Assembly (NCBI GenBank): GCA_031291305.1
Contig: JARLJH010000004.1
Coordinates: 1 to 64,000 of the forward strand
DNA length: 64,000 nucleotides
From: Rhodoferax sp.
GTDB taxonomy: Bacteria > Pseudomonadota > Gammaproteobacteria > Burkholderiales > Burkholderiaceae_C
Direction of reading: 5' to 3'
A program made the position numbers and the translations under genes. The notes beneath the pieces are model-generated. The model was not told where the DNA came from and did no database searches. It saw only the letters and a program-made list of their open reading frames with translations. Positions 1-64,000 of this stretch are shown here, one piece after another. The stretch's first letter is position 1. The number at the start of each line of letters is the position of its first letter.

Positions 1-407
1 CAGAATTATGGTGAGAACGAACCTCGTGAAATCCGGCAAGAGTCAATATCTGCGCGGCTTCCAAGCGAACTGCAACCACAAACTGTTCATAACTGGGAAC
101 TGTGCATAACAGCCTTTATGCAGAGATGTACATAAAGGCTGGAAGCGGGTCTACACGACAGTCCGGTATCTGGTCGTCCAGTTCAAGCCCGTCCTGCAGC
201 CGTTCATGGCCTTCGGCATTGAACCCAAAGCGGTCCTTTGTCCTTAGGAAAAACGGGCGCTCCGCAGCAAAGCGCACTTCCTGGGGGCAACGGCATGATA
301 GGTACTTCTGCTACCTCACATGAAATGGGCCGCCTGAATCATGAAATGTGTTATCCATTCATTTTCCTTCATGTGAAAATCAAAAAAAGGTCATATAAGA
401 AGGAAGA
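1..407. other. Leader region without a convincing gene
   Basis: I find no convincing gene here; the 73-codon frame at 102-323 is Ser/Arg-rich and looks like noise. The region holds a 10-bp perfect inverted repeat (111-140) and copies of an ATTTCATG/CATGAAAT-like motif. TCACATGAA at 316-324 and TTCATGTGA at 368-376 form a spaced inverted repeat just before the large gene at 408, and CATGAAATGTG lies between them. This looks like an operator/promoter region, which is an inference. Confidence 0.4.
111..140. repeat. 10-bp perfect inverted repeat
   Basis: AGCCTTTATG (111-120) and CATAAAGGCT (131-140) are exact reverse complements around a 10-nt spacer. There is no T-tract, so it is not a typical intrinsic terminator. 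It could be a protein-binding dyad or the edge of a small repeat. Confidence 0.5.
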
Positions 408-3400
408 ATGATGAGGCGAATCGAGAGCACTCAAGTGCCGGCTGAGACACGCAGAATGCTGCGAGAGCGGCTAGCGCGATTTTTGGCAACGCACTCAATG
501 CCGAGAGGTGGCTCGGACTTGGTGGTCCGTCCTCCTGTGTCGGACAAGGAACTCGTTGACCTCCTGTTGAACCTTGAGTTTTTACCCGGCGACGACATCG
601 AGAGAGGGCGAGCGCTATACGAGGAAGCCGCTCAAAAAAAGGCGATCACCTGGACCGAACCCCCGCCTGAGCCAGTGGCAACGCCTGCCGCGATTGAAGA
701 AAATGAGCACGGAGCACCTTCCGGGCGAGTAACGGTTTCCGTTCATGTCATCCCAGATTCACCTAGCTTGGATGGACTTTATCCACCGCCATCGTTTGAC
801 GAACTCGTTAAGCGTGGATGGATTCGTCAGGCGTGGGGACGATTCTCAGTGCCCGGAGACCTTGTGATGGCTAGTTTTCGCCAGCCCCAAGCTGCAGGCA
901 GCGCATTCAAATTGTTGGTTGAGGCGCGGTACCAGGATGTATTCAAACTGCGGGACGGGTTTAGCCCTGGAGGTGAGCTTCAGGTCCTCGCCGACGATAT
1001 CGTCACAGAAGAATTTCGGCCCGGTGAATTAGCATGCATCTCACGCCCCTGGATAGCCGCGAGACTATGGGACACGCCCGTGGGCACTTCAACCGGCTCC
1101 GGCGTAGATGGCGCCCAGCAACGCCTGAGTCGCTGGATAGATAGTTGGAAGCTCCTGAATTGCCCATCATTTTCAATGAGCAGTTATCTTGAGTCGGCTT
1201 CATTTGAAGAATTCGTGGAGGTTGGTTTGGCCGTACTCACGGCAGCCTCAACCACGCCCGGATGGGCTGAGTTCCGAGAGGCGGCTAGAACCCCGATAAC
1301 CTTGCTATATCCCCATCGAGGTGCTGATGCCGATAGCATCGTTTCATCGGTACCTTCGACGACGGTCGAACGCATGGAATGGTTGTCACTGGGGCATGCT
1401 GAGAAAACCGCCTACGAGTACATGGAGACTAGAGGCTCAAATCTTCTGGACGTGCTACTAAATGAAATTCAGGAAGCCACGTTCGACCCCAAGCATCTGG
1501 CTTCCAGGTTAATGGAATTTGTCGTCGAGCGCCCAGTCCTGCTTCAGCAGCTCGTATCGAGAGTACGGCAAGCGCCGGTGCTGCTTGCTGACATGTTGAT
1601 GGCGCCGGCTACTTGCCCATTGGCGTGCAGCCTCATCGCAAGCTGGGAGTACAACTCAGGCGGCTGGAATCGGGATTTTCAAGCTCACGCAAATGACACA
1701 GCAGCAATGCTTGCGTTTGAAGACGCTATTGCGTTGTTGGGTGACCATCTTGATGCAGAACGAGTGCCCGCTACTGAATTGGCGGCGCTGTATCGGCGCA
1801 TCTACGAGCTGGCGTCGAATCCTCGTAAGCCCTCTAGGCGTTTCGCAATGCTGCCATTGCTGCGGCAGGAGTTGGCATCTGCGACCACAAGCATCCAGGG
1901 CGCAGTATTTGCCGCATTAGTGGCATCGGCATCGTCCGGCACTGACAAAATGACCGGGTTTTGTGCAGCACTCGATTTTGTTTCTGAGGGAGGGGGAGTT
2001 GACCGCATTGCCCCGTCAGAGATTGTCTCGCTATACCTAGATGAATTGCTTCTGCAGACCGAGCGTGGCGGACTTACCCAACTCGGCTTGCCAGCCGCCC
2101 AGTCGTTTGTTTCCCTTGCTTTGAGATGTGAGGAGAGTCTTCGCAGCCGCTTCTTGGGGGCTGTCAATGTAAAGGCCTGGCTACAGGCCGAACCAACAGC
2201 CCCAGATGAGCAGCCTTCAGTTCGCAACTTGTTGGCCCGGCGCATCAGGATACATATTCGTTTATTGTCTCGGGCCATGGTGGGGTGGCCAACCGAAGTG
2301 CCGAATGAGCTTGTTGATGCGCTATCGAATGCCGTACACGCTGGAGCAACGGACCAACCACTGCGCGGCAGGGTCGACGCATTTGTTCCAGGACCGGGCT
2401 TCGGATTCACCTGGGGAGAGGAGCAGCCAATTGCACTGGATTTGGCGGGGGCGCTTCGACGGCTGCAGGGGAATTCACTCCAACGGCTTGTGACTGAGCT
2501 TTGCCAAATTGATGAGCCTATTGTTCTCGCCGGCATCATCGCAAATACGCCCGTCGCGGTTCACGAGCAAATCAAGAGGCACCTGCAAAGCTTGACGCCT
2601 GAAAATGCGCCTGATGTGTGGAGCTGGCCGGCATTGCAAGCCCGGGTTGATGCGCTTCTGAACGCGGAGCTGCCAGATATTGCTGAAGTATTTATAGCGG
2701 CAGAACGCGAAGCCAGAACTTGGGGACCTGTGCCGGGCCGGGAAATTGCAACGCTTCGAGCAACCCTTCGCATGTTGCTGCTGCGTCAGGACTGGCCCGC
2801 CATTGCCTCTTACAGCCTGCCGGGCAACCTGAGTGAAGCTATCCGGCGCGAAGGGGGGGACTTGCTGCTGTTCTACCGAGGCATTGCTGAGCTGAAGAAG
2901 CCGGATGGTAATCCAGCGGCTGCCGAAGCTATGTTCTTGGACTTAACCCAACGGAACCGGGGCGTCACGTCCTACCCGATAAATCTTTTTGCTTGTCGAG
3001 TTAGCCGCTTACTTAGCGGCGATAGCTTTGGACTTCTGTTGGGAGATGCTCTTACGCACGCAAAACGCTACCTTGCCGAAGCTCAGCAAGAAACGCGACC
3101 GCTAATCCAGCACTCTCCAGCAGACATAAAGGCTTTGGACGTCAACCGAGCGATGTTGCTGCTGGCCGTCGGCCAACCTCGGGAAAGCCTTCAGGTTTTG
3201 ATGGACCTGACCGATGCGTATCATGACGCAAGTATTGAGGGATTCCGGGCGCTTGCAATGGCACGGCTGGGCCGCAAGAGAGAAGCCTTGGTTGTGCTCA
3301 CTCAAGCTGAGAGCGCCTTTGGGCGCTCTGACCTTCTCTCGGCTATCCGGGCGAATATCGACACGCACCGACCGCACGCTACAGCCCCGAACATGTTGCT

Positions 3401-4079
3401 GGACGATGACCCTGTGCCAGGTATTCGTCACGCGTTTGAGGCATTCTCCAGATTGGGGGCTGTTGAGCAAGCCCAAGTCCTTCAGTCACGAGGTAGCCTT
3501 GAGTATTACTTGCTTGAGGAAGTTCGGGGGGCCTGTGCCAGCATCGTCGCATTGGCGCCGATGATGAGAGAGCTCGGTATGGTTCGTATAGAGGACGACA
3601 TTTCAGGAGTCTTGAAGCAAGTCTTACGCTCGCGTCTGTTGCTTACTCAATGGGCGGTAGAGGACCAGCCTCGCGGCGGATTCTCACAACCAGGCGGGGT
3701 CGGTGAGCGAGACCTTGTTATCAGCAAGGGCTCGGCAACTCTTGCTGTAATCGAGGCGCTCATCACTGACTCTGTCACAACGGGCAATCTCACCTCGCAC
3801 TTCACGAAGCTGCTGGGGTATGACACCTGCCGGTTCTTCTTTCACATTACATATGCCCGTCGGTCGAACTGTGCAGCCATCCTTACGCGTCTACGAACAA
3901 CATGCACCAGCCCACCATCGGGTTTCACCTATCGTCGGTCCGAAGAATTGGAGGATTACGATTCCATGCCGGTGGGTTTCAAGGCCTATTACGAACTTGA
4001 CTCCCGTAATGTTGTTGTCATTTTTCTGGCATTGGAGATAGGCCAGCCTGTTCAACGGGCCGCTGCTGCAATGACGTAA
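408..4079 (+). CDS. Large protein of unknown function with nuclease-like C-terminus
   Basis: This 1223-residue protein is not recognised. ATGATG at 408 follows a purine-rich AAGGAAG. No signal peptide or membrane segment is seen. The middle and C-terminal thirds (about 780-1010) are Ala/Leu-rich helical sequence with TPR-like periodicity. Near residues 1105-1150 the pattern GERDLVI, then a short gap, then VIEAL, followed by a GYD motif, resembles the D...(D/E)xx core of PD-(D/E)XK nuclease-like domains, although the usual lysine is not evident. Very large solitary proteins with a helical body and a nuclease-like end are common in bacterial anti-phage islands, so a defence role is possible but inferred. 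A partner gene could lie left of the window. The C-terminus looks complete. Confidence 0.75.
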   Translation: MMRRIESTQVPAETRRMLRERLARFLATHSMPRGGSDLVVRPPVSDKELVDLLLNLEFLPGDDIERGRALYEEAAQKKAITWTEPPPEPVATPAAIEENEHGAPSGRVTVSVHVIPDSPSLDGLYPPPSFDELVKRGWIRQAWGRFSVPGDLVMASFRQPQAAGSAFKLLVEARYQDVFKLRDGFSPGGELQVLADDIVTEEFRPGELACISRPWIAARLWDTPVGTSTGSGVDGAQQRLSRWIDSWKLLNCPSFSMSSYLESASFEEFVEVGLAVLTAASTTPGWAEFREAARTPITLLYPHRGADADSIVSSVPSTTVERMEWLSLGHAEKTAYEYMETRGSNLLDVLLNEIQEATFDPKHLASRLMEFVVERPVLLQQLVSRVRQAPVLLADMLMAPATCPLACSLIASWEYNSGGWNRDFQAHANDTAAMLAFEDAIALLGDHLDAERVPATELAALYRRIYELASNPRKPSRRFAMLPLLRQELASATTSIQGAVFAALVASASSGTDKMTGFCAALDFVSEGGGVDRIAPSEIVSLYLDELLLQTERGGLTQLGLPAAQSFVSLALRCEESLRSRFLGAVNVKAWLQAEPTAPDEQPSVRNLLARRIRIHIRLLSRAMVGWPTEVPNELVDALSNAVHAGATDQPLRGRVDAFVPGPGFGFTWGEEQPIALDLAGALRRLQGNSLQRLVTELCQIDEPIVLAGIIANTPVAVHEQIKRHLQSLTPENAPDVWSWPALQARVDALLNAELPDIAEVFIAAEREARTWGPVPGREIATLRATLRMLLLRQDWPAIASYSLPGNLSEAIRREGGDLLLFYRGIAELKKPDGNPAAAEAMFLDLTQRNRGVTSYPINLFACRVSRLLSGDSFGLLLGDALTHAKRYLAEAQQETRPLIQHSPADIKALDVNRAMLLLAVGQPRESLQVLMDLTDAYHDASIEGFRALAMARLGRKREALVVLTQAESAFGRSDLLSAIRANIDTHRPHATAPNMLLDDDPVPGIRHAFEAFSRLGAVEQAQVLQSRGSLEYYLLEEVRGACASIVALAPMMRELGMVRIEDDISGVLKQVLRSRLLLTQWAVEDQPRGGFSQPGGVGERDLVISKGSATLAVIEALITDSVTTGNLTSHFTKLLGYDTCRFFFHITYARRSNCAAILTRLRTTCTSPPSGFTYRRSEELEDYDSMPVGFKAYYELDSRNVVVIFLALEIGQPVQRAAAAMT

Positions 4080-4580
4080 ACACCCAAGACTCCACTCTTG
4101 GAGCATTCTTCTTCTGGGGTTCAATAGATGCTAAAAACTGTCCGCAAATTACGACGCGACAGCGTGTTCCATAAGCGCTTAAAGGCAGCTTGGGAGCGTT
4201 ATCGTCACGGGCTAGTCGTGACCGATGCCCACTTTGTCGAAGTACTGGCCGCATAGCTGCTGGTCGATCCTATGTTGCCAACGTCTGCAATGGAGCAGGC
4301 AGATCGCAAATCTGCACTACCGGTATCGCTGCCTTGAAGCCCTTCAACAGGCAGTCAAAAACAAGGTGTCTCGGACGACATTGCGCAGTCTCAGACTCCA
4401 TTGGCAATGCACAGCAACTGGCCAGCGCCCATGGGCGCTAGCGCCTCAGCATCGGCATGATGGGTGAGCACGCTGACCTCCATGCGCTGGGCCGTGCTGT
4501 CACTTCATGCAGCCATCCGCTGGTCGGGCATACTGTGAGGCCGTTGCGACACCCCGCTGCAAACCGGCTACCACTTCCCC
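4080..4580. other. Gene-poor spacer with palindromes and a 42-codon ORF
   Basis: There is no convincing long gene. CCAAGA/TCTTGG arms close to 4085-4102 could end transcription of the large gene, though the T-tract is poor. A short frame (4128-4256, ATG to TAG, 42 codons, basic) could be a small protein or relic. A 16-bp perfect palindrome, AGCGCCCATGGGCGCT, sits at 4424-4439. Frames across 4190-4880 are shadows. Confidence 0.4.
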
Positions 4581-5546
4581 ATGCATCCAGAAACCCCCTC
4601 CCCGTTTGGCGAACGCCGCTACCGCGCGTGGAACGAGCACGTCAAAACCCGCTACGGCGGGCGCGTGCAAAAAGTGTCCGTGCTGGCAGGCTTTACCTGC
4701 CCGAACCGGGACGGCCTGCTCGGCAAAGGCGGCTGCACCTTTTGCAACAACGCCAGCTTCACACCGGGTTATCTGGATCAGCAGCAATCCATCACCGAAC
4801 AGATCGACGCGGGACTGGACTTTTTGCGCCGACGCTACCCCGGCACCCAACGCTACCTGGCGTATTTCCAAAGCTATAGCAACACCTACGGCGAATTCGA
4901 GTGCCTGCGTGCCGTGTATGAAGAAGCCCTGACGCACCCCGATATCAGCGGCCTGGCCATCGGCACCCGACCGGATTGCCTGCCCGACGTGGTGCTGGAC
5001 TACCTGGCCGAGTTGGCGCGCAGCCACATCATTGAGCTTGAAATCGGCGTTGAGTCCTGCAACGACGCGGCGCTGGCACGGGTCAACCGCGGCCACACCT
5101 TCGCCGCCAGCGTGGACGCCATTGAGCGCGCGGCAGCGCGTGGCCTGGAAGTGACCGCGCACCTGATGCTGGGCCTGCCGGGCGAGTCGGTGGAAAGCAT
5201 GCTCGACGGTGCGCGCCAACTCTCAGCCCTGCCCATCCACGCGCTGAAACTGCACCAGTTGCAACTGGTGCGCGGCACGCTGATGGCGCGCGACTGGCAA
5301 CGCAACCCCGCTGCCGTGCCGCTGCTGGGCGAAGAAGAATGCATCAGCCTGCTGGCCGATTTCATCGAACGCCTGGCGCCGCACATCCTGCTGCAACGCG
5401 TGGGCAGCGAGGTGCCACCCTCGCAAAAACTCGCCCCCGAATGGAATGTGCGCCTGTCTGAACTGGCGCCCAGAATTTCTGCCGAACTGGCGCGCCGGGG
5501 CAGTTGGCAAGGCTGCCGCCATGTGGCAGATATACCAAAAGAATAG
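4581..5546 (+). CDS. yhcC: Radical SAM protein, YhcC family
   Basis: The 321-residue product matches the YhcC/TIGR01212 radical SAM family in length and layout. After an N-terminal FGERRYRAW segment come the [4Fe-4S]-binding cysteines in CPNRD...GGCTFC (about residues 40-55), so the spacing is the extended CxnCxxC type of this family. The later GLAIGTRPDCLPD and LGLPGES motifs fit the SAM barrel. The family's substrate is poorly defined, although a link to tRNA or ribosome-associated modification has been proposed. The TAG stop (5544-5546) lies inside a palindromic repeat shared with a convergent neighbour. Confidence 0.9.
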   Translation: MHPETPSPFGERRYRAWNEHVKTRYGGRVQKVSVLAGFTCPNRDGLLGKGGCTFCNNASFTPGYLDQQQSITEQIDAGLDFLRRRYPGTQRYLAYFQSYSNTYGEFECLRAVYEEALTHPDISGLAIGTRPDCLPDVVLDYLAELARSHIIELEIGVESCNDAALARVNRGHTFAASVDAIERAAARGLEVTAHLMLGLPGESVESMLDGARQLSALPIHALKLHQLQLVRGTLMARDWQRNPAAVPLLGEEECISLLADFIERLAPHILLQRVGSEVPPSQKLAPEWNVRLSELAPRISAELARRGSWQGCRHVADIPKE

Positions 5547-5578
5547 CTATAAGCCCTTTCAAATAAAGGGCTAGAGGC
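5543..5578. repeat. TAGCCCTT-type intergenic palindrome, copy 1
   Basis: AGCCCTTT (5552-5559) and AAAGGGCT (5565-5572) form an 8-bp stem with a 5-nt loop, flanked by ATAGCTAT and AGAGGC. A T-run (TTTTT) follows at about 5581. It lies between convergent yhcC and the YitT gene, supplies the yhcC stop codon, and could act as a bidirectional terminator. Related copies occur at 13.0, 23.4, 27.0 and 36.2 kb. Confidence 0.85.
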
Positions 5579-5596
5579 ACTTTTTGTCGATAAGAA

Positions 5597-6301
5597 CTAC
5601 AGCGCCACGTAACGCTCTTTGCGGTGGTTGGTGGCTAGTATCTGGTTCAAAACCACCGCACCCAGTACCGACATGGCCACATGCTGCCAGTCCACCACGG
5701 CAAAAGACGCCAGCACAATCGACGCGTCCATCGCCATTTGTACCTTCCCCGCCCGCCAGCCGAAACGGTCCTGCAGATACAAGGCCAGCACGTTGAAGCC
5801 ACCCAGGCTGGCACGGTGGCGAAACAGCATCAAAATACCGACGCCCATCAGCAAACCGCCCATCACCGCAGTGAACAGCGTCGACAAGGCAGCAAAGCTA
5901 ATCAGTTTGGGCAGTAGATTGGCCATCACCGCCAGCAGCGCTACGGCCAACATGGTTTTCAGCGTGAACACCCGCCCCATGCGCCGCCAGGCCAGCACAT
6001 AAAACGGCACATTCACCAGAACCAGCACCGCCCCGAAGTTCCAGCCCGTGGCGTAATGGATCAGCAACGCCAGCCCAGCGGTGCCGCCGGTCAACAGCCC
6101 GACATGGCTGAACATCACCACGCCCAAAGCGACAAAGAGCGTGCCGGTGAGCAGCGCCTGCACATCCTCAAAGGGATGATGGCGCAAAACGCCTGGGCTG
6201 GCAGCTTGCGCCACAGCGCTGCTCGGCTGGAGCGCGTTCGCAGCCTCGTGGGCATGAACCACGGCAGGCCCAGCGGCCAGACAAGGGGAATTGATCGACA
6301 T
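5597..6301 (-). CDS. YitT-family multi-pass membrane protein
   Basis: The product has about five or six hydrophobic segments and the YitT/DUF161 pattern: a GTLFVALGVVMF first helix, then GLLTGGTAGLALL, and a glycine-rich GGLLMGVGILMLFRH helix. The C-terminal soluble domain usual in Firmicutes YitT proteins is absent, as in the short proteobacterial form. The frame is open to 6361, where a TTG precedes an in-frame ATG. I prefer ATG at 6301, which gives 235 residues, but neither start has a strong ribosome-binding site. Function is unknown; the protein sits in the inner membrane. It is divergent from the Lrp gene, which might regulate it. Confidence 0.85.
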   Translation of the reverse strand: MSINSPCLAAGPAVVHAHEAANALQPSSAVAQAASPGVLRHHPFEDVQALLTGTLFVALGVVMFSHVGLLTGGTAGLALLIHYATGWNFGAVLVLVNVPFYVLAWRRMGRVFTLKTMLAVALLAVMANLLPKLISFAALSTLFTAVMGGLLMGVGILMLFRHRASLGGFNVLALYLQDRFGWRAGKVQMAMDASIVLASFAVVDWQHVAMSVLGAVVLNQILATNHRKERYVAL

Positions 6302-6423
6302 GGTGAGGACAGGGTTTTGAAGTTGGCGCGACAGAAAAATACTGACATGCATCGTAGTCAAAGTGCCCCGCAGCAGGTTTGCGTTTTCATGGGTGGTTTG
6401 CCTGTCAAGCGCATAATTTGTGC

Positions 6424-6924
6424 ATGAATAAGCCCATGAATGACGTTCTACTGCTGGACAAGTACGATGTTGCGCTTTTGACTGCGCTGCAGCAGGATGC
6501 CAGCGCCACCCACCAGCAGTTGGGAGAGCAGATTCACCTCTCGGCCTCGCAGGTCAGCCGACGCATCGCCCGGATGCAGGCGGGCGGCGTCATCCGTCGC
6601 ACCGTGGCGCTGCTGGACCCGGCACGCATCGGCCTGGGTGTGCGCGCCATCAGCTATGTGACGCTCACCCGCCACGGCGATGATGAAAGTGCGGCGTTTG
6701 AGCGCGAAATCATCACCTTCCCCGAAGTGCTGGAGTGTGTTGCCGTCACCGGCGAGTCGGACTACATCCTGCAAATCGTGGCGGCCAGCTTGGCCGACTT
6801 GTCAGAGTCGGTGCTGCGCCGCCTGACCCGCATCCCCTGCGTCAACAACATCCGATCCAACATCGTGCTGCGAAGCATCAAAAGCAGTACCGAACTGCCG
6901 CTGGGACAACTCGATCAGGGGTGA
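6424..6924 (+). CDS. Lrp/AsnC-family transcriptional regulator
   Basis: From ATG 6424 the product is 166 residues. It has an N-terminal winged HTH (LDKYDVALLTALQQDA, then SASQVSRRIARMQAGGVI) and a C-terminal RAM/AsnC ligand domain (EVLECVAVTGESDYILQIV). This is the standard Lrp layout, and such proteins form DNA-wrapping oligomers that respond to amino acids. The frame stays open upstream to 6379, but the Lrp HTH begins just after residue 10 of the ATG 6424 product. It is divergent from the YitT gene, whose start lies about 120 bp away, so that gene or autoregulation is the likely target. Confidence 0.92.
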   Translation: MNKPMNDVLLLDKYDVALLTALQQDASATHQQLGEQIHLSASQVSRRIARMQAGGVIRRTVALLDPARIGLGVRAISYVTLTRHGDDESAAFEREIITFPEVLECVAVTGESDYILQIVAASLADLSESVLRRLTRIPCVNNIRSNIVLRSIKSSTELPLGQLDQG

Positions 6925-7038
6925 TGATTTCATTTCGGTCCGGTCACTGGCAGAAACCATCGCAATCACGGCTTTGTGGCACAGGTGCAATCTTGATGCT
7001 TCTTCACATGCTATTTTTCAGGGAGGTAGACTCATCCG

Positions 7039-7614
7039 ATGCGAGCATCCACCTCAAAAATCCTTCTGCAGATAATCACTGCGACGCAGCTTTGCGCCTG
7101 TGCAAACATGTTGCCGTCGGCCAAGCAGACGGTGACTGCACCATGGACGGATTTTGACGGAGCGAAGAGTAGTTATGACCAGATCATTCCCTTTGTCACA
7201 ACCATGCAAACCGTGCGAAAACTCGGGTTTGATCCCTACAAGACAGCAAACATGAAAGTGCTGAATCAGGCACAAGTGGTCAATGCCGTATTGCCGTCAC
7301 CGCTGCAGAGCCCGGCCACAATCCCCAAAGGCATCTCAGACTGCATGCGGATGCAGGATGGTTGCGTAGGCTATCTGATGGAGCCAAGCAAAATTGATCA
7401 GAAGCGAGAAGGCAATTTCCTGCTGGACTTCCTGAACTTCAAGCGCAACACGGTAACGACTGGCTGGAAGTTTTCAGCGCTGATTGTGGTGATTGATGGC
7501 ACGGTCGTCTACAAACAGTGGGACGGGCAGCCGAAAATTGAAACTACGGATGCGCGAACCAATCCGCTGGGCCCATTGCAAAGCATGGGTGAGACGCTCA
7601 AAGTTTCGCCTTGA
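7039..7614 (+). CDS. Putative lipoprotein of unknown function
   Basis: The 191-residue product begins with a basic n-region and a hydrophobic stretch ending in LCAC, which can serve as a lipobox with Cys21 as the lipidated residue. The mature part has two cysteines (SDCMRMQDGC) and a WKFSALIVVIDGTVVYKQW segment typical of small lipoproteins whose final strand carries an interaction motif. A GGGAGG-like Shine-Dalgarno (CAGGGAGG, about 7020) precedes the ATG. It stands alone between the Lrp regulator and panE-like gene. I do not recognise a family. Confidence 0.75.
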   Translation: MRASTSKILLQIITATQLCACANMLPSAKQTVTAPWTDFDGAKSSYDQIIPFVTTMQTVRKLGFDPYKTANMKVLNQAQVVNAVLPSPLQSPATIPKGISDCMRMQDGCVGYLMEPSKIDQKREGNFLLDFLNFKRNTVTTGWKFSALIVVIDGTVVYKQWDGQPKIETTDARTNPLGPLQSMGETLKVSP

Positions 7615-7654
7615 ATAAGGCTATTTAAGCCTTCAACCTTCTGAAGGAATCACG

Positions 7655-8590
7655 ATGCGAATCGCAATCATGGGTGCTGGCGCCGTTGGTGGTTACTTTG
7701 GCGGCCTGTTGGCGCTGAGTGGCGTGGATGTCACGTTCATCGCGCGCGGCGAACACCTGCGTGCCATGCAGGAAAACGGCCTGACCCTCGAAACCCCCAA
7801 GGGCACATTGCATGTCAACAATGCCCATTTTGTTGCCGAACCAACCGAAGTGGGCGACTGCGACGTGGTGCTTTTTGCGGTCAAGGCCTATGACATCGAG
7901 GCTGCGGCTGCGCCACTCAAGCCGCTGGTTAACGCGGGCGCCACGATCATCTCCGTGCTTAACGGTGTCGATCATCAGGATCGCATTGGTGCCGTTTTAG
8001 GTGCTGACCGGGTATTGGGAGGCCTGGCCATGGTATCGGGGGTGATATCCGCGCCAGGCGTGATTCGCTACACCTCGCCGATGTCGAGCCTGCGCTTTGG
8101 TGAGGCCGACGGCAGTTTGAGTTACCGCGCAGTCGCATTGCGCGACGCCTGCGTGGCAGCCGGTTTCGATGCCGCAGTGGATAGCGACATTCGTGCAGCG
8201 CAATGGGGCAAGTTTGTCGCACTCGCCACCAATGCCGCGTTGACCTGTCTGTTTCGACTGCCGGTCGGCTACATCTATCACGATCCAGAAATCATTCCGA
8301 TGGCTCTGCGCGGATTCGAGGAGGCTGCGGCAGTGGGCCGCGCACTGGGTATCGCTCTGCCCACCGATATTGCCCAACGCGGGCTGGCCCTGCACCAGTC
8401 GTTCCCCAAGACAATGTATGCCTCGATGTACCACGATCTCGCCAAAGGCAGGCCTATGGAGCTTGACAGCCTGTCTGGCTACATCGTCAGGCAAGGCCGT
8501 GCTCTCGGCGTGCCGACACCTGTACATGAAATGGCCTATCTGGCGCTCAAGCCCTACATGGATGGCACGCCCAAGCCACTATCGACCTAG
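7655..8590 (+). CDS. Ketopantoate reductase (PanE/ApbA) family oxidoreductase
   Basis: The 311-residue product opens with a Rossmann NADP-binding motif, MRIAIMGAGAVGGYFGG, followed by FAVKAYD, the KAY/KAW lysine segment of ketopantoate reductases. WGKFVALATNAALT and MYHDLAKGRPMELDSLSG are the conserved substrate-domain motifs, with the catalytic lysine region and the Glu of MELD. The family reduces 2-dehydropantoate to pantoate with NADPH in coenzyme A synthesis. Many Burkholderiales have several paralogues acting on other 2-keto acids, so the exact substrate is uncertain. It overlaps the convergent hypothetical gene at 8587 by 4 bp. Confidence 0.9.
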   Translation: MRIAIMGAGAVGGYFGGLLALSGVDVTFIARGEHLRAMQENGLTLETPKGTLHVNNAHFVAEPTEVGDCDVVLFAVKAYDIEAAAAPLKPLVNAGATIISVLNGVDHQDRIGAVLGADRVLGGLAMVSGVISAPGVIRYTSPMSSLRFGEADGSLSYRAVALRDACVAAGFDAAVDSDIRAAQWGKFVALATNAALTCLFRLPVGYIYHDPEIIPMALRGFEEAAAVGRALGIALPTDIAQRGLALHQSFPKTMYASMYHDLAKGRPMELDSLSGYIVRQGRALGVPTPVHEMAYLALKPYMDGTPKPLST

Positions 8591-8985
8591 CCGCCATCTG
8601 CCGAACGCGATAGCACTTTGTCGGTCTGGTCGGCAAAAAAATCAGTCGCGCGCTGGGTGGTGTCCTGTTCTAACAGATTGGAGTCGCCAAACGGCTGCAT
8701 GACTGTCAGTCTTACCGTGTCATTGGCATCGTCATAGGTCAGCTCCAGGGGCGCGTCTTCTCCCATGCCTGGCCATGTTGCCACCAGGCTTGGCACGTAT
8801 CGCGTATTGGCCGTCTCAGCAACCCCCGTCAGCGGGTCGAAACTCTGAACCAGGCTGGTTTTTGCGCATGTGCCGACAAGTACTGATGGGTGATCAATGG
8901 GCCAGACGGACGCTCTACACCCCACGTTGCAGTCTCGCAGTTTGTCGTAGTGAACGACTTTCTTGATCGGTGTGTGTTTTTCCAA
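8587..8985 (-). CDS. Hypothetical protein, TTG start
   Basis: The 132-residue frame has no family I recognise. Its likely TTG start at 8985 is preceded by a good Shine-Dalgarno (CAGGAG) about six bases away, which argues that it is real. The protein is acidic and Thr-rich, with two Cys near residues 19-23 and a beta-rich centre (LELTYDDANDTVRLTVMQPF). No signal peptide or membrane segment is visible. It is convergent with the panE-like gene, and the stops overlap. Confidence 0.6.
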   Translation of the reverse strand: MEKHTPIKKVVHYDKLRDCNVGCRASVWPIDHPSVLVGTCAKTSLVQSFDPLTGVAETANTRYVPSLVATWPGMGEDAPLELTYDDANDTVRLTVMQPFGDSNLLEQDTTQRATDFFADQTDKVLSRSADGG

Positions 8986-9525
8986 CGTTGCTCCTGAGTA
9001 CGCGATATTCAGACCGACTGACCACGTTTGCCGATTTGGCGCAACACTTTCAATGTCGATGGATATCCATGCGCGCCATATCGATGGTCGTCAGAAAGAT
9101 CATTCGCCTCGCCGAAGACATCGTCAATCGTCTGCATGGCGGTAAAAGCTGTGATTAAACGTTCGAACCGTGGATTGGGGTGTACTCAGACTGTTTCAGT
9201 TGTATGCACGTGTAACAACTGCAAAGTTGAAGTCAAGCGACAGAAGTAAGCCCGGTTGTTTGAACAATTTGCCCCCGAGTTTTAAGTGGACTCCAGGCGG
9301 TTTGCCAAAAGAGCAGCGTTGTCCACGGCGGCGCTCATTGGCGACGAGCCGACCGACGCAGTGGGCAAGTCGAGGGTGCACCAGTGATTTCATCTTGTTC
9401 AGCCTCTCTCGGCGTGGGCAACAAGGTCGCGTCTACCTGATCAGGCGTTGCCCGATCCAGGCTTGAACGGGGCCGCTCAGCGTCGTACCCGTCGAAGTCG
9501 TTGGCGATGTTGGCACGGGCGGCAG
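8986..9525. other. 540-bp region with no supported gene
   Basis: Several short frames overlap here on both strands, and none has a convincing ribosome site or family pattern. A frame ending near 9158 reads as an amphipathic helix (RKIIRLAEDIVNRL) and may be a relic of a small regulator. I see no terminator or repeat. Confidence 0.4.
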
Positions 9526-9948
9526 TCAGGCCAGTCCAAGCGCCTTGCGTGCCAGCGACAAGAAGACTTCGCTCTCTGCAGGAGAAAGCATCCCCAGTAT
9601 GTCAGCCTGCAGAGCTTTCACCACGGGCAGACAAGCCGCCAGCAATTGCTCGCCTTCGTGCGTGAGATGAAGCAGGCGTGCGCGACGATCCTGAGCGCTG
9701 ACCACACGCTGCACGAGACCCTTGCGCTCCAGGCGATCGATCACGCCGCCGATCGTGGCGCGGTCAAAGCTGATGGTTGTGGCCAGACTGGCCTGGTCGA
9801 TGTCGGGATGGATGGCAATGGCATTGAGCGCTGCAAACTGCACCGATGTCAGGTCGAAGCCCGCAGCCTGCGTCTGTGTCTGGAAGACCTGCATTGACTG
9901 CTGGTGCAGCCGCCGTATCAAGTGCCCGGCCATCTTGGTCCCGTCCAT
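9526..9948 (-). CDS. mobR: MarR-family regulator, MobR-like
   Basis: ATG 9948 has a strong GGAGG six bases upstream, which decides the start; TTG 9969 is also in frame. The 140-residue product is a MarR-type winged helix: FDLTSVQFAALNAI, then DQASLATTISFDRATIGGVIDRLERKGLVQR and the wing DRRARLLHLT. It is divergent from a 3-hydroxybenzoate 4-hydroxylase-like gene, exactly the mobR/mobA layout described in Comamonas testosteroni, where MobR represses mobA and is released by 3-hydroxybenzoate. The name rests on that synteny and protein class. Confidence 0.85.
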   Translation of the reverse strand: MDGTKMAGHLIRRLHQQSMQVFQTQTQAAGFDLTSVQFAALNAIAIHPDIDQASLATTISFDRATIGGVIDRLERKGLVQRVVSAQDRRARLLHLTHEGEQLLAACLPVVKALQADILGMLSPAESEVFLSLARKALGLA

Positions 9949-10002
9949 CTGCGCCTCCGTTCTTTGCAAATTACGCCAGTGTTATAGGTCGATGTTACCC
10001 GT

Positions 10003-10041
10003 TTGACAATTATAGTATGTATGCATATCATATGTAAGCAT
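10003..10041 (+). promoter_or_regulatory. mobA promoter with overlapping operator repeats
   Basis: TTGACA (10003-10008) and TATCAT (10026-10031) are separated by 17 bp, a near-consensus sigma-70 promoter facing mobA. Two direct repeats, TATGTATGCAT (10016-10026) and TATGTAAGCAT (10031-10041), differ at one position and overlap the -10 box; CATATCATATG (10024-10034) is also a dyad. A repressor bound here would block RNA polymerase, which fits MobR control. AAGGAG precedes ATG 10072. Confidence 0.75.
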
Positions 10042-10071
10042 TCTTTAAACAACCAAACTGAAGGAGACATC

Positions 10072-11979
10072 ATGCAATACCACGTCAACGGCTTCAAGGC
10101 CGGCGATCCTGATCTGCTCGAAGCTGCACCGGGCCACCGCCGTGCGGGCGAACCGTTACCAGAAACGGTGGACGTACTGATCGCCGGTTCTGGTCCGGCG
10201 GGCTTGTGCTTGGCCGCACAGCTCGCCCGCGTGCCGCAAATCCGCACCATGCTGGTTGAACCCAAGCTAGGACCCATGGAAAAGGGGCAGGCTGACGGCA
10301 TTAGCGTGCGCTCGATGGAAATGTTTCAGGCCTTTGGCTTTGCAGAAAAGGTGATGCGAGAGTCGGTCTGGATCAACGAGACCACCTTTTGGGCGCCTGG
10401 CACCGACGCGCCTCTGACGCGGGTCGCCCGAGTAGACGACGTGCCCGATGGCACCTCTGAAATGCCCCATGTGTTGCTCAACCAGGCGCGAGTACACGAC
10501 ATGTTCCTCGATGTCATGCGCCATTCCCCGACCCGGCTTGAGCCCGACTACGGCCTGAAGGTGCTTGACCTGGCGATCGACCCGACCGCGGCCGAATACC
10601 CCGTCACGGTCACGCTGGAGCACACCGCGCCTGATCGACTAGGCCAGACAGCGACGCTTCGCGCCAACTATGTCATCGGCTGCGATGGCGCACGCTCCAA
10701 TGTGCGCAGCGCCATTGGAGGCGCTCTCCATGGCGACGCGGCACACCATGCCTGGGGCGTGATGGATGTGTTGGCTGTCACCGATTTCCCCGACTGGCGA
10801 AAGAAGTCCTTCGTACGCTCACAGGACGAGGGCATCCTGATGGTGCTGCCCCGAGAGGGTGGTCACTTGGTACGACTGTACGTCGAGCTTGATCGCCTGG
10901 GAGAAGATGAGCGTGTTGCTGACCGCGGCATGGGCGCTGAAGACATCATTGCCAAGGCCAAGCGCATCTTCCATCCGTTTGACCTGCAGGTGAAGGACGT
11001 GGTCTGGTGGTCCATCTACGAGATCGGTCACCGCCTGACAGACAAGTTCGATGATGTACCCGAGGGCCAGGTTGCAAACCGGTCACCACGCGTGATGCTG
11101 GCTGGCGACGCCTGCCACACCCACAGCCCCAAGGCCGGACAGGGCATGAACGTATCGATGGGCGACACCTTTAATCTGGGCTGGAAGCTGATTTCTGTGC
11201 TGACCGGCCGCGCTGACCCGGCCTTGCTGCACAGTTATTCCGGCGAACGACGCGCCGCCGCCAAGGGTCTGGTGGAGTTCGACCACAAGTGGGCTCGCGT
11301 CGTCGGCGCCAAAGCGCAGGACGATCTTGCAGATGGCCTACCCCGCGTAGCGCGCGAGTTTGTCAATAACTTGCCTTTCACCTGCGGTCTGACCATCCAA
11401 TATGAACACAGTGCCCTGACCGGCGCCACCACCCACCAGCATCTCGCCACGGGTTTTGACATCGGCAAGCGCTTCCATTCGGCTCCCGTCGTCAGACTGG
11501 CTGACGCCAAACCCATGCAATTGGGCCACTGCATCGATGCCGACGCGCGGTTTCGCCTGTTCATTTTTGCGCCAGCGAACGACACGGGCTCCCAAGGTGA
11601 CGCCGTCGCCACCCTGTGCGACTGGCTGGAGCATGACGCCGCATTACCCTTGCACCGCCACACCGCAGCGGGAGAAGACATAGATGCAGTGATCGACACA
11701 CGTGCAGTCTTCCAGCAGAGCTTTCGAGAACTTGATTACGCTGCCATGCCAAAGCTGTTGCGGCCCAACGTTGGCAAACTGGGGCTGTGCGACTACGAAA
11801 AGGTCTTCTGCTCGGACTTGAAGCGGGGAGAGGACATCTTCGAGATGCGTGGCATCGACAGGAACGCTGGCTGTGTGGTGATTGTGCGACCTGATCAGTA
11901 CGTGGGACACATTCTCCCGCTGCATGCTCGCGATGACCTGACTGCGTATTTCGCTGGCCTGCTGCGTGTGCGTGGCTAA
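10072..11979 (+). CDS. mobA: FAD-dependent 3-hydroxybenzoate 4-monooxygenase-like
   Basis: The 635-residue flavoprotein hydroxylase begins MQYHVNGF and carries the FAD dinucleotide motif GSGPAGLCLAAQL (about 39-52), the NADPH/FAD motif GCDGARSNVR (about 222) and GDACHTHSPKAGQGMN (about 345). The last places the pyrophosphate-binding GD in the phenol 2-monooxygenase/MobA branch. A C-terminal thioredoxin-like domain runs from about 440 to the end (FRLFIFAP, VVIVRPDQYVGH). MobA converts 3-hydroxybenzoate to protocatechuate. Length, N-terminus and the divergent MarR gene agree with this, but phenol 2-monooxygenase paralogues look similar. AAGGAG before ATG 10072 sets the start, although the frame is open to 10003. 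Confidence 0.85.
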   Translation: MQYHVNGFKAGDPDLLEAAPGHRRAGEPLPETVDVLIAGSGPAGLCLAAQLARVPQIRTMLVEPKLGPMEKGQADGISVRSMEMFQAFGFAEKVMRESVWINETTFWAPGTDAPLTRVARVDDVPDGTSEMPHVLLNQARVHDMFLDVMRHSPTRLEPDYGLKVLDLAIDPTAAEYPVTVTLEHTAPDRLGQTATLRANYVIGCDGARSNVRSAIGGALHGDAAHHAWGVMDVLAVTDFPDWRKKSFVRSQDEGILMVLPREGGHLVRLYVELDRLGEDERVADRGMGAEDIIAKAKRIFHPFDLQVKDVVWWSIYEIGHRLTDKFDDVPEGQVANRSPRVMLAGDACHTHSPKAGQGMNVSMGDTFNLGWKLISVLTGRADPALLHSYSGERRAAAKGLVEFDHKWARVVGAKAQDDLADGLPRVAREFVNNLPFTCGLTIQYEHSALTGATTHQHLATGFDIGKRFHSAPVVRLADAKPMQLGHCIDADARFRLFIFAPANDTGSQGDAVATLCDWLEHDAALPLHRHTAAGEDIDAVIDTRAVFQQSFRELDYAAMPKLLRPNVGKLGLCDYEKVFCSDLKRGEDIFEMRGIDRNAGCVVIVRPDQYVGHILPLHARDDLTAYFAGLLRVRG

Positions 11980-12048
11980 CCTCGGCTGAAGTGGCCTCTA
12001 TCCCTTTATCTATCAGGGGCGGGAAGCTTCAGTATGCATAGCAAACTG

Positions 12049-12080
12049 AAAAAAACAACGGGTGCACCCTCTCGCACCCG
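12049..12080 (-). terminator. Intrinsic terminator after the pirin gene
   Basis: Read on the minus strand, CGGGTGC and GCACCCG (12059-12065 and 12074-12080) form a 7-bp stem with an 8-nt loop, followed by TTG and seven Ts. It lies 27 bp beyond the pirin stop and fits rho-independent termination. Confidence 0.8.
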
Positions 12081-12106
12081 CTCTATGCCATCAAATCACC
12101 AGCGCA

Positions 12107-12988
12107 TCAGGCTGCAAACTCACCCAACCGCCCATCACGCATGTCGCTGAGCGCCTGGTAAATCTCTTGCTGTGTGTTCATGACAAACGGGCCGTACTGG
12201 GCAATTGTCTCCTTCAGCGGCTGCCCGGCGATCAGCAGCACTTTGGCGTCGGTAGTGGCTTCGATCACAACACCGTCGGCCTGCGGGCTGTTGGCCAGCA
12301 AGGCCATGCGTTGCACCGGCACCGTTTGCCCGGCGATGGTGACCTCTCCACGGTACACATAGACAAAGGCGTTGTGCCCGGCTGGCACAGCCTGCTCAAA
12401 ACGCGACCCGGCGGGCAAATGGATGTCCAGGTACAGCGGCGCCGTCGCATCGCGCGTCACCGCGCCGGTGGTGCCGTGGCTTTCACCGGCAATCACCGTC
12501 ACCGCCACGCCTTGCGCGGTGGTGTACTTGGGCAGGTCGCCCGCCTTGAAGTCGCGGTACCAGGGCGGGCACATCTTGTCGCGCCCGGGCAGGTTCAGCC
12601 AGAGCTGAAAACCTTCCATCACGCCGTCTTCCTGCTGCGGAATTTCAGAGTGAATCACGCCACGCCCGGCGGTCATCCATTGCACGCCGCCGTTTTCCAG
12701 CAGGCCTTCGTGACCGGCGCTGTCGCGGTGCAGCATGCGCCCGGCAATCATGTAGGTGACGGTCTCAAAACCCCGGTGCGGGTGGTCCGGAAAGCCGGCA
12801 ATGTAGTCATCTGGCTTGTCGCTGCCAAAGGCATCGAGCATCAAAAACGGGTCCAGCCGGTTCTGTAGGTTTTGCGTCAGCACGCGGGTGAGCTTGACGC
12901 CCGCGCCGTCCGAGGTGGCTTGGCCGATCACCAGGCGCTCGACCGTGCGTGGATGTTGAACGGTAGTGGTTTGCAAAACGGTGGTCAT
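12107..12988 (-). CDS. Pirin family protein
   Basis: The 293-residue bicupin has the pirin signature DPFLMLDAFG, then FPDHPHRGFETVTYMIAG, whose two His contribute to the metal site, and HRDSAGHEGLLENGGVQWMTAGRGVIHSE, which supplies the remaining His and Glu. A C-terminal cupin half follows. Pirins bind Fe or Zn; some have quercetinase activity and others act as redox-sensing partners. It is close to azoR and separated from it by a palindromic repeat, a pairing that suggests an aromatic or redox stress response (inference). Confidence 0.93.
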   Translation of the reverse strand: MTTVLQTTTVQHPRTVERLVIGQATSDGAGVKLTRVLTQNLQNRLDPFLMLDAFGSDKPDDYIAGFPDHPHRGFETVTYMIAGRMLHRDSAGHEGLLENGGVQWMTAGRGVIHSEIPQQEDGVMEGFQLWLNLPGRDKMCPPWYRDFKAGDLPKYTTAQGVAVTVIAGESHGTTGAVTRDATAPLYLDIHLPAGSRFEQAVPAGHNAFVYVYRGEVTIAGQTVPVQRMALLANSPQADGVVIEATTDAKVLLIAGQPLKETIAQYGPFVMNTQQEIYQALSDMRDGRLGEFAA

Positions 12989-13006
12989 GGCTTTACTCCT
13001 AACTTT

Positions 13007-13041
13007 GATAGCAAGATGCCCAGGTCCTACCTGGGCTAGAG
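13007..13041. repeat. Variant intergenic palindrome between pirin and azoR genes
   Basis: GATAGC, then AGATGCCCAGG, then CCTGGGCTAGAG gives a CCCAGG/CCTGGG stem in the same frame of flanks (GATAGC and GGGCTAGAG) as the TAGCCCTT family. I read it as a diverged or compensatory-changed copy. Confidence 0.6.
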
Positions 13042-13059
13042 AGCGATTTGGCTTGAGGT

Positions 13060-13659
13060 TCAGGCCAGCGCGGCGTTCAGGTCAGCTTCGGCCTGGGCGA
13101 AGGCTTTCTCAGCCGCTTCCGCGCCCATGGCCAAACCTTCAGCATAGATGAAATGCACGTCGGTCATACCCAAAAAACCCAAGACACTTTTGAGGTAAGG
13201 GACTTGCGAGTCGTGCGCGGTGTCGCGGTACAGACCGCCACGCGCCAGCGCCACATACACCGTCTTGCCGGTGAGCAAGCCTTCGGGGCCGTTGGCGGTG
13301 TAGCGGAAGGTGACGCCGGAGCGCGCAATGGCGTCGATCCAGCTTTTGAGTTGCACTGGCACGCCAAAGTTGTACATCGGCACGCCCAGCACGATGGTGT
13401 CGTGTGCCTGGATTTCGGCGATCAATGCGTCATCCAAGGCTACGCGGCCAGCCTGCTCGGCATCGCGCTTGTCTGCCGGGGTGAATAGCGCACCCAGCGC
13501 CGCTTCGTCGAGCACCGGATGCGGGGTTGCGGCCAGGTCGCGCAAGGTGAGCGTGGCACCCGGGTTGGCGGCTTGCAGGCGCGCCGTCACACTGTTGGCC
13601 ACGCGGGTGGAATTGGCGCCTTCGCGGCGGGCACTGGCGTTGATTTGCAAAATGTTCAT
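13060..13659 (-). CDS. azoR: FMN-dependent NADH-azoreductase
   Basis: Starting at ATG 13659 with an upstream AGGAG, the 199-residue product is a flavodoxin-like Azo[18 protein letters not shown] at the FMN phosphate loop, [28 protein letters not shown] over the isoalloxazine, and a C-terminal [10 protein letters not shown]. AzoR reduces quinones and azo compounds with two electrons. It is divergent from a LysR gene, the usual arrangement for quinone- or thiol-responsive control. The frame extends 22 codons upstream of the chosen start but lacks a ribosome site there. Confidence 0.93.
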
Positions 13660-13763
13660 GATGACTCCTGAGGCTGGGTGAATGGATGAAAAGGCGATGG
13701 ATGTACTGTATTTGCCATTAATCACCTTGAGAAGCCGTCAGAATGGATATCATTGTTCTTACT

Positions 13764-14696
13764 ATGGAACAATCAGCCACCCATCTTGACCCGAATGACC
13801 TGCTGGTGTTCGCCCGCGTGGCGGATCTGGGCAGCTTCAGCAAGGCGGCAGAGCGCCTGGGCTGGCCTAAGTCCACCGTGTCACGCCGAATCTCGCAGCT
13901 CGAAACCCTGCTGGGCGAGCGCCTGCTTCTGCGCACCACCCGACGCCAGACGCTGACCGAGTTTGGCCAGCAGTTGCTGGACCACGCGCGCCAGGTGGTG
14001 ATGGAGGTGGACGCCGTGATGGCGCTGCGCGAGCACCGGCAAGCCCTGCCCAGCGGGCGCCTGCGCGTGTCGATGCCCAGCGACTTTGCCAACCTGTTGC
14101 TGGCCGACACACTGGCGGCTTTTGTCGCCATGCATCCTGGTATATCGCTGGAGCTGGACTTGTCGCCCCGGCGCGTCGATCTGCTGGGTGAAGGCTTCGA
14201 TGTGGCCGTGCGCATGGGTGACCTGCCCGACGACAACTTGCTGGCCGCGCGCCGCCTGGCAGTGTTTTCCAACGGGCTGTACGCCGCACCGGCTTATCTG
14301 GCCGAGCACGGCGAGCCGACCAGCCCCGATGATCTGAGCAAGCACAACGCGGTGCGCATGCTGGCCGGTAATGGCGAACCCATGGGCTGGTCGCTGATGC
14401 AGGGCGATGCGCGCTGGCAAGGCGTGCCACCCGGACGCGCCACAGCCAATTCCCCCGAGTTGCTGATCCGCCTGGCCCGCGCCGGGGTCGGCATCGCTGC
14501 CGTACCGGACTATTTTGCGCTGCCCGATGTGCGCCGCGGCGAGCTGCGCCGCGTGCTGCCCGCTTGGTGCCTGCCCAGCGCAACAGCCTGGGCCGTGTTT
14601 CCGGGGCGCAAGCTCATGCCCGCCAAAACACGGGTGTTCATAGACATGCTGCAAACCGCGCTAGGCGGCATTGAGCTGGGAAACAACGCCGTGTAA
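13764..14696 (+). CDS. LysR-family transcriptional regulator
   Basis: The 310-residue product has the LysR HTH (DLLVFARVADLGSFSKAAERLGWPKSTVSRRISQLE) and a C-terminal periplasmic-binding-like effector domain (GRLRVSMPSDF, then LDLSPRRVDLLGEGFDVAVRMGDLPD), placing it among the many CrgA-type LysR proteins. It is divergent from azoR with a roughly 100-bp gap, so it probably controls azoR and itself. An in-frame upstream ATG at 13743 is possible, but the sequence before residue 1 of the chosen start has no HTH character. Confidence 0.93.
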   Translation: MEQSATHLDPNDLLVFARVADLGSFSKAAERLGWPKSTVSRRISQLETLLGERLLLRTTRRQTLTEFGQQLLDHARQVVMEVDAVMALREHRQALPSGRLRVSMPSDFANLLLADTLAAFVAMHPGISLELDLSPRRVDLLGEGFDVAVRMGDLPDDNLLAARRLAVFSNGLYAAPAYLAEHGEPTSPDDLSKHNAVRMLAGNGEPMGWSLMQGDARWQGVPPGRATANSPELLIRLARAGVGIAAVPDYFALPDVRRGELRRVLPAWCLPSATAWAVFPGRKLMPAKTRVFIDMLQTALGGIELGNNAV

Positions 14697-14792
14697 GCAT
14701 GTCACCAAAAGATGAAGCGATATAAAAGGCTAAACAAGTCCATCGCAACCGGGTATGCTGCGTGTCAAGTCACCAACTCGGAGGGGGCCATC

Positions 14793-15326
14793 ATGACGAG
14801 GTTTTTAACAAGTTCCAACAAGACCACTTCTGCCCGCCGGGGCGCCGCCAGCCTTTTGGTGCTGGGCGCTGTCTTCACCTTGTCGGCCCTGCTGCTGGTT
14901 GGCTGCACGGTGGAACTGGAGAACAAACAGGCCGCTCAGGAGATGGCCCAACTCACCCAACCGCCAGGTTCGATCTATACCGGCTGGCGCGTGTTTCAGG
15001 AACGCTGCGCGTCATGCCACGGGTCTGACGCGCTGGGCACCGCCGAGGCGCCCAGCCTGCTGCCGCTTGTGCATGAAATGGGCCCGCGCCGCTTTGTTGG
15101 CCTGGTGCTCAAACGCTACGACTGGAATCTGCCACCCGACCAGGCCCATCTGAACGGACCGTCGCTGGACGCGCTGATCGAGCAGATCATGCGACGCCAG
15201 GGCCCGGTGGTGACCATGCCCGCCTGGCAGGATGAACCAAGGGTGACAGCCCACATCACCGATCTGTTCGCGTATCTGTCAGCCCGCGCCGAAGGCACGC
15301 AGGGGCCGGGGCGGCCAGCGCCGTAG
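14793..15326 (+). CDS. Lipoprotein c-type cytochrome
   Basis: ATG 14793 has a GGAGGGGG ribosome site. A 177-residue product follows, with a long n-region, a hydrophobic stretch, and LLLVGC, a good lipobox. The mature protein has a single heme site CASCH at about residue 73 with GSDALGTAEAPSLL after it, and a plausible distal Met in VVTMPAWQDEP. It is therefore a monoheme cytochrome c anchored to a periplasm-facing membrane. The gene is alone, so the partner is unknown. A possible role is electron transfer to or from a periplasmic dehydrogenase (inference). Confidence 0.88.
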   Translation: MTRFLTSSNKTTSARRGAASLLVLGAVFTLSALLLVGCTVELENKQAAQEMAQLTQPPGSIYTGWRVFQERCASCHGSDALGTAEAPSLLPLVHEMGPRRFVGLVLKRYDWNLPPDQAHLNGPSLDALIEQIMRRQGPVVTMPAWQDEPRVTAHITDLFAYLSARAEGTQGPGRPAP

Positions 15327-15546
15327 GATGACGATCAGTTTTCACCTGCCACCTAATGGATAGCTGGCAGCGAAGGTTATATTGATCAAGTTTGGGTTGA
15401 TCTCTTCATTGGAAGAAAGACTTCTCGCACGTAGAGACCACCCCATATGTCTGCACACCCAATTCGCCGGTTTTGTAACTAAGCCTATGTAAAGTACGGG
15501 GCAGAACCTCATGCTGCAGACAAGCCCCGCCGCTCAATGACATCTT

Positions 15547-17061
15547 ATGAAACAGATCTTTTTGTGTGTTGTTTTCACTTTTATGTCATTTGCAAACTAC
15601 GCGATGAAAATTGAAGTGCACGGCAGCACTATCTACGCTTCTGGACCTGTAGAAAACGACTTCGAGACATTTCAGAAAGCTCTGGAGCAGCCAGGTATTG
15701 ACAAGGTTGCGTTTGTCAACTCTCCCGGCGGCGATCTTTGGACAGGCATGAATGTTGGGCGCTTGATTGCACAACGCGGTATCCACACGGTAATTGCTGG
15801 CAGTTGCGTGTCAGCCTGCTCCATCATGTTTATGGGGGGAAAAGAGCGTTCTTTTTCTGACGCATTCCGTCCTGCACTGACCTACATCGGGATTCATGGA
15901 GCACACAACACGTCCACAAATGCCGTCGACCCCCGATTGCAGCCTCAGATATATGCTTTTTATAAACAAAACATGGCCGAACGTTTCAACGCCACAGTGA
16001 TGAATACTGCCCTTTACGACATGGAGGATGCGGGGGCGATGCTCAAAGTATTTGACGCGGCGCGAACACCCAAACGCCCGCCGTATCACTGCCGATCAGT
16101 GCAATCTTTGCGTAAAGATTGCACTGAATTCAAGGATTTGGATGCACTTAGCTTGGGCATCGTGACCACCAATACTCTGACCCCGCTTGATTTGCCAGAC
16201 GGTTACAAAGAAGTGCCGAAAATCCTGGGCCAGGAACCAAACCAAGCGTTGCCGGATCCCGTTGCCTACTTTGAAACCATCAGTGCAAAGCAGTGCAGCG
16301 CAGATACATGTCGCAAACTGCTCACTAATTTTGTGGAAGGCAAAGAACACAAAGCGCTTGCTATTCCTGTCGATGCACCCGGCCTGGGCACAGCCATCAA
16401 TCGCGATACAGCTAACAATGCATTTGTGGGGGCTGTTTACGCCTGTAATCACCTCAAAAACAAACCAGCACGCTTGTGTGAGACACAAACTGTTGACGGC
16501 TATGACGTTCGTGAACTGTATGCAACGGGCGTTGCCAGCCATACACAGGCTCTGGCAAGATTGACCGCACCCTCTGAGAAGTTTTACGCCAACGAAGAAT
16601 TCGGTGGTGGCTTCACCACCGCGCATGGCTTACGCACTCAAAACGTCCACGACATGACCCCTCAGTCACTGGACGGCATAAAAACCATCAACACCCAGGA
16701 ACTGGCACTTGCACTAATGAGTTCACAGCCACCAGTACTGATCGATGTTTGGGCTGGTGTGAATGATGCAATTCCAAGTGCAGTAACTTTGCTAAATGGT
16801 GGTCTGGCTTATGACGATCCTGCAACCGACAGTAGTTATGAAGAACGCTTTTATGGCTTATTAAAGCTGCTTAGCCCCGACCCTGCCAAACCAGTCGTTT
16901 TTTATTGCATGAGCCGCGACTGTTGGCTGTCTGTTAACGCATCATTGCGCGCCAAGAAAGTGGGCTACTCACAGGTTATTTGGTATCGCGGCGGCATGGA
17001 AAGTTGGAAAGCCGCCAATTTGCCGTTGGCGAGGGTCATTGTGAGAGCTGTCGTCCGTTAA
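15547..17061 (+). CDS. Secreted ClpP-like serine protease fused to a rhodanese domain
   Basis: The 504-residue product starts with a signal peptide (MKQIFLCVVFTFMSF...). The N-terminal domain (about 20-200) has the ClpP/crotonase-fold motifs NSPGGDL, SCVSACSIMFMGG (candidate nucleophile Ser in VSAC) and a downstream IHGAH His. This resembles periplasmic ClpP-like proteins that lack the ATPase partner. A middle Cys-rich linker follows. The C-terminal 130 residues form a rhodanese-type domain with VLIDVWAG at the start and a YCMSRDCW loop, giving a catalytic Cys near residue 457 in a CxxxxCW arrangement. That resembles the CXXCW rhodanese-like proteins of PQQ-linked pathways. Neither partner of this fusion is obvious nearby, and the substrate is unknown. 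Confidence 0.8.
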   Translation: MKQIFLCVVFTFMSFANYAMKIEVHGSTIYASGPVENDFETFQKALEQPGIDKVAFVNSPGGDLWTGMNVGRLIAQRGIHTVIAGSCVSACSIMFMGGKERSFSDAFRPALTYIGIHGAHNTSTNAVDPRLQPQIYAFYKQNMAERFNATVMNTALYDMEDAGAMLKVFDAARTPKRPPYHCRSVQSLRKDCTEFKDLDALSLGIVTTNTLTPLDLPDGYKEVPKILGQEPNQALPDPVAYFETISAKQCSADTCRKLLTNFVEGKEHKALAIPVDAPGLGTAINRDTANNAFVGAVYACNHLKNKPARLCETQTVDGYDVRELYATGVASHTQALARLTAPSEKFYANEEFGGGFTTAHGLRTQNVHDMTPQSLDGIKTINTQELALALMSSQPPVLIDVWAGVNDAIPSAVTLLNGGLAYDDPATDSSYEERFYGLLKLLSPDPAKPVVFYCMSRDCWLSVNASLRAKKVGYSQVIWYRGGMESWKAANLPLARVIVRAVVR

Positions 17062-17139
17062 CAAGTCGGCATTACCGCTGCACCCAGAAGTAGGACTCAA
17101 GCGCTCGCGTTCAGGTTAGCCGGATCAAGACGCTATATT

Positions 17140-17185
17140 AACCGTAGCTACTAGCTTTTTATCCAAGGGGGCTAGAGGCTAAAAA
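17140..17185. repeat. Degenerate TAGCCCTT-type repeat
   Basis: TAGCTACTAGCTTTTTATCC, then AAGGGGGCTAGAGGC, keeps the flanks of the intergenic palindrome family while the stem is damaged. It lies between the convergent protease-rhodanese and response-regulator genes. Confidence 0.5.
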
Positions 17186-17194
17186 TCCTTGCAT

Positions 17195-18199
17195 TTACCC
17201 CTCAAACTGCGGATGCAGCTGTTTGATGCGGCTCATGGCCATGGCGGCGGCGGCGGTGCGGGTTTCCACGCCAAGTTTGACAAACACCCGCTCCAGGTGT
17301 TTCTTGACGGTCATCGGGCTGCTGCCGACGATGTCGCCAATGTCGCGGTTGATCTTGCCCTTGACCACCCAGTACAGCACCTCCGCTTCACGCGGAGTCA
17401 GCTTGAAGCTCAGGGCCATGGCTTCGATGACGCTTTGGTCGCTCACCTCTTGCATGATGATGAGCCAGTCGCCCCCACCTTCGGAGTCGCCAATCTGCTG
17501 ATGCAGGCGAAAGGTCAGGCGCTGCGAGCCATGCTCGATGCTCAGACGCGGTGGCTCGGCCAGTACCTCTTTGGTCTGCACATGGCGGCGCAGCCAGGCC
17601 AGCACGGGTATGGGCGTGGTGGGCGCGTCGGTACCGTAGTAGCGCATCAGCAGGTCACGCGCCAGCGGGGTTTGCCACATGAGTTTGCCGTCGCTCACAC
17701 GCACGGTGATGCTGGCGTAGCCAAAGGCGTCCAGCGCACTGCGGGCCTGGCGCTTTTCGCGCGCGCCTTGCAGGTGCACCGCCATGCGCGCCAGCACCTC
17801 TTTGGGTTTGATGGGTTTGGTGACGTAGTCCACCCCACCCGATTCCAAAGCGGACACGAGGTATTCGGTTTCGGTCAGGCCGGTCATGAAGACGATGGGG
17901 ATGTGCGCGGTTTGCGCCATGGCTTTGAGGCGGCGCGCCACTTCAAAGCCGTCCATGCCGGGCATCATGGCGTCCAGCAGGATGATGTCGGGCACCACCT
18001 GCGCAGCGCGCTGCAAGGCGGCCTCCCCGTTGATGGCTACCAGCACGGTGTAGCCGGATTCGTCCAACGCGTCGTGCAGCACGGCCAGGTTGTCGGGCAC
18101 GTCGTCCACGATCAGCACCACGTCGCTGTTGGCGCGGTCCAGGGTGCGGTCCAGCATCGGCCGGGGCATGGCGCTTTGCAGGCTAGTTTTCGTTGGCAT
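17195..18199 (-). CDS. LuxR/NarL-type response regulator partner of the permease-kinase
   Basis: The receiver domain shows VVLIVDDVPDN (acidic pocket), DIILLDAMMPGMDG (phosphoacceptor Asp), FMTG and TKPIKP (switch Thr and Lys). The C-terminal 65 residues are a LuxR HTH (LTPREAEVLYWVVKGKINRDIG, then SPMTVKKHLERVFVKLGV). Between them is an unassigned PAS-sized region (DGKLMWQTPLARDLLMRYY). It is transcribed after the permease-histidine kinase and overlaps its end if ATG 18199 is used; ATG 18169 would remove the overlap. The two form a two-component system, and its position beside the urease genes makes nitrogen-source control likely. Confidence 0.88.
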   Translation of the reverse strand: MPTKTSLQSAMPRPMLDRTLDRANSDVVLIVDDVPDNLAVLHDALDESGYTVLVAINGEAALQRAAQVVPDIILLDAMMPGMDGFEVARRLKAMAQTAHIPIVFMTGLTETEYLVSALESGGVDYVTKPIKPKEVLARMAVHLQGAREKRQARSALDAFGYASITVRVSDGKLMWQTPLARDLLMRYYGTDAPTTPIPVLAWLRRHVQTKEVLAEPPRLSIEHGSQRLTFRLHQQIGDSEGGGDWLIIMQEVSDQSVIEAMALSFKLTPREAEVLYWVVKGKINRDIGDIVGSSPMTVKKHLERVFVKLGVETRTAAAAMAMSRIKQLHPQFEG

Positions 18200-21100
18200 A
18201 GTTGTCCAATTGGACCAGCATGGACTCGAACTGGAACTGTTTGGCCAGCTCGCGCATGCTGGCGACAAAGTGCGTGCAGTGTGGGCTGCCGAGTTCAATT
18301 TCATCGATCTGATTGAGGATGCCCCGGTAATAGCCCAGCACCACCAGTTCGCGCAAGGCATCGAGTTGCGGCTTGGGCGGGTAAACCAGCTCGTTGCTGG
18401 GCGGGGGCGCCTCTTCTGCCGCTGGCGGGGCAGTTTCCAGCCAGGTAAGGTTCAGGCGGCGTTCCAGCCAGTCCAGCAGGTCGGCATGGCGCACCGGTTT
18501 AAGGATGAAATCTTCGCTCGCTATGCCCAGGCCATTGTCCAGCCCACGGTCAAAGGCGTTCGCAGAAACAATAGCAACATATGGCTCAGGATAAGGGCTA
18601 TCGGCTAATAATGTTCGCAAACGGCGAATGGTTTCCCAGCCGTCGATGCCGGGCATGGCCAGGTCCATCAAAATCACTTCGGGCTGGTAGCCAGCGGCCA
18701 ACAGGTCCAGGCAGTCGTGGCCATTGGTCGCCGTGCGCATCTCAAAACCCAGGGGCTGCAAAAGGTTGACCAGCAGATCGCGATCGGTTTCCTCGTTGTC
18801 CACCACCAGAATGCGGCGGCGTGGCCCGTTGTAACCCTTGCGCGGGCGGCGCACAAAAAACCTGTTTTGATGCTTGGACGCTGGCGAATACACGGTGGCA
18901 TCCAGCTTGGAACGTACCTCGGGCAAAAACAGCTTGGCTTTGAAGATGGAGCCCACACCGGGCGTGCTGGTCACCGTCATCTGGCCACCCATCAGGTCGG
19001 TCAGCATGCGGGCAATCGTCAAGCCCAGGCCTGACCCCGGCGCTGTGGCCCCCGCGCCTTGTGCCCGTGTGAAAGGCTCAAAGATGCACGTCAGCTCATC
19101 AGCGGACAGGCCCGGCCCCGTGTCTTCGACCTCAATCACCGCCATTTCGCGCGCATAGCTGACGCGCAGGGTCACATAGCCCTGGCTGGTGAATTTGATG
19201 GCGTTGCCCACCAGATTGATCAGAATCTGGCGCACGCGCTTTTCGTCGGCACGCACCACGTCGGGCAAACTGCCTCCAATCTCGCAGTGAAAAGCCAGCC
19301 CCTTGGCCTGCGCATCCAGCTCAAACAGGCTGGCAATGTCGTGCACAAAGTCGGCAAACGGCATGGGCTTGACGCTCAAAGTGAGACGACCCGCCTCGAT
19401 GTGCGCGATGTCCAGCGTGCCTTCGATCAAGGAGAGCAGATGCTCGCCGCCGCGTTTGATGACGTTCACCGCCTGCTTGCGGTGCGGCGCAATGCCAGCA
19501 TCCTCCCCCATGAGTTGCGCGTAGCCCAGAATGCTGTTGAGCGGCGTGCGCAGCTCGTGGCTGATGGCGCTGATGTAGCGGCTTTTGGCCTGATTGGCCT
19601 GATCAGCGGCGGCGCGGGCCTGCTCGGCCACCTGTTTGGCGCGCTGCAGTGCCTCATCGGTCTGCCGGTGCAGGTCGATTTCGCGCATCAGCAAATGGGT
19701 CTGGCGGTTGGACTCCTCCTGCGCCACCAGACGGCTCTTGTGTGCCAGCACCACCCACCAGGCCACCAGTCCGGCGATCAGCAGCAGTGCCATGTAGACC
19801 TTGAGGAAACCAGAGCGCAAAACATCCTGCGAGACCAGCAGCATCTTCGGGTCAAACACCGAGCGCGCCAGCGCCAGTGTTTCCTGCTGGTAAAGCAGCT
19901 CCAATACACCGGCCAACAAGGGCGCAATCACCAGCATCAGCATCAGAAACGTGCCCAGGCCTTTGTCCAGATGCTGCCAGGTTGTCTGGGGCAGCAGCCA
20001 GCGCAAGCTGGCCGACCATTGCGCCGACAGGCTGGCGTGCGGTTTGCACAAATCACCGCAACGGGCATCCAGCGTGCAGCACAGCGAGCAGATCGGACCC
20101 TGGTAGGCCGGGCAATGCGCCATGTCGGGCGCTTCGTAGTCGCGTTCGCAAATCACGCAGGTTTTGACTTGCAGACGCTGATAGCTGCCTGCGTCAGTCT
20201 GGCCCTGGCTGGCGGCAGACGGGTTGGCTGCGCTGGCGCTGCGCGTCAGATAGTAGTTGCCACCTGTTGCGAACGCTATCAGAGGTGAAGCAACAAGTGC
20301 AGTCCCCAAGGCGATCAGCGCGGAAAATGCCTGTGGCAACGGTCCCAGGAATCCCAAATACGCCGTGACCGACAGTAGGGACGCCAGCGCCATCGCACCG
20401 ACGCCCACCGGGTTGATGTCGTACAAATACGCGCGCTTGAACTCGATGCCCGGCGGTGACAAGCCCAGCGGCTTGTTGATGACCAGATCAGCCACCACGG
20501 CCATCATCCAGGCAATGGCGATGTTGGAGTACAGCCCCAGCACATCGCCCAGGGCTGCAAACACGTTCATCTCCATCAGCATGAACGCAATCACGGTGTT
20601 GAACACCACCCACACCACACGCCCCGGGTGGCTGTGGGTCAGGCGCGAGAAAAAATTGCTCCACGCCAGCGACCCGGCATAGGCGTTGGTGACGTTGATC
20701 TTGAGCTGCGACAACACCACAAACAGCGCGGTGGCCGCTACCGCCCAGCCGTAGCGGGGAAAGACGTATTCGTAAGCAGCCAAGTACATCTGGTTGGGGT
20801 CCACTGCCCGGTCGGTGGGCACGGCGTTGTGGATTGCCAGGTAAGCCAGCAGCACGCCGCCCAGCATCTTCAGCACACCCAGAACCACCCAACCCGGTCC
20901 GCCTGCCAGCACGCTGAACCACCAACGCTTGTGGTTTTGCGGCGTACACGCAGGCATGAAGCGCAGGTAGTCGGCCTGCTCGCCCATTTGTGTCATCAAC
21001 GCCACGCCTACCGTCAAAGCGGCACCAAACAAAGGCAGACTGAAGCCGTCAGACGCCCCTTTCTCACCAATATAGTGCGTCACCCCGGCAAAAGCCGTGG

Positions 21101-21836
21101 GTTCGCGCATCAAAACAAACACAAATGGCACCACCAGCATCACACCCCAGAGTGGCTGCGTCCAGACCTGCAGGCGGCTGATGGTCGACACGCCATGGGT
21201 GACCAGCGGAATCACCGCCAGCGCGCAGATCAGATAACCCCAGCGCGGCGGAATGCCTAGCGCCAGATCCAGCGCATACGCCATCACAGCGGCCTCCAGC
21301 GCAAAAAAGATGAAGGTGAAGGTGGCGTAGATCAGCGATGTGATGGTCGAGCCGATGTAACCAAACCCCGCGCCGCGCGTCAGCAGGTCCATGTCCACGC
21401 CATAGCGCGCGGCATACACGCTGATGGGCAGCCCGGCCAGAAAGATGATCAAGCCGGTGGCCAGAATCGCCCACAGCGCGTTGACGAAACCGTACTGAAC
21501 CAGCAAAGTGGCGCCCACCGCTTCCAGTATCAAAAATGCAGCAGCTCCCCCAAGCGCTGTCTGGGCTACCTGCCATTCTGACCATTTACGAAAACGCTGA
21601 GGTGTGAAACGCAAGGCGTAGTCTTCCAGCGTCTCACGCGCGACCCAGCCGTTGTAGTCCCGGCGCACCAGGGTGATGCGTTGGGGTGCTTTGGGCTCGG
21701 AAACGGGCTCGGCAGCAGAAGGGAGAAAAGCATCGGTATTCACCAGCCGGAACGTGCAGTTTTCGTGCCACGCGGCCACCCCGTCTAGCCCTGACTGCCC
21801 GCCGCTCGGGTTGAATGTGGAGCGGGTTCGATTCAA
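18183..21836 (-). CDS. NCS1 permease-histidine kinase-receiver hybrid sensor
   Basis: The reading frame encodes 1217 residues. About 95-570 is a 12-helix permease of the NCS1 (cytosine/purine/allantoin) type: WSEWQVAQTALGGAAAF, GAGFGYIGSTITSLIY, LSQLKINVTNAYAGSLAWSNF. About 610-655 is a Cys-rich knuckle (CVICERDYEAPDMAHC, then CSLCC and CGDLC), likely zinc-binding. Two more transmembrane helices follow, then a HisKA domain with ISHELRTPLN (phosphoacceptor His), an HATPase with NLVGNAIKFTS, DTGPGLS and GSGLGLTI, and a receiver with DLAMPG. The kinase thus appears to be gated by a transporter-like sensor, as CrbS/CbrA are by SSS permeases. The substrate is unknown; urea, a nucleobase or allantoin is plausible from the neighbouring urease genes. 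The start is uncertain because the first frame codon is TTG 21836. Confidence 0.9.
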   Translation of the reverse strand: MNRTRSTFNPSGGQSGLDGVAAWHENCTFRLVNTDAFLPSAAEPVSEPKAPQRITLVRRDYNGWVARETLEDYALRFTPQRFRKWSEWQVAQTALGGAAAFLILEAVGATLLVQYGFVNALWAILATGLIIFLAGLPISVYAARYGVDMDLLTRGAGFGYIGSTITSLIYATFTFIFFALEAAVMAYALDLALGIPPRWGYLICALAVIPLVTHGVSTISRLQVWTQPLWGVMLVVPFVFVLMREPTAFAGVTHYIGEKGASDGFSLPLFGAALTVGVALMTQMGEQADYLRFMPACTPQNHKRWWFSVLAGGPGWVVLGVLKMLGGVLLAYLAIHNAVPTDRAVDPNQMYLAAYEYVFPRYGWAVAATALFVVLSQLKINVTNAYAGSLAWSNFFSRLTHSHPGRVVWVVFNTVIAFMLMEMNVFAALGDVLGLYSNIAIAWMMAVVADLVINKPLGLSPPGIEFKRAYLYDINPVGVGAMALASLLSVTAYLGFLGPLPQAFSALIALGTALVASPLIAFATGGNYYLTRSASAANPSAASQGQTDAGSYQRLQVKTCVICERDYEAPDMAHCPAYQGPICSLCCTLDARCGDLCKPHASLSAQWSASLRWLLPQTTWQHLDKGLGTFLMLMLVIAPLLAGVLELLYQQETLALARSVFDPKMLLVSQDVLRSGFLKVYMALLLIAGLVAWWVVLAHKSRLVAQEESNRQTHLLMREIDLHRQTDEALQRAKQVAEQARAAADQANQAKSRYISAISHELRTPLNSILGYAQLMGEDAGIAPHRKQAVNVIKRGGEHLLSLIEGTLDIAHIEAGRLTLSVKPMPFADFVHDIASLFELDAQAKGLAFHCEIGGSLPDVVRADEKRVRQILINLVGNAIKFTSQGYVTLRVSYAREMAVIEVEDTGPGLSADELTCIFEPFTRAQGAGATAPGSGLGLTIARMLTDLMGGQMTVTSTPGVGSIFKAKLFLPEVRSKLDATVYSPASKHQNRFFVRRPRKGYNGPRRRILVVDNEETDRDLLVNLLQPLGFEMRTATNGHDCLDLLAAGYQPEVILMDLAMPGIDGWETIRRLRTLLADSPYPEPYVAIVSANAFDRGLDNGLGIASEDFILKPVRHADLLDWLERRLNLTWLETAPPAAEEAPPPSNELVYPPKPQLDALRELVVLGYYRGILNQIDEIELGSPHCTHFVASMRELAKQFQFESMLVQLDNYANEN

Positions 21837-21938
21837 GGCAATGTAGTGTGTAGGCGTAGACCGTCAGGCGGCCAACGCGTGCTCTGGTGTTGCTCTTGGG
21901 CGTCATGGCGAGTGTGTTCAGGGGGTGAACCAGCCGGC

Positions 21939-22053
21939 GACTGGGTCAGGCGCGTGCGGTTTTGGGGTGAAAGCACGCGCGGGGATAGGCCGTCATACGC
22001 GAATGCCCAGGGCGCACGCATTTCACCCCAAAGCCCGGTCACCTGACCCAGTC
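21939..22053. repeat. Palindromic MITE-like element, copy A
   Basis: GACTGGGTCAGG (21939-21950) and CCTGACCCAGTC (22042-22053) are exact 12-bp terminal inverted repeats. A second perfect 12-bp pair, TTTGGGGTGAAA (21961-21972) and TTTCACCCCAAA (22021-22032), lies inside. It is small, non-coding and matches copy B in inverted orientation. Confidence 0.85.
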
Positions 22054-22127
22054 ACCACGCCTCAAGAGCTTTTGAAGCCGCAGAGGGTCAGAAAAAACCC
22101 AGGCGACAGGGGTAATAGATTAATCTA

Positions 22128-22172
22128 TTTTGATAGCAGACAGCGCTTTTCTGATACGGGCTTGCGGTTGTT
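22128..22172. repeat. Degenerate TAGCCCTT-type repeat upstream of ureA
   Basis: TGATAGC, then AGCGCTTTTCTGATACGGGCTTG, keeps the outline of the intergenic palindrome family with several mismatches in the stem. It lies between the two MITE-like copies. Confidence 0.4.
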
Positions 22173-22207
22173 TTTCTATCTCATCTGTCATAACCAACAC
22201 AGTTGAG

Positions 22208-22338
22208 CCAGGGTGATTGGGTCAGGCGACCGGGCTTTGGGGCCTCAGGCGCGCGCCTGAGGCATTGGCGTACCGATCCACGCGGCCCCGCGCGTAATTT
22301 GGCCCCAAAACCGCATGCGCCTGGCCCAGTCGCCCTGG
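22208..22338. repeat. Palindromic MITE-like element, copy B (inverted)
   Basis: Ends GATTGGGTCAGG (22215-22226) and CCTGGCCCAGTC (22320-22331) pair with two mismatches, and outer CCAGGGTGA/TCGCCCTGG bases extend the match. Its right arm matches the left arm of copy A with one mismatch and its left arm matches A's right arm with two, so it is the same element inserted the other way, about 155 bp from copy A. Confidence 0.82.
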
Positions 22339-22444
22339 CGTGCGTAAAGGTCTTCTATCAGCACAACATGACTTTGAATCGCACCCGTGTAGAACCTCAT
22401 GCACATGCACATGCACACGGCACAGCTTTTGCATAATGACAGGC

Positions 22445-22595
22445 ATGGAACCAACCCCTCATGTTCGGCCAGCATTTGCGGCCGCGCGAGCTAATTATTC
22501 AAAGCTTTGAGTGAAACGACATGGAATTGACCCCTCGCGTTCGGCACGCACCAGCGGCCGCGCGAGCTAATGACCCCAGCAATGAGTGAAACGAT
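22445..22595 (+). repeat. Two tandem partial copies of the ureA start region
   Basis: The ureA beginning (ATGGAACTGACTCCTCGC) is echoed at 22521 (ATGGAATTGACCCCTCGC) and 22445 (ATGGAACCAACCCCTCAT), each followed by a shared GCGGCCGCGCGAGCTAAT. The copies open into frames of 21 and 22 codons (22445-22510 and 22521-22589). The shared GAGTGAAACGA lies just before the second copy and before the real gene, so each small frame ends a few bases from the next start. This looks like tandem duplication of a roughly 75-bp unit; leader peptides with coupled translation are a possible consequence. Confidence 0.8.
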
Positions 22596-22898
22596 ATGGA
22601 ACTGACTCCTCGCGAAAAAGACAAACTCCTGCTGTTCACCGCCGCCCTGCTGGCCGAGCGCCGCAAGGCGCGCGGCCTCAAACTGAACTACCCCGAAGCC
22701 ATGGCCCTGATCAGCGCCGCCGTCATGGAGGGCGCGCGCGACGGCAAGACTGTGGCGCAGCTCATGAGCGAGGGCCGCACCGTGCTGACCCGCGCCGACG
22801 TGATGGACGGCATTGCCGAAATGATTCCCGACATCCAGGTGGAAGCCACCTTTCCCGACGGAACCAAACTCGTCACCGTGCACCAACCCATTGTTTAG
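22596..22898 (+). CDS. ureA: Urease gamma subunit
   Basis: The 100-residue product is a full-length Ure[15 protein letters not shown], then [23 protein letters not shown] and [32 protein letters not shown]. It packs with UreB and UreC in the cytoplasmic (ABC)3 urease that hydrolyses urea to ammonia and carbamate. No ureD precedes it. Upstream are the duplicated start region and MITE-like repeats instead, with no clear sigma-70 promoter. Its small-ORF leader overlaps within six bases of the start codon. Confidence 0.97.
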
Positions 22899-22931
22899 AC
22901 ACCCTTGATCGGGTTTACCGGAGAAACTGTC

Positions 22932-23048
22932 GTGCGACTATCCACCCAATCTGCTCTGCTTTTTGCAGCTTCTTGCGCCCTGTCTGCGGTGGCTATAGCC
23001 CATACTGACCATAAGACGCGCAGCCTGGCTTTGAGGTCACCCGCATGA
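22932..23048 (+). pseudogene. Remnant of ureJ/hupE, 38 codons
   Basis: A GTG-started frame between ureA and ureB begins with a signal-like segment (LSTQSALLFAASCALSAVA) ending IAHTDH. HupE/UreJ nickel-transport proteins begin with just such a leader followed by AHTGH, and ureJ often sits between ureA and ureB. Here the frame ends after 38 codons in TGA (23046-23048), overlapping the ureB ATG as ATGA. I read it as a deletion remnant, so translation could still be coupled into ureB. A genuine small secreted peptide is the alternative. Confidence 0.65.
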
Positions 23049-23350
23049 TCCCCGGCGAACTTTTCACCGACGACGGCGAACACGCCCTGAACACGGGCAG
23101 GCGTACCCTCACCCTGGTGGTGACGAACGCCTCCGAGCGACCGGTGCAGGTCGGCTCGCACTACCACTTTGCCGAAACCAACGGCGCTCTCAGCTTTGAC
23201 CGCGCGGCCGCGCAAGGCATGCGCCTGAACATTGCCTCCGGCCTGGCGGTGCGGTTTGAACCGGGTCAACAACGCACGGTGGAACTGGTGGATTTGGCCG
23301 GTGACCGCATCGTCTATGGCTTTCGCGGCCTGGTGATGGGGTCGCTTTAA
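23045..23350 (+). CDS. ureB: Urease beta subunit
   Basis: The 101-residue product starts [19 protein letters not shown] and has the UreB core [42 protein letters not shown] and GFRGLVMG. It is full length. UreB bridges UreA and UreC in the urease trimer. Its ATG overlaps the stop of the ureJ remnant, so it may be translated by coupling. It is followed by a palindromic repeat before ureC. Confidence 0.97.
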
Positions 23351-23366
23351 TTTATTAGTGTTTTTT

Positions 23367-23400
23367 GCCTCTAGCCCTTTTAATATAAGGGCTTGTAGCT
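23367..23400. repeat. TAGCCCTT-type intergenic palindrome, copy 2
   Basis: AGCCCTT (23373-23379) and AAGGGCT (23387-23393) form the stem, flanked by GCCTCT and GTAGCT. It lies in the ureB-ureC gap and could act as an mRNA-processing or stabilising hairpin. The TTTTTT to its left would allow some termination on the opposite strand. Confidence 0.8.
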
Positions 23401-23421
23401 CTATTTTTTGAAGGTATTGTC

Positions 23422-25185
23422 ATGGCCACGATTGGACGCCGCGCCTACGCTGAAATTTTTGGTCCGACCACCGGTGACCGGGTTCGCCTGGCCGACACCG
23501 GCCTGATCATCGAAGTTGAAAAGGACTACACCCTGGCTGCGGGCAGCTACGGTGAAGAGGTCAAGTTTGGCGGCGGCAAGACCATCCGCGACGGCATGGC
23601 GCAAAGCCAGCGCACCCGTGCGGAGGGTGCCGTCGATACCGTCATGACCAACGCGCTGATCCTGGACCACTGGGGCATCGTCAAGGCCGACATCGGCCTC
23701 AAAGGTGGGTGCATCGTCGCCATCGGCAAGGCCGGCAACCCCGACACCCAACCGGGGGTGGACATCATCATCGGCCCGGGCACCGAAGTCATCAGCTGCG
23801 AAGGCAACATCGTCACCGCAGGCGGCATTGACAGCCACATCCACTTCATCTGCCCGCAGCAAATCGAAGAAGCGCTCGCCAGCGGTGTCACGACCATGCT
23901 GGGCGGCGGCACCGGCCCGGCTACCGGCACCTTTGCCACCACCTGCACGCCAGGGCCGTGGAACATCGAACGCATGCTGCAAGCAGCCGACGCCTTCCCG
24001 ATGAACCTCGGCTTTCTGGGCAAGGGCAACGCCAGCCTGCCCGCCGCGCTGCACGAACAGGTCAACGCCGGGGTCATCGGCCTTAAACTACACGAAGACT
24101 GGGGCACCACGCCAGCGGCCATCAGCAACTGCCTGGACGTGGCCGAAGAGACCGATGTGCAAGTGGCGATCCACTCCGACACCCTCAACGAGTCCGGCTT
24201 TGTGGAAAACACCATCGCCGCCACCAAAGGCCGGGGACTCTGCGCCTTTCACACCGAAGGCGCGGGCGGCGGGCATGCGCCCGACATTTTGAAAGTGGTG
24301 GGCCAGGAGAACTTTTTGCCCAGCTCCACCAACCCGACCATGCCCTACACCCAGAACACGCTGGACGAGCATGTGGACATGTTGATGGTCTGCCACCACC
24401 TGGACGCGGGCATTGCCGAAGACCTGGCCTTTGCCGAAAGCCGCATCCGCAAGGAAACCATCGCCGCCGAAGACGTGCTGCACGACCTGGGCGCCATCAG
24501 CATGATGAGCAGCGACAGCCAGGCCATGGGCCGCGTGGGTGAAGTCATCATCCGTACCTGGCAAACCGCGCACAAGATGAAGGCGCAGCGCGGCTGGCTG
24601 GCGCCGCCGCTGGTGCTGGGCGGCATCCAATCTGAGGCGGCGTTGGTGGAACACAACCAGCGCAACGACAACTTCCGCGCCAAACGCTATGTGGCCAAAA
24701 CCACCATCAACCCGGCCATCGCACACGGCATCAGCCATGAAGTGGGCAGCATCGAGGTCGGCAAATGGGCCGATCTGGTGGTCTGGAAACCGGCTTTCTT
24801 TGGCATCAAACCGGCGCTGATCTTGAAGGGCGGCTTCATCGCCATGGCGGCCATGGGCGACCCGAATGCGTCCATTCCAACGCCGCAGCCGGTGCACTAC
24901 CGCCCGATGTTTGGGGCCTTTGGCAGCGCCATTGCACGCGGGTCGCTGACCTTTGTGTCCCAAGCCGGATTGGATGCGGGCATTCAGGAGCGCTTTGGCC
25001 TGCAAAAGACCTTGAGCGCGGTGAAGAACATCCGTGGCGTGCGCAAACAGCACATGGTGCACAACCACTACCTGCCCAGCATGGAAATCGACGCGCAAAC
25101 CTACAGCGTGCGCGCCGACGGCCAGTTGCTCACCTGCGAAGCGGCGGTGAGCCTGCCGATGGCGCAGCGCTACTTCTTGTTCTGA
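23422..25185 (+). CDS. ureC: Urease alpha subunit
   Basis: The 587-residue catalytic subunit has all active-site elements: DSHIHF nickel His pair (about 138), GLKLHEDWG with the carbamylated Lys (about 221), [11 protein letters not shown] and [13 protein letters not shown] His ligands, MVCHHLD with the flap Cys (about 323) and MSSDSQAMG with the Asp ligand (about 364). It is longer than the usual 567-572 residues because about 14 extra residues replace the short loop between QRG and DNFR (about 389-415; [11 protein letters not shown] and following residues). The loop sits after the active-site core, so activity should be retained. Urease hydrolyses urea in the cytoplasm. Confidence 0.97.
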
Positions 25186-25195
25186 GCCTGAGTTC

Positions 25196-25678
25196 ATGGC
25201 CATGGACATCCGCGTCGACGATTTGCAAGGCAGCGCCATCCAGGCCCTGCTGCAAACACATCTGGATGCCATGTATGAATACTCGCCGCCAGAGAGCGTG
25301 CACGCGCTGGACCTTGACGCATTGCGCCATCCGTCCATCACCTTCTGGACCGCCTGGGACGGCGATGCATTGCTGGGCTGCGGCGCCCTCAAACAGCACA
25401 GCGCCGAGCATGCTGAACTGAAATCCATGCGTACCGCCAGCGCCCATGTGCGCAAAGGGGTGGCGCGTGCCATGCTGCGGCACATCGAGTCTGCCGCACG
25501 AGCCAAAGGCATCCAGCGCATCAGTCTGGAAACCGGCCCACACACACCCTTTGTCGCAGCACAAAAGCTTTATGCCAGCGAAGGTTTTGTCGAGTGCGGG
25601 CCGTTTGCGGACTACGTGCTGGACCCATATAGCTTGTTCATGACCAAGGTGCTGACAGACGCGCCAACACCACGCTGA
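25196..25678 (+). CDS. GNAT-family N-acetyltransferase in the urease operon
   Basis: The 160-residue product is a GNAT acetyltransferase: an ELKSMRT strand leads to the acetyl-CoA pyrophosphate motif RKGVARAMLRHIE, then ISLETG and FVAAQKLYASEGF. It lies 10 bp after ureC and 64 bp before ureE in the same direction, so it is co-transcribed with the urease genes. Its substrate is not known. A similar insertion between ureC and ureE is seen in some Burkholderiales urease operons; it is not needed for urease maturation as far as is known. Confidence 0.88.
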   Translation: MAMDIRVDDLQGSAIQALLQTHLDAMYEYSPPESVHALDLDALRHPSITFWTAWDGDALLGCGALKQHSAEHAELKSMRTASAHVRKGVARAMLRHIESAARAKGIQRISLETGPHTPFVAAQKLYASEGFVECGPFADYVLDPYSLFMTKVLTDAPTPR

Positions 25679-25742
25679 TAGCCTGGGTGGCCATCAAGCG
25701 GTACGATCCTGCGGATTTCTTTATCACTTTGCTACGACAACC

Positions 25743-26327
25743 ATGTTGCACGTCTCCAAACTCATCCCCCAAGGCGCTGGTCTGGCGGCTGCGCTTCTCA
25801 AACGCGCCAGCACCGTCGAGCTGGACTGGGACGTGCGCCAGAAAAGCCGTTTTGAAGCCACCGACTCCACAAGTCGCCAGCTCGGCGTCTTTCTGCCGCG
25901 CGGCACGGTCGCCCGTGGCGGGGATGTGCTGGTGGCGCACGATGGCTCGCTGATCATGGTCTGGGCAGCGCCGCAAGCCGTGCTGAAGATCACCCACGAC
26001 GCCGCGCACGGCACGCCGTTTGATCTGATCCGCGCCGCCTACCACCTGGGCAACCGCCATGTGCCGATTGAACTCAAACCCGACCACCTGAAGATCGAGC
26101 CTGACCACGTGCTGGCCGACATGTTGCGCGCCATGCACCTGGTTGTGACCGAAGTCACCGAGCCGTTCGAGCCGGAAAACGGCGCCTACGCCACCGGCGG
26201 GCACTTTGGTGGCCACCATCACGGGCACGAGCATGACCACGATCACAGCCATGATCACGTGCACACGCCACCGCCCGCCACCGCTGCGCCGCACGTGCAT
26301 GGCCCCGGTTGCGGCCACGACCACTAA
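25743..26327 (+). CDS. ureE: Urease accessory metallochaperone UreE
   Basis: The 194-residue product has the UreE peptide-binding N-domain ([13 protein letters not shown]) and the metal-binding C-domain (GNRHVPIEL, then LADMLRAM). Its C-terminus is very His-rich ([15 protein letters not shown], with a final GCGHDH), a strong nickel-binding tail. UreE delivers nickel to the UreDFG complex for urease assembly. It is 10 bp before ureF. Confidence 0.95.
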
Positions 26328-26337
26328 AACGTCCGGC

Positions 26338-27015
26338 ATGCAAGACAGCAGCCTGATGCAGCTGATGTGGCTGGCCTCCCCGGCTTTGCCTATCGGTGGG
26401 TTTTCATACTCAGAATGCCTCGAAGCCGCCGTCAATGCTGAACTTGTTACGACAGAACAGGAAGCATCTGACTGGCTGGTGGAGCAGCTCCACACGACGC
26501 TGGCGCGCGCTGACCTGGCGGTGATCGCGCAGGCAATTGCTGCCTGGCGCGCTGCAGATCACGCGCGCATCGACGAGCTCAACGCCTGGGTGTTGCAGAC
26601 CCGCGAAAGCAGTGAGTTACGGGCGCAGGCCGAGCAGATGGGCCGCTCGCTGCTCGAATGGCTGCGCAACCACACCACGGCAACGCCATCCCAGATTGAC
26701 GTGCTCGCCACCCAACAACCCACCTATCCGCTGGCGTTTGCCCTGGCAGCCAGCGCCACCGCCGCGCCGCTGCGCGACTGCCTGCTGGCCTACGCCTTTG
26801 GCTGGGCAGAGAACATGATGCAAGCCGCCATCAAATCCGTGCCGCTGGGGCAAAGCGCCGGGCAACGCATCCTGTCTGCATTGACGGCCAACATCCCGGC
26901 GGCCATCGACCATGCGATCACGCTGAACGACGACAGCCGCCAGGCCTTTTCCCCCATGCTGGCGATTCTGAGCAGCCAGCACGAGGTGCAATATTCAAGA
27001 CTTTTCCGCTCCTAG
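26338..27015 (+). CDS. ureF: Urease accessory protein UreF
   Basis: From ATG 26338 the 225-residue product has the UreF signature [27 protein letters not shown], the central [31 protein letters not shown] helix and a short C-terminus. UreF acts as a fidelity and GTPase-modulating subunit in the UreDFG maturation complex. The frame is open further upstream, but residues before this ATG are the shadow of the ureE tail. The TAG stop (27013-27015) is formed by the palindromic repeat CCTAGCCCTT. Confidence 0.93.
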
Positions 27016-27043
27016 CCCTTATATATAAAGGGCAAGTAGCTCT
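27011..27043. repeat. TAGCCCTT-type intergenic palindrome, copy 3
   Basis: TAGCCCTT (27013-27020) pairs with AAGGGC (27028-27033) across ATATATA, followed by AAGTAGCTC and a TTTTT run (27046-27050). The ureF stop codon is the TAG of this repeat. It lies in the ureF-ureG gap and could limit or stabilise ureG transcription. Confidence 0.85.
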
Positions 27044-27066
27044 TATTTTTATACTATTCAACGATC

Positions 27067-27732
27067 ATGACCACGCCCCTGCACCACATCCAAAACCGCA
27101 CCAAGACCCTGCCCCCCCTGCGCGTAGGCATCGGCGGCCCGGTGGGCTCTGGCAAGACCACGCTGCTGGAAATGCTCTGCAAAGCCATGCGTGAGAAGTA
27201 CGACCTGGTGGCCATCACCAACGACATCTACACCAAGGAAGACCAGCGCCTGCTGACGGTGAGCGGCGCGCTGCCGCCCGAGCGCATCATGGGGGTGGAA
27301 ACCGGCGGCTGCCCACACACCGCCATCCGCGAAGACTGCTCCATCAACTTGGAGGCGATTGAACGCATGCTGGTGGAGCACCCCAATGCCGACATCGTCT
27401 TCATCGAGAGTGGCGGTGACAACCTGGCCGCCACCTTCAGCCCCGAACTGTCTGACCTGACGATTTACGTGATCGACGTGGCCGCTGGCGAAAAGATTCC
27501 GCGCAAAGGCGGCCCCGGCATCACCAAGAGTGACCTGTTTGTCATCAACAAGACCGACCTGGCGCCGCATGTGGGGGCCAATCTGGAGGTGATGGCCGCA
27601 GACACCACCCGCATGCGCACCACGCCCAAGGGTCTCAAGCCCTTTGTCATGACCAATCTGAAGACCTTGACCGGGCTTGATGAGGTGATCCGTTTCATTG
27701 AGCAGCGCGGTATGCTGACGGCCAGCACCTGA
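27067..27732 (+). CDS. ureG: Urease accessory GTPase UreG
   Basis: The 221-residue SIMIBI GTPase has [18 protein letters not shown] (Walker A), [13 protein letters not shown], the CPH nickel motif in [13 protein letters not shown], the switch FIESGGDN, and NKTDLAP (G4). UreG supplies GTP-driven nickel transfer in the UreDFG complex. UreD itself is not found in the window. An ATG at 27067 is followed directly by [11 protein letters not shown]. Confidence 0.97.
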
Positions 27733-27863
27733 GCAACCACGCCACCTTCTGCCTTGCAGGCAGCATGGACTCCGCTTCTGAGCTGCTACCACAAGCCATG
27801 GTGCTATGATTTTGTAAAAAGTACCACGGGGAGTTCAACGCTTGAAGCGTTAGATTAAGCCCG

Positions 27864-29546
27864 ATGTCATCCTATCCACTTACCTTCATGGCGCTACCTG
27901 AAGACGACCTGTCCACCAGCAGCGCGCTGGTGATTGACGCCAACCCCACGTCGCGTTCGGTGCTGGTGTCGCAATTACGTGACTTTGGCATGGGCACGGT
28001 GGTGCAGACTGCGCGCTTGGTCGACGCGCGTCGCCAGCTTGAGTACCGTCGCTTTGACGTGGTGCTGTGCGAATTGCACTTCGCTGGTGACACCATGACC
28101 GGGCAGGACCTGCTGGACGACCTGCGGCGCAACCAGCTACTCCCCTTTGCCACCGTGTTTCTGATGGTCACGGGTGAGGCCACCTACGCCAAGGTGGCCG
28201 AGGCGGCAGAGTCGGCGCTGGACGGCTACCTGCTCAAGCCCCACAAAGCCAACCAATTGGGTGAACGCCTGCGTCAGGCACGCATCCGCAAAGCCTCGTT
28301 ACAGGAAATCTTCAGCGCCATCGAGGCTGAAGACTTTGAACACGCTGCAGACCTTTGCCTGCATCGCTTCGAGACCAAAGGGCTGTTCTGGCTATACGCC
28401 GCTCGTGTGGGTGCAGAGCTGATGTTGCGTGTGGGCAAGTTCGCGCAGGCGCAAAAGCTGTACCAGGCCGTGGTGGCGGCCAAAACCTTGCCGTGGGCCA
28501 AGCTGGGCGTGGCGCGCTCCCTTCTGGACGAAGGTCAGACCGCCAAAGCCGTCAGCACGCTGGAGAACCTGATCAGCGAAGACCCCAACTATGCCGACGC
28601 CTACGACGTGATGGGCCGGGCGCAGTTCGAACAAGGTAAATTTTCCGAAGCGCTGTCCACCTATCAGATGGCCAGCACACTGACGCCTGCGTCGATTACA
28701 CGCCTGCAAAACCTGGGCCTGATGAGTTATTACTGTGGCGACCGCAAGGCTGCCGAGCAGGCGCTGGACCGCGCCACACGCATGGGGCTGGACTCGAAGA
28801 TGTTTGACAGCCAGACGCTGGTGCTGCTGGCGTTCTCGCGGTTTGAAAGCGGCGACCGCAAAGGCCTGCAGCGCTGCCATGATGACTTTGTCCGCCTGAT
28901 CGAACGCAACCCCGACAACACCCGCCAGCAGCGCCTAAGCGCCATCGTGGATGCGCTGCAACTGCTTGAACAAGGCCAGTTCGCGCAGGCACTGGAATCG
29001 GTACGCAGCCAATGCCAGCGCGTCAAGGACCCTGACTTTGATTTCGAGTCGGCCTCCAACCTGCTGGCGCTGCTGGCCCAATTGGCCAACAGAGCCATCC
29101 AACTCGACGAGGTCGAGGCGGTGGTCACCACACTGGGACTGCGTTTTGCCGGCACACGGGCCTTGTCGGAACTGTTGGCTGGCGCCGTCGGCACCCACCC
29201 ACCGTATGCCGAACTGGTCAGAGCCGCCCACCAGCAGATTCTGAAACTGGCCGAGACCGCCATGTCGCTGAGCATGGGCGGTGACCCGCAGGCGGCGGTG
29301 GTGAACCTGATCCGCCACGGCACGGAAACACTGAGCGGCAAGCTGATCGAAACCGCCTACCTGGTGCTGCACCGCTACGCCGACAAAATCGGGAACTCCG
29401 CAGAACTCAATGCATTGGTGCATGACCTGCGTGTGCGCTATAGCACCCAGATCACGCGTGCTGCGCTGGGTGAGCCAAAGCGCCAGGCCGGCGGCCTGAC
29501 CCTGCGCACTGGCAGCAAGAGCAGCAAACCAGCGACGGCGGCCTGA
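27864..29546 (+). CDS. Receiver-TPR protein with Glu at the phosphosite
   Basis: The 560-residue product has an N-terminal CheY-like receiver (about 20-140) followed by roughly ten TPR-like helices (LFWLYAARVGAELMLRVGKFAQAQKLYQAV, then DAYDVMGRAQFEQGKFSEALSTYQMAS). The receiver has VIDAN and LLKPH (switch Lys), but the phosphoacceptor position in VVLCELHF is Glu70 in place of Asp, which would make it a phosphorylation-independent or phosphomimetic domain. There is no DNA-binding domain, so it probably works by protein contacts. A 15-bp palindrome with AACGCTT/AAGCGTT arms (27837-27851) precedes it. Confidence 0.85.
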   Translation: MSSYPLTFMALPEDDLSTSSALVIDANPTSRSVLVSQLRDFGMGTVVQTARLVDARRQLEYRRFDVVLCELHFAGDTMTGQDLLDDLRRNQLLPFATVFLMVTGEATYAKVAEAAESALDGYLLKPHKANQLGERLRQARIRKASLQEIFSAIEAEDFEHAADLCLHRFETKGLFWLYAARVGAELMLRVGKFAQAQKLYQAVVAAKTLPWAKLGVARSLLDEGQTAKAVSTLENLISEDPNYADAYDVMGRAQFEQGKFSEALSTYQMASTLTPASITRLQNLGLMSYYCGDRKAAEQALDRATRMGLDSKMFDSQTLVLLAFSRFESGDRKGLQRCHDDFVRLIERNPDNTRQQRLSAIVDALQLLEQGQFAQALESVRSQCQRVKDPDFDFESASNLLALLAQLANRAIQLDEVEAVVTTLGLRFAGTRALSELLAGAVGTHPPYAELVRAAHQQILKLAETAMSLSMGGDPQAAVVNLIRHGTETLSGKLIETAYLVLHRYADKIGNSAELNALVHDLRVRYSTQITRAALGEPKRQAGGLTLRTGSKSSKPATAA

Positions 29547-29639
29547 GGTAAAAAACACCCTGAACCGGGGGAAAACACTAGCAATGGGTCAACCTTGGGC
29601 GCTGAATAATCAGTGTTTTGCCTCCAAGGAGACCCATCT

Positions 29640-30599
29640 ATGCGATCCATAAAGAAACTTGGTTTGGTCATCGGCCTGGTAGCCAGTGTCATCGCCACGG
29701 CAGCACTTGCCCAGCAGCAACAATTCATCAACATCCTGACCGGCGGGCAAAGCGGCGTGTACTACCCGATCGGTGTCGCACTGTCGCAAATCTACGCCAA
29801 GGCTATCCCCAATGTGCGCGCCACGGCGCAGGTCACCAAGGCCTCTGCTGAAAACCTGAACCTGCTACAAGCCGGTCGCGGCGAGCTGGCCATGGCACTC
29901 GGTGACTCGGTGTCTGATGCCTGAAAAGGCGACGCCGAGGCCGGTTTCAAAACAAAACTGGACAAATTGCGCGGCCTCTCAGCCACCTACAACAACTACA
30001 TCCAGATTGTTGCCACTGAAGACTCAGGCATCAAAACCCTGGCAGATCTCAAAGGCAAGCGCATCTCGGTAGGCGCCGCCAAGTCGGGCACCGAACTCAA
30101 TGCACGTGCCATTCTGAAAGCCGCTGGCCTGACCTATGCCGACCTGGGCAAGGTCGAGTACCTGCCGTTTGGGGAATCCGTCGAGCTGATGAAAAACCGC
30201 CAGTTGGACGCCACCTTGCAGTCCGCCGGTCTGGGCGTATCGTCCATCCGTGACCTGGCCACCTCGATCAAGATCGTGGTGGTGGCCGTACCGGCTGATG
30301 TGGTCGCCAAGGTGGGCGATGCCGCTTACCAGGCTGCCGTGATTCCAGCCAACACCTACACCGGCCAGACGGCTGACGTGGCCACCGCTGCCATTCCGAA
30401 CTTTCTGGTGACCCAAGCCGGTGTGCCCGACGAATTGGCCTACCAGATGGCCAAGGCCATGTACGAGAACCTCGACACGCTCTATGCTGCCCACAATGCC
30501 GCCAAGTCCATCAAGCGCGAAAACGCCGTCAAGGGCATGCCGATCCCGTTGCACCCAGGTGCGGCGCGTTATTACAAGGAAATTGGCCTCATCAAGTAA
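29640..30599 (+). pseudogene. TAXI-family TRAP solute-binding protein with in-frame TGA
   Basis: The frame from ATG 29640 gives a signal peptide (LVIGLVASVIATAALAQQQQ) and a TAXI-type TRAP binding protein (FINILTGGQSGVYYPIGVALSQIYA, then VTKASAENLNLLQAGRGELAMALGDSVSDA), then TGA at 29922-29924, where the family usually has Trp (DAWKG). The same frame continues as KGDAEAGFKTKLDKL and reads normally to 30599 through the KSGTELNARAI and GLPV-like regions. One base change (TGG to TGA) has thus split a gene of normal length. The upstream AAGGAG at about 29627 and the terminator after the stop show that it was an intact unit. Sequencing error or recent loss is likely; readthrough cannot be excluded. 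Confidence 0.85.
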
Positions 30600-30618
30600 G
30601 CTGGCCCGCCCTTGCATG

Positions 30619-30648
30619 CGGCCCCAGCTCTTGGGGCCGTTTTTGTTT
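30619..30648 (+). terminator. Intrinsic terminator or attenuator between TRAP subunits
   Basis: CGGCCCC (30619-30625) and GGGGCCG (30633-30639) form a perfect 7-bp GC stem around a 7-nt loop, followed by TTTTTGTTT. It sits between the binding protein and the permease of one operon, so it should reduce transcription of the permease relative to the binding protein. Confidence 0.85.
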
Positions 30649-30668
30649 CTGATGGATTCGAGGTTCCC

Positions 30669-32699
30669 ATGCCAGACAGTCAAGTTGCACACACCGACAC
30701 ACTGAGCCGTCCGATCTTCTGGATCGCTCTGGTTTTCTCCAGCTTCCAGCTGTTCACCGCCGCTTTCAGCCCACTCTCCAGTCAGGTGGTACGCACGATT
30801 CACGTGGGCTTTGTGTTGCTAATGATCTTCACCCTGTACCCGCCATGGGACGAACATGAGCGCTGGGCGCCGTTGGGCAAAGTTCTCGGCTGGGTGCTTG
30901 GCTTGACCGGTTTTGTCTTTGGTCTGTACCACTGGGTCTACGAAGCTGACCTGACGCAACGCGCTGGCGACCTGGTGCCGATGGACTGGGTTGTTGGCGT
31001 GGTCACCGTTGCACTGGTGTTTGAGGCCGCACGACGCGTTATGGGTTGGGGCCTGCCGATGATTTGCGGTCTCTTCCTGCTTTACGGGCTGTTTGGCCAG
31101 CATTTGCCTGGCGCGTTTGCGCACCGGGGCTTTGGGCTGGACCAGATCGTCGGCGCCCTGAGTTTTGGCACCGATGGCCTGTACGGCACGCCCACCTACG
31201 TGTCTTCGAGCTATATCTTTCTGTTCATCCTGTTTGGCGCATTTCTGGAACAGGCCGGCATGATCGACCTGTTCAATGACTTTGCCATGGGCATGGTCGG
31301 CCACACACGCGGCGGCCCGGCCAAGGTGTCGGTGATCTCGTCCGGGCTGATGGGCACCATCAACGGCTCGGGCGTGGCCAATGTGGTCACCACCGGGCAG
31401 TTCACCATCCCGCTGATGAAGCGCTTTGGCTACAGCGCCGCTTTTGCCGGTGGCGTGGAAGCCACATCCAGCATGGGCGGACAGATCATGCCACCGGTGA
31501 TGGGCGCGGTGGCCTTCATCATGGCCGAAACCATCGATGTGCCCTACGTCACCATTGTCAAGGCAGCAGTTATCCCGGCCATTCTGTACTTCGTCACCGC
31601 CTTTTGGATGGTACATCTGGAAGCTGGCCGCAAAGGACTCAACGGCCTGCCCAAAGACGAGTGCCCGAACCCCTGGACGGCGGTGCGCTTGCGCTGGTAC
31701 TTGCTGATGCCTTTGATCGGCCTGGTCGCACTGCTGTTTTCCGGCTACACGCCGCTGTTTTCCGGCACTATCGGCTTGGCCCTGACTGTGGTGCTGATCT
31801 TTGGTGCGGCGGTCATGACCGGGGTGCAGGGTTTGGCGTTGCGCGGCGTCTTTTGGGTGCTGCTGGCTGTGGCTTGCTCGGGGTTTTTCAAGTTTGGCGT
31901 GGGCACATTTTTGGTGGTGGTGGCGCTGCTGGTTGCCCTGACTTACATCCGTCACACCGGGGCTGATGCTCGCAGACTGGCCATCAAGGCCATGGTGGAC
32001 GGCGCCCGCCATGCCCTGCCAGTGGCCATTGCCTGCGCGCTGGTGGGCGTGATCATCAGCATGATCAACCTGACCGGCGTAGCGGCTGAACTTGGCGGGC
32101 GCATTGTCTCGATTGGTGAGAACAGCCTGTTTCTGGCGCTGTTTTTGACCATGGTGATCTGCCTGGTGCTGGGCATGGGCATTCCCACGATTCCCAACTA
32201 CATCATCACCAGTTCGCTGGCGGCACCGGTGCTGCTGAAACTGGGCGTGCCACTGCTGGTGTCGCACATGTTTGTGTTTTACTTTGGCATCATGGCCGAC
32301 CTGACGCCGCCGGTGGCACTGGCCGCGTTTGCCGCCGCGCCGATTGCGCGCGAAAGCGGTCTGAAGATCAGCGTGCAGGCGGTGCGCATTGCCATTGCGG
32401 GCTTCATCGTGCCGTTCATGGCGGTCTATAGCCCGGCGCTGATGCTGCAAAGCGGCGGATGGACAGATACCGGCTACGTCGTGTTCAAAGCTCTCGTGGC
32501 CATTGCGATGTGGGGTGCCGGGGCGATTGGCTTCCTGATCACACCGTTGAACTGGCTGGAGCGCCTGTATGTGATTGTGGCAGCCTGCTTTTTGGTGGCT
32601 GCCGTTCCCATGACCGATGAAATCGGCTTTGCATCGGTCATGGCGTTTGTCGTTTGGCATGTGTGGCGCAGCCGCACTGCCAAGCCACGGCTGGCCTGA
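30669..32699 (+). CDS. TRAP transporter fused permease (4TM/12TM type)
   Basis: From ATG 30669 the 676-residue product is a fused TRAP permease: an N-terminal small (DctQ-like) helix set, then the DctM-like large part with GFVLLMIFTLYPP, GTINGSGVANVVTTG and MPPVMGAVAFIMAE, the latter being motif-like regions of TAXI-TRAP permeases, and about 14 hydrophobic segments. It works with the upstream binding protein to take up an organic anion such as a dicarboxylate or keto acid by cation symport; the substrate is unknown. The frame is open further upstream, where residues overlap the attenuator, so ATG 30669 is chosen. Confidence 0.94.
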   Translation: MPDSQVAHTDTLSRPIFWIALVFSSFQLFTAAFSPLSSQVVRTIHVGFVLLMIFTLYPPWDEHERWAPLGKVLGWVLGLTGFVFGLYHWVYEADLTQRAGDLVPMDWVVGVVTVALVFEAARRVMGWGLPMICGLFLLYGLFGQHLPGAFAHRGFGLDQIVGALSFGTDGLYGTPTYVSSSYIFLFILFGAFLEQAGMIDLFNDFAMGMVGHTRGGPAKVSVISSGLMGTINGSGVANVVTTGQFTIPLMKRFGYSAAFAGGVEATSSMGGQIMPPVMGAVAFIMAETIDVPYVTIVKAAVIPAILYFVTAFWMVHLEAGRKGLNGLPKDECPNPWTAVRLRWYLLMPLIGLVALLFSGYTPLFSGTIGLALTVVLIFGAAVMTGVQGLALRGVFWVLLAVACSGFFKFGVGTFLVVVALLVALTYIRHTGADARRLAIKAMVDGARHALPVAIACALVGVIISMINLTGVAAELGGRIVSIGENSLFLALFLTMVICLVLGMGIPTIPNYIITSSLAAPVLLKLGVPLLVSHMFVFYFGIMADLTPPVALAAFAAAPIARESGLKISVQAVRIAIAGFIVPFMAVYSPALMLQSGGWTDTGYVVFKALVAIAMWGAGAIGFLITPLNWLERLYVIVAACFLVAAVPMTDEIGFASVMAFVVWHVWRSRTAKPRLA

Positions 32700-32700
32700 C

Positions 32701-33165
32701 ATGGCGGCGGCGACCCTGGGGGTGTGCCTGACGCTGGCCAGCGCGCTGCACGCCGTGCCGGTGTTTGTGCCGGTGCAGCGCTTCACACTGGCCTGGATGC
32801 ACTCGATCGAAAAAGTGCGCTGGGAGGAGGATTACGCGGTGGCCGCCAGCCCTGTGGCGGGTCAGCCACCGGTGCTGCTGACGCTCAAAGCCCGCGTCAA
32901 AGGTTCCGCAGCAGGCATGGAGCCGCCCGATGATGCGGTACTGCGCAACGGCTGGTATGAGTACACGCCCCGTCAAACGACCTTGCCCGAGCTTCGGCTG
33001 ACACGCTCAGAGTTCACCGCCGACTATGACTGGTGCATGAACGGACGCTGCCAAACCATGTCACATTTAATAGCTAGTAACCGAGGTATTACAAGGGCTA
33101 CACCCTGTTTTTCCTCACAAAAATTCAAGTGGATCAACCCCACAGATCCAACGGTGGGTCGGTGA
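32701..33165 (+). CDS. DUF1850 protein downstream of the TRAP permease
   Basis: ATG 32701 starts 1 bp after the permease stop, and the 154-residue product matches the small DUF1850 proteins that accompany TRAP fused permeases (MHSIEKVRWEEDYAV, GWYEYTP). A signal-like N-terminus (TLGVCLTLASALHAVPVFV) suggests envelope location. The C-terminus after about residue 120 (HLIASNRGITRATPCFSS) is encoded by a degenerate copy of the intergenic palindrome, so the natural end of the family may be nearer residue 120. It overlaps the convergent CBS gene by 32 bp. Confidence 0.85.
   Translation: MAAATLGVCLTLASALHAVPVFVPVQRFTLAWMHSIEKVRWEEDYAVAASPVAGQPPVLLTLKARVKGSAAGMEPPDDAVLRNGWYEYTPRQTTLPELRLTRSEFTADYDWCMNGRCQTMSHLIASNRGITRATPCFSSQKFKWINPTDPTVGR
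33066..33108. repeat. Degenerate TAGCCCTT-type repeat overlapping a coding end
   Basis: TAATAGCTAGTAACC, then ATTACAAGGGCTACAC, keeps the flanks and one stem arm of the palindrome family. It forms the last codons of the DUF1850 gene, which therefore lacks its ancestral stop. Confidence 0.5.
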
Positions 33166-33832
33166 CCACGGCGCGCAAAATGTCCGAGCGCGAGATAAAT
33201 CCGGCCACCAGCCCCAGATCATCCACCACCGGCAACCCGGGCAGACCGGTATCGAGCAACACCTGCGCCACGCGGCGGATATCCGAATCGGGCGCCACAC
33301 TGGGCACCGGTGTCACCATGATGTCCTTGACGTTTTGCATCATGAACGCGCGCCACGCCAGTGCATGGCTGTCGGGCGACGGCAGGCGCTCCGGCTGCAG
33401 CAAGTCGGCCCGTGTCAGCAAACCCACCAGGTGATCGGTGGCATCCACCACCGGAGCCTGGCCGACCGCTTTCGCACTCAGAATTTCCCAGGCCTGAAGC
33501 ACCGTGGCCGTGTCTTTGAGGGTGATGATCTGCCTGCTCATCACATCGGACACCCGGGTCAACGGGTGACGTGTTGTGCTGCCAGCCAGCGTTTCGGTGT
33601 AGGCCGACAAGGCATTTCGGTGGGATTCATCCGCGCTGGCGGCCTGGCCTTTGGTCTTGTTCGCCTCAGATTCCACAAAAGCTCCTGACGATTCGGCCAG
33701 CCTGTCTCGCCCTTCATGCGCCACAGGCAGCGCGCGACGGGTTCGCGTCAAAGCACCTACGCCGTCCACCTGGCGCAACTGCTCCATGCTGCCGCGAAAC
33801 AAACGCCCCTGCATGCCATAAACCGAGAACAT
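33134..33832 (-). CDS. CBS-domain pair protein
   Basis: The 232-residue product has two CBS motifs in its C-terminal half: VSDVMSRQIITLKDTATVLQAWEIL with VVDATDHLVGLLTRADLL, and VKDIMVTPVPSVAPDSDIRRVAQVLL with VVDDLGLVAGFISRSDILRAVV. Such stand-alone CBS pairs bind adenine nucleotides and regulate partners. The N-terminal 95 residues are Ser/Arg-rich and poorly conserved in appearance. No partner is linked here; it lies just downstream of hemW in the same direction. Confidence 0.9.
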   Translation of the reverse strand: MFSVYGMQGRLFRGSMEQLRQVDGVGALTRTRRALPVAHEGRDRLAESSGAFVESEANKTKGQAASADESHRNALSAYTETLAGSTTRHPLTRVSDVMSRQIITLKDTATVLQAWEILSAKAVGQAPVVDATDHLVGLLTRADLLQPERLPSPDSHALAWRAFMMQNVKDIMVTPVPSVAPDSDIRRVAQVLLDTGLPGLPVVDDLGLVAGFISRSDILRAVVTDPPLDLWG

Positions 33833-33969
33833 GGTGTGTTGTCTCCTGGGTGGGTGCTGGCCGGATACCTGCGCACCATAGCGACCGATTTGGTCGTCGT
33901 CAATGGCGGATACCTGTATGTCCTATCGACAAAAATCGTCCCGGACTTGATCTGTGCCAGCCAAAACGC

Positions 33970-35208
33970 TCAGGTTTTCGGCAAAAACAGCGCTTGCAGA
34001 TCGTTCAGGAAGTCGAATCCGCGCGCCGTTGGCTGGGCGTGGTTCAGATCGCGCGTCATCAAGCCACGGCTTTCCGCCTCCTGCAACGCAGCCAGAATTG
34101 CCGTGACAGGCAGACCCGTGCGCTCGGTAAATGTTTGCAGTTCAAAGCCATCCGCCAGGCGCAACGCATTGAGCATGAATTCAAACGGCAACTCCGCCCG
34201 GCTGACCTCGTTTTCCTGCGCGATGGCGCTGCCCACCAAGGCCTGCGTCATGTAGCGCGCCGGGTCACGCAGTCGCACCTGGCGCAGCACGCGATGGGCA
34301 AAACTGAGCTTGCTGTGCGCCCCCGCGCCAATCCCCAGATAGTCGCCAAACTGCCAATAGTTCAGGTTGTGCGCGCAACGGTGGCCGGGTTTGGCGTAGG
34401 CAGACACCTCATAGCGGCTCATACCCTGCTGGCTGGTCATGTCGGTGATCAGGTCCAGCATGTCGGCAGCCAGATCTTCATCGACCGCTGCGGGCGGGTA
34501 TTTGGCAAAGTAGGTGTTGGGCTCGATAGTCAGGTGGTAGATCGACAGGTGCGGCGGCGCAAAAGACAGCGCTGTGGCGACATCGGAGCGCAGATCGTCC
34601 AGCGTCTGACCCGGCAACGCGTACATCAGGTCCAGATTGAATGTATCAAAAACTGCAGCAGCCTCCGAAAGCGCATCAAGGGCTTGAGACCGATTATGCA
34701 CACGACCCAGAGTTTTTAGAAAGTCGTCATTGAAGCTCTGCACACCGGCCGACAGGCGCGTCACACCCGCAGCGCGAAACGCCTTGAAACGGTCTTTCTC
34801 GAAGGTACCGGGGTTGGCCTCCAGGGTGATTTCACAGTCCGCCGCCAGCCGGGTCCGCGCCCGGATGCCCCCCAACAATTGGTCGATGGCCTGCGGTGAA
34901 AACAGGCTGGGGGTGCCACCACCGATGAAGATGCTCTGCACACTGCGGCCCCAAATCAGCGGCAGTGACGATTCCAGATCGGCCATCAAGGCGTTCAGAT
35001 AGGCTTGCTCGGGCAAGTCTGCCGCCCGCATCTCGTGCGAGTTGAAGTCGCAATACGGGCATTTCTTCAGGCACCAGGGCAAATGCACATACAGCGACAA
35101 GGGCGGCAGGCTGCCGAGTTGCAGCGTGCCGGGGCGCATGTAGTGCTGGATGTCGTGCGGCTGTATGGCAACGTCTGACGTGGCCGAATCGGGTTTTATC
35201 GGAATCAT
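33970..35208 (-). CDS. hemW: HemW-type radical SAM protein
   Basis: The 412-residue product has the radical SAM motif CLKKCPYCDF (CxxxCxxC, about 46-53) in PPLSLYVHLPWCLKK, then FIGGGTPSLFSP and RLSAGVQSFNDDFLKTLGRVH, and the C-terminal HemN-type domain (YLGIGAGAHSKLSF). This is the HemW class (long annotated coproporphyrinogen III oxidase HemN-like), which inserts heme into apoproteins and lacks CPO activity. It follows rdgB in the same direction across a 345-bp repeat-rich gap. Confidence 0.92.
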   Translation of the reverse strand: MIPIKPDSATSDVAIQPHDIQHYMRPGTLQLGSLPPLSLYVHLPWCLKKCPYCDFNSHEMRAADLPEQAYLNALMADLESSLPLIWGRSVQSIFIGGGTPSLFSPQAIDQLLGGIRARTRLAADCEITLEANPGTFEKDRFKAFRAAGVTRLSAGVQSFNDDFLKTLGRVHNRSQALDALSEAAAVFDTFNLDLMYALPGQTLDDLRSDVATALSFAPPHLSIYHLTIEPNTYFAKYPPAAVDEDLAADMLDLITDMTSQQGMSRYEVSAYAKPGHRCAHNLNYWQFGDYLGIGAGAHSKLSFAHRVLRQVRLRDPARYMTQALVGSAIAQENEVSRAELPFEFMLNALRLADGFELQTFTERTGLPVTAILAALQEAESRGLMTRDLNHAQPTARGFDFLNDLQALFLPKT

Positions 35209-35553
35209 GTGTTGTTAATGCTGCTCTGTCTGGGCGCGCACCATGACGTCATCAAGCAATTGGGGTGCGCGCTGCGTGGTAGCCCGATGGGGCGCCCGCG
35301 CAGGATTCGTGGCTCACATAGGTTGGTTGACCAAATGCCAACACCCCCGTGGACAAGCAAGCAACCGTTTGACGACGTCGAGCGTCTAGCGAGGTGGGGC
35401 CTTTGGGCGGCTGACGATTTCTGGTACTCCAGTATGAGGAAGCTGCCCAAAGGCCCCGCCTCGCGGGTCGCACAACAAGCTTTGGATCAAACTGATGGCC
35501 CAATGTTTGGGTACCCGTCAAATGCCACATGAGACCAGCAGTCTCAACACCAC
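35209..35553. repeat. Palindrome-rich spacer between rdgB and hemW
   Basis: There is no gene in this 345 bp. GCGCGCACC (35234-35242) and GGTGCGCGC (35264-35272) form one inverted repeat, and a 24-bp near-perfect inverted repeat (35389-35412 with 35441-35464, GGGGCCTTTGGGC core) a second. The frames across it do not look like real proteins. The arrangement suggests a small non-autonomous repeat element; hemW may use a promoter within or after it. Confidence 0.6.
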
Positions 35554-36153
35554 TCACAACCACTGCTCACGCATCAGCGCGACCATCGCTGCAGCCGCTC
35601 GTCCGCGGTGGCTGTTGGCATTTTTCACCTCGATGGGCAACTGCGCAAAGGTCAGACCAAACTCGGGAATGAACATCACCGGGTCAAAGCCAAAGCCGTT
35701 GGTACCCAGCCGTTCGCGGGCAATTTCACCCACCACCCGGCCCACCGCCACCAGCGGCTCGGGGTCTTGGGCGCTGCGTACCGCCACCAGGGTGCTGACC
35801 ATGGCCGCCCGGCGGTTGTCCACGCCTTGCATCTGCTCCAGCAAGGCGCGCACGTTGTTGTCATCACTCTTGGGATAACCAAACCGGGTGGCGTAAAACG
35901 CCGTCTGCACGCCCGGCAGGCCGCCAAACACGTCCACACACAGGCCGGCGTCGTCAGCCACGGCGGGCAAGCCGCTGTGCTCGGCGGCATGGCGCGCCTT
36001 GGCCAGCGCGTTTTCAATGAAGGTGTGAAACGGCTCAGGAGCCTCGGGGATACCCAGACTGCCCTGTGTGATGAGTTCGAAACCCAGCGGCGCAAACATG
36101 ACCTGCAGTTCAGCAAGCTTGCCGGGGTTGTTGGATGCCAAAACAATTTTCAT
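35554..36153 (-). CDS. rdgB: XTP/dITP pyrophosphatase RdgB
   Basis: The 199-residue product has the Ham1/RdgB pattern: MKIVLASNNPGKLAELQ, the TFIENALAKARHAAEHSGLPAVADDAGLCVD active-site region with catalytic carboxylates, and GFGFDPVMFIPEFGLTFAQL. It hydrolyses non-canonical ITP/XTP to monophosphates and keeps them out of DNA. It follows rph in the operon order kinase-PP2C-rph-rdgB-hemW. Confidence 0.96.
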   Translation of the reverse strand: MKIVLASNNPGKLAELQVMFAPLGFELITQGSLGIPEAPEPFHTFIENALAKARHAAEHSGLPAVADDAGLCVDVFGGLPGVQTAFYATRFGYPKSDDNNVRALLEQMQGVDNRRAAMVSTLVAVRSAQDPEPLVAVGRVVGEIARERLGTNGFGFDPVMFIPEFGLTFAQLPIEVKNANSHRGRAAAAMVALMREQWL

Positions 36154-36162
36154 ATGAAAAAT

Positions 36163-36200
36163 ATGCCTCCAGCCCTTATAAATAAAGGGCTAATAGCTAT
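36163..36200. repeat. TAGCCCTT-type intergenic palindrome, copy 4
   Basis: AGCCCTTAT (36171-36179) and ATAAAGGGCT (36182-36191) form a stem around a short loop, flanked by GCCTCC and AATAGCTAT. It fills most of the gap between rph and rdgB. Confidence 0.85.
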
Positions 36201-36204
36201 CAAT

Positions 36205-36927
36205 TCAGTAAACGCTCTTTTGCAGCTGAATCAGCTCGCAGATGCCCTTGTCAGCCAGCGCCAGCAGCGCATCCATCTCTGAACGCGTAAACGCCGCCCC
36301 CTCGGCCGTGCCCTGCACTTCGACAAAATGACCCGCGCCGGTCATCACCACATTCATGTCGGTATCACAGGCTGAGTCTTCCACATACTCCAAGTCCAGC
36401 AGCGGCGTGCCCTGCACGATGCCAACCGAGATGGCGGCCACCTGGTCGAGGATGGGCGATGTCGTCAGCTTGCCCTGCTCGATGAGCCAATTGACAGCGT
36501 CTTGCGCCGCCACAAATGCGCCGGTGATGGCGGCGGTACGCGTGCCACCGTCTGCCTGCAACACGTCGCAGTCCAGGTGAATGGTGCGCTCACCCAGCAA
36601 TTTCAGATCAACCACGCTGCGCAGCGCGCGGCCAATCAATCGCTGAATTTCCTGCGTGCGACCCGACTGCTTGCCGCGCGCGGCCTCGCGGTCGCTGCGG
36701 GTATGGGTAGCGCGAGGCAGCATGCCGTATTCGGCGGTGACCCAGCCTTCGCCACTGCCCTTCTTGTGCCCGGGCACTTTTTCTTCGACCGAGGCGGTGC
36801 ACAAGACCTTGGTGTTGCCAAACTCAATCAACACAGAGCCCTCGGCGTGCATGGTGTAGTTGCGGGTAATGCGCACCGGGCGCATCGCATCATGGGCTCG
36901 CGCTTCAGCGCGTGAAAATTCAGTCAT
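36205..36927 (-). CDS. rph: Ribonuclease PH
   Basis: Using ATG 36927, the 240-residue product is RNase [39 protein letters not shown], then [17 protein letters not shown] (Arg-rich phosphate site), [19 protein letters not shown] and [22 protein letters not shown]. It trims tRNA 3' ends phosphorolytically. The frame is open another 67 codons upstream, but those residues come from the PP2C-rph gap and are not conserved in appearance. Confidence 0.96.
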
Positions 36928-36952
36928 CACAGAACCTTTGTTATCCAAAAAA

Positions 36953-37867
36953 TCAGGTCTTTTTCTGAGCCGAGCGGCGAATCGCCTCGTTGATTTCGGC
37001 AATGGAGCGCTCAATGGCTTCATCATCCAGATCGTCAGCACCGGAGTCCGACCAGCCAGCCTGTATGGTGGATGCAAACTCACCGTCGAGAATCGAGTCG
37101 GTGGTGATCGCACCCCGGGTGGATTCAAACGCGTCAGGCGTCTGCCACTCCAGCGCCAGACAGGTCACATTGTCAGACTTGGGACCCGCGACACGCAATG
37201 CTCTTTCCACCAGATCAGGCACCGCCACGTCCACAGGATTGAGCAGCAGGTCAGACACGATGGTCTGCTCTGTCAGCGGCGACCACAGACCGTCAGAACA
37301 TAGCATGATGCGGTCGCCCTGCTGCAAACTCACTGGTCCCGTCACGGCAAACACGGGCTTGGTCGGCGAACCCAGGCAGGTGAACAGCACATTGCGGTTT
37401 TGAGGAGCCTCGGGCCGATCAGTAGATGCCTTGAGCAAATCCTGTTCCAGCAGCGAATGGTCGCGTGTACGCGTTAGCAGTTCACCGCCGCGTGTCATAT
37501 ACAGCCGCGAGTCGCCACAGTGGGTCCAATACACAGCGCCGTTTTGAACCACGGCCATCACAATCGTGGTGCGCGGCGCATCCAGCATGGCATGATCCAT
37601 AGCGTGGCGCAGAATGTGCCGATGCGCCGAGCGCACCGCATTGTTCAAAAAACCCTGCACATCGGCAAGCTCGGGTTTGGCCTCTTTCTGGAACAACGCA
37701 GCGATGGCCTGAACCGCGAGTTGCGCCGCCACCTCGCCGTCGGGATGCCCCCCCATGCCGTCTGCCAGCATGAAAATGGCCGAAGCACTGGTGTAGCAGT
37801 AGCCCATACGGTCTTCGTTCTTCTCGCGCCCACCTTTGCGGCTGACCTGGAAAACGGAGAACTTCAT
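36953..37867 (-). CDS. PP2C-type Ser/Thr phosphatase
   Basis: The 304-residue PP2C-like phosphatase has metal-binding motifs [30 protein letters not shown] and [10 protein letters not shown]; the last 60 residues are acidic and low complexity. Its ATG overlaps the kinase stop as ATGA, so the two form a coupled kinase-phosphatase pair for reversible Ser/Thr phosphorylation. In Burkholderiales this pair precedes rph in the conserved block. Confidence 0.94.
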
Positions 37868-38871
37868 TTGGGTTTGTTACTCGGCACCGTCGCCCTGAGC
37901 ACGGTCTTTTTGGTGCCCGAGACCATGTTGTCAAACTGCAAACGTACCTTTTCACCGACGCTCAAGCGCGTGTAGCGACGCTCTCCGGGGCTGTTGAGTT
38001 CTTTTTGCAGCGCAAACACCGACTGCGGTCTGGCGAGTGGGTCCAGTGTCATGCACCATTGCACCACTTCGATCAGGTTGTCCGAATACACCCCCTGCAG
38101 ACGCTTCCAGGCCTGGTTCATCGGGTCGTTGTTGACGCGCTGTGGTGCCTCGTTGGGCGGAAAGCCCTGCATACAGGCGAAGATGCAGGCCCCAATGGCG
38201 TAGATATCCGTCCAAGGGCCCATAGTGCTGTCGCGCCGGTACATCTCGGGTGCGGCAAAACCGGGCGTATACATCGGACGGATGAAGTTGCCTTCTTTGC
38301 TCAGCACCTCACGGGCAGCGCCAAAATCGATCAACACCGCCTTATTCTCATCAGTGATAAAAATGTTGGCGGGTTTGATGTCCAGGTGCAGCATCTTGTG
38401 CTGATGGACAATACGCAGGCCTCGCAAAATCTCTTCAAACAAGGAGCGAATGGTCGACTCGCGGAACACCTTGCTCTGCTTGAGGTCACGCGCAGTGATG
38501 ATGAAATCCTGCAGGCTGGCACCTTCCAGGTAATTCATCACCATGTAAACGGTGTCGTTTTCCCGAAAAAAATTCATCACACTGACCACCGAGGGGTGCG
38601 AAATCTGCGCCAGCGAACGACCTTCTTCAAAAAAGCTCTTCAGTCCTAGCCGATACAGCGACAACTTTTCGGGGGCCACCTGCGGGACCAATTCACCCGC
38701 CTCGCGGGTCGTCAATGACGCAGGCAAATATTCCTTGATCGCGACTTGCTGACCTTCCGCATTGGTAGCCAGATAAACCACGCCAAACCCCCCTGCGGCC
38801 ACCTTGCGAACAACCTGATACCCACCAATGAGGGCGCCTGGGGGCAATGGGGAAGGCTTGGCCTTGGACAT
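37864..38871 (-). CDS. Ser/Thr protein kinase
   Basis: The kinase domain (about 20-300) has GGFGVVYLA (P-loop), VAIKEY (catalytic Lys), HLDIKPANIF (HRD-like loop, with Leu in place of the usual Arg), DFGAARE (DFG) and FAAPEMYRRDS (APE-like). The HLD loop places it in the bacterial kinase branch that lacks the HRD Arg. A short basic tail follows the domain, with no membrane anchor. ATG 38871 is used; TTG 38880 is three codons upstream. It is divergent from yicC. Confidence 0.92.
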   Translation of the reverse strand: MSKAKPSPLPPGALIGGYQVVRKVAAGGFGVVYLATNAEGQQVAIKEYLPASLTTREAGELVPQVAPEKLSLYRLGLKSFFEEGRSLAQISHPSVVSVMNFFRENDTVYMVMNYLEGASLQDFIITARDLKQSKVFRESTIRSLFEEILRGLRIVHQHKMLHLDIKPANIFITDENKAVLIDFGAAREVLSKEGNFIRPMYTPGFAAPEMYRRDSTMGPWTDIYAIGACIFACMQGFPPNEAPQRVNNDPMNQAWKRLQGVYSDNLIEVVQWCMTLDPLARPQSVFALQKELNSPGERRYTRLSVGEKVRLQFDNMVSGTKKTVLRATVPSNKPK

Positions 38872-38947
38872 ATTTTTCAATCAGGAAACCGCAAGCGGGG
38901 CAAGAACCGGGTTATTCTCAAATGCACTTCATTTCACGAGCATTGCA

Positions 38948-39865
38948 ATGTCAGTTTACAGCATGACGGGTTACGCCAGCGCCCAATACAGTCCCACCAA
39001 AGAGGCGTCTGAGAGCGAAGGGAAAAGCAGTTCTACGAGCCGATTGGGCATGGAAATCAGGGCGGTCAACAGCCGCTTTCTGGACCTGTCCTTCCGCTTG
39101 CCGGAAGAGCTTCGTGCCTGCGAGCCCATTCTTCGGGACAAGCTGAATGCACGGCTCAAACGCGGAAAAGTGGAGCTGCGTGCCTCCATTGACAGCACAA
39201 GCGCGAGCGTAGTGACTGAACCTTCCACCCGTCTACTGCAACGCCTAAACGCCATTCAGGACAATGTCAAAGCGTGGCTGCCTGCGGCGCAACCGCTCAG
39301 TGTGGCTGAGGTGATCCGTCTGGCGGTGGACGAGTCTGCCCCGGACAAAGACTGGCAGGCCGATGCACAGCAACTCGCCGACCAGGTACTAGACGCGCTG
39401 TTGTCCGCCCGCGAACGTGAGGGTGCACGACTAGCCACGATGCTGTTTGACCGCATCAAACAGCTGCGCGCTCTCGCCACCAAGGCCGGGCCCCTGATCC
39501 CGCAACTGGTGGAACAGCAGCGTCAACGTTTCCTGGACCGCTGGACCGAAGCCATGGATTCGACTAACGGCCAAGCCAAGTCGGACATGGCGCAAGACCG
39601 GGCCTTGACCGAGGCCACTGCGTTTGCCATCCGTATCGATGTGGCCGAAGAGCTGACTCGGCTGACTTCGCATCTCGATGAGTTGGAGCGACTGGTCAAA
39701 AAAGGCGGCGAGATTGGCAAACGACTTGACTTTTTGATTCAGGAATTGCACCGTGAAGCCAACACCTTGGGTTCCAAATCTGCGGCGCTGGAACTCACTC
39801 ATATCTCGGTCGACATGAAAGTGCTGATCGAGCAAATGCGTGAACAAGTGCAAAACATAGAGTAA
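38948..39865 (+). CDS. yicC: YicC-family endoribonuclease
   Basis: Starting at ATG 38948 ([14 protein letters not shown]), the 305-residue product has the YicC N-terminus [27 protein letters not shown] and the C-terminal DUF1732 part ([14 protein letters not shown], then [19 protein letters not shown]). YicC is a ribonuclease that affects small RNA turnover in E. coli. About 15 extra Ser-rich residues ([13 protein letters not shown]) sit after the MTGYA region. It is followed 4 bp later by gmk, the usual partner. Confidence 0.94.
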
Positions 39866-39869
39866 GCGT

Positions 39870-40490
39870 ATGGACTATCCAGGAAACTTATTTGTCGTGG
39901 CAGCCCCCAGCGGGGCGGGTAAATCGAGCTTGGTCAAAGCCTTGCTGGAACTTGACTCGCATGTGCAACCATCGGTATCGCACACCACCCGTGCGCCACG
40001 CGGCCAGGAAAAGCATGGTCGGGAGTATTTCTTCGTCTCTGAGACCGAGTTTGATGCGATGGTGCAGGCAGACGCTTTCATAGAGTGGGCGCATGTTCAC
40101 AACCACCGCTATGGCACATCCAAGAAGGCCATCGAAGAGCGCATGAGCCGGGGCGCAGACGTCATTCTTGAAATTGATTTTCAGGGCGCATTGCAGATCA
40201 AGCAGATATTTGCCAATGCCGTCACTATCTTTATCCTGCCACCTAGCTGGGATGAACTGCGCTCCAGGCTGGAGCGACGCGGCGAGGACACCCCCGAGGT
40301 GATTGAGGTGAGACTGCAAAACGCAGCCCTGGAGATGGCACAAGCGCGCCAATTTGACTTCGTTATAATCAATGAGTTGTTTGACCGGGCGGTGTTTGAT
40401 CTCAAATCCATTGTCCACGCACAGCGACTCAAGTACCTGGCACAGCGCCGTGCCAGGGCTGAAACATTCAAAGCACTTCATATTTCTTAG
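39870..40490 (+). CDS. gmk: Guanylate kinase
   Basis: The 206-residue product has [18 protein letters not shown] (P-loop), [35 protein letters not shown] and [17 protein letters not shown]. It phosphorylates GMP to GDP. It lies between yicC and rpoZ, the common betaproteobacterial order that couples guanine nucleotides and stringent response genes. Confidence 0.97.
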
Positions 40491-40516
40491 TGCGCCTACC
40501 TGGTTTTGGAGAAGTC

Positions 40517-40720
40517 ATGGCCCGTATCACCGTCGAAGACTGCCTGGTGCAGATTCCCAATCGCTTTCAGTTGGTGCTGGCAGCGTCCTATCGCGCGCGC
40601 ATGCTGAGCCAGGGTCATACGCCCAAAGTTGACAGCAAAAACAAACCTGGTGTGACGGCATTGCGAGAAATCGCCGCCGGCAGAATTGGTATCGAGATGC
40701 TGAAAAAAGTGCCTCTTTAA
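40517..40720 (+). CDS. rpoZ: RNA polymerase omega subunit
   Basis: From ATG 40517 the 67-residue product is the omega subunit: [28 protein letters not shown], then [13 protein letters not shown]. Omega stabilises RNA polymerase assembly and helps ppGpp response. It lies upstream of spoT, as in many proteobacteria, but an intrinsic terminator separates the two. Confidence 0.96.
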
Positions 40721-40743
40721 GCGGTTTGCTTGACCAATACAAA

Positions 40744-40767
40744 GGCACCGCCATGCGGTGCTTTTTT
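40744..40767 (+). terminator. Intrinsic terminator between rpoZ and spoT
   Basis: GCACCGC (40745-40751), a CAT loop and GCGGTGC (40755-40761) form a perfect 7-bp stem followed by six Ts. It ends the yicC-gmk-rpoZ transcript, so spoT must use its own promoter or readthrough. Confidence 0.9.
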
Positions 40768-40811
40768 ATGCCAGTCTCTCCAATAACCCTTGTGCACGCT
40801 ATATTCAAGGG

Positions 40812-43094
<2,283 letters not shown>

Positions 43095-43134
43095 GACTGC
43101 CGATTTCACAATTTGAAGAAGATCCACCAAATAA

Positions 43135-43167
43135 AAAGCCTGCAACTCATAACAAGTTGCAGGCTTT
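43135..43167. terminator. Bidirectional terminator after spoT
   Basis: AAAGCCTGCAACT (43135-43147) and AGTTGCAGGCTTT (43155-43167) are a perfect 13-bp stem with a 7-nt loop. The TTT end on the plus strand is short, but As on the other side give a T-run for minus-strand transcripts. It separates spoT from the tRNA piece. Confidence 0.85.
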
Positions 43168-43172
43168 ACATT

Positions 43173-43220
43173 TGGTGCGGCTGGCAGGAATTGAACCCAC
43201 GACCCCTTGGTTCGTAGCCA
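43173..43220 (-). tRNA. 3' part of tRNA-Arg(ACG), element attachment site
   Basis: On the minus strand the 48 nt start TGGCTACGAACC, the anticodon stem and loop with anticodon ACG, continue with the variable and T arms (GTTCAATTC) and end in GCCGCACCA. The 5' half is missing: what precedes it is unrelated AT-rich DNA. This is the usual trace of an integrase crossing over in the anticodon stem and leaving the 3' half at one end (an attL/attR site). The intact gene would then be expected beyond the far end of the element, outside the window. Confidence 0.85.
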
Positions 43221-43430
43221 TGTAAATACACCTTTTTAATGCACTTCTTGGGACGTCGCTGGATGCCATGAACTTCACCTAACTTATTGATAATATTAAT
43301 GATTATTGAAATTATTGGTGTCATAGCGTCCCAAAACGTTTCACCATAGCCCTCGCCAATCGTTCCCAGATTGTTCCCAGAACATGGCATTTGACCTAAA
43401 ATACTTGCCATCATGAAAAGGGGTTAACTC
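43221..43430. other. Left-end region of the element with repeats
   Basis: This AT-rich 210 bp has TTGGGACG (43248-43255) and CGTCCCAA (43327-43334) as an inverted repeat, and GTTCCCAGA twice (43362-43370 and 43373-43381), the second within a TGTTC/GAACA dyad. These resemble arm-type integrase sites next to the attachment core. No gene is visible. Confidence 0.5.
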
Positions 43431-44846
43431 GTGACCATTGCCACGAGCATTCTCACACATGGTACTGCTAAAAAGTGGGGCTACATGGCACGTGATTTAT
43501 TGACCGTAAAGGCCGTACGAGCGGCCAAGCCAACAGACAAAGAATTCCTGGTCAGCGACGGAGACGGGCTGTTCTTGCGTGTGCTTCCAACTGGCAAGAA
43601 GACGTGGCAACTTATTTACACGCACAGCGGGCGGCGACGCAAGCTATCTCTCGGCGATATGGACGACGTCACACTGGCCAGCGCACGTGAACGGGCAAAT
43701 GTCGAAAGAGAACGTATCGCTGGAGGCCTCGATCCCCGAGTCGCGCTGATCGCGGTCGAGGCTGAACAGGCAAAAGAACTCACAGCCCTCAGTGCCGAGG
43801 CTGAACGCCGCAAGGCGGAAGACCTTCCTTTCAAAGCCATGTTCGATGCATGGCTTGCAGATGGCGTGGCGCGAGGTGATGCCAACGCAGAATTACGAAG
43901 GTCGTTCGAAAAGAATATCCTGCCGACGCTCGGCGCAAAGCCTGTTCGCCACGTGTCAGAGTCAGACATTCGGGACCTGCTCCGTAAGATTGGCCGCACG
44001 CGGGGAAAGTGCCGCACAGCGGTCCTTCAGCTTGCAGATCTCCGCCAACTCTTTCGCTGGGCCGAGAAACGCAAACCTTGGCGACCGTTGCTGATAGAAG
44101 GCAATCCAGCTGAGCTTGTCGAAGCAAAGCAGGTTGTGCTTGCCGAATACGATCTCGCCAACGAACGTGATCGCATCCTCACCGCGGATGAGATACGCAC
44201 TCTGCGCGACATCTTCGTCAGGATGCAGGCCGAGTACGACAATGCCCCGAATAAGCGCACCGAAGTTCGCCCGGTGAGCGCCGAAACGAGACTTTCCATA
44301 TGGATCATGCTGTCCACTTGCTGCCGCATAGGGGAGCTTTGCAATGCGCGCTGGGAGCACGTCAACTTGCAAACCGGCGAGTGGCTTGTGCCCCGCGAGA
44401 GTACAAAGACAAAGGTCGAATGGATGGTGTTCCTGTCCGACTTCGCGCTGCAACAGTTTCAGGCACTTCGACTGATCACGAAGGACAGCATTTGGTGCTT
44501 TCCATCTCGCGACGAAGACAATCACTTGAGTTCGAAGTCGGTCTCGAAGCAGATTGGGGACCGCCAATTTCAGTTCAAGAAGCGCAAACCGCTGAAGAAT
44601 CGTCGCAACGACAACACGCTCGTCCTCCCAGGCGGTGAATGGACCCCTCATGATTTGCGTCGAACTGGGTCGACTTTGATGCAGTCACTCGGCGTGTCCG
44701 AGCATGTGCGTGAACGGTGCCTCAACCATGTCGTAGGTGGCAAGCTCGGACGTATCTACGGGCGCTATGAGTTTGCTCCCGAGAAGCGCGACGCTTGGAA
44801 TGTGCTCGGCGCACATCTTGACTCGATATTGAAAGTGAAGAACTAA
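43431..44846 (+). CDS. P4-type tyrosine integrase of the element
   Basis: The frame starts at GTG 43431, with ATG 43485 also possible. The 471-residue product has the DUF4102-type N-terminal domain (LTVKAVRAAKPTDKEFLVSDGDGLFLRV) and the catalytic core: STCCRIGELCNARW (Arg I), EWMVFLSDF (the beta-Lys region), TPHDLRRTGSTLM (HxxR), LNHVVGG (H) and IYGRYEF (Tyr). P4 integrases act in tRNA anticodon or T regions, consistent with the adjacent tRNA-Arg fragment. It is the likely enzyme that inserted this element. Confidence 0.93.
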   Translation: MTIATSILTHGTAKKWGYMARDLLTVKAVRAAKPTDKEFLVSDGDGLFLRVLPTGKKTWQLIYTHSGRRRKLSLGDMDDVTLASARERANVERERIAGGLDPRVALIAVEAEQAKELTALSAEAERRKAEDLPFKAMFDAWLADGVARGDANAELRRSFEKNILPTLGAKPVRHVSESDIRDLLRKIGRTRGKCRTAVLQLADLRQLFRWAEKRKPWRPLLIEGNPAELVEAKQVVLAEYDLANERDRILTADEIRTLRDIFVRMQAEYDNAPNKRTEVRPVSAETRLSIWIMLSTCCRIGELCNARWEHVNLQTGEWLVPRESTKTKVEWMVFLSDFALQQFQALRLITKDSIWCFPSRDEDNHLSSKSVSKQIGDRQFQFKKRKPLKNRRNDNTLVLPGGEWTPHDLRRTGSTLMQSLGVSEHVRERCLNHVVGGKLGRIYGRYEFAPEKRDAWNVLGAHLDSILKVKN

Positions 44847-44916
44847 CCACGCCGACAATTCGATTCAGCTTATGGGCAGCAAGTACCAATGACGGATTTG
44901 GTCGATCTGCTCACCG

Positions 44917-45435
44917 TCAAGGCGGATCACATGGCCGAACGAACGCACATTTCTGACACATCCCCGGTGCGCAGGTCTGCTGAGGTTCGGTCTTTCCAGC
45001 AAGCAGTTTTTCCCGCCTCGCAACCAGGGCATTCAGATCGACAGGCTCCATGAGCCTCACTCGATGGCATCCCGTTCGGAGACCATCCGGTCGCTCCGTC
45101 AAGACATAGGCATGGTCCGCAACACTCTCTCCCGTCTGTGCCATCAACGCCACGCGCTGGGCCGACAACTCAATGACATCCGACCGATATGCCCGATGCG
45201 CCGTCCGGGTCTTCAGCTCGACCAGTACCAACGCTCCTTTCGCATTGCGGTAGACCCTGTCCACCTTGGCCGTGATCGATATTGGCCCAAACGAACGAAA
45301 TAGGCGCTCCGCATAGACCAAGCGAGTGCCACGCAATTCCGGCGGTAGCCCTTCCTCAGGAGGACGCGGCCACAAGTACCACCAGAGGACAACAACCGCA
45401 ACAAACCACACAACGGCAACAGTTTCAAGGCCCAT
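44917..45435 (-). CDS. Membrane-anchored Cas4/RecB-like nuclease, C-terminal part
   Basis: From ATG 45435 the 172-residue product has a hydrophobic segment (VAVVWFVAVVVLWWYLW) and then the catalytic core of the Cas4/RecB family: KVDRVYRNAKGALVLVELKTRT (D and ExK motifs), SAQRVALMAQTG (Q motif), and CAPGMCQKCAFVRPC, the three C-terminal Cys of a 4Fe-4S cluster. The family's N-terminal Cys and GxxxH motif are absent here but present in the preceding gene, which ends within this gene's first 11 bases (ATG and TGA overlap). The two products probably act together. No cas genes or CRISPR array are near, so it is a stand-alone nuclease, perhaps for element maintenance or defence. Confidence 0.75.
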   Translation of the reverse strand: MGLETVAVVWFVAVVVLWWYLWPRPPEEGLPPELRGTRLVYAERLFRSFGPISITAKVDRVYRNAKGALVLVELKTRTAHRAYRSDVIELSAQRVALMAQTGESVADHAYVLTERPDGLRTGCHRVRLMEPVDLNALVARREKLLAGKTEPQQTCAPGMCQKCAFVRPCDPP

Positions 45436-45748
45436 CGCGCGATTCCCTGGCCCGAAGCCATCGGGCCACATACCGGATCAAACGGTACCAGGCGCGCTGA
45501 AGCTTTCTGGCCCAATATCTGAAGTGCCCCACAAAACAACGTCCCTGGCGGGCTGAATCCCCCTGCCGCTCCCGATAGAACCGCTTATGGGCTCGCAGGC
45601 CGCGCATGGCTGCCCGCTGCTGTTCTGCGGTCCGTCGCCTGCCATACCGATGCTCGAACACCACCAAGCGTTCGCACACCCCCATCTGCGCGAGTTCCGA
45701 TGCGCTGACCGACACCCTCTGGTGTCCGTGCTTTTTTATCGACGCCAT
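45425..45748 (-). CDS. N-terminal half of split Cas4-like nuclease
   Basis: The 107-residue product reads VSASELAQMGVCERLVVFEHRYGRR, with the lone Cys placed like the first cluster Cys of Cas4, and GLRAHKRFYRE, the GxxxH motif of the same family. The rest (RCFVGHFRYWARKLQRAWYRLIRYVARWLRARES) is strongly basic and Trp/Arg-rich, unlike the next gene. Its TGA (45425-45427) overlaps the downstream ATG in an 11-nt ATG...TGA overlap, indicating translational coupling. The start sits 2 bp after the stop of the preceding 100-codon gene. The split interpretation is an inference from motif order. Confidence 0.65.
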   Translation of the reverse strand: MASIKKHGHQRVSVSASELAQMGVCERLVVFEHRYGRRRTAEQQRAAMRGLRAHKRFYRERQGDSARQGRCFVGHFRYWARKLQRAWYRLIRYVARWLRARESRDGP

Positions 45749-45750
45749 GA

Positions 45751-46053
45751 TCAGTCCTCTCCGTCAATGGCTGGCGCATCGAACGCTTGAACCACATGCC
45801 CCGCAGCGACCGGGTTCACGCTCATAGAAGCAGGCAATACAGCTCTAGGCGGTCGGGATAAACCATCTGCCACCGACATCAATAACCAGTTCTGCGCCAA
45901 CAACCCTTCATGGGCCAGAAAGCGCAGCCTATTCACCCGCTTCGTCCCCTTGTTGAACCGGATCAGGTCGTCATACAGGCGCGGGTTGTCCTCCCGCGTC
46001 ATTTCAAACAGCAAGCGCACTGGCTCGGTGTTGGGGTCTGTCTTCTGAGTCAT
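45751..46053 (-). CDS. Small StbB-like partner of the ParM-like protein
   Basis: The 100-residue product is helical and charged (LLFEMTREDNPRLYDDLIRFNKGTKRVNRLRFLAHEGLLAQ) with a Pro/Ala-rich tail. The ATG overlaps the stop of the frameshifted ParM gene as ATGA, so the two are translationally coupled. Small proteins encoded after StbA/ParM-like actins usually act as centromere-binding adaptors. The order here (actin, small protein) suggests the same, but no sequence match was tested. Confidence 0.65.
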   Translation of the reverse strand: MTQKTDPNTEPVRLLFEMTREDNPRLYDDLIRFNKGTKRVNRLRFLAHEGLLAQNWLLMSVADGLSRPPRAVLPASMSVNPVAAGHVVQAFDAPAIDGED

Positions 46054-47097
46054 GCACCCTCTCCTTCCGGCCGTATTGCACGCGATGAGCGTGACGACGC
46101 CTGCATCGCGGTGGCGGCGTAATTCGTACCGGCGATCTGGTAGCCCCGCAGATTCGAAAACATCGGCTCCTTGACCTCCAGAATCTTTTGCGTAGCGTAC
46201 GCCTCCTTAACCCCCTTTTTGAACAAAAAAAGCACCCCCGCCGACCAGAATGACATGCTGGACATCGTAAAACTCACCGATACGGCGCATCATTGCCCCC
46301 ACGGCCTGCTTGGTGACGCTTTCCACCACCGGCTTCATGCGGGCCAGACTGTAGGTTCGCTGGAAGATCGTCAGATTCTTGTTGGTGCGCAAAGCCAGAT
46401 CGATGGCGTCCAACTGGTTGTAAGGTCGGCCAATCTCTGCGCTGATGTCATCCGCAATGACCTGCAGAATGTCAGACACCCCGCGGTTAACCGAATGGCT
46501 GCGCTTGTGCGACAACTTCATACCCCGAGCCACCAACCAGTCAAAGGTACGCGAACCCGGATCAATCACCAGGCTGTGCTCGTTCTCCATCGCAACCACC
46601 TTGTCGTGCTGCGAGGCGTAGTCAATCAATGCCCCATTGGGCTGGGCCATGGCCAGCGCTTTACGCACCAGCACGGTCTTGCCATTGCCCACGTCGTGCG
46701 AACCGGTCATCAGCTTTTCCAGCGCCGCCTTCTTCAAGGCAAACATGGCCACCGGCAAACCGACCACCAGCAGGTCAATAGTGTCAACCTTCATCATTCG
46801 CAGTGCACCGCGCGCCAGCGCCAGGTATTCCGGGGTGTCAATAAAGTTGTCGTGGATCTGCGTGGCACGAAAGGCGTCGGCGGCCAGCATCACGTCCGGC
46901 CCAACTTCATAAAACATGCCGCCAATCGGAATGGCGACCGTCTTGCGCCGATCCGCCCCCAGAGTGGTGGACGGGTCGCGGGGGAAGGGGTAAGCCAGTG
47001 ACGGAAAGCTGGCGCAGCGGATTTCATCATCAGTGACACCGGTGACGTACTTGGTGTTGCCGTAGCCAACGTCCACAGCTCGAATAATCAGTTCCAT
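46050..47097 (-). pseudogene. ParM/StbA-like actin ATPase (PRTRC protein D type), frameshifted
   Basis: The first 296 codons (47097-46207) encode an actin-fold ATPase: RAVDVGYGNTKYV (phosphate 1), VIDPGSRTFDWLVA (phosphate 2), GRPYNQLDAID and VILVGGGAFF (adenosine). The frame then stops after VQKGG. Shifting by one base in a run of seven T on the minus strand (A7 at 46225-46231) continues as FKKGVKEAY, VKEPMFSNLRGYQIAGTNYA and a stop at 46050-46052, which is the usual C-terminal end of this family and overlaps the next start as ATGA. A single-base expansion, sequencing error or programmed slippage explains it. ParM proteins segregate low-copy plasmids or ICE circles. Confidence 0.85.
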
Positions 47098-48321
47098 AAA
47101 AAGACTCCAATTCAGGTTTCAAGGCGATCAGCATCGGTGGCCCGACGCAGTCCATCCACGCAGAAGTCCCCTTCAAAACGCCGAATTTCGGGATCAGGTC
47201 TGGCCAGGGTCTGAATACAGCCATGTCAGGTCACACTGAAACGAGACCATTTCGTCAGACGCTTGAATGAGCCCTGCGTGTCGAACCACGGTCTCACCGC
47301 AAACCGAGCTGTCAAGGGTGTGATTTGCGCGGATCAAGCCGATTTGTGTTATTTCCGTGGCTCGGGCCTGCGAACCGGCCATCAACCCGGTCAAGGTCAC
47401 GTCCGGGACCAGAGGCAGCAATTTCCCTTGTCAAGCCCGCATGCAGCCTCACTTTCAATCCCTTCGGGACAATAAACTCGGCTCACGGGTACATCCCGGT
47501 CGTTCAATCGCCACCCAAAATCGCCGGGAAATCGACACCATTTCCGGCAAGCCTGCTTGACTCATCCTCTGGGTCAGCGTCAACTACAGGTTCCCGAGGG
47601 CCGTCCTGGCCCTGCTCCATTGAGGAGCGCAAGGCGTCGCAGTCGTTACCTGCCCCAAACTCCGGTCCTTGAACCGGAATTCGCCATCGCCCCTTGAGGT
47701 GATGGCCTCGTGGTTTTTTCGTAGTGCAACCCCTTGTGGTCTTGCCAGCGTTAATCGCTGGGCGTTCCCTGAAACGCGCCACGGTTTTCGAGCACTTGGT
47801 CGGCACCTGATGCCGCGCCCCTGTTCCCGCCATCCTTTGAGCACGCGTTTTACGCAGCGCGCGGTTGTGTTTGCCTCTTTAGGCTCCCCGCGCGTTTCCG
47901 CTCACAAACTCGGCACCGCCCTGGACTTTCGGTCAGGGGTGGACCCATGCGAGTGGATGGCGCTACGAATCCAGAACTGATCCATCAGTACGTGCAAGGC
48001 CTGACCTTGTCACGGATGCCCTTTGACGCCCTTGAGGCGGGCGGGCATCACCAACCCCATGGTTGCAGAAATGCACAGGTGGGACGGATCACATGTTTCA
48101 TTTTTAAGGAAGACCGAGCTGGCCAGCGCAGAAGCGCTGGCTGGCAAAACACTGGGTAGGTACCGCACATCGGTGGTCGCGTGCGGCGCCAGAGTTTTTG
48201 ACCACTGATCTGCCGGGCGACGGAATCCGTCCGGCAGGTGACTGCTATGCGATTCCACGCTTTCAACACCTTCCCGCCGTTCGGGCGGCGGGCGGACATC
48301 CACGAAATGGAAGACAACACC
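47098..48321. other. 1.2-kb intergenic region with palindromes, no supported gene
   Basis: Overlapping short frames are present on both strands, but none has protein-like composition across its length. Palindromes cluster at the right: GCCAGCGC (48122-48129) with GCGCTGGC (48134-48141), an imperfect TGCCGG...CCGGCA dyad near 48210, and a CCGCCG...CGGCGG dyad near 48280. They could be operators or an oriT/iteron-like site for the neighbouring recombinase. Promoters for the divergent actin operon and recombinase are expected here. Confidence 0.4.
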
Positions 48322-49497
48322 ATGCCAAACAAATCCTCTCGTCGGCGGCAACAAGGCTCTGTCAGCCCCGGCCGCCTGTTAGTCAGTGAACCCACGCGCC
48401 GTCAAGAATGGGCGAACAAGACTGTCCCAGAAATCCTTGCGGACTATCCGCCGGGCAAGACGCCACCGCTCAAGGTGCTGGAGGTGCTGCTGGAACTCTT
48501 CAACACCCTGCACACCTCGCTGGAGAAAACCGTTTCCCACAAGACGCGCTATGAACGCGCCCAGTTTCTGCGGCGGTTCTTTCGTGACCTGAAAGCCAAA
48601 GCCGGGTTCAACACGATTCCCGATCCACGCAACCTGGGACAAAAGCACATTCATGCGATGGTGCAAGTCTGGCAAAAAGAGCATCTGGCCCCTGCCACGA
48701 TTCAGACTTACCTGAGTTTCCTTCGCGGCTTGGGCATGTGGATGGGCAAGCATGGCTTTGTACGTGGGCCAGCGCATTACGGCCTGAGCTTGGAGGAATA
48801 CCAGCGGCATGAATATGCGCAGCGGGACAAGAGCTGGTCTGCCGCAGGAATTGATATTGAGGAACTCATTGAGCGGGTCTGCGCCTACGACCGGTATGTC
48901 GGCGCTTCGCTGCGGTTGATCAATGCCATGGGGCTGCGGCGAAAGGAGTCCATCCAATTCCGGCCCTTTGAGCACGTCTTGCCTTTCAGCGAAACGGGTC
49001 TGCCCCTTGATCGCAAGACAGCGGATCGGTATGTGAGGATCAAGGGCAAGGGCGGAAGGGTGCGTTTTGTCCCCTTGGACAGCCCTGCCAGATTGGCGGC
49101 GGTCGAACTCGCCCAAGGTCTTGTGTGCAACCAGGATGCCTATTTGGGAGACCCAGTCAATGACCTGAAAAAGAATCTGCGTCGCTTTGACTATGTGCTG
49201 GAGAAATTTGGGATTACGTTTCGGGAACTGGGCGTCACGGCGCATGGATTACGCCACGAGGCGCTGATTGAGCATTTTTCGGCGTTGACAGGGCAACCAC
49301 CGCCGGTGCGAGGTAGTGGGGACTTGCCGGCAGAGGTTGACCAGGCGGCGCGGCAAGCGGTGGCCGCACTTGCTGGCCATTCGAGAATCAGATCGGCTGG
49401 TGCTTATTTAGGTTCGTCAGTTGTTATGCGCACAAAGGCGCCCACTCCTGCGCTATCAGTGGAGCTCGGCGATTCGGACGACAGCCCACGCCAATAA
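48322..49497 (+). CDS. Second tyrosine recombinase of the element
   Basis: From ATG 48322 the 391-residue product has an N-terminal SAM-like domain (TRYERAQFLRRFFRDLKAKAGF, then ATIQTYLSFLRGLGMWMGKHGF) and the core RLINAMGLRRKESIQF (Arg I), RIKGKGGRVRFVPLD (Lys region), TAHGLRHEALIEH (HxxR), LAGHSRI and GAYLGSS (Tyr). All catalytic residues appear present. The frame upstream to 48238 is possible but lacks a ribosome site. It may resolve multimers of the excised element or move a cassette; it is not next to a tRNA. Confidence 0.88.
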   Translation: MPNKSSRRRQQGSVSPGRLLVSEPTRRQEWANKTVPEILADYPPGKTPPLKVLEVLLELFNTLHTSLEKTVSHKTRYERAQFLRRFFRDLKAKAGFNTIPDPRNLGQKHIHAMVQVWQKEHLAPATIQTYLSFLRGLGMWMGKHGFVRGPAHYGLSLEEYQRHEYAQRDKSWSAAGIDIEELIERVCAYDRYVGASLRLINAMGLRRKESIQFRPFEHVLPFSETGLPLDRKTADRYVRIKGKGGRVRFVPLDSPARLAAVELAQGLVCNQDAYLGDPVNDLKKNLRRFDYVLEKFGITFRELGVTAHGLRHEALIEHFSALTGQPPPVRGSGDLPAEVDQAARQAVAALAGHSRIRSAGAYLGSSVVMRTKAPTPALSVELGDSDDSPRQ

Positions 49498-49578
49498 AAG
49501 CGGCATCCACCGAAACTGGCGAGATCGGTGAGATGGTTCAGTGCTGTTCCATGCCGGTGGGTTCACCAGCCATTCCCG

Positions 49579-50100
49579 TCAAGACCAAGAAGCCTGAGTC
49601 TGCGGCAACGCCTTTCCCGGATCAAAAACTTCCAACACATCCGGCGCAGCCAGCATTTGGGTAAACAACACCAGGTTGGTTCCGCCCTTGGCCAGACGCG
49701 AGGGAAACAAAATACCCTTCGCCCCCGCAGCGATCACCGCATCCCCAACGACCCAACTCGGTGGCTCGACACGTTGGTTGAACCACAGTTCACGCCAGTC
49801 GCAATAGAAGTCTTCCCAAATGGGCTCCCACACAGATGCGCTGTAACCCGCAGTGAAATCGACCACCGGCGCCGCGGTCAATTGATAGCTCGTCAACGTG
49901 CCGGGCGGCAACAGCGTGGAAACCTGCTGGTATTCGCGAACGGCTGTCTCCATCTCCAGCGCCAGATAAAGGGCCTCCACGCCGGGACGGTTGACTCTCC
50001 CGCCATGCCTGGCCGCCCCCGCCCCGCTGGTTGGCGCGACGGCCCATCGGGGCACATGCATCCGGTAAGCCGTGACATCGACCAGCGCGGTCAGCTTCAT
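49579..50100 (-). CDS. RES-domain toxin
   Basis: The 173-residue product is a RES-domain protein: ALVDVTAYRMHVPRW with the first conserved Arg, GGRVNRPGVEALYLALEMETAVREYQQ with the catalytic-type Arg/Tyr/Glu core and AVIAAGAKGILFPS. RES toxins deplete NAD+ in cells. Its ATG overlaps the antitoxin stop as ATGA. Together they form an Xre-RES type II toxin-antitoxin pair that stabilises mobile elements. Confidence 0.9.
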   Translation of the reverse strand: MKLTALVDVTAYRMHVPRWAVAPTSGAGAARHGGRVNRPGVEALYLALEMETAVREYQQVSTLLPPGTLTSYQLTAAPVVDFTAGYSASVWEPIWEDFYCDWRELWFNQRVEPPSWVVGDAVIAAGAKGILFPSRLAKGGTNLVLFTQMLAAPDVLEVFDPGKALPQTQASWS

Positions 50101-50504
50101 CCTGCTGCACCCGCTTCAAGCGACTCCACGTAGCGCAGGACATCCTCGGTGCGCCCTTCCGATACCAGCTGCTCTGCTGTCTTGTAGCCAAACGGGGGCA
50201 ACGGCTCATTGCGGTACCAAAAGATGGCCCGGGTGACGTCGCCGGACAGGTCATGGGCCGCGCGCATCACGCGCAGCGCCTCGCGCAGAAATTTCTGCAC
50301 GCTCTCCGATGCCGGTGCCCGGCTGATGGTGTTGCGATGGACGTGTGCCTGGGTGGCAAGCGTCTGGATGTCGATGCTCAGCACGTCGCCGAATCGCTTC
50401 GGCGACAGCGTGGACGCCCCTGCTTCCTGGTCACGCAGAAAATCGATGAATCCATCGAAACCGTGACTCAAGGCTGGGGCAACCTGAAGGGTTGCGGTGT
50501 GCAT
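50097..50504 (-). CDS. Xre/MbcA/ParS-type antitoxin
   Basis: The 135-residue product has a Xre-like HTH (FGDVLSIDIQTLATQAHVHRNTISRAPASESVQ) followed by the C-terminal toxin-binding region (ALRVMRAAHDLSGDVTRAIFWYRNEPLPPFGYKTAEQLVSEG), the MbcA/ParS-type GYKTAxxLV motif. It precedes the RES toxin in the same operon and overlaps it by 4 bp, the classic antitoxin-first order. Confidence 0.9.
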   Translation of the reverse strand: MHTATLQVAPALSHGFDGFIDFLRDQEAGASTLSPKRFGDVLSIDIQTLATQAHVHRNTISRAPASESVQKFLREALRVMRAAHDLSGDVTRAIFWYRNEPLPPFGYKTAEQLVSEGRTEDVLRYVESLEAGAAG

Positions 50505-50586
50505 ACTTTCCTCTCAAACGAACGGAGAACCAAATTATGCACTAATTTTGCACTTTTTGTGCGCTGCGGCTATTGAGGTCATCCCC
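50505..50586 (-). promoter_or_regulatory. Toxin-antitoxin promoter with operator-like repeats
   Basis: On the minus strand a CATAAT box lies about 35 bp upstream of the antitoxin ATG, with repeated GTGCA motifs before it. GCACTTTTTGTGC (50550-50562 on the plus strand) is a 4-5-4 dyad and further ATGCAC/TTGCAC copies are spaced along 50537-50556. These are likely antitoxin/toxin autoregulation sites (inference). Confidence 0.5.
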
Positions 50587-50793
50587 CTATGCTGCGGGCG
50601 ACACCTCGAAATCGTCATCGGGGTAGATCGCCACGCAGCGCGGCGGAGCCTCCCCGGCGTCGATCTCGTCCGCGCCGACGCCGAATAGGGACAGCGCCGC
50701 GCAACGCGCCATTTTCTCGCTGGATTCGTTCACCTCACCGATGTACTGTGACCGGCCTTCCCGGATCACATGCACGCTCCACTTTCTCAGCAT
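50587..50793 (-). CDS. Small conserved-looking hypothetical protein
   Basis: The 68-residue product (VHVIREGRSQYIGEVNESSEKMARCAALSLFGVGADEI) has a GGAGG ribosome site 9 bp before ATG 50793 and balanced codons, so it is probably real. It reads as a short beta-strand and helix domain with an acidic tail. It lies between parB and the toxin-antitoxin pair, in the parB direction; function unknown. Confidence 0.6.
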   Translation of the reverse strand: MLRKWSVHVIREGRSQYIGEVNESSEKMARCAALSLFGVGADEIDAGEAPPRCVAIYPDDDFEVSPAA

Positions 50794-50828
50794 GATTTGA
50801 AACCTCCGTTGCTACAGTTCAAAACTCA

Positions 50829-50857
50829 TGGACTGACACGCTCCCCGTGTCAGTCCA
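50829..50857. repeat. 12-bp perfect hairpin downstream of parB
   Basis: TGGACTGACACG (50829-50840) and CGTGTCAGTCCA (50846-50857) are exact inverted repeats with a 5-nt loop. No T-tract is seen on either strand, so it is more likely a binding site or mRNA structure than a terminator. A parS-like centromere is one option. Confidence 0.6.
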
Positions 50858-50953
50858 CCTGAGCAAACCTCCGCAGGGTTGCTGACTGCCGACTTCTGGT
50901 TACCCGGCCAACGCAGGGTCCTGCGCCCGCCACGTTGCACCATCCGGTTCCGC

Positions 50954-52600
50954 TTACTCTTCGCCATTTGCCACAGGCGGTTCGTCGGTATCTCCAGACA
51001 GGCTGGCCTTCTCAGGCATCCCGACCCGTAGCACGGTGGGCAACCATCCCGTGCCTGCTACCGTCTGCTCGGCCCCTGTCACGGCGGCATCCTTCTTGAG
51101 TGCGGCCAGCGGGCTGGCGGCATTGGCGTCAACGGCCTCAGACACCACTTCGAGGATGCGCCCCTTGGAGACGTGGTTGAAATACGATGGGCCGGTGGCC
51201 GACCACCACTTGCTCATATCCAGCCCCAATGCCACAGCCAGCGCATCGGTGCTTTGCTTGCTGCGCTCCACTCCGTAGACACCGGTCACCGTCGACGCAA
51301 TGAGGAAGGTCAGCAATTGCTGCACTGTGATGAGCTCCTGCGCCAGCACCCACGGGAAGATTGCATCCACCGATTCCGGTAGTCGTGCCGCCCAGGTTGC
51401 GCGCTCGACTTCCACCTTCTGCCAAGCAGCACTGGCCTTCATGTCGTCCGCTTCAGACGGCAGGCTTGCATGGGTATTTGTCGCGCTCACCGTCAAGGCA
51501 TCGTCGCTGCCGTAGTGGCGGCGGTAACCATCGACCAGGAGCTTTACTGCCAGATGGGCTGTGATCGCGGCCAGCGCCACATCGGGGCGGTCCATCAGTT
51601 CAGCCTGGACTGCAGCCACCCGGTGGGCAGTGAGGCGGCGCATCAGCTTGTCGGTATGGACGGGGCGGATCTTCGGTGAAGGTAGCGACACCAGGGACTC
51701 ATCATCACCGCCCTCGCCTGCCAGCCGTGCCGCCTGCACCATGTCGTTGCGGTCTTCTGGTCGAACCAAGCCGCATTTGAGGGCCGCTGCACCGTCGTTG
51801 CCGACATAAACCACGCATCCGGCCTGGGTCATCAGGTCGGCGGGCCAGACGCTGAGGGTGTCTTCCCGTGCCTTGATCTGCGCCTGCAAACTCTCGGACT
51901 CGGTTTCCAGCTTCTCGTATTCGCCGTTTTCATCGCTCTCATCCGATTCTGCTTCGGCCAGGGCTTCCATCTGGTCATGCAGTGCTGCGATCCGGGTTTC
52001 GAGTTCCGTGAGACTGGCGGCTTCCTGCTCGGTCGGTTCACGCCGGGTTTTGCGCAGTTCACCGTACTTGACGAACTCGTCGTAGTTGTAGCGGACGCGG
52101 ACATCAATCCACTTCCAGCCGTCTGCGGCCACCTGCTTAGCCTTCTTCTGCAACTTTTCGGTCGCCAGCTTTTCCAGCAGCGGGGCATCCAGCAGATAGG
52201 CCTTCTTGTCGTCGTCGCTGAACAGGTCGCGGCGCAAGGTGCCACCGGCCTTCTCATATGTTTTGACGGTTACGTATTTGGCCACCGGGTCGCGGTCAGA
52301 CTCAATCTCGCCCTGTGTGAGCAATTGGCGCAGGTAGTCTGGGCGGCGATTCCAGGTCGGCACACCAGCCCATGTCTGCTCTTGCTTGTCGTGGTCATCA
52401 ACCGAAGCCAGCACCATGAGGCAGTCCAGACCAATCTTGTCTTCCCGGAACTGGGCCATCAGTTGGGGGGACACGGTCGCCAGCTTCATGCGGCGTTTGA
52501 CCACCAGCGGCGTGACACCGAAGGCTGCGGCCACATCTTCGACCGACTTGCCCTGCCCCATCAGCTTGGCAAAGGCGGTGTATTCGTCAGCCGGGTGCAT
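50954..52600 (-). pseudogene. PRTRC-type parB, 3' part (interrupted gene)
   Basis: The 548-codon frame starts abruptly at MHPADEYTAFAKLMGQGKSVEDVAAAFGVTPLVVKRRMKLATVSP, which is the middle of a ParB: helix-turn-helix with FGVTPLVVKRR. The ParB N-terminal domain is missing here but encoded at 58257-58619. The rest is a long domain with a coiled coil (LTELETRIAALHDQMEALAEAESDES) and ends at 50954. Together with the other half the product would be about 668 residues, usual for PRTRC ParB proteins. The ATG is the duplicated target base triplet, not the native start, and no ribosome site precedes it. Confidence 0.9.
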
Positions 52601-52710
52601 CCCTTAGGTCATTTTTGGCGGTGTACTTTTTGCCTGAAGTCATTGCTGGGCAGCGACGTCGCTGGCGTGGCGACACATTCGCCTGTACTTCGTCCGCGTG
52701 CTTCTGATCG

Positions 52711-53199
52711 TCACGTACCAGCACGTGGCACCAAGCTGACCGGCCGACGGGCATCGTCTCGCTCCTTGAGCAGCCGGGCATTCTGTCGCTGGTGCCGGGC
52801 GGCCGCGGCTTCGGCATCGATGGCGCGCTTGAGCAGCGCCGCGTTCTCGGTAGCGAGGTGCCGTTGCTCGGTCTTCAGAACGTCGATCACCGCACGCTGC
52901 TGGGCCAGCTTGTCCTCCCAGCTTTCCAGCTTGCTCGGCACAACCCGTTGCTGCGCAGCCTGGCGCAGCGCATCGATCATCGCCCGGTGGTTGGTGTAGA
53001 TCGCATTGCGTGCAACGCCGGACTCGCGTGCCAGGCTGGCCACGCTGAGCTGGTAGCGCCGATCCTGCAATGCCGCCTCGCGCGGCGTTCCTTTGATCAG
53101 CCGGTCCAATGCATCGCGCAGCTTGCGATCCGTCTCCTGCCGGCGTCTTTCGTACGGGTTGAGCACGGGCATGCGACTCGCATCACGCGCTATTTTCAT
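52711..53199 (-). CDS. Coiled-coil accessory protein of the recombinase trio (TnpC-like)
   Basis: The 162-residue product (MKIARDASRMPVLNPYERRRQ) has an HTH-like SVASLARESGVARNAIYTNHRAMIDALRQAAQQ, then a long coiled coil (EDKLAQQRAVIDVLKTEQRHLATENAALLKRAIDAEAAAARHQRQN). Its position after the two large recombinases matches Tn554 TnpC, a small coiled-coil protein that assists transposition. The first ATG overlaps the stop of the 626-residue gene; ATG 53172 is an alternative. Confidence 0.75.
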   Translation of the reverse strand: MKIARDASRMPVLNPYERRRQETDRKLRDALDRLIKGTPREAALQDRRYQLSVASLARESGVARNAIYTNHRAMIDALRQAAQQRVVPSKLESWEDKLAQQRAVIDVLKTEQRHLATENAALLKRAIDAEAAAARHQRQNARLLKERDDARRPVSLVPRAGT

Positions 53200-55063
53200 C
53201 TTCGGCACTGCCGTCCAGCTGAGCCAGGATGCGGTCGCATTCACCGACCCGTGCCTCGGCAAACACCGTGCTCTCCCGATCGAGGGCATGGGACTGCATC
53301 AAGCTGAGGTTCTGTTCGCGCCGCGCCTCCCACACCGGCCGGTGCCTGTCCGTGACCGCGAAGTTGACACACGAGGCGCATACGCTCTGCGTGCGCAAGG
53401 CCGGGTTGGGGCCCTTTTCGCCGCCCATGCAGGCCGCGGTTTCACTGCGGTAGACGCAGTAGCCCCAGTCGCACGCGCCCAGCCGCAGATCGGTCTCTGC
53501 CATCAGGAACTCGACGTAAGCCTGCACGCTGCCATCGCGCGTGCGCCCACGGAAGCCGGACCGAGCCGCGATCATGCGGCCAGCCTTGCCACCGAGCGAT
53601 ACGGCCGTGAGCAACTCCTCCAGCGCGTGGCGGGTTTCGTCACGCGCATGCCGGTCGATCAGCTCGTCGAGCACGAAGTCGGTGCCGACATAGCCGCGAT
53701 CGGTCATCACCCGGCTGACATGGCCGAAGTGCGCGCGCAGCGCATCCAGTCCGGTGCGGTCGCGCTTGCCGACGAAGCGCGCGAAGGTCTTGCGACCCTG
53801 ATGGGTGTTCAGGTGCCAGGGTTCGCCGCGGTAGGTCGGCAATTCGATGAACGCCGCGAAGCCCTGGTTCAGGCGGGTGATGACCGTCTGGATGCTCGGC
53901 AGTTGGACGCGTGCAGCAGGACCGATCAGGCCGCTGCTGCCGAACGAGAGCCAGAGCTCGGCACGCTGACTGCGCCGGCGCATCGGCGCCGACAGCCGCT
54001 CCATCACGGCGATGGCACGCTCGACGGGGGCCGGCGCCACCCAGCGATGCGGCTCGCCATCGGCGCCTCGCGCCGTCTTGTAGATGCGTCCGACCAGGTA
54101 GGCGAACTGCTCGGTACCGTCGGCTGACGGATGCCTTTCGATGCAGTCCACCCCCAGGCCCAGGATCTCGGAGACCCGTGCACCGATCAGGTAGGCCACC
54201 ACAATGAAGCAGGCTTCACCGATGCGCGACACAAGCATGCGGACCTGCTTGGTGCTGGCCACCGGCGAAGGGTGCCAGGGCTTGTCTTCGCCAGGCAATG
54301 TCGAGAAGCTGAAGCCAGCCAGCGCATCGACTACCGCGAACCCGGCTTTGGTCTGGTTGATGCCGGCAGCCAGCGCCTCGTCGTAAGCTGCCTGAGCCCG
54401 ATGCCATAGCGCGATCACGTCGTCGGCCGGTGTGCCGATCAGGCGCAACGCCGCAGAGACCAACGGCACGGCGATCTCGTCAGGGGTGTACGGCAGCCAG
54501 CCGCCGTCTTTGTTCTTCGAGCGCTTGATCAATGCCGGAATCGGCTCGTCGATGGCCACGTCAGGCAGGCGGCTGCCCTGTAGGTAGAGCAGGTGCAGTA
54601 TGCCGAGGTAGTGGCTCTGCGTTGCGGCTGACAGGGTCTTGTCCGCTGTCTTGCCGGGTCGCTGTGCCACGATGTCGATGAACTCGACCGCGGCGTCGCG
54701 GTGCAGGTCGGCGAAGCACCGACCGCCGCGTTCGGCCATCCACCGGATCAGGATGCGCAAGACCTTGAAGGCCGAGACCAACGTGCCATCGTGCACACCC
54801 TGGCGGCCGGGAGGTGGGTCGACCTTCAGGCTCCAGAGGAAGCGCTTGGCCGCGGCCGACCAGTCCGCCCATTGGGGATCGCTGAAGCGGCTGTCGTCGT
54901 GCATCCGGAAGCCCCAGTCGAGCGAGAAGTCACTGCGATTGCCTCCGGGGCGCAGCCCGTCCAGATGCCAGACTCTGTCGCTCAGCAGCGAGCGCGTCGA
55001 CACCCGGACGTCTGCGCTGGGCATGCCCGGATCGGATGCGAGCATCGGTTTGTCCATGTTCAC
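53183..55063 (-). CDS. Large tyrosine recombinase of the trio
   Basis: The 626-residue product has a C-terminal catalytic core: YLIGARVSEILGLG (Arg I), HQGRKTFARFVGK (HxxR, with Lys/Arg nearby), HFGHVSRVMTDRGYVG (H and nucleophile Tyr). A long N-terminal domain and a Cys-rich C-terminal tail (CDWGYCVYRSETAACMGG, then CASCVNF) surround it. It overlaps the middle gene by 4 bp. It matches the large subunit of Tn554/trio systems and keeps the catalytic set, so it is likely active. Confidence 0.85.
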   Translation of the reverse strand: MNMDKPMLASDPGMPSADVRVSTRSLLSDRVWHLDGLRPGGNRSDFSLDWGFRMHDDSRFSDPQWADWSAAAKRFLWSLKVDPPPGRQGVHDGTLVSAFKVLRILIRWMAERGGRCFADLHRDAAVEFIDIVAQRPGKTADKTLSAATQSHYLGILHLLYLQGSRLPDVAIDEPIPALIKRSKNKDGGWLPYTPDEIAVPLVSAALRLIGTPADDVIALWHRAQAAYDEALAAGINQTKAGFAVVDALAGFSFSTLPGEDKPWHPSPVASTKQVRMLVSRIGEACFIVVAYLIGARVSEILGLGVDCIERHPSADGTEQFAYLVGRIYKTARGADGEPHRWVAPAPVERAIAVMERLSAPMRRRSQRAELWLSFGSSGLIGPAARVQLPSIQTVITRLNQGFAAFIELPTYRGEPWHLNTHQGRKTFARFVGKRDRTGLDALRAHFGHVSRVMTDRGYVGTDFVLDELIDRHARDETRHALEELLTAVSLGGKAGRMIAARSGFRGRTRDGSVQAYVEFLMAETDLRLGACDWGYCVYRSETAACMGGEKGPNPALRTQSVCASCVNFAVTDRHRPVWEARREQNLSLMQSHALDRESTVFAEARVGECDRILAQLDGSAEDENSA

Positions 55064-56868
55064 TCCAGCGCCGGCAAGTGCGGCAGGTTTGCGGCCAATG
55101 CGACTGCGGGCGCCTGCAAGGCGTCCGGGAAGTCGGGCAGGATGTCCTGCACCAGGATGCGGTAACTGGGCGCGTAGAGCAGTTCCCAGCGCTGCGGATC
55201 GAGTTGTTCGCGGGAGCGCTCGAACACCTCCTTGGCCTGGAGGATGCGGGCCAGGTGCGGCGCGTCGAGCGGGATCACCAGACCGGGGCAGCGCAAGCAG
55301 CCACCCAGGTATGGGCAGGCCTGCCCCGCCTGCGTACCGGGCGCCGTGCCGGACATCGGGTTCAGGCAGTCATGACCGAACGGCGCCGTCGCGCGATCAG
55401 CAAGTTCCGAGACGACGTTGCTGGTTCGTGATGCCGACGTGTTGGCCATGCCCACGATCCAGCCGACCATGAGGCGCTGCAGTCGCGCCACGACGTCGCG
55501 CCGCAGTTGTTCGGTCCGCAGCCCCTTGACGTAGGCCTCGGTCGTCAGCACCGACGCGTGGTTGAGGATCTGCTGCACATGCACGATGTCGCCACCCGAG
55601 GCCTGGTAGTGCTCGGTGGCCACGCTGCCGCGCAGGAGCACCGCGGCGAAGTCCAGCAGCAACGCACGCGGACGCTCGGGTGCGGCCCGGTTCCAGATGG
55701 CGATGCGCTCGTTGGCACGGGCGATGAAGCCTCTGACGCCATGGGTGACGGTGCTCAATGTGATCGGCGCGACGGTGAGCGTCTTCTCGCTCCTGAGCAG
55801 GAATAGGCGCTCCCGATCACGCAGCATTGCCTGCGCGACCAGCGGCGCGGTCATGGCCAACAGCTTGTCGATGAGGTTCGGTGCGGCGTAGCGACGGCGT
55901 TGGTCGAAGGAGCGCCGCTGAGCGCGTTTGAGCTTGTCCCCGGCCCGGGCCTTGTCCCAGTCGATGATCACGCGATGCTCGTCCAGAGGATGGGGCCGTT
56001 GGCAATCGCGCCGGAACTGCGTCAGCGGCTGCGGGTTGGCGGCCGTCTGGATCGCCAAGGCGATGTAGAACGGCAGCACCGTCTCGTTCGTCAGATGCAG
56101 GTAGCCTGCCAGTGTGCGCAGTCCACCGTGCCGCGTGATGGCGGACATGTTGAAGCGATGCGCAACGAGGGTCAGGCGCGTCGGCATGACGCCGTTGTCC
56201 ACCTCGGCAAGGTCTCGGATCAGGCGGTACAACTCTGCTGTCGCGCCGGCAGGTTCTGTGTCACTGCGCAGGATCTGCCGCCCCAACTCGAAGCGCTCCC
56301 AGGCCGCATCGATGTCTTCGTAGCAGGCCCGCAGTATCGCCTTGAGCTGCTCCTCGGGCAGGCGTCTGCGCGGCTGGGCATTGCGGTTCGAGTACACCCG
56401 GAACGGGAAGTCGATGCGCTGCGGCAGACGTGATGGGTGGTGGCGCTTGGTCCACTCGATCAGTTGGCGCAGGTACGACAGCAGATTGGCCCGCCCCGAC
56501 AGCGAGCGGGACTCGCCGGCGTGGTTGGTCTGCCGGTCCAGCCACGCGATGTAGCGACCGATCGCAGCCGTGCTCAGGTCGTGGACCGACTGGATACCGA
56601 TGTCTTCGCTGGCGAAGCGTGCGAAGCTCTGCAGCGCTTGCCAACACGCGCGACGCGTGTCTGGCGTGGACGGCACATGGTGATGCCGGAAGGCATCGGC
56701 GAGGACGTGGACGATGTCCGCCGGCAAGTTGAGCGCCGTCACGTCATAGCGTCGGGCGACTTCGCCCCAACCGTCGCGGAACTCGACGATGCCATCGAGC
56801 GCGCCGGGCTTTGCAGCGACGGGTGCGGCGCCCAGGCGCCGGTCGATCTTGGCGCGCTTAGCGGCCAT
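55060..56868 (-). CDS. Middle recombinase-like protein lacking canonical catalytic residues
   Basis: The 602-residue product aligns by shape with tyrosine recombinases but lacks the usual signature residues: at Arg I it reads ALAIQTAANPQPLTQF and the HxxR box is replaced by ALLLDFAAVLLRGS. A LNHASVLTTEAYVKG end keeps His and Tyr. A C-terminal Cys cluster (CPYLGGCLRCPG) follows. It overlaps both neighbours by 4-11 bp. In such trios the partner may be structural. Loss of the catalytic Arg suggests this one is non-catalytic but coupled to the other two; a better alignment could move the motif. Confidence 0.75.
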   Translation of the reverse strand: MAAKRAKIDRRLGAAPVAAKPGALDGIVEFRDGWGEVARRYDVTALNLPADIVHVLADAFRHHHVPSTPDTRRACWQALQSFARFASEDIGIQSVHDLSTAAIGRYIAWLDRQTNHAGESRSLSGRANLLSYLRQLIEWTKRHHPSRLPQRIDFPFRVYSNRNAQPRRRLPEEQLKAILRACYEDIDAAWERFELGRQILRSDTEPAGATAELYRLIRDLAEVDNGVMPTRLTLVAHRFNMSAITRHGGLRTLAGYLHLTNETVLPFYIALAIQTAANPQPLTQFRRDCQRPHPLDEHRVIIDWDKARAGDKLKRAQRRSFDQRRRYAAPNLIDKLLAMTAPLVAQAMLRDRERLFLLRSEKTLTVAPITLSTVTHGVRGFIARANERIAIWNRAAPERPRALLLDFAAVLLRGSVATEHYQASGGDIVHVQQILNHASVLTTEAYVKGLRTEQLRRDVVARLQRLMVGWIVGMANTSASRTSNVVSELADRATAPFGHDCLNPMSGTAPGTQAGQACPYLGGCLRCPGLVIPLDAPHLARILQAKEVFERSREQLDPQRWELLYAPSYRILVQDILPDFPDALQAPAVALAANLPHLPALE

Positions 56869-58015
56869 CGGGGATCAGTTCGCCGTAGAGGTAGGCGATG
56901 CTGCTGGCCAACTCGCGCTCGTTGAGCTCGACGCAGCGCAGGTAGATCGCGGTGCTCTGGATCGAGCTGTGGCCGAGCAGGACCTGCACGGTCTTGAGCG
57001 GGTTGATGTCCGGCGTGAGCAGTGCCTGCCGCTGCAGCCTCACGAGCATGGTCATCGCGAAGGTGTGGCGCAGCCAGTGCACGGAACCAGTGAGGCCGGC
57101 GGCGCGGAAAGCTTCGTTGAAGACGGCCGACAGTCGCTCGCGCGTGATCGCAGCGCCTCGGCTGTTCAGGAACAGGGCCGTAGGCGGTCGGTAGTCGGCG
57201 TGCCGGCGGCGCTGGGCGCGGGTCAGGGGCGTGCGGACTTCCTCGATGTAGCGGTGGGTGCGGTCGATCAACCGTATCGGCGGGTACGTGGTGCGCGGCC
57301 GGTCGCCCTTGGTGATGGTCAGCGCGACGCCGATCAGCGGGTTCTGATCGGCGTCGAGGTGTGCAGTCTCGGGCACTTGGAAGACCGAGAGGCCGCACAG
57401 CTCCTTGCGTCGCATCCCGGTTGCCAGCGCCCATTCAGCCATCAAGCGGTACGGCATGTCCAGCCGGGGGAAGAGCAGGCGCAATTGATCGACGCGCAGC
57501 GCGCGCGGCAGGCGCTCGTGCTCGGACACGGTCAGCGCGTTGGCCACCACCACCGATGGCCCGGCGTGCAGATGGCCGAGGAAGGACTGTCGTCGCTCGG
57601 AGGACACGCGCACATCGACGAAGTGGAACGGCAGTTCATCGATCCAGCCTCGGCCGCGGGCCCAGGTGTAGAAGCGGCAGACCGTGTGGATGCGGTCGTT
57701 CACCGTAGAGCGCGCGTAGGGCCGTCCTGTATGAGGGCTGGGGTTCTCCAGCATCCGGTTGCGGTAAGCAGCAATAGTGGCTTCGCCGATCGTCTGCCAC
57801 TCGAGCCCGGACTGCTCGAGGCTGTCGAACCAGTCGTGCAGATGCTCGGCGTAGGTGCGCACGGTTTCTGCGGCGTGCGAGCGGCCGGGGATCGTCGCCA
57901 CTTCGAGCAAGTAGGAAAACGCCGGCTCGATGATGGCCATCCGTTCCGACACAAGAATCGGCAGGCCTTCCGGTATGCCCGGGTGGCCCGCGACCGCACG
58001 GATGATTCTGACCAT
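56858..58015 (-). CDS. First tyrosine recombinase of the trio (TnpA-like)
   Basis: The 385-residue product is a compact tyrosine recombinase: an N-terminal SAM-like domain (ETVRTYAEHLHDWFDSLEQSG, then PYARSTVNDRIHTVCRFYTWA) and a full catalytic core, ALATGMRRKELCGL (Arg I), TITKGDRPRTTYPP (Lys strand), VHWLRHTFAMTM (HxxR), LLGHSSIQSTAIYLRC (H, Tyr). It is transcribed first and overlaps the next gene by 11 bp. Confidence 0.9.
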   Translation of the reverse strand: MVRIIRAVAGHPGIPEGLPILVSERMAIIEPAFSYLLEVATIPGRSHAAETVRTYAEHLHDWFDSLEQSGLEWQTIGEATIAAYRNRMLENPSPHTGRPYARSTVNDRIHTVCRFYTWARGRGWIDELPFHFVDVRVSSERRQSFLGHLHAGPSVVVANALTVSEHERLPRALRVDQLRLLFPRLDMPYRLMAEWALATGMRRKELCGLSVFQVPETAHLDADQNPLIGVALTITKGDRPRTTYPPIRLIDRTHRYIEEVRTPLTRAQRRRHADYRPPTALFLNSRGAAITRERLSAVFNEAFRAAGLTGSVHWLRHTFAMTMLVRLQRQALLTPDINPLKTVQVLLGHSSIQSTAIYLRCVELNERELASSIAYLYGELIPDGR

Positions 58016-58256
58016 AAGTGTCCTCCGTGGCTCTCGCGTTCACCTCAGTCATCAGACAGTGGATGGCCCGCAAAGCCTTGCAGCTCAACAAAGAGGACAG
58101 TTGGAGAGACCTGCTGTTATCGGGGACCCCAACCGGCCGGCCGACGCGCGCCAGGGCAAGCTTGCCCTGGCGCGTGTCGAAGAGCGTTCCTCGAGAGATT
58201 GCTCCCCGTCCATGACCGGTCAGTGACAGACAGGACAGATTTAGGACGCGATCTAA

Positions 58257-58619
58257 CATGGGGATGTGGAAGCAGTTCTCCGACAAGCTGGCGATCAGGG
58301 CCTTGTCGGCGGGCACGATCAGCACGGGGACGGGGTAGTTCTCGGCAATTTCGCCGCTGGCAACCAGCAGGGTCAGCGCCTCAAGGCGGCGACCGCCTGC
58401 GCAGACCTCGAACAGGCCACGTGCGCCCTTCACGACGATCAGGTTCTGCAGGACGCTGCTTTCCTTGATGGATGCGGCCAGTTCGGCGATGCTCATCTTC
58501 GACGTGCTGCCAGCCGAGCGGGCCTGGTAGGTGTCCGACAGGATCAGCTTGTTGAAGGGGACGGTGGTGCGGGGGGATGCTTCGATGACGGCTTCGATTT
58601 CGGCTTTCGAGAATTTCAT
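58257..58619 (-). pseudogene. PRTRC-type parB, 5' part (interrupted gene)
   Basis: From ATG 58619, with AGGAG upstream, 121 codons encode the ParB N-terminal domain: PRTTVPFNKLILSDTYQAR, ELAASIKESSVLQNLIVV and FEVCAGGRRLEALTLL (boxes I and II), ending ALIASLSENCFHIPM. The frame then runs into the inserted element. The intact protein would read SENCFHIPM-HPADEY across the junction, so the insertion is exact. ParB binds centromere-like sites and may load as a CTP clamp, so this insertion should inactivate partition unless excised. The truncated product would extend into element sequence to 57636. Confidence 0.9.
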
Positions 58620-58773
58620 GGGAACTCCTGTACGGTTAGAAAGGACAGGCAACGTGCTGTCCATGCATTCAGAATCTCATGCGCTGCGCGTTCTTCAAGC
58701 CCCAACTATGCGATAGCATCGCTCCATACCCCACGGGAAATCGTACGACAAAATTCAGCCTGAATTCAACGCA

Positions 58774-59133
58774 TTGCTCCGCACCACCTTCGCCAAGCTG
58801 CCCATGCCACCGCTGTACGAAGTCCTGTTTTTGTTTTCCGCACCACAAGGGCATCTTGCGGAAATCAAGCGGCTTGACCTGCCAGCAGATACACCCAAAG
58901 CCACGGTGTACCAATGGCTGTGGATACAGGCGGCGACCGTCACCGCGCTTCAGTTCGTGGACATGGCCGATGGCCCGCACCCACAACGCACGTTCAAAGA
59001 GGGGCGGCTGCGGTTCGACGACAGGCAAGGCGAACTGTGCTTTGCCAGCGGTCGAACCGTGCAGCTCTCGACCGAAGTCGACAAGACCCTGCCCCAGTCC
59101 CTGATGCGGCTGGTGAATCTGCACCTGAGCTGA
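58774..59133 (+). CDS. Hypothetical protein upstream of the GGDEF gene
   Basis: A TTG-started frame of 119 codons (LLRTTFAKLPMPPLYEVLFLFSAPQGHLAEIKRLDLP, then ASGRTVQLSTEVDKTLPQSLMRLVNL) has protein-like composition. Sequence upstream in the same frame (KSYDKIQPEFNA) also reads naturally to a stop near 58716, so the true start is unclear. It ends 51 bp before the GGDEF gene in another frame and could be its broken N-terminal region. No family is recognised. Confidence 0.45.
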   Translation: MLRTTFAKLPMPPLYEVLFLFSAPQGHLAEIKRLDLPADTPKATVYQWLWIQAATVTALQFVDMADGPHPQRTFKEGRLRFDDRQGELCFASGRTVQLSTEVDKTLPQSLMRLVNLHLS

Positions 59134-59183
59134 ATCCCAATCAATGATCCGATCCGTCATCTTCAGAAACGACGGGCACGCGA

Positions 59184-59597
59184 ATGTGTTGCGTGATGGT
59201 GGACTTGGACGATTTCAAGTCGATCAATGACCAATATGGCCATCCCGTTGGCGACGCCGCACTGATTCATTTCGCGAAAACATTGCGCCAGCGCGTCCGC
59301 CGAGCGGATGCCATTGCGCAGCTTGGCGGCGACGAGTTTGCACTGGTTCTGCACAACGCGAGCGGTAGCTATACGCTGGGCGTACTTGAACGGCTGCAAA
59401 AGATGCTGGAGGCATCGCCGCACCCAATCCCTGAAGGATCGGTGCGCTTGCGTTTCTCGGCAGGTGTCGCCGAGCGACAGGTTGACGAATCGCTGATCGA
59501 CGCACTCACTCGCGCCAATGCTGCACTGCTGGATGCCAAGCGCAGTGGCAAAGCCATGGTCAGACTTCACCTGCCACCGGACAGGCCTGGAGGTTGA
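59184..59597 (+). CDS. Stand-alone GGDEF protein, probably N-truncated
   Basis: The 137-residue product contains a GGDEF signature: MVDLDDFKSINDQYGHPVGDAALIHF, then IAQLGGDEFALVLHNASGS and SVRLRFSAGVA, ending in a short tail. The usual GGDEF start (DPLTGLxNR) is not upstream in frame, and a related DPIRHLQKRR sequence lies in another frame nearby, suggesting a small deletion or frameshift. Diguanylate cyclases make c-di-GMP, and element-encoded ones are known on SXT-type ICEs. If the missing segment matters, this copy may be inactive. Confidence 0.7.
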   Translation: MCCVMVDLDDFKSINDQYGHPVGDAALIHFAKTLRQRVRRADAIAQLGGDEFALVLHNASGSYTLGVLERLQKMLEASPHPIPEGSVRLRFSAGVAERQVDESLIDALTRANAALLDAKRSGKAMVRLHLPPDRPGG

Positions 59598-60107
59598 TCA
59601 TGTGCCGCCGTCTTGACGCGGCTCGTGAAACTACCTGGACTCGGCGGGTCGTGAATACCTCGCCATCAAGTCTCCACCAACAATCCACCCGTTTTACCGA
59701 GGATTGCACAGAACAAATCGCACAGGTACTCGCCGTCGCCTTCGCGGAAAGGCACACTGATCCAGCACCTTGGCCTCGGCCAAAGCGCGCTCATCGGAGC
59801 GCTCCTGGGTCAGCTCGGGCGTTGCGGTCGTTACCCGCCTTCGTTGTTGGCGCAGCGCCTTGAAGCTGGCGCTGCCATCGGTGTAGGGGCGCTTGCCTCA
59901 ACCCCGCTCATCCGCTTGCCATCGTCCAACGGCAGGCTTTTGCCTGTTCAGTTCATAGCCCTTTGAGCCCGTCAGCTTCTCACGAAGCCCCGACGTGCTC
60001 GCATTCATCCACGGGGGCATTCCTGGCCCTCTCATTCATTCCCACCCGGGGAGCACGTCTCCCCACTGGGTGGCTGTGTTCCCCATTTTTCTTTGGAGAA
60101 CACACCC
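59598..60107. other. Leader of the methyltransferase-helicase gene
   Basis: No gene is supported. GGGGAG (60048-60053) and CTCCCC (60059-60064) form a hairpin in a C/T-rich leader that ends with GGAGAACACACCC before ATG 60108. A short motif CATTCATCC/CATTCATTCC repeats near 60003 and 60032. These features resemble leaders of large mobile-element operons. Confidence 0.4.
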
Positions 60108-63100
60108 ATGGTACGTATTACCGCGCCTTCCCTCTGGCTACCCGGGTTCAGTCCGGAGCCGTCCGAGTCCCCTGCTCTTTTGATCGAGATTGAACCGGCA
60201 GATTCAGACCCGGTTTCCACCGATGCGAACGACTTTTCAGGCGAACTGGCAACTGAACCGGCACGCCAACGCAGCAACTGGCGCGTGGTCACCGGCGCCG
60301 CAGAAACGGCAACACGCAACCTGTGGTCGCAGCTGACCCGCGCCGAACTGCGGAACCTTGGCGGCAGCGTCACCAAGTTCGAGGCCAATCTGGCCGCGAT
60401 CAAGGTGCTGCACCAGATTGAGACCGAGCAACGCCCGGCCACACCGGACGAACGCAGCACCATGCTTCGCTACACCGGCTGGGGCGGCTTACCCGTCAGC
60501 TTCAACCTTGAAGCCGAAGAAGCTGCCTGGGCCAAACGTGCACGGCAATTGAGTGTCTTGCTGACCCCGAATGAGTACGAATCAGCCCGTGCATCGGTCA
60601 ACAACAGCCATTACACCGAGGTCCATGTGATCGAGGCTATGTGGCAGGCGGTGCAGCGCTTCGGCTTTTCTGGCGGGCGTATTCTAGAGCCCGCTGCGGG
60701 CATCGGTCACTTCGTTGGCGCAATGCCTACTGCCATAGCGGAACAAAGCAGCGTCACCGCTGTCGAGATCGATCAGTTGTCCGGTCGCATGCTGCAAGCG
60801 CTGTATGCACCGGGCGGCGTAGATGTGCGGATTTCTCCCTTCGAGAAAACCCCGCTCGCCGACAACTGGTTCGACTTGGTGATCGGCAACGTACCATTCG
60901 GCAAATACCAGGTCGCCGACGTGAGCAACCGGGCCTACGCCCGCTTCAGCATCCACAACTACTTCTTCGGCCGCGCGCTGGACCTGGTGCGGCCCGGTGG
61001 GCTGGTGTGCCTGATCACCACCAGCTACACGATGGATGCACAGGATGCGAGCGTGCGCCACTACCTGGGGGCCCAAGCCCAGTTGCTGGGCGCGATCCGG
61101 CTCCCCCGGGGCGCCTTTGCGGGCATCGCGTCCACCGACGTGCAGACCGACATCCTGTTCCTGCGCAAGCGGCAGCGGGCCGAGCAAATCGACGACACCT
61201 GGCTGGACCTCAATGTAGTGCCCGAGATATTGCGCGACCCGCAGTGCTATCAGAAATACCTGCAGATCAATGCCTGGTATGCCAAGCACCCTGAGTTCTG
61301 CATAGGCCGGATTCGGCAGGAAAGCAACGGCTACGAGGAAGTGCCTGTCGCAGTATTCGACGGTGACCTGGAAGCCGCGTTACCCGAACGGGTGGCCTTG
61401 CTCCCTTCAGATGTCTACCAGGCGCTGGCGCGGAAGCCGGTTGCTTTGCGCGTGGTGGTGCCATCTGAGCCCGGTGCCCGCCCAGGCAGCTACCGCCTCC
61501 ACCAGGGACGGGTGCACCGGGTCGACGGCAGCGAGATGGCTGATGTGCATGGCATGCTCAACGCCACGCAGCGAGGCCGGATCACCGGCATGTGCGCGAT
61601 TCGGGACTACGCACGGACTTTGCTGGACGCTCAATTGTCCGAAGGCAACGACGGGCGTCTGGGTCATCTGCGGGCTTTGCTCAACGGCACTTACGACCGC
61701 TTCATCACGAAATACGGTTGCCTGAGCACCCGGGCCACTGCGCTGGCGTTCCGGCGCGACCCGGACTACCCGCTGCTGCTGTCGCTGGAGCACTACGACG
61801 AAGAGTCGGACACCGCCAAGAAAGCGGCGCTGTTCACACGGCGTACGTTGACACGGGTAGTGGAGCCAACCACGGCGGGGGAACCGACCGAGGCGCTGGC
61901 GGCGTCCATCCAATGGCGTGGCCGGGTTGATCCCGCCTACATGGCCGGATTGCTGGCCGCGCCCGAAGATGCTGTGCTGCAGGCGCTGGCCGAGGCCGGA
62001 CAGGTCTTTCTTGACCCAGCGGATAGCGATTGGAAAACCGCCGACGACTACCTGTCGGGCAACGTGAAGGCCAAGCTCAAGCAGGCTGTGATGTCGGGCA
62101 GCGCCTACCGGCGCAATATCGACGCGCTGGAACAGGTGCAACCCGAAGACCTGCCGCCAGCGTCCATCGAACCCCGCCTGGGCGCGGTCTGGATTCCCGC
62201 CATGGACGTCGAGGCTTTCGTCCAGGAAGTTCTGGAGCTCAAGGACTGCCAGGTCAGCTATTCGGCCGAGGCCGGAGCCTGGTCAGTGCGCTATGGCGAG
62301 TGGGAAGCGCGCCAGAATGTGAAGGTGACGCAGGAGTTTGGCACCTCGCGCATGAACGGCATCGAACTGGTGCAATGCGCACTGAACGTGCAGGTGCCCA
62401 CGGTACGCGACCCGGACCCCGAGACGGACAGGTATGTCGTCAACTCTGATGAAACGCTGGCCGCACGCGAGAAACTGGGCCTGATCAAAGACCGCTTTGC
62501 TGCCTGGGCCTTTGAGGACACGGTGCGGCGAGAAAAGCTGTGCCGGATTTACAACGAGCTGTTCAACGCCACCCGGCCACGACAGTTCAATGGTTCCCAC
62601 TTGAAGTTGCCGGGATTCTCCCGCTGCTTCACGCTACATCCGCACCAGTTGGATTCCGTCTGGCGCATCGTGCAGTCTGGCAACACCGGGCTGTTCCATG
62701 TGGTCGGTGCGGGCAAGACGGCAGTGTGCGTGATCGCCAGCATGGAACTGCGTCGGCTGGGTTTCATCACCAAGCCCTGCCACGTGGTACCGAATCACAT
62801 GCTCTCGCAGTACACCGCGGAGTTTGTCCGGCTCTACCCGAACGCGTCGGTGCTGATGGCCAGCAAGGAAGACCTGGAGGGCGACCGCCGGCGGAAGCTG
62901 GTGTCGCGCATCGCCACGGGCGATTGGGACGCAGTGGTCATCACGCACTCAAGCTTTGAGCGCATCAAGATGTCGCCGCAATTCACCGAAACGTTTATCA
63001 AGGAGATCATTCATGAGTTAGAAATGGCAGTACGCGCAGAAAAGAGCAATGACAAGTCCAACCGGATCGTCAAGCAACTGGAGGCAATGAAGAAGAACTG

Positions 63101-64000
63101 GGCAGCCAGGCTGGAACGGCTGCTGGCGGACCAGAAGAAGGATGACCTGCTCACCTGGGAACTGCTGGGCATTGACTGCCTTTTCGTCGATGAGGCTCAT
63201 CTGCACAAGAACCTGTACCGATTCACCAAGATGACACGGGTCGCGGGTTTGCCCTTGACCAGCTCGGAACGCGCGTTCGATCTGTTCCTGAAGACGCGCT
63301 ACACCATGAAAATCCATGGACATGCCCAGCGTGGGGTGGTGTTTGCAACGGCAACGCCAGTGGCCAACACCATGGCGGAGATCCACACCATGATGCGTTA
63401 CCTGCAGCCAAACCGGCTGGAGGAACTCGGGCTGCAGCAGTTCGATGCCTGGGCTGCCACCTTCGGTGAGAGCGTCACGGCGCTGGAGATCGCACCGGAT
63501 GGCAGTGGATACCGCATGCACACGCGGTTTGCACGGTTCATCAATGTGCCCGAGTTGATGGCGGTGTTTGGTGAAGTGGCCGACATCCGCACGGCGGAAA
63601 TGCTGAACTTGCCAGTCCCGCCATTACGCGGGGGCAAAGCACGCATCGTGGCCTGCCCATCCAGCAAGGCGCTCAAGGCCTTTGTGGAAACACTGGTGCT
63701 GCGGGCGGAAGCCGTCCGAAGCGGCCATGTGAAGCCGCAGGACGACAACATGCTTGCGATCACCACGGATGGCCGCAAGGCTGCGCTGGATTTCCGGCTG
63801 GTGGCACCGCTGGCCAAGTTTGATACCAAGGGCAAGGTGGTCGCCTGCGTAGGTGAGGTGATGGACATCTGGCGCAGGAGTACGGACTTCCGCGGTGCCC
63901 AGATGGTGTTTTGCGATCTGTCATCGCCCAAGGGGGACAAAGGGTTCAGCGTCTATGACGATTTGCGGCAAAGGCTGATCGAAGCAGGTCTGCCTGAGAA
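60108..64000 (+). CDS. Giant N6-adenine methyltransferase-SNF2 helicase, DarB-like (partial)
   Basis: The frame from ATG 60108 stays open to the right edge (1297 codons and continuing). An N-terminal region is followed by TGWGGLPVSF and an adenine methyltransferase with ILEPAAGIGHF (motif I, about 195) and GNVPFGKY (motif IV NPPF-like, about 262). A long middle part leads to a helicase: HPHQLDSVWRIVQSGNTGLFHVVGAGKTAV (Walker A, about 862), FVDEAHLHKN (DEAH, about 1028) and ATATPVANTM (motif III, about 1082). The fusion resembles phage P1 DarB-type and plasmid Strawberry-notch-like methylase-helicases, which protect element DNA from host restriction. Confidence 0.92.
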   Translation, partial: MVRITAPSLWLPGFSPEPSESPALLIEIEPADSDPVSTDANDFSGELATEPARQRSNWRVVTGAAETATRNLWSQLTRAELRNLGGSVTKFEANLAAIKVLHQIETEQRPATPDERSTMLRYTGWGGLPVSFNLEAEEAAWAKRARQLSVLLTPNEYESARASVNNSHYTEVHVIEAMWQAVQRFGFSGGRILEPAAGIGHFVGAMPTAIAEQSSVTAVEIDQLSGRMLQALYAPGGVDVRISPFEKTPLADNWFDLVIGNVPFGKYQVADVSNRAYARFSIHNYFFGRALDLVRPGGLVCLITTSYTMDAQDASVRHYLGAQAQLLGAIRLPRGAFAGIASTDVQTDILFLRKRQRAEQIDDTWLDLNVVPEILRDPQCYQKYLQINAWYAKHPEFCIGRIRQESNGYEEVPVAVFDGDLEAALPERVALLPSDVYQALARKPVALRVVVPSEPGARPGSYRLHQGRVHRVDGSEMADVHGMLNATQRGRITGMCAIRDYARTLLDAQLSEGNDGRLGHLRALLNGTYDRFITKYGCLSTRATALAFRRDPDYPLLLSLEHYDEESDTAKKAALFTRRTLTRVVEPTTAGEPTEALAASIQWRGRVDPAYMAGLLAAPEDAVLQALAEAGQVFLDPADSDWKTADDYLSGNVKAKLKQAVMSGSAYRRNIDALEQVQPEDLPPASIEPRLGAVWIPAMDVEAFVQEVLELKDCQVSYSAEAGAWSVRYGEWEARQNVKVTQEFGTSRMNGIELVQCALNVQVPTVRDPDPETDRYVVNSDETLAAREKLGLIKDRFAAWAFEDTVRREKLCRIYNELFNATRPRQFNGSHLKLPGFSRCFTLHPHQLDSVWRIVQSGNTGLFHVVGAGKTAVCVIASMELRRLGFITKPCHVVPNHMLSQYTAEFVRLYPNASVLMASKEDLEGDRRRKLVSRIATGDWDAVVITHSSFERIKMSPQFTETFIKEIIHELEMAVRAEKSNDKSNRIVKQLEAMKKNWAARLERLLADQKKDDLLTWELLGIDCLFVDEAHLHKNLYRFTKMTRVAGLPLTSSERAFDLFLKTRYTMKIHGHAQRGVVFATATPVANTMAEIHTMMRYLQPNRLEELGLQQFDAWAATFGESVTALEIAPDGSGYRMHTRFARFINVPELMAVFGEVADIRTAEMLNLPVPPLRGGKARIVACPSSKALKAFVETLVLRAEAVRSGHVKPQDDNMLAITTDGRKAALDFRLVAPLAKFDTKGKVVACVGEVMDIWRRSTDFRGAQMVFCDLSSPKGDKGFSVYDDLRQRLIEAGLPE

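Follow-up and report, generated by a model that had tools for sequence, protein, structure and literature searches.

What kind of element cuts a partition-type gene of Rhodoferax sp. in two, how did it come to lie there, and could it leave again? The stretch of DNA analysed, referred to here as the window (64,000 nucleotides of contig JARLJH010000004.1), carries on its minus strand the N-terminal half of a parB gene (58257..58619), which ends in ENCFHIPM and gives a ParB_N Pfam match right at the cut-off (E 7.5e-06), and the C-terminal half as an open reading frame (50954..52597). The two match adjoining parts of TIGR03734, the PRTRC parB model, at profile positions 13-93 and then 93-167, and between them lie an element of 5,653 bp (52604..58256, minus strand) and one extra 6-bp core; a sequence-only reading had described just this, a parB interrupted by a recombinase element with its halves about 5.66 kb apart. 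That reading had also called the gene PRTRC-type. The neighbouring gene for the ParM-like PRTRC protein D (46207..47097, minus strand; TIGR03739, E 1.7e-116) is a strong match, but the parB halves, each scored separately, reach 25.4 (N half) and 21.5 bits (C half) against a curated cut-off of 278.6, so that “PRTRC-type” is a weak label for the split parB itself.

Uncut natural alleles of the site, which the same reading had proposed to look for among relatives, do exist, and one is in the same genome. This intact parB paralogue on contig C51 (loci L099 and L163) aligns to the window flanks at 87% and 82% nucleotide identity with small indels, the two alignments meeting with a 3-bp overlap, and the L099 protein is identical to the window ParB at 93% over 119 aa of the N half and 91% over 528 aa of the C half. 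The halves had been said to rejoin at a shared ATG; the uncut paralogue matches such a join, but the ATG is only half of two 6-bp cores that differ. The N-side core, CCCATG (58257..58262, minus strand), is the target's own and is identical in the paralogue, whereas the C-side core, GGGATG (52598..52603, minus strand), which we take as foreign, shares only its last 3 bp with the core of the paralogue, CCCATG. The window's two cores differ in just three of six bases, and direct repetition at the borders is confined to this 6-bp position, with differing letters. By splitting ParB in two, the insertion most likely inactivates it. A ParB-like match of 191 aa was also recorded (L171).

The element runs from TTAGATCGCG at the ginA end (minus strand) to TGACCTAA at the ginD end, and its ends are built from an imperfect inverted TTAG[G/A]TC together with an imperfect TGT[C/A]CT-like block. 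Draft contigs of relatives begin and end exactly at TTAGG and CTAA (L030, L031), or have ends no more than 4 bp from these motifs (L023, L025, L048). Palindromes sit near both element ends, as had been noted: one of 38 bp upstream of ginA (58142..58179), some 80 bp in from the ginA end, and one of 18 bp near the ginD end (52649..52666). The 38-bp palindrome keeps its position, with compensating changes, in the relatives L003 and L014; many rhizobial elements carry another one, some 210 bp ahead of ginA, and none was found upstream of ginA in the remaining relatives compared. In the window, too little DNA lies between ginD and the element end to hold a cargo gene; in some rhizobial relatives one annotated gene is located at this place.

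The description of the element as a recombinase trio needs amending: three recombinases with catalytic residues are present, but a fourth small gene means that this is not a plain trio. All four genes are on the minus strand. The ginA-like product (56858..58015; 385 aa; R202, K236, H313, R316, H349, Y358) matches Phage_integrase at E 2.4e-16, and its nearest GinA, at 93%, is that of L014, from an uncultured proteobacterium. The ginB-like product (55060..56868; 602 aa; R287, K306, R413, H437, Y446) was recognized from its catalytic residues and an XerA profile match (E 0.00047), and the ginC-like product (53183..55063; 626 aa; R296, K329, H421, R424, H448, Y458) from its residues and a fold model, sequence searches with it having returned no family match and no PDB sequence match. 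The best PDB matches of the GinB model are Cre and the Tn1549 integrase (best E 5.4e-04; mean pLDDT 74, pTM 0.50) and those of the GinC model are Cre (best E 9.3e-04; mean pLDDT 66, pTM 0.50), both models being of middling confidence. The ginD-like gene (52711..53244) encodes about 177 aa, or 192 aa if read from the first start (to 53289), and its product has a weak DUF6262 match below the cut-off (E 7e-05); six of 12 GinD members match DUF6262 and six match TetR_N, with E-values up to 0.01. The gene order is the same in 33 of the 36 loci processed; the other three, L011, L066, and L093, were left out of the motif counts and the tree, and 33 sequences were aligned for each recombinase. The catalytic residues of GinA and GinB occur in all 33, as do R, K, R, H, and Y of GinC, while H421 occurs in 29; the catalytic tyrosines Y358, Y446, and Y458 are thus found in 33/33 sequences each.

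Comparison with other insertions, suggested earlier as a route to a target motif, uncovered a common one in divergent ParBs. Twenty-four insertions (the window and 23 further loci) were chosen from 66 scanned sequences for having both ends and ParB-like flanks, and in 24/24 of them the element lies at the same codon, just after the parB motif ENxxRxx[L/M]; loci without both ends were excluded, for example L024, L033, L034, L037, and L040, where one of the two sides is ParB-like. Further element boundaries come from four draft genomes: the left flanks carry ENxxRxx[L/M] in 11 of 11 cases, and the right flanks start with x-[L/M]-[H/N] in 13 of 13, followed by P in 12 (the exception, L214, reads DMHVVDEI); three left and four right boundaries, on element-only contigs, carry no flank. 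By database label the hosts of the relatives are mainly Alphaproteobacteria. In the literature searched, where the phrase “insertion in parB” occurs in PMC11329110 and PMC9800825, we found no description of parB as a target.

An ordinary RIT element, with no special link to parB and with parB as one landing site of many, would also have three recombinases with a catalytic tyrosine, as the available text of PMC10214605 and PMC3414803 describes for RITs, and some relatives of the element are indeed located outside parB. Against this stand the single codon used throughout the 24 insertions, the parB motifs at 23 of the 24 further boundary flanks, and a tree in which elements with a DUF736 target form a separate clade, so that such an origin has hardly any probability left. 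On that tree L040 and L041 are labelled “other” despite partly ParB-like flanks, and the number of changes it gives for parB may therefore be too high.

In layout the element is nearest to the GInts, and in the behaviour of its 6 bp to the SEs and Tn554. Like GInts it has three recombinase-like genes followed by a small fourth gene and inserts site-specifically; for GInts the accessible part of PMC5385486 gives an inferred 6-nt staggered exchange, a requirement of all four genes for excision and circle formation, cargo DNA of 2.5-70 kb, and imperfect direct repeats of 10-17 nt at the borders. Unlike GInts, however, the window element is without cargo, its family targets parB rather than ssb or an ABC transporter gene, and all three of its recombinases have the full set R, K, R, H, and Y, whereas GinC of GInts is reportedly without its first arginine or without the catalytic motif (PMC5385486, PMC10214605, in the parts available). 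The text available from PMC10214605 also reports ginC-ginD blocks as absent in Alphaproteobacteria, where the relatives of the window element are mainly found. An element on a Pseudomonas veronii plasmid, which we read as a GInt, has a similar layout with a third gene apparently interrupted by IS30; its second protein is 21% identical to that of the window (E 5e-12), and its small protein is weakly similar to that of L012 (E 4e-05). As far as PMC10214605 could be consulted, SEs share four conserved genes and inverted ends, and they have the target's own core at the intA end and the donor's at the other, much as the ginA end is native in 6/6 cases here, but their Tfp lacks a catalytic motif, whereas all three window recombinases keep the tyrosine, and they are reported from Gammaproteobacteria alone. 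RITs, in the available text of PMC3414803, resemble the element in having three adjacent recombinases with a catalytic tyrosine and in occurring in Alpha- and Betaproteobacteria, on plasmids and islands; they are described with 34-bp terminal inverted repeats (PMC10214605, PMC3414803), and the archetype lacks a fourth gene and has recombinases that measure 315-410 aa (PMC10214605), in contrast to the 385, 602, and 626 aa and the fourth gene of the window. Tn554 shares a 6-bp footprint and target specificity but, by the same partial account (PMC10214605), encodes TnpA, TnpB, and TnpC only, without a third recombinase.

Natural empty alleles reveal the polarity of the cores. An informative close empty allele is present for six of the 24 insertions and absent for 18, and in all six the empty core resembles the N-side (ginA-end) core more closely, being identical to it in five and to the C-side core in none; for L015 and L018 the flanks of the empty allele are 100% identical. 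The 6 bp next to the ginA end thus belong to the target, those at the ginD end are foreign, and the reverse polarity is ruled out (0/6). In 23 of the 24 insertions the foreign core nonetheless encodes x-[L/M], ParB-like at that place (that of L088, DP, is not), and this likeness to the core of another parB argues for movement from parB to parB with the donor copy kept. The commonest foreign core is also native in the same genome in four of four multi-copy genomes (shuffle P ~0.015), and 11 of 17 foreign cores are present among native cores, a figure reached in 5.8% of shuffles; with four genomes as its basis, the sequence match is suggestive of who the donor may have been. Bradyrhizobium BTAi1, a soil strain, has six parB genes that each carry a copy, and over 6,534 bp these copies do not differ. 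Two of the six have the foreign core GCGCTT, unlike every native core at the occupied sites there. No donor of these footprints turned up in BTAi1; GCGCTT occurs as the core of an intact parB in another Bradyrhizobium genome (G117). The BTAi1 plasmid also carries a fragment of a ParB-like gene.

In all four multi-copy genomes the copies with a donor-fitting core are still occupied, which favours copying out over clean excision and bears on the proposal that precise excision would restore parB and so turn partition on and off. The core equals two codons and reads x-[L/M] on both sides in 23/24 insertions, so either excision product would be in frame; in 23/24 the C half has an uninterrupted frame of 458-595 codons, and empty sites of some GInts were detected by PCR (PMC5385486, available text). 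Open halves are, however, equally compatible with recent insertion, SEs leave no empty site according to the part of PMC10214605 at hand, and in the same genome the intact paralogue on C51, 91% identical, weakens the idea of a switch, as does a separate ParB encoded on contig C67. A scan of the viral collection IMG/VR, the one collection searched, gave no matches to a rhizobial-type circle-junction pattern and, for the window-type pattern, just L157, and no true junction was found. L157 is a 4.1-kb contig with no match to the element proteins tried, which we presume to be an RNA phage and whose match we take as chance. A reversible stability switch is therefore improbable. Less probable still is that two separate polypeptides, one from each parB half, still function jointly: in the window neither frame is interrupted and the C half does have an ATG of its own at the start, yet in several relatives this codon is CTG, CTT, CTC, or another, and the cut separates the ParB_N lobe from the remainder.

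We are therefore strongly inclined to regard the window as holding a cargo-free tyrosine-recombinase element of a family that is site-specific for the ENxxRxx[L/M] motif of ParB, that cuts ParB, and that would use a 6-bp circle mechanism. By analogy with GInts and SEs, the element would move as a circle closed by a 6-bp joint between its ends. When it integrates, the 6 bp of the target would remain at the ginA end, and the circle-borne 6 bp, acquired beside the ginA end at the site occupied before, would come to lie at the ginD end. For the window the target core would be CCCATG and the imported one GGGATG. Its probable route is from one parB to the next, with the donor copy retained.

A coding motif of a protein found on very many plasmids and islands is a new sort of target for the poorly understood recombinase-trio elements, and a parB annotated as two hypothetical fragments may represent one occupied site. 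With about even chances, this is a transposon lineage for which ENxxRxx[L/M] serves as a beacon, copying itself from parB to parB and cutting partition-type genes serially (in BTAi1, all the chromosomal parB genes of the type that a protein search turned up, five in number), with the ginD end keeping the 6-bp core of the last host. If so, every copy would record its own origin in its ginD-end core, and this six-base mark would be a directional record of single transpositions by which copying out and cutting out could be told apart.

The two parB halves, both on the minus strand, are the N half at 58619 to 58257, which has a ParB_N match, and the C half, which ends at 50954; between them lies an element of 5,653 bp (58256 to 52604, minus strand). 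Against the PRTRC parB model, the two halves align to neighbouring stretches, with scores far below the model cut-off. An intact parB paralogue is found on C51, another contig of the same genome, and its protein is 91% identical to the window's C half; both window flanks align to this paralogue, and the alignments meet there with an overlap of 3 bp. The six bases at the paralogue's junction are CCCATG, and the window has CCCATG on the N side (the ginA end of the element) and GGGATG on the C side (the ginD end). The sequence-only reading had placed the insertion at a reconstructable site with a shared ATG: since the flanks meet on the paralogue, which carries the core CCCATG, the site is real, and the ATG common to both sides makes up one half of a core of 6 bp.

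The element encodes four consecutive genes (ginA- to ginD-like) with products of 385, 602, 626 and about 177 aa. Pfam identifies the first as a plain tyrosine recombinase, and the second has weak Xer matches; family, profile and PDB sequence searches with the third found no Xer or other family match. When AlphaFold models of the second and third proteins, of middling confidence (mean pLDDT 74 and 66, respectively), were compared with PDB structures, the top matches were tyrosine recombinases (Cre for both, and also the Tn1549 integrase for the second), the best E-values being about 0.001. Among 33 loci (36 minus three dropped by the script), the residues R-K-H-R-H-Y are present in every ginA; R-K-R-H-Y is found in every ginB, where the first histidine is missing, and in every ginC, with H421 in 29 of the 33. 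A palindrome upstream of ginA (58142-58179), perhaps a regulator or recombinase site, keeps its position in the related loci L003 and L014 with compensating changes; by scan, many rhizobial elements have a different palindrome at about -210 from ginA, and others have none. Several AGGACA/TGTCCT copies, possibly arm-type sites or autoregulation, lie within the ginA end of the element in the window (58015-58256), L003 and L014, one directly before the ginA start.

A megablast of plasmid records identified a 76% identical element on Variovorax WDL1 plasmid 4, likewise inside a parB. With the first recombinase as query, one genome per species was searched, and the best 80 of 98 confirmed loci were retrieved; the element-end scan covered 66 sequences, two being repeats of the same insertion. 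Requiring both ends and ParB-like flanks gave a table of 24 insertions (the window and 23 loci, six of them from one strain, Bradyrhizobium BTAi1). The N half terminates in E[N/T]xx[R/H]xx[L/M] in 24/24, and the other half continues HP or NP, or ST or AP in L014 and L039. This motif at the insertion point is presumably part of the ParB nucleotide-binding site. The remaining scanned sequences are inserted elsewhere (for example, in apparent DUF736 genes), are found at the end of a contig, or carry ends that the patterns missed. When a tree was built from the three recombinases, the DUF736 insertions formed a single clade and the parB rows grouped together, with 4 changes against a shuffled mean of 11.2. 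Related recombinases in apparent DUF736 genes occur at L008, L009, L042, L043, L044, L046, L051 and L086; the core of such insertions is often AACGGC on one or both sides, and the five in the tree form the single clade. Sphingomonad relatives (L013, L058, L059, L061-L065, L068, L070, L074) share a different right flank, of the TG[C/T]-x-CTx-AA[A/G]-TGG-AA type. In L026 (Shinella) the element ends are doubled, 78 bp apart, on both sides, and the sequence contains N; this is perhaps an assembly artefact.

Natural uncut alleles were sought for each split parB among 101 other fetched loci, at identities of at least 80% (N side) and 78% (C side). An uncut allele and differing cores occurred together in six cases (the window, L004, L005, L015, L018, L027); the empty core was closer to the N-side core in all six, matching it exactly in five (5/6 bases in L027), and equalled the C-side core in none. 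The target's own six bases therefore stay at the ginA side, and the ginD side has six foreign bases. In L022 and L028 the cores are equal on both sides, and hence uninformative on polarity. The empty alleles of L018 and L015 are identical to the occupied ones across all compared flank, so these insertions are recent.

SE has the same core polarity (PMC10214605) and GInt also exchanges six bases (PMC5385486). The window element resembles GInt in layout, RIT in catalytic endowment and SE/Tn554 in core polarity; we place it as a variant within the GInt/RIT/SE kind but assign it to none of the three. The term "parB" has no occurrence in PMC5385486, PMC10214605 or PMC3414803, and we found no description of parB as target of such elements in the accessible portion of the open-licence literature; as far as that literature shows, the target is new.

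The insertion cuts the ParB_N lobe off from the remainder of ParB, so loss of function of the split gene is likely. A ParM-like PRTRC D gene lies near it, and two more ParB genes are present elsewhere in this genome. A RES-domain toxin-like gene with a small partner gene (49579-50504, minus strand) adjoins the C half, and a large open frame (60093-64000, plus strand) is weakly similar to MADS and BREX defence-system DNA methyltransferases. Two further tyrosine recombinases, of other types, are encoded on the plus strand (48238-49497 and 43431-44846); the latter may mark the island edge, and left of the island the window looks chromosomal (RelA/SpoT, RNase PH and HemW-like genes). Of the 24 tabulated insertions, 23 have an open C half, L028 stopping after 106 codons. 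Open C halves are to be expected of young insertions and equally of reversible ones, so that a switch of element stability, as the sequence-only reading had suggested, is a possible but unsupported reading.

Genomes with several copies bear on how the element moves. Bradyrhizobium BTAi1 has six copies, one on a plasmid and five on the chromosome, with zero differences over 6,534 bp, and B. manausense (L015) has a seventh, identical to these. A protein search with one of the chromosomal ParB genes of BTAi1 found five on the chromosome, all cut; three other ParB-family matches in BTAi1 have open frames of 315-353 aa. The foreign core of three chromosomal copies, GCGCTG, equals the plasmid copy's native core; the other two have GCGCTT, and no donor of it turned up in BTAi1. 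Draft genomes of Aquamicrobium, Ensifer and two Bradyrhizobium contain contigs of element length, which begin and end exactly at the element ends or no more than 4 bp away from them. Read by motif, the left flanks on boundary contigs carry ENxxRxx[L/M] in 11/11 and the right flanks x-[L/M]-[H/N] in 13/13, followed by P in 12; a flank is absent at seven boundaries, which lie on element-only contigs. The left ends of one genome, G316, were not found with the search pattern, which did not fit them. In all four genomes with both kinds of end, the foreign core that occurs most often recurs among that genome's native cores, a result reached in 1.5% of trials when native cores were shuffled among genomes; by plain count, 11 of 17 foreign cores are among the native cores (reached in 5.8% of shuffles). 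These observations support, but do not prove, movement of the element from parB to parB with the donor copy kept.
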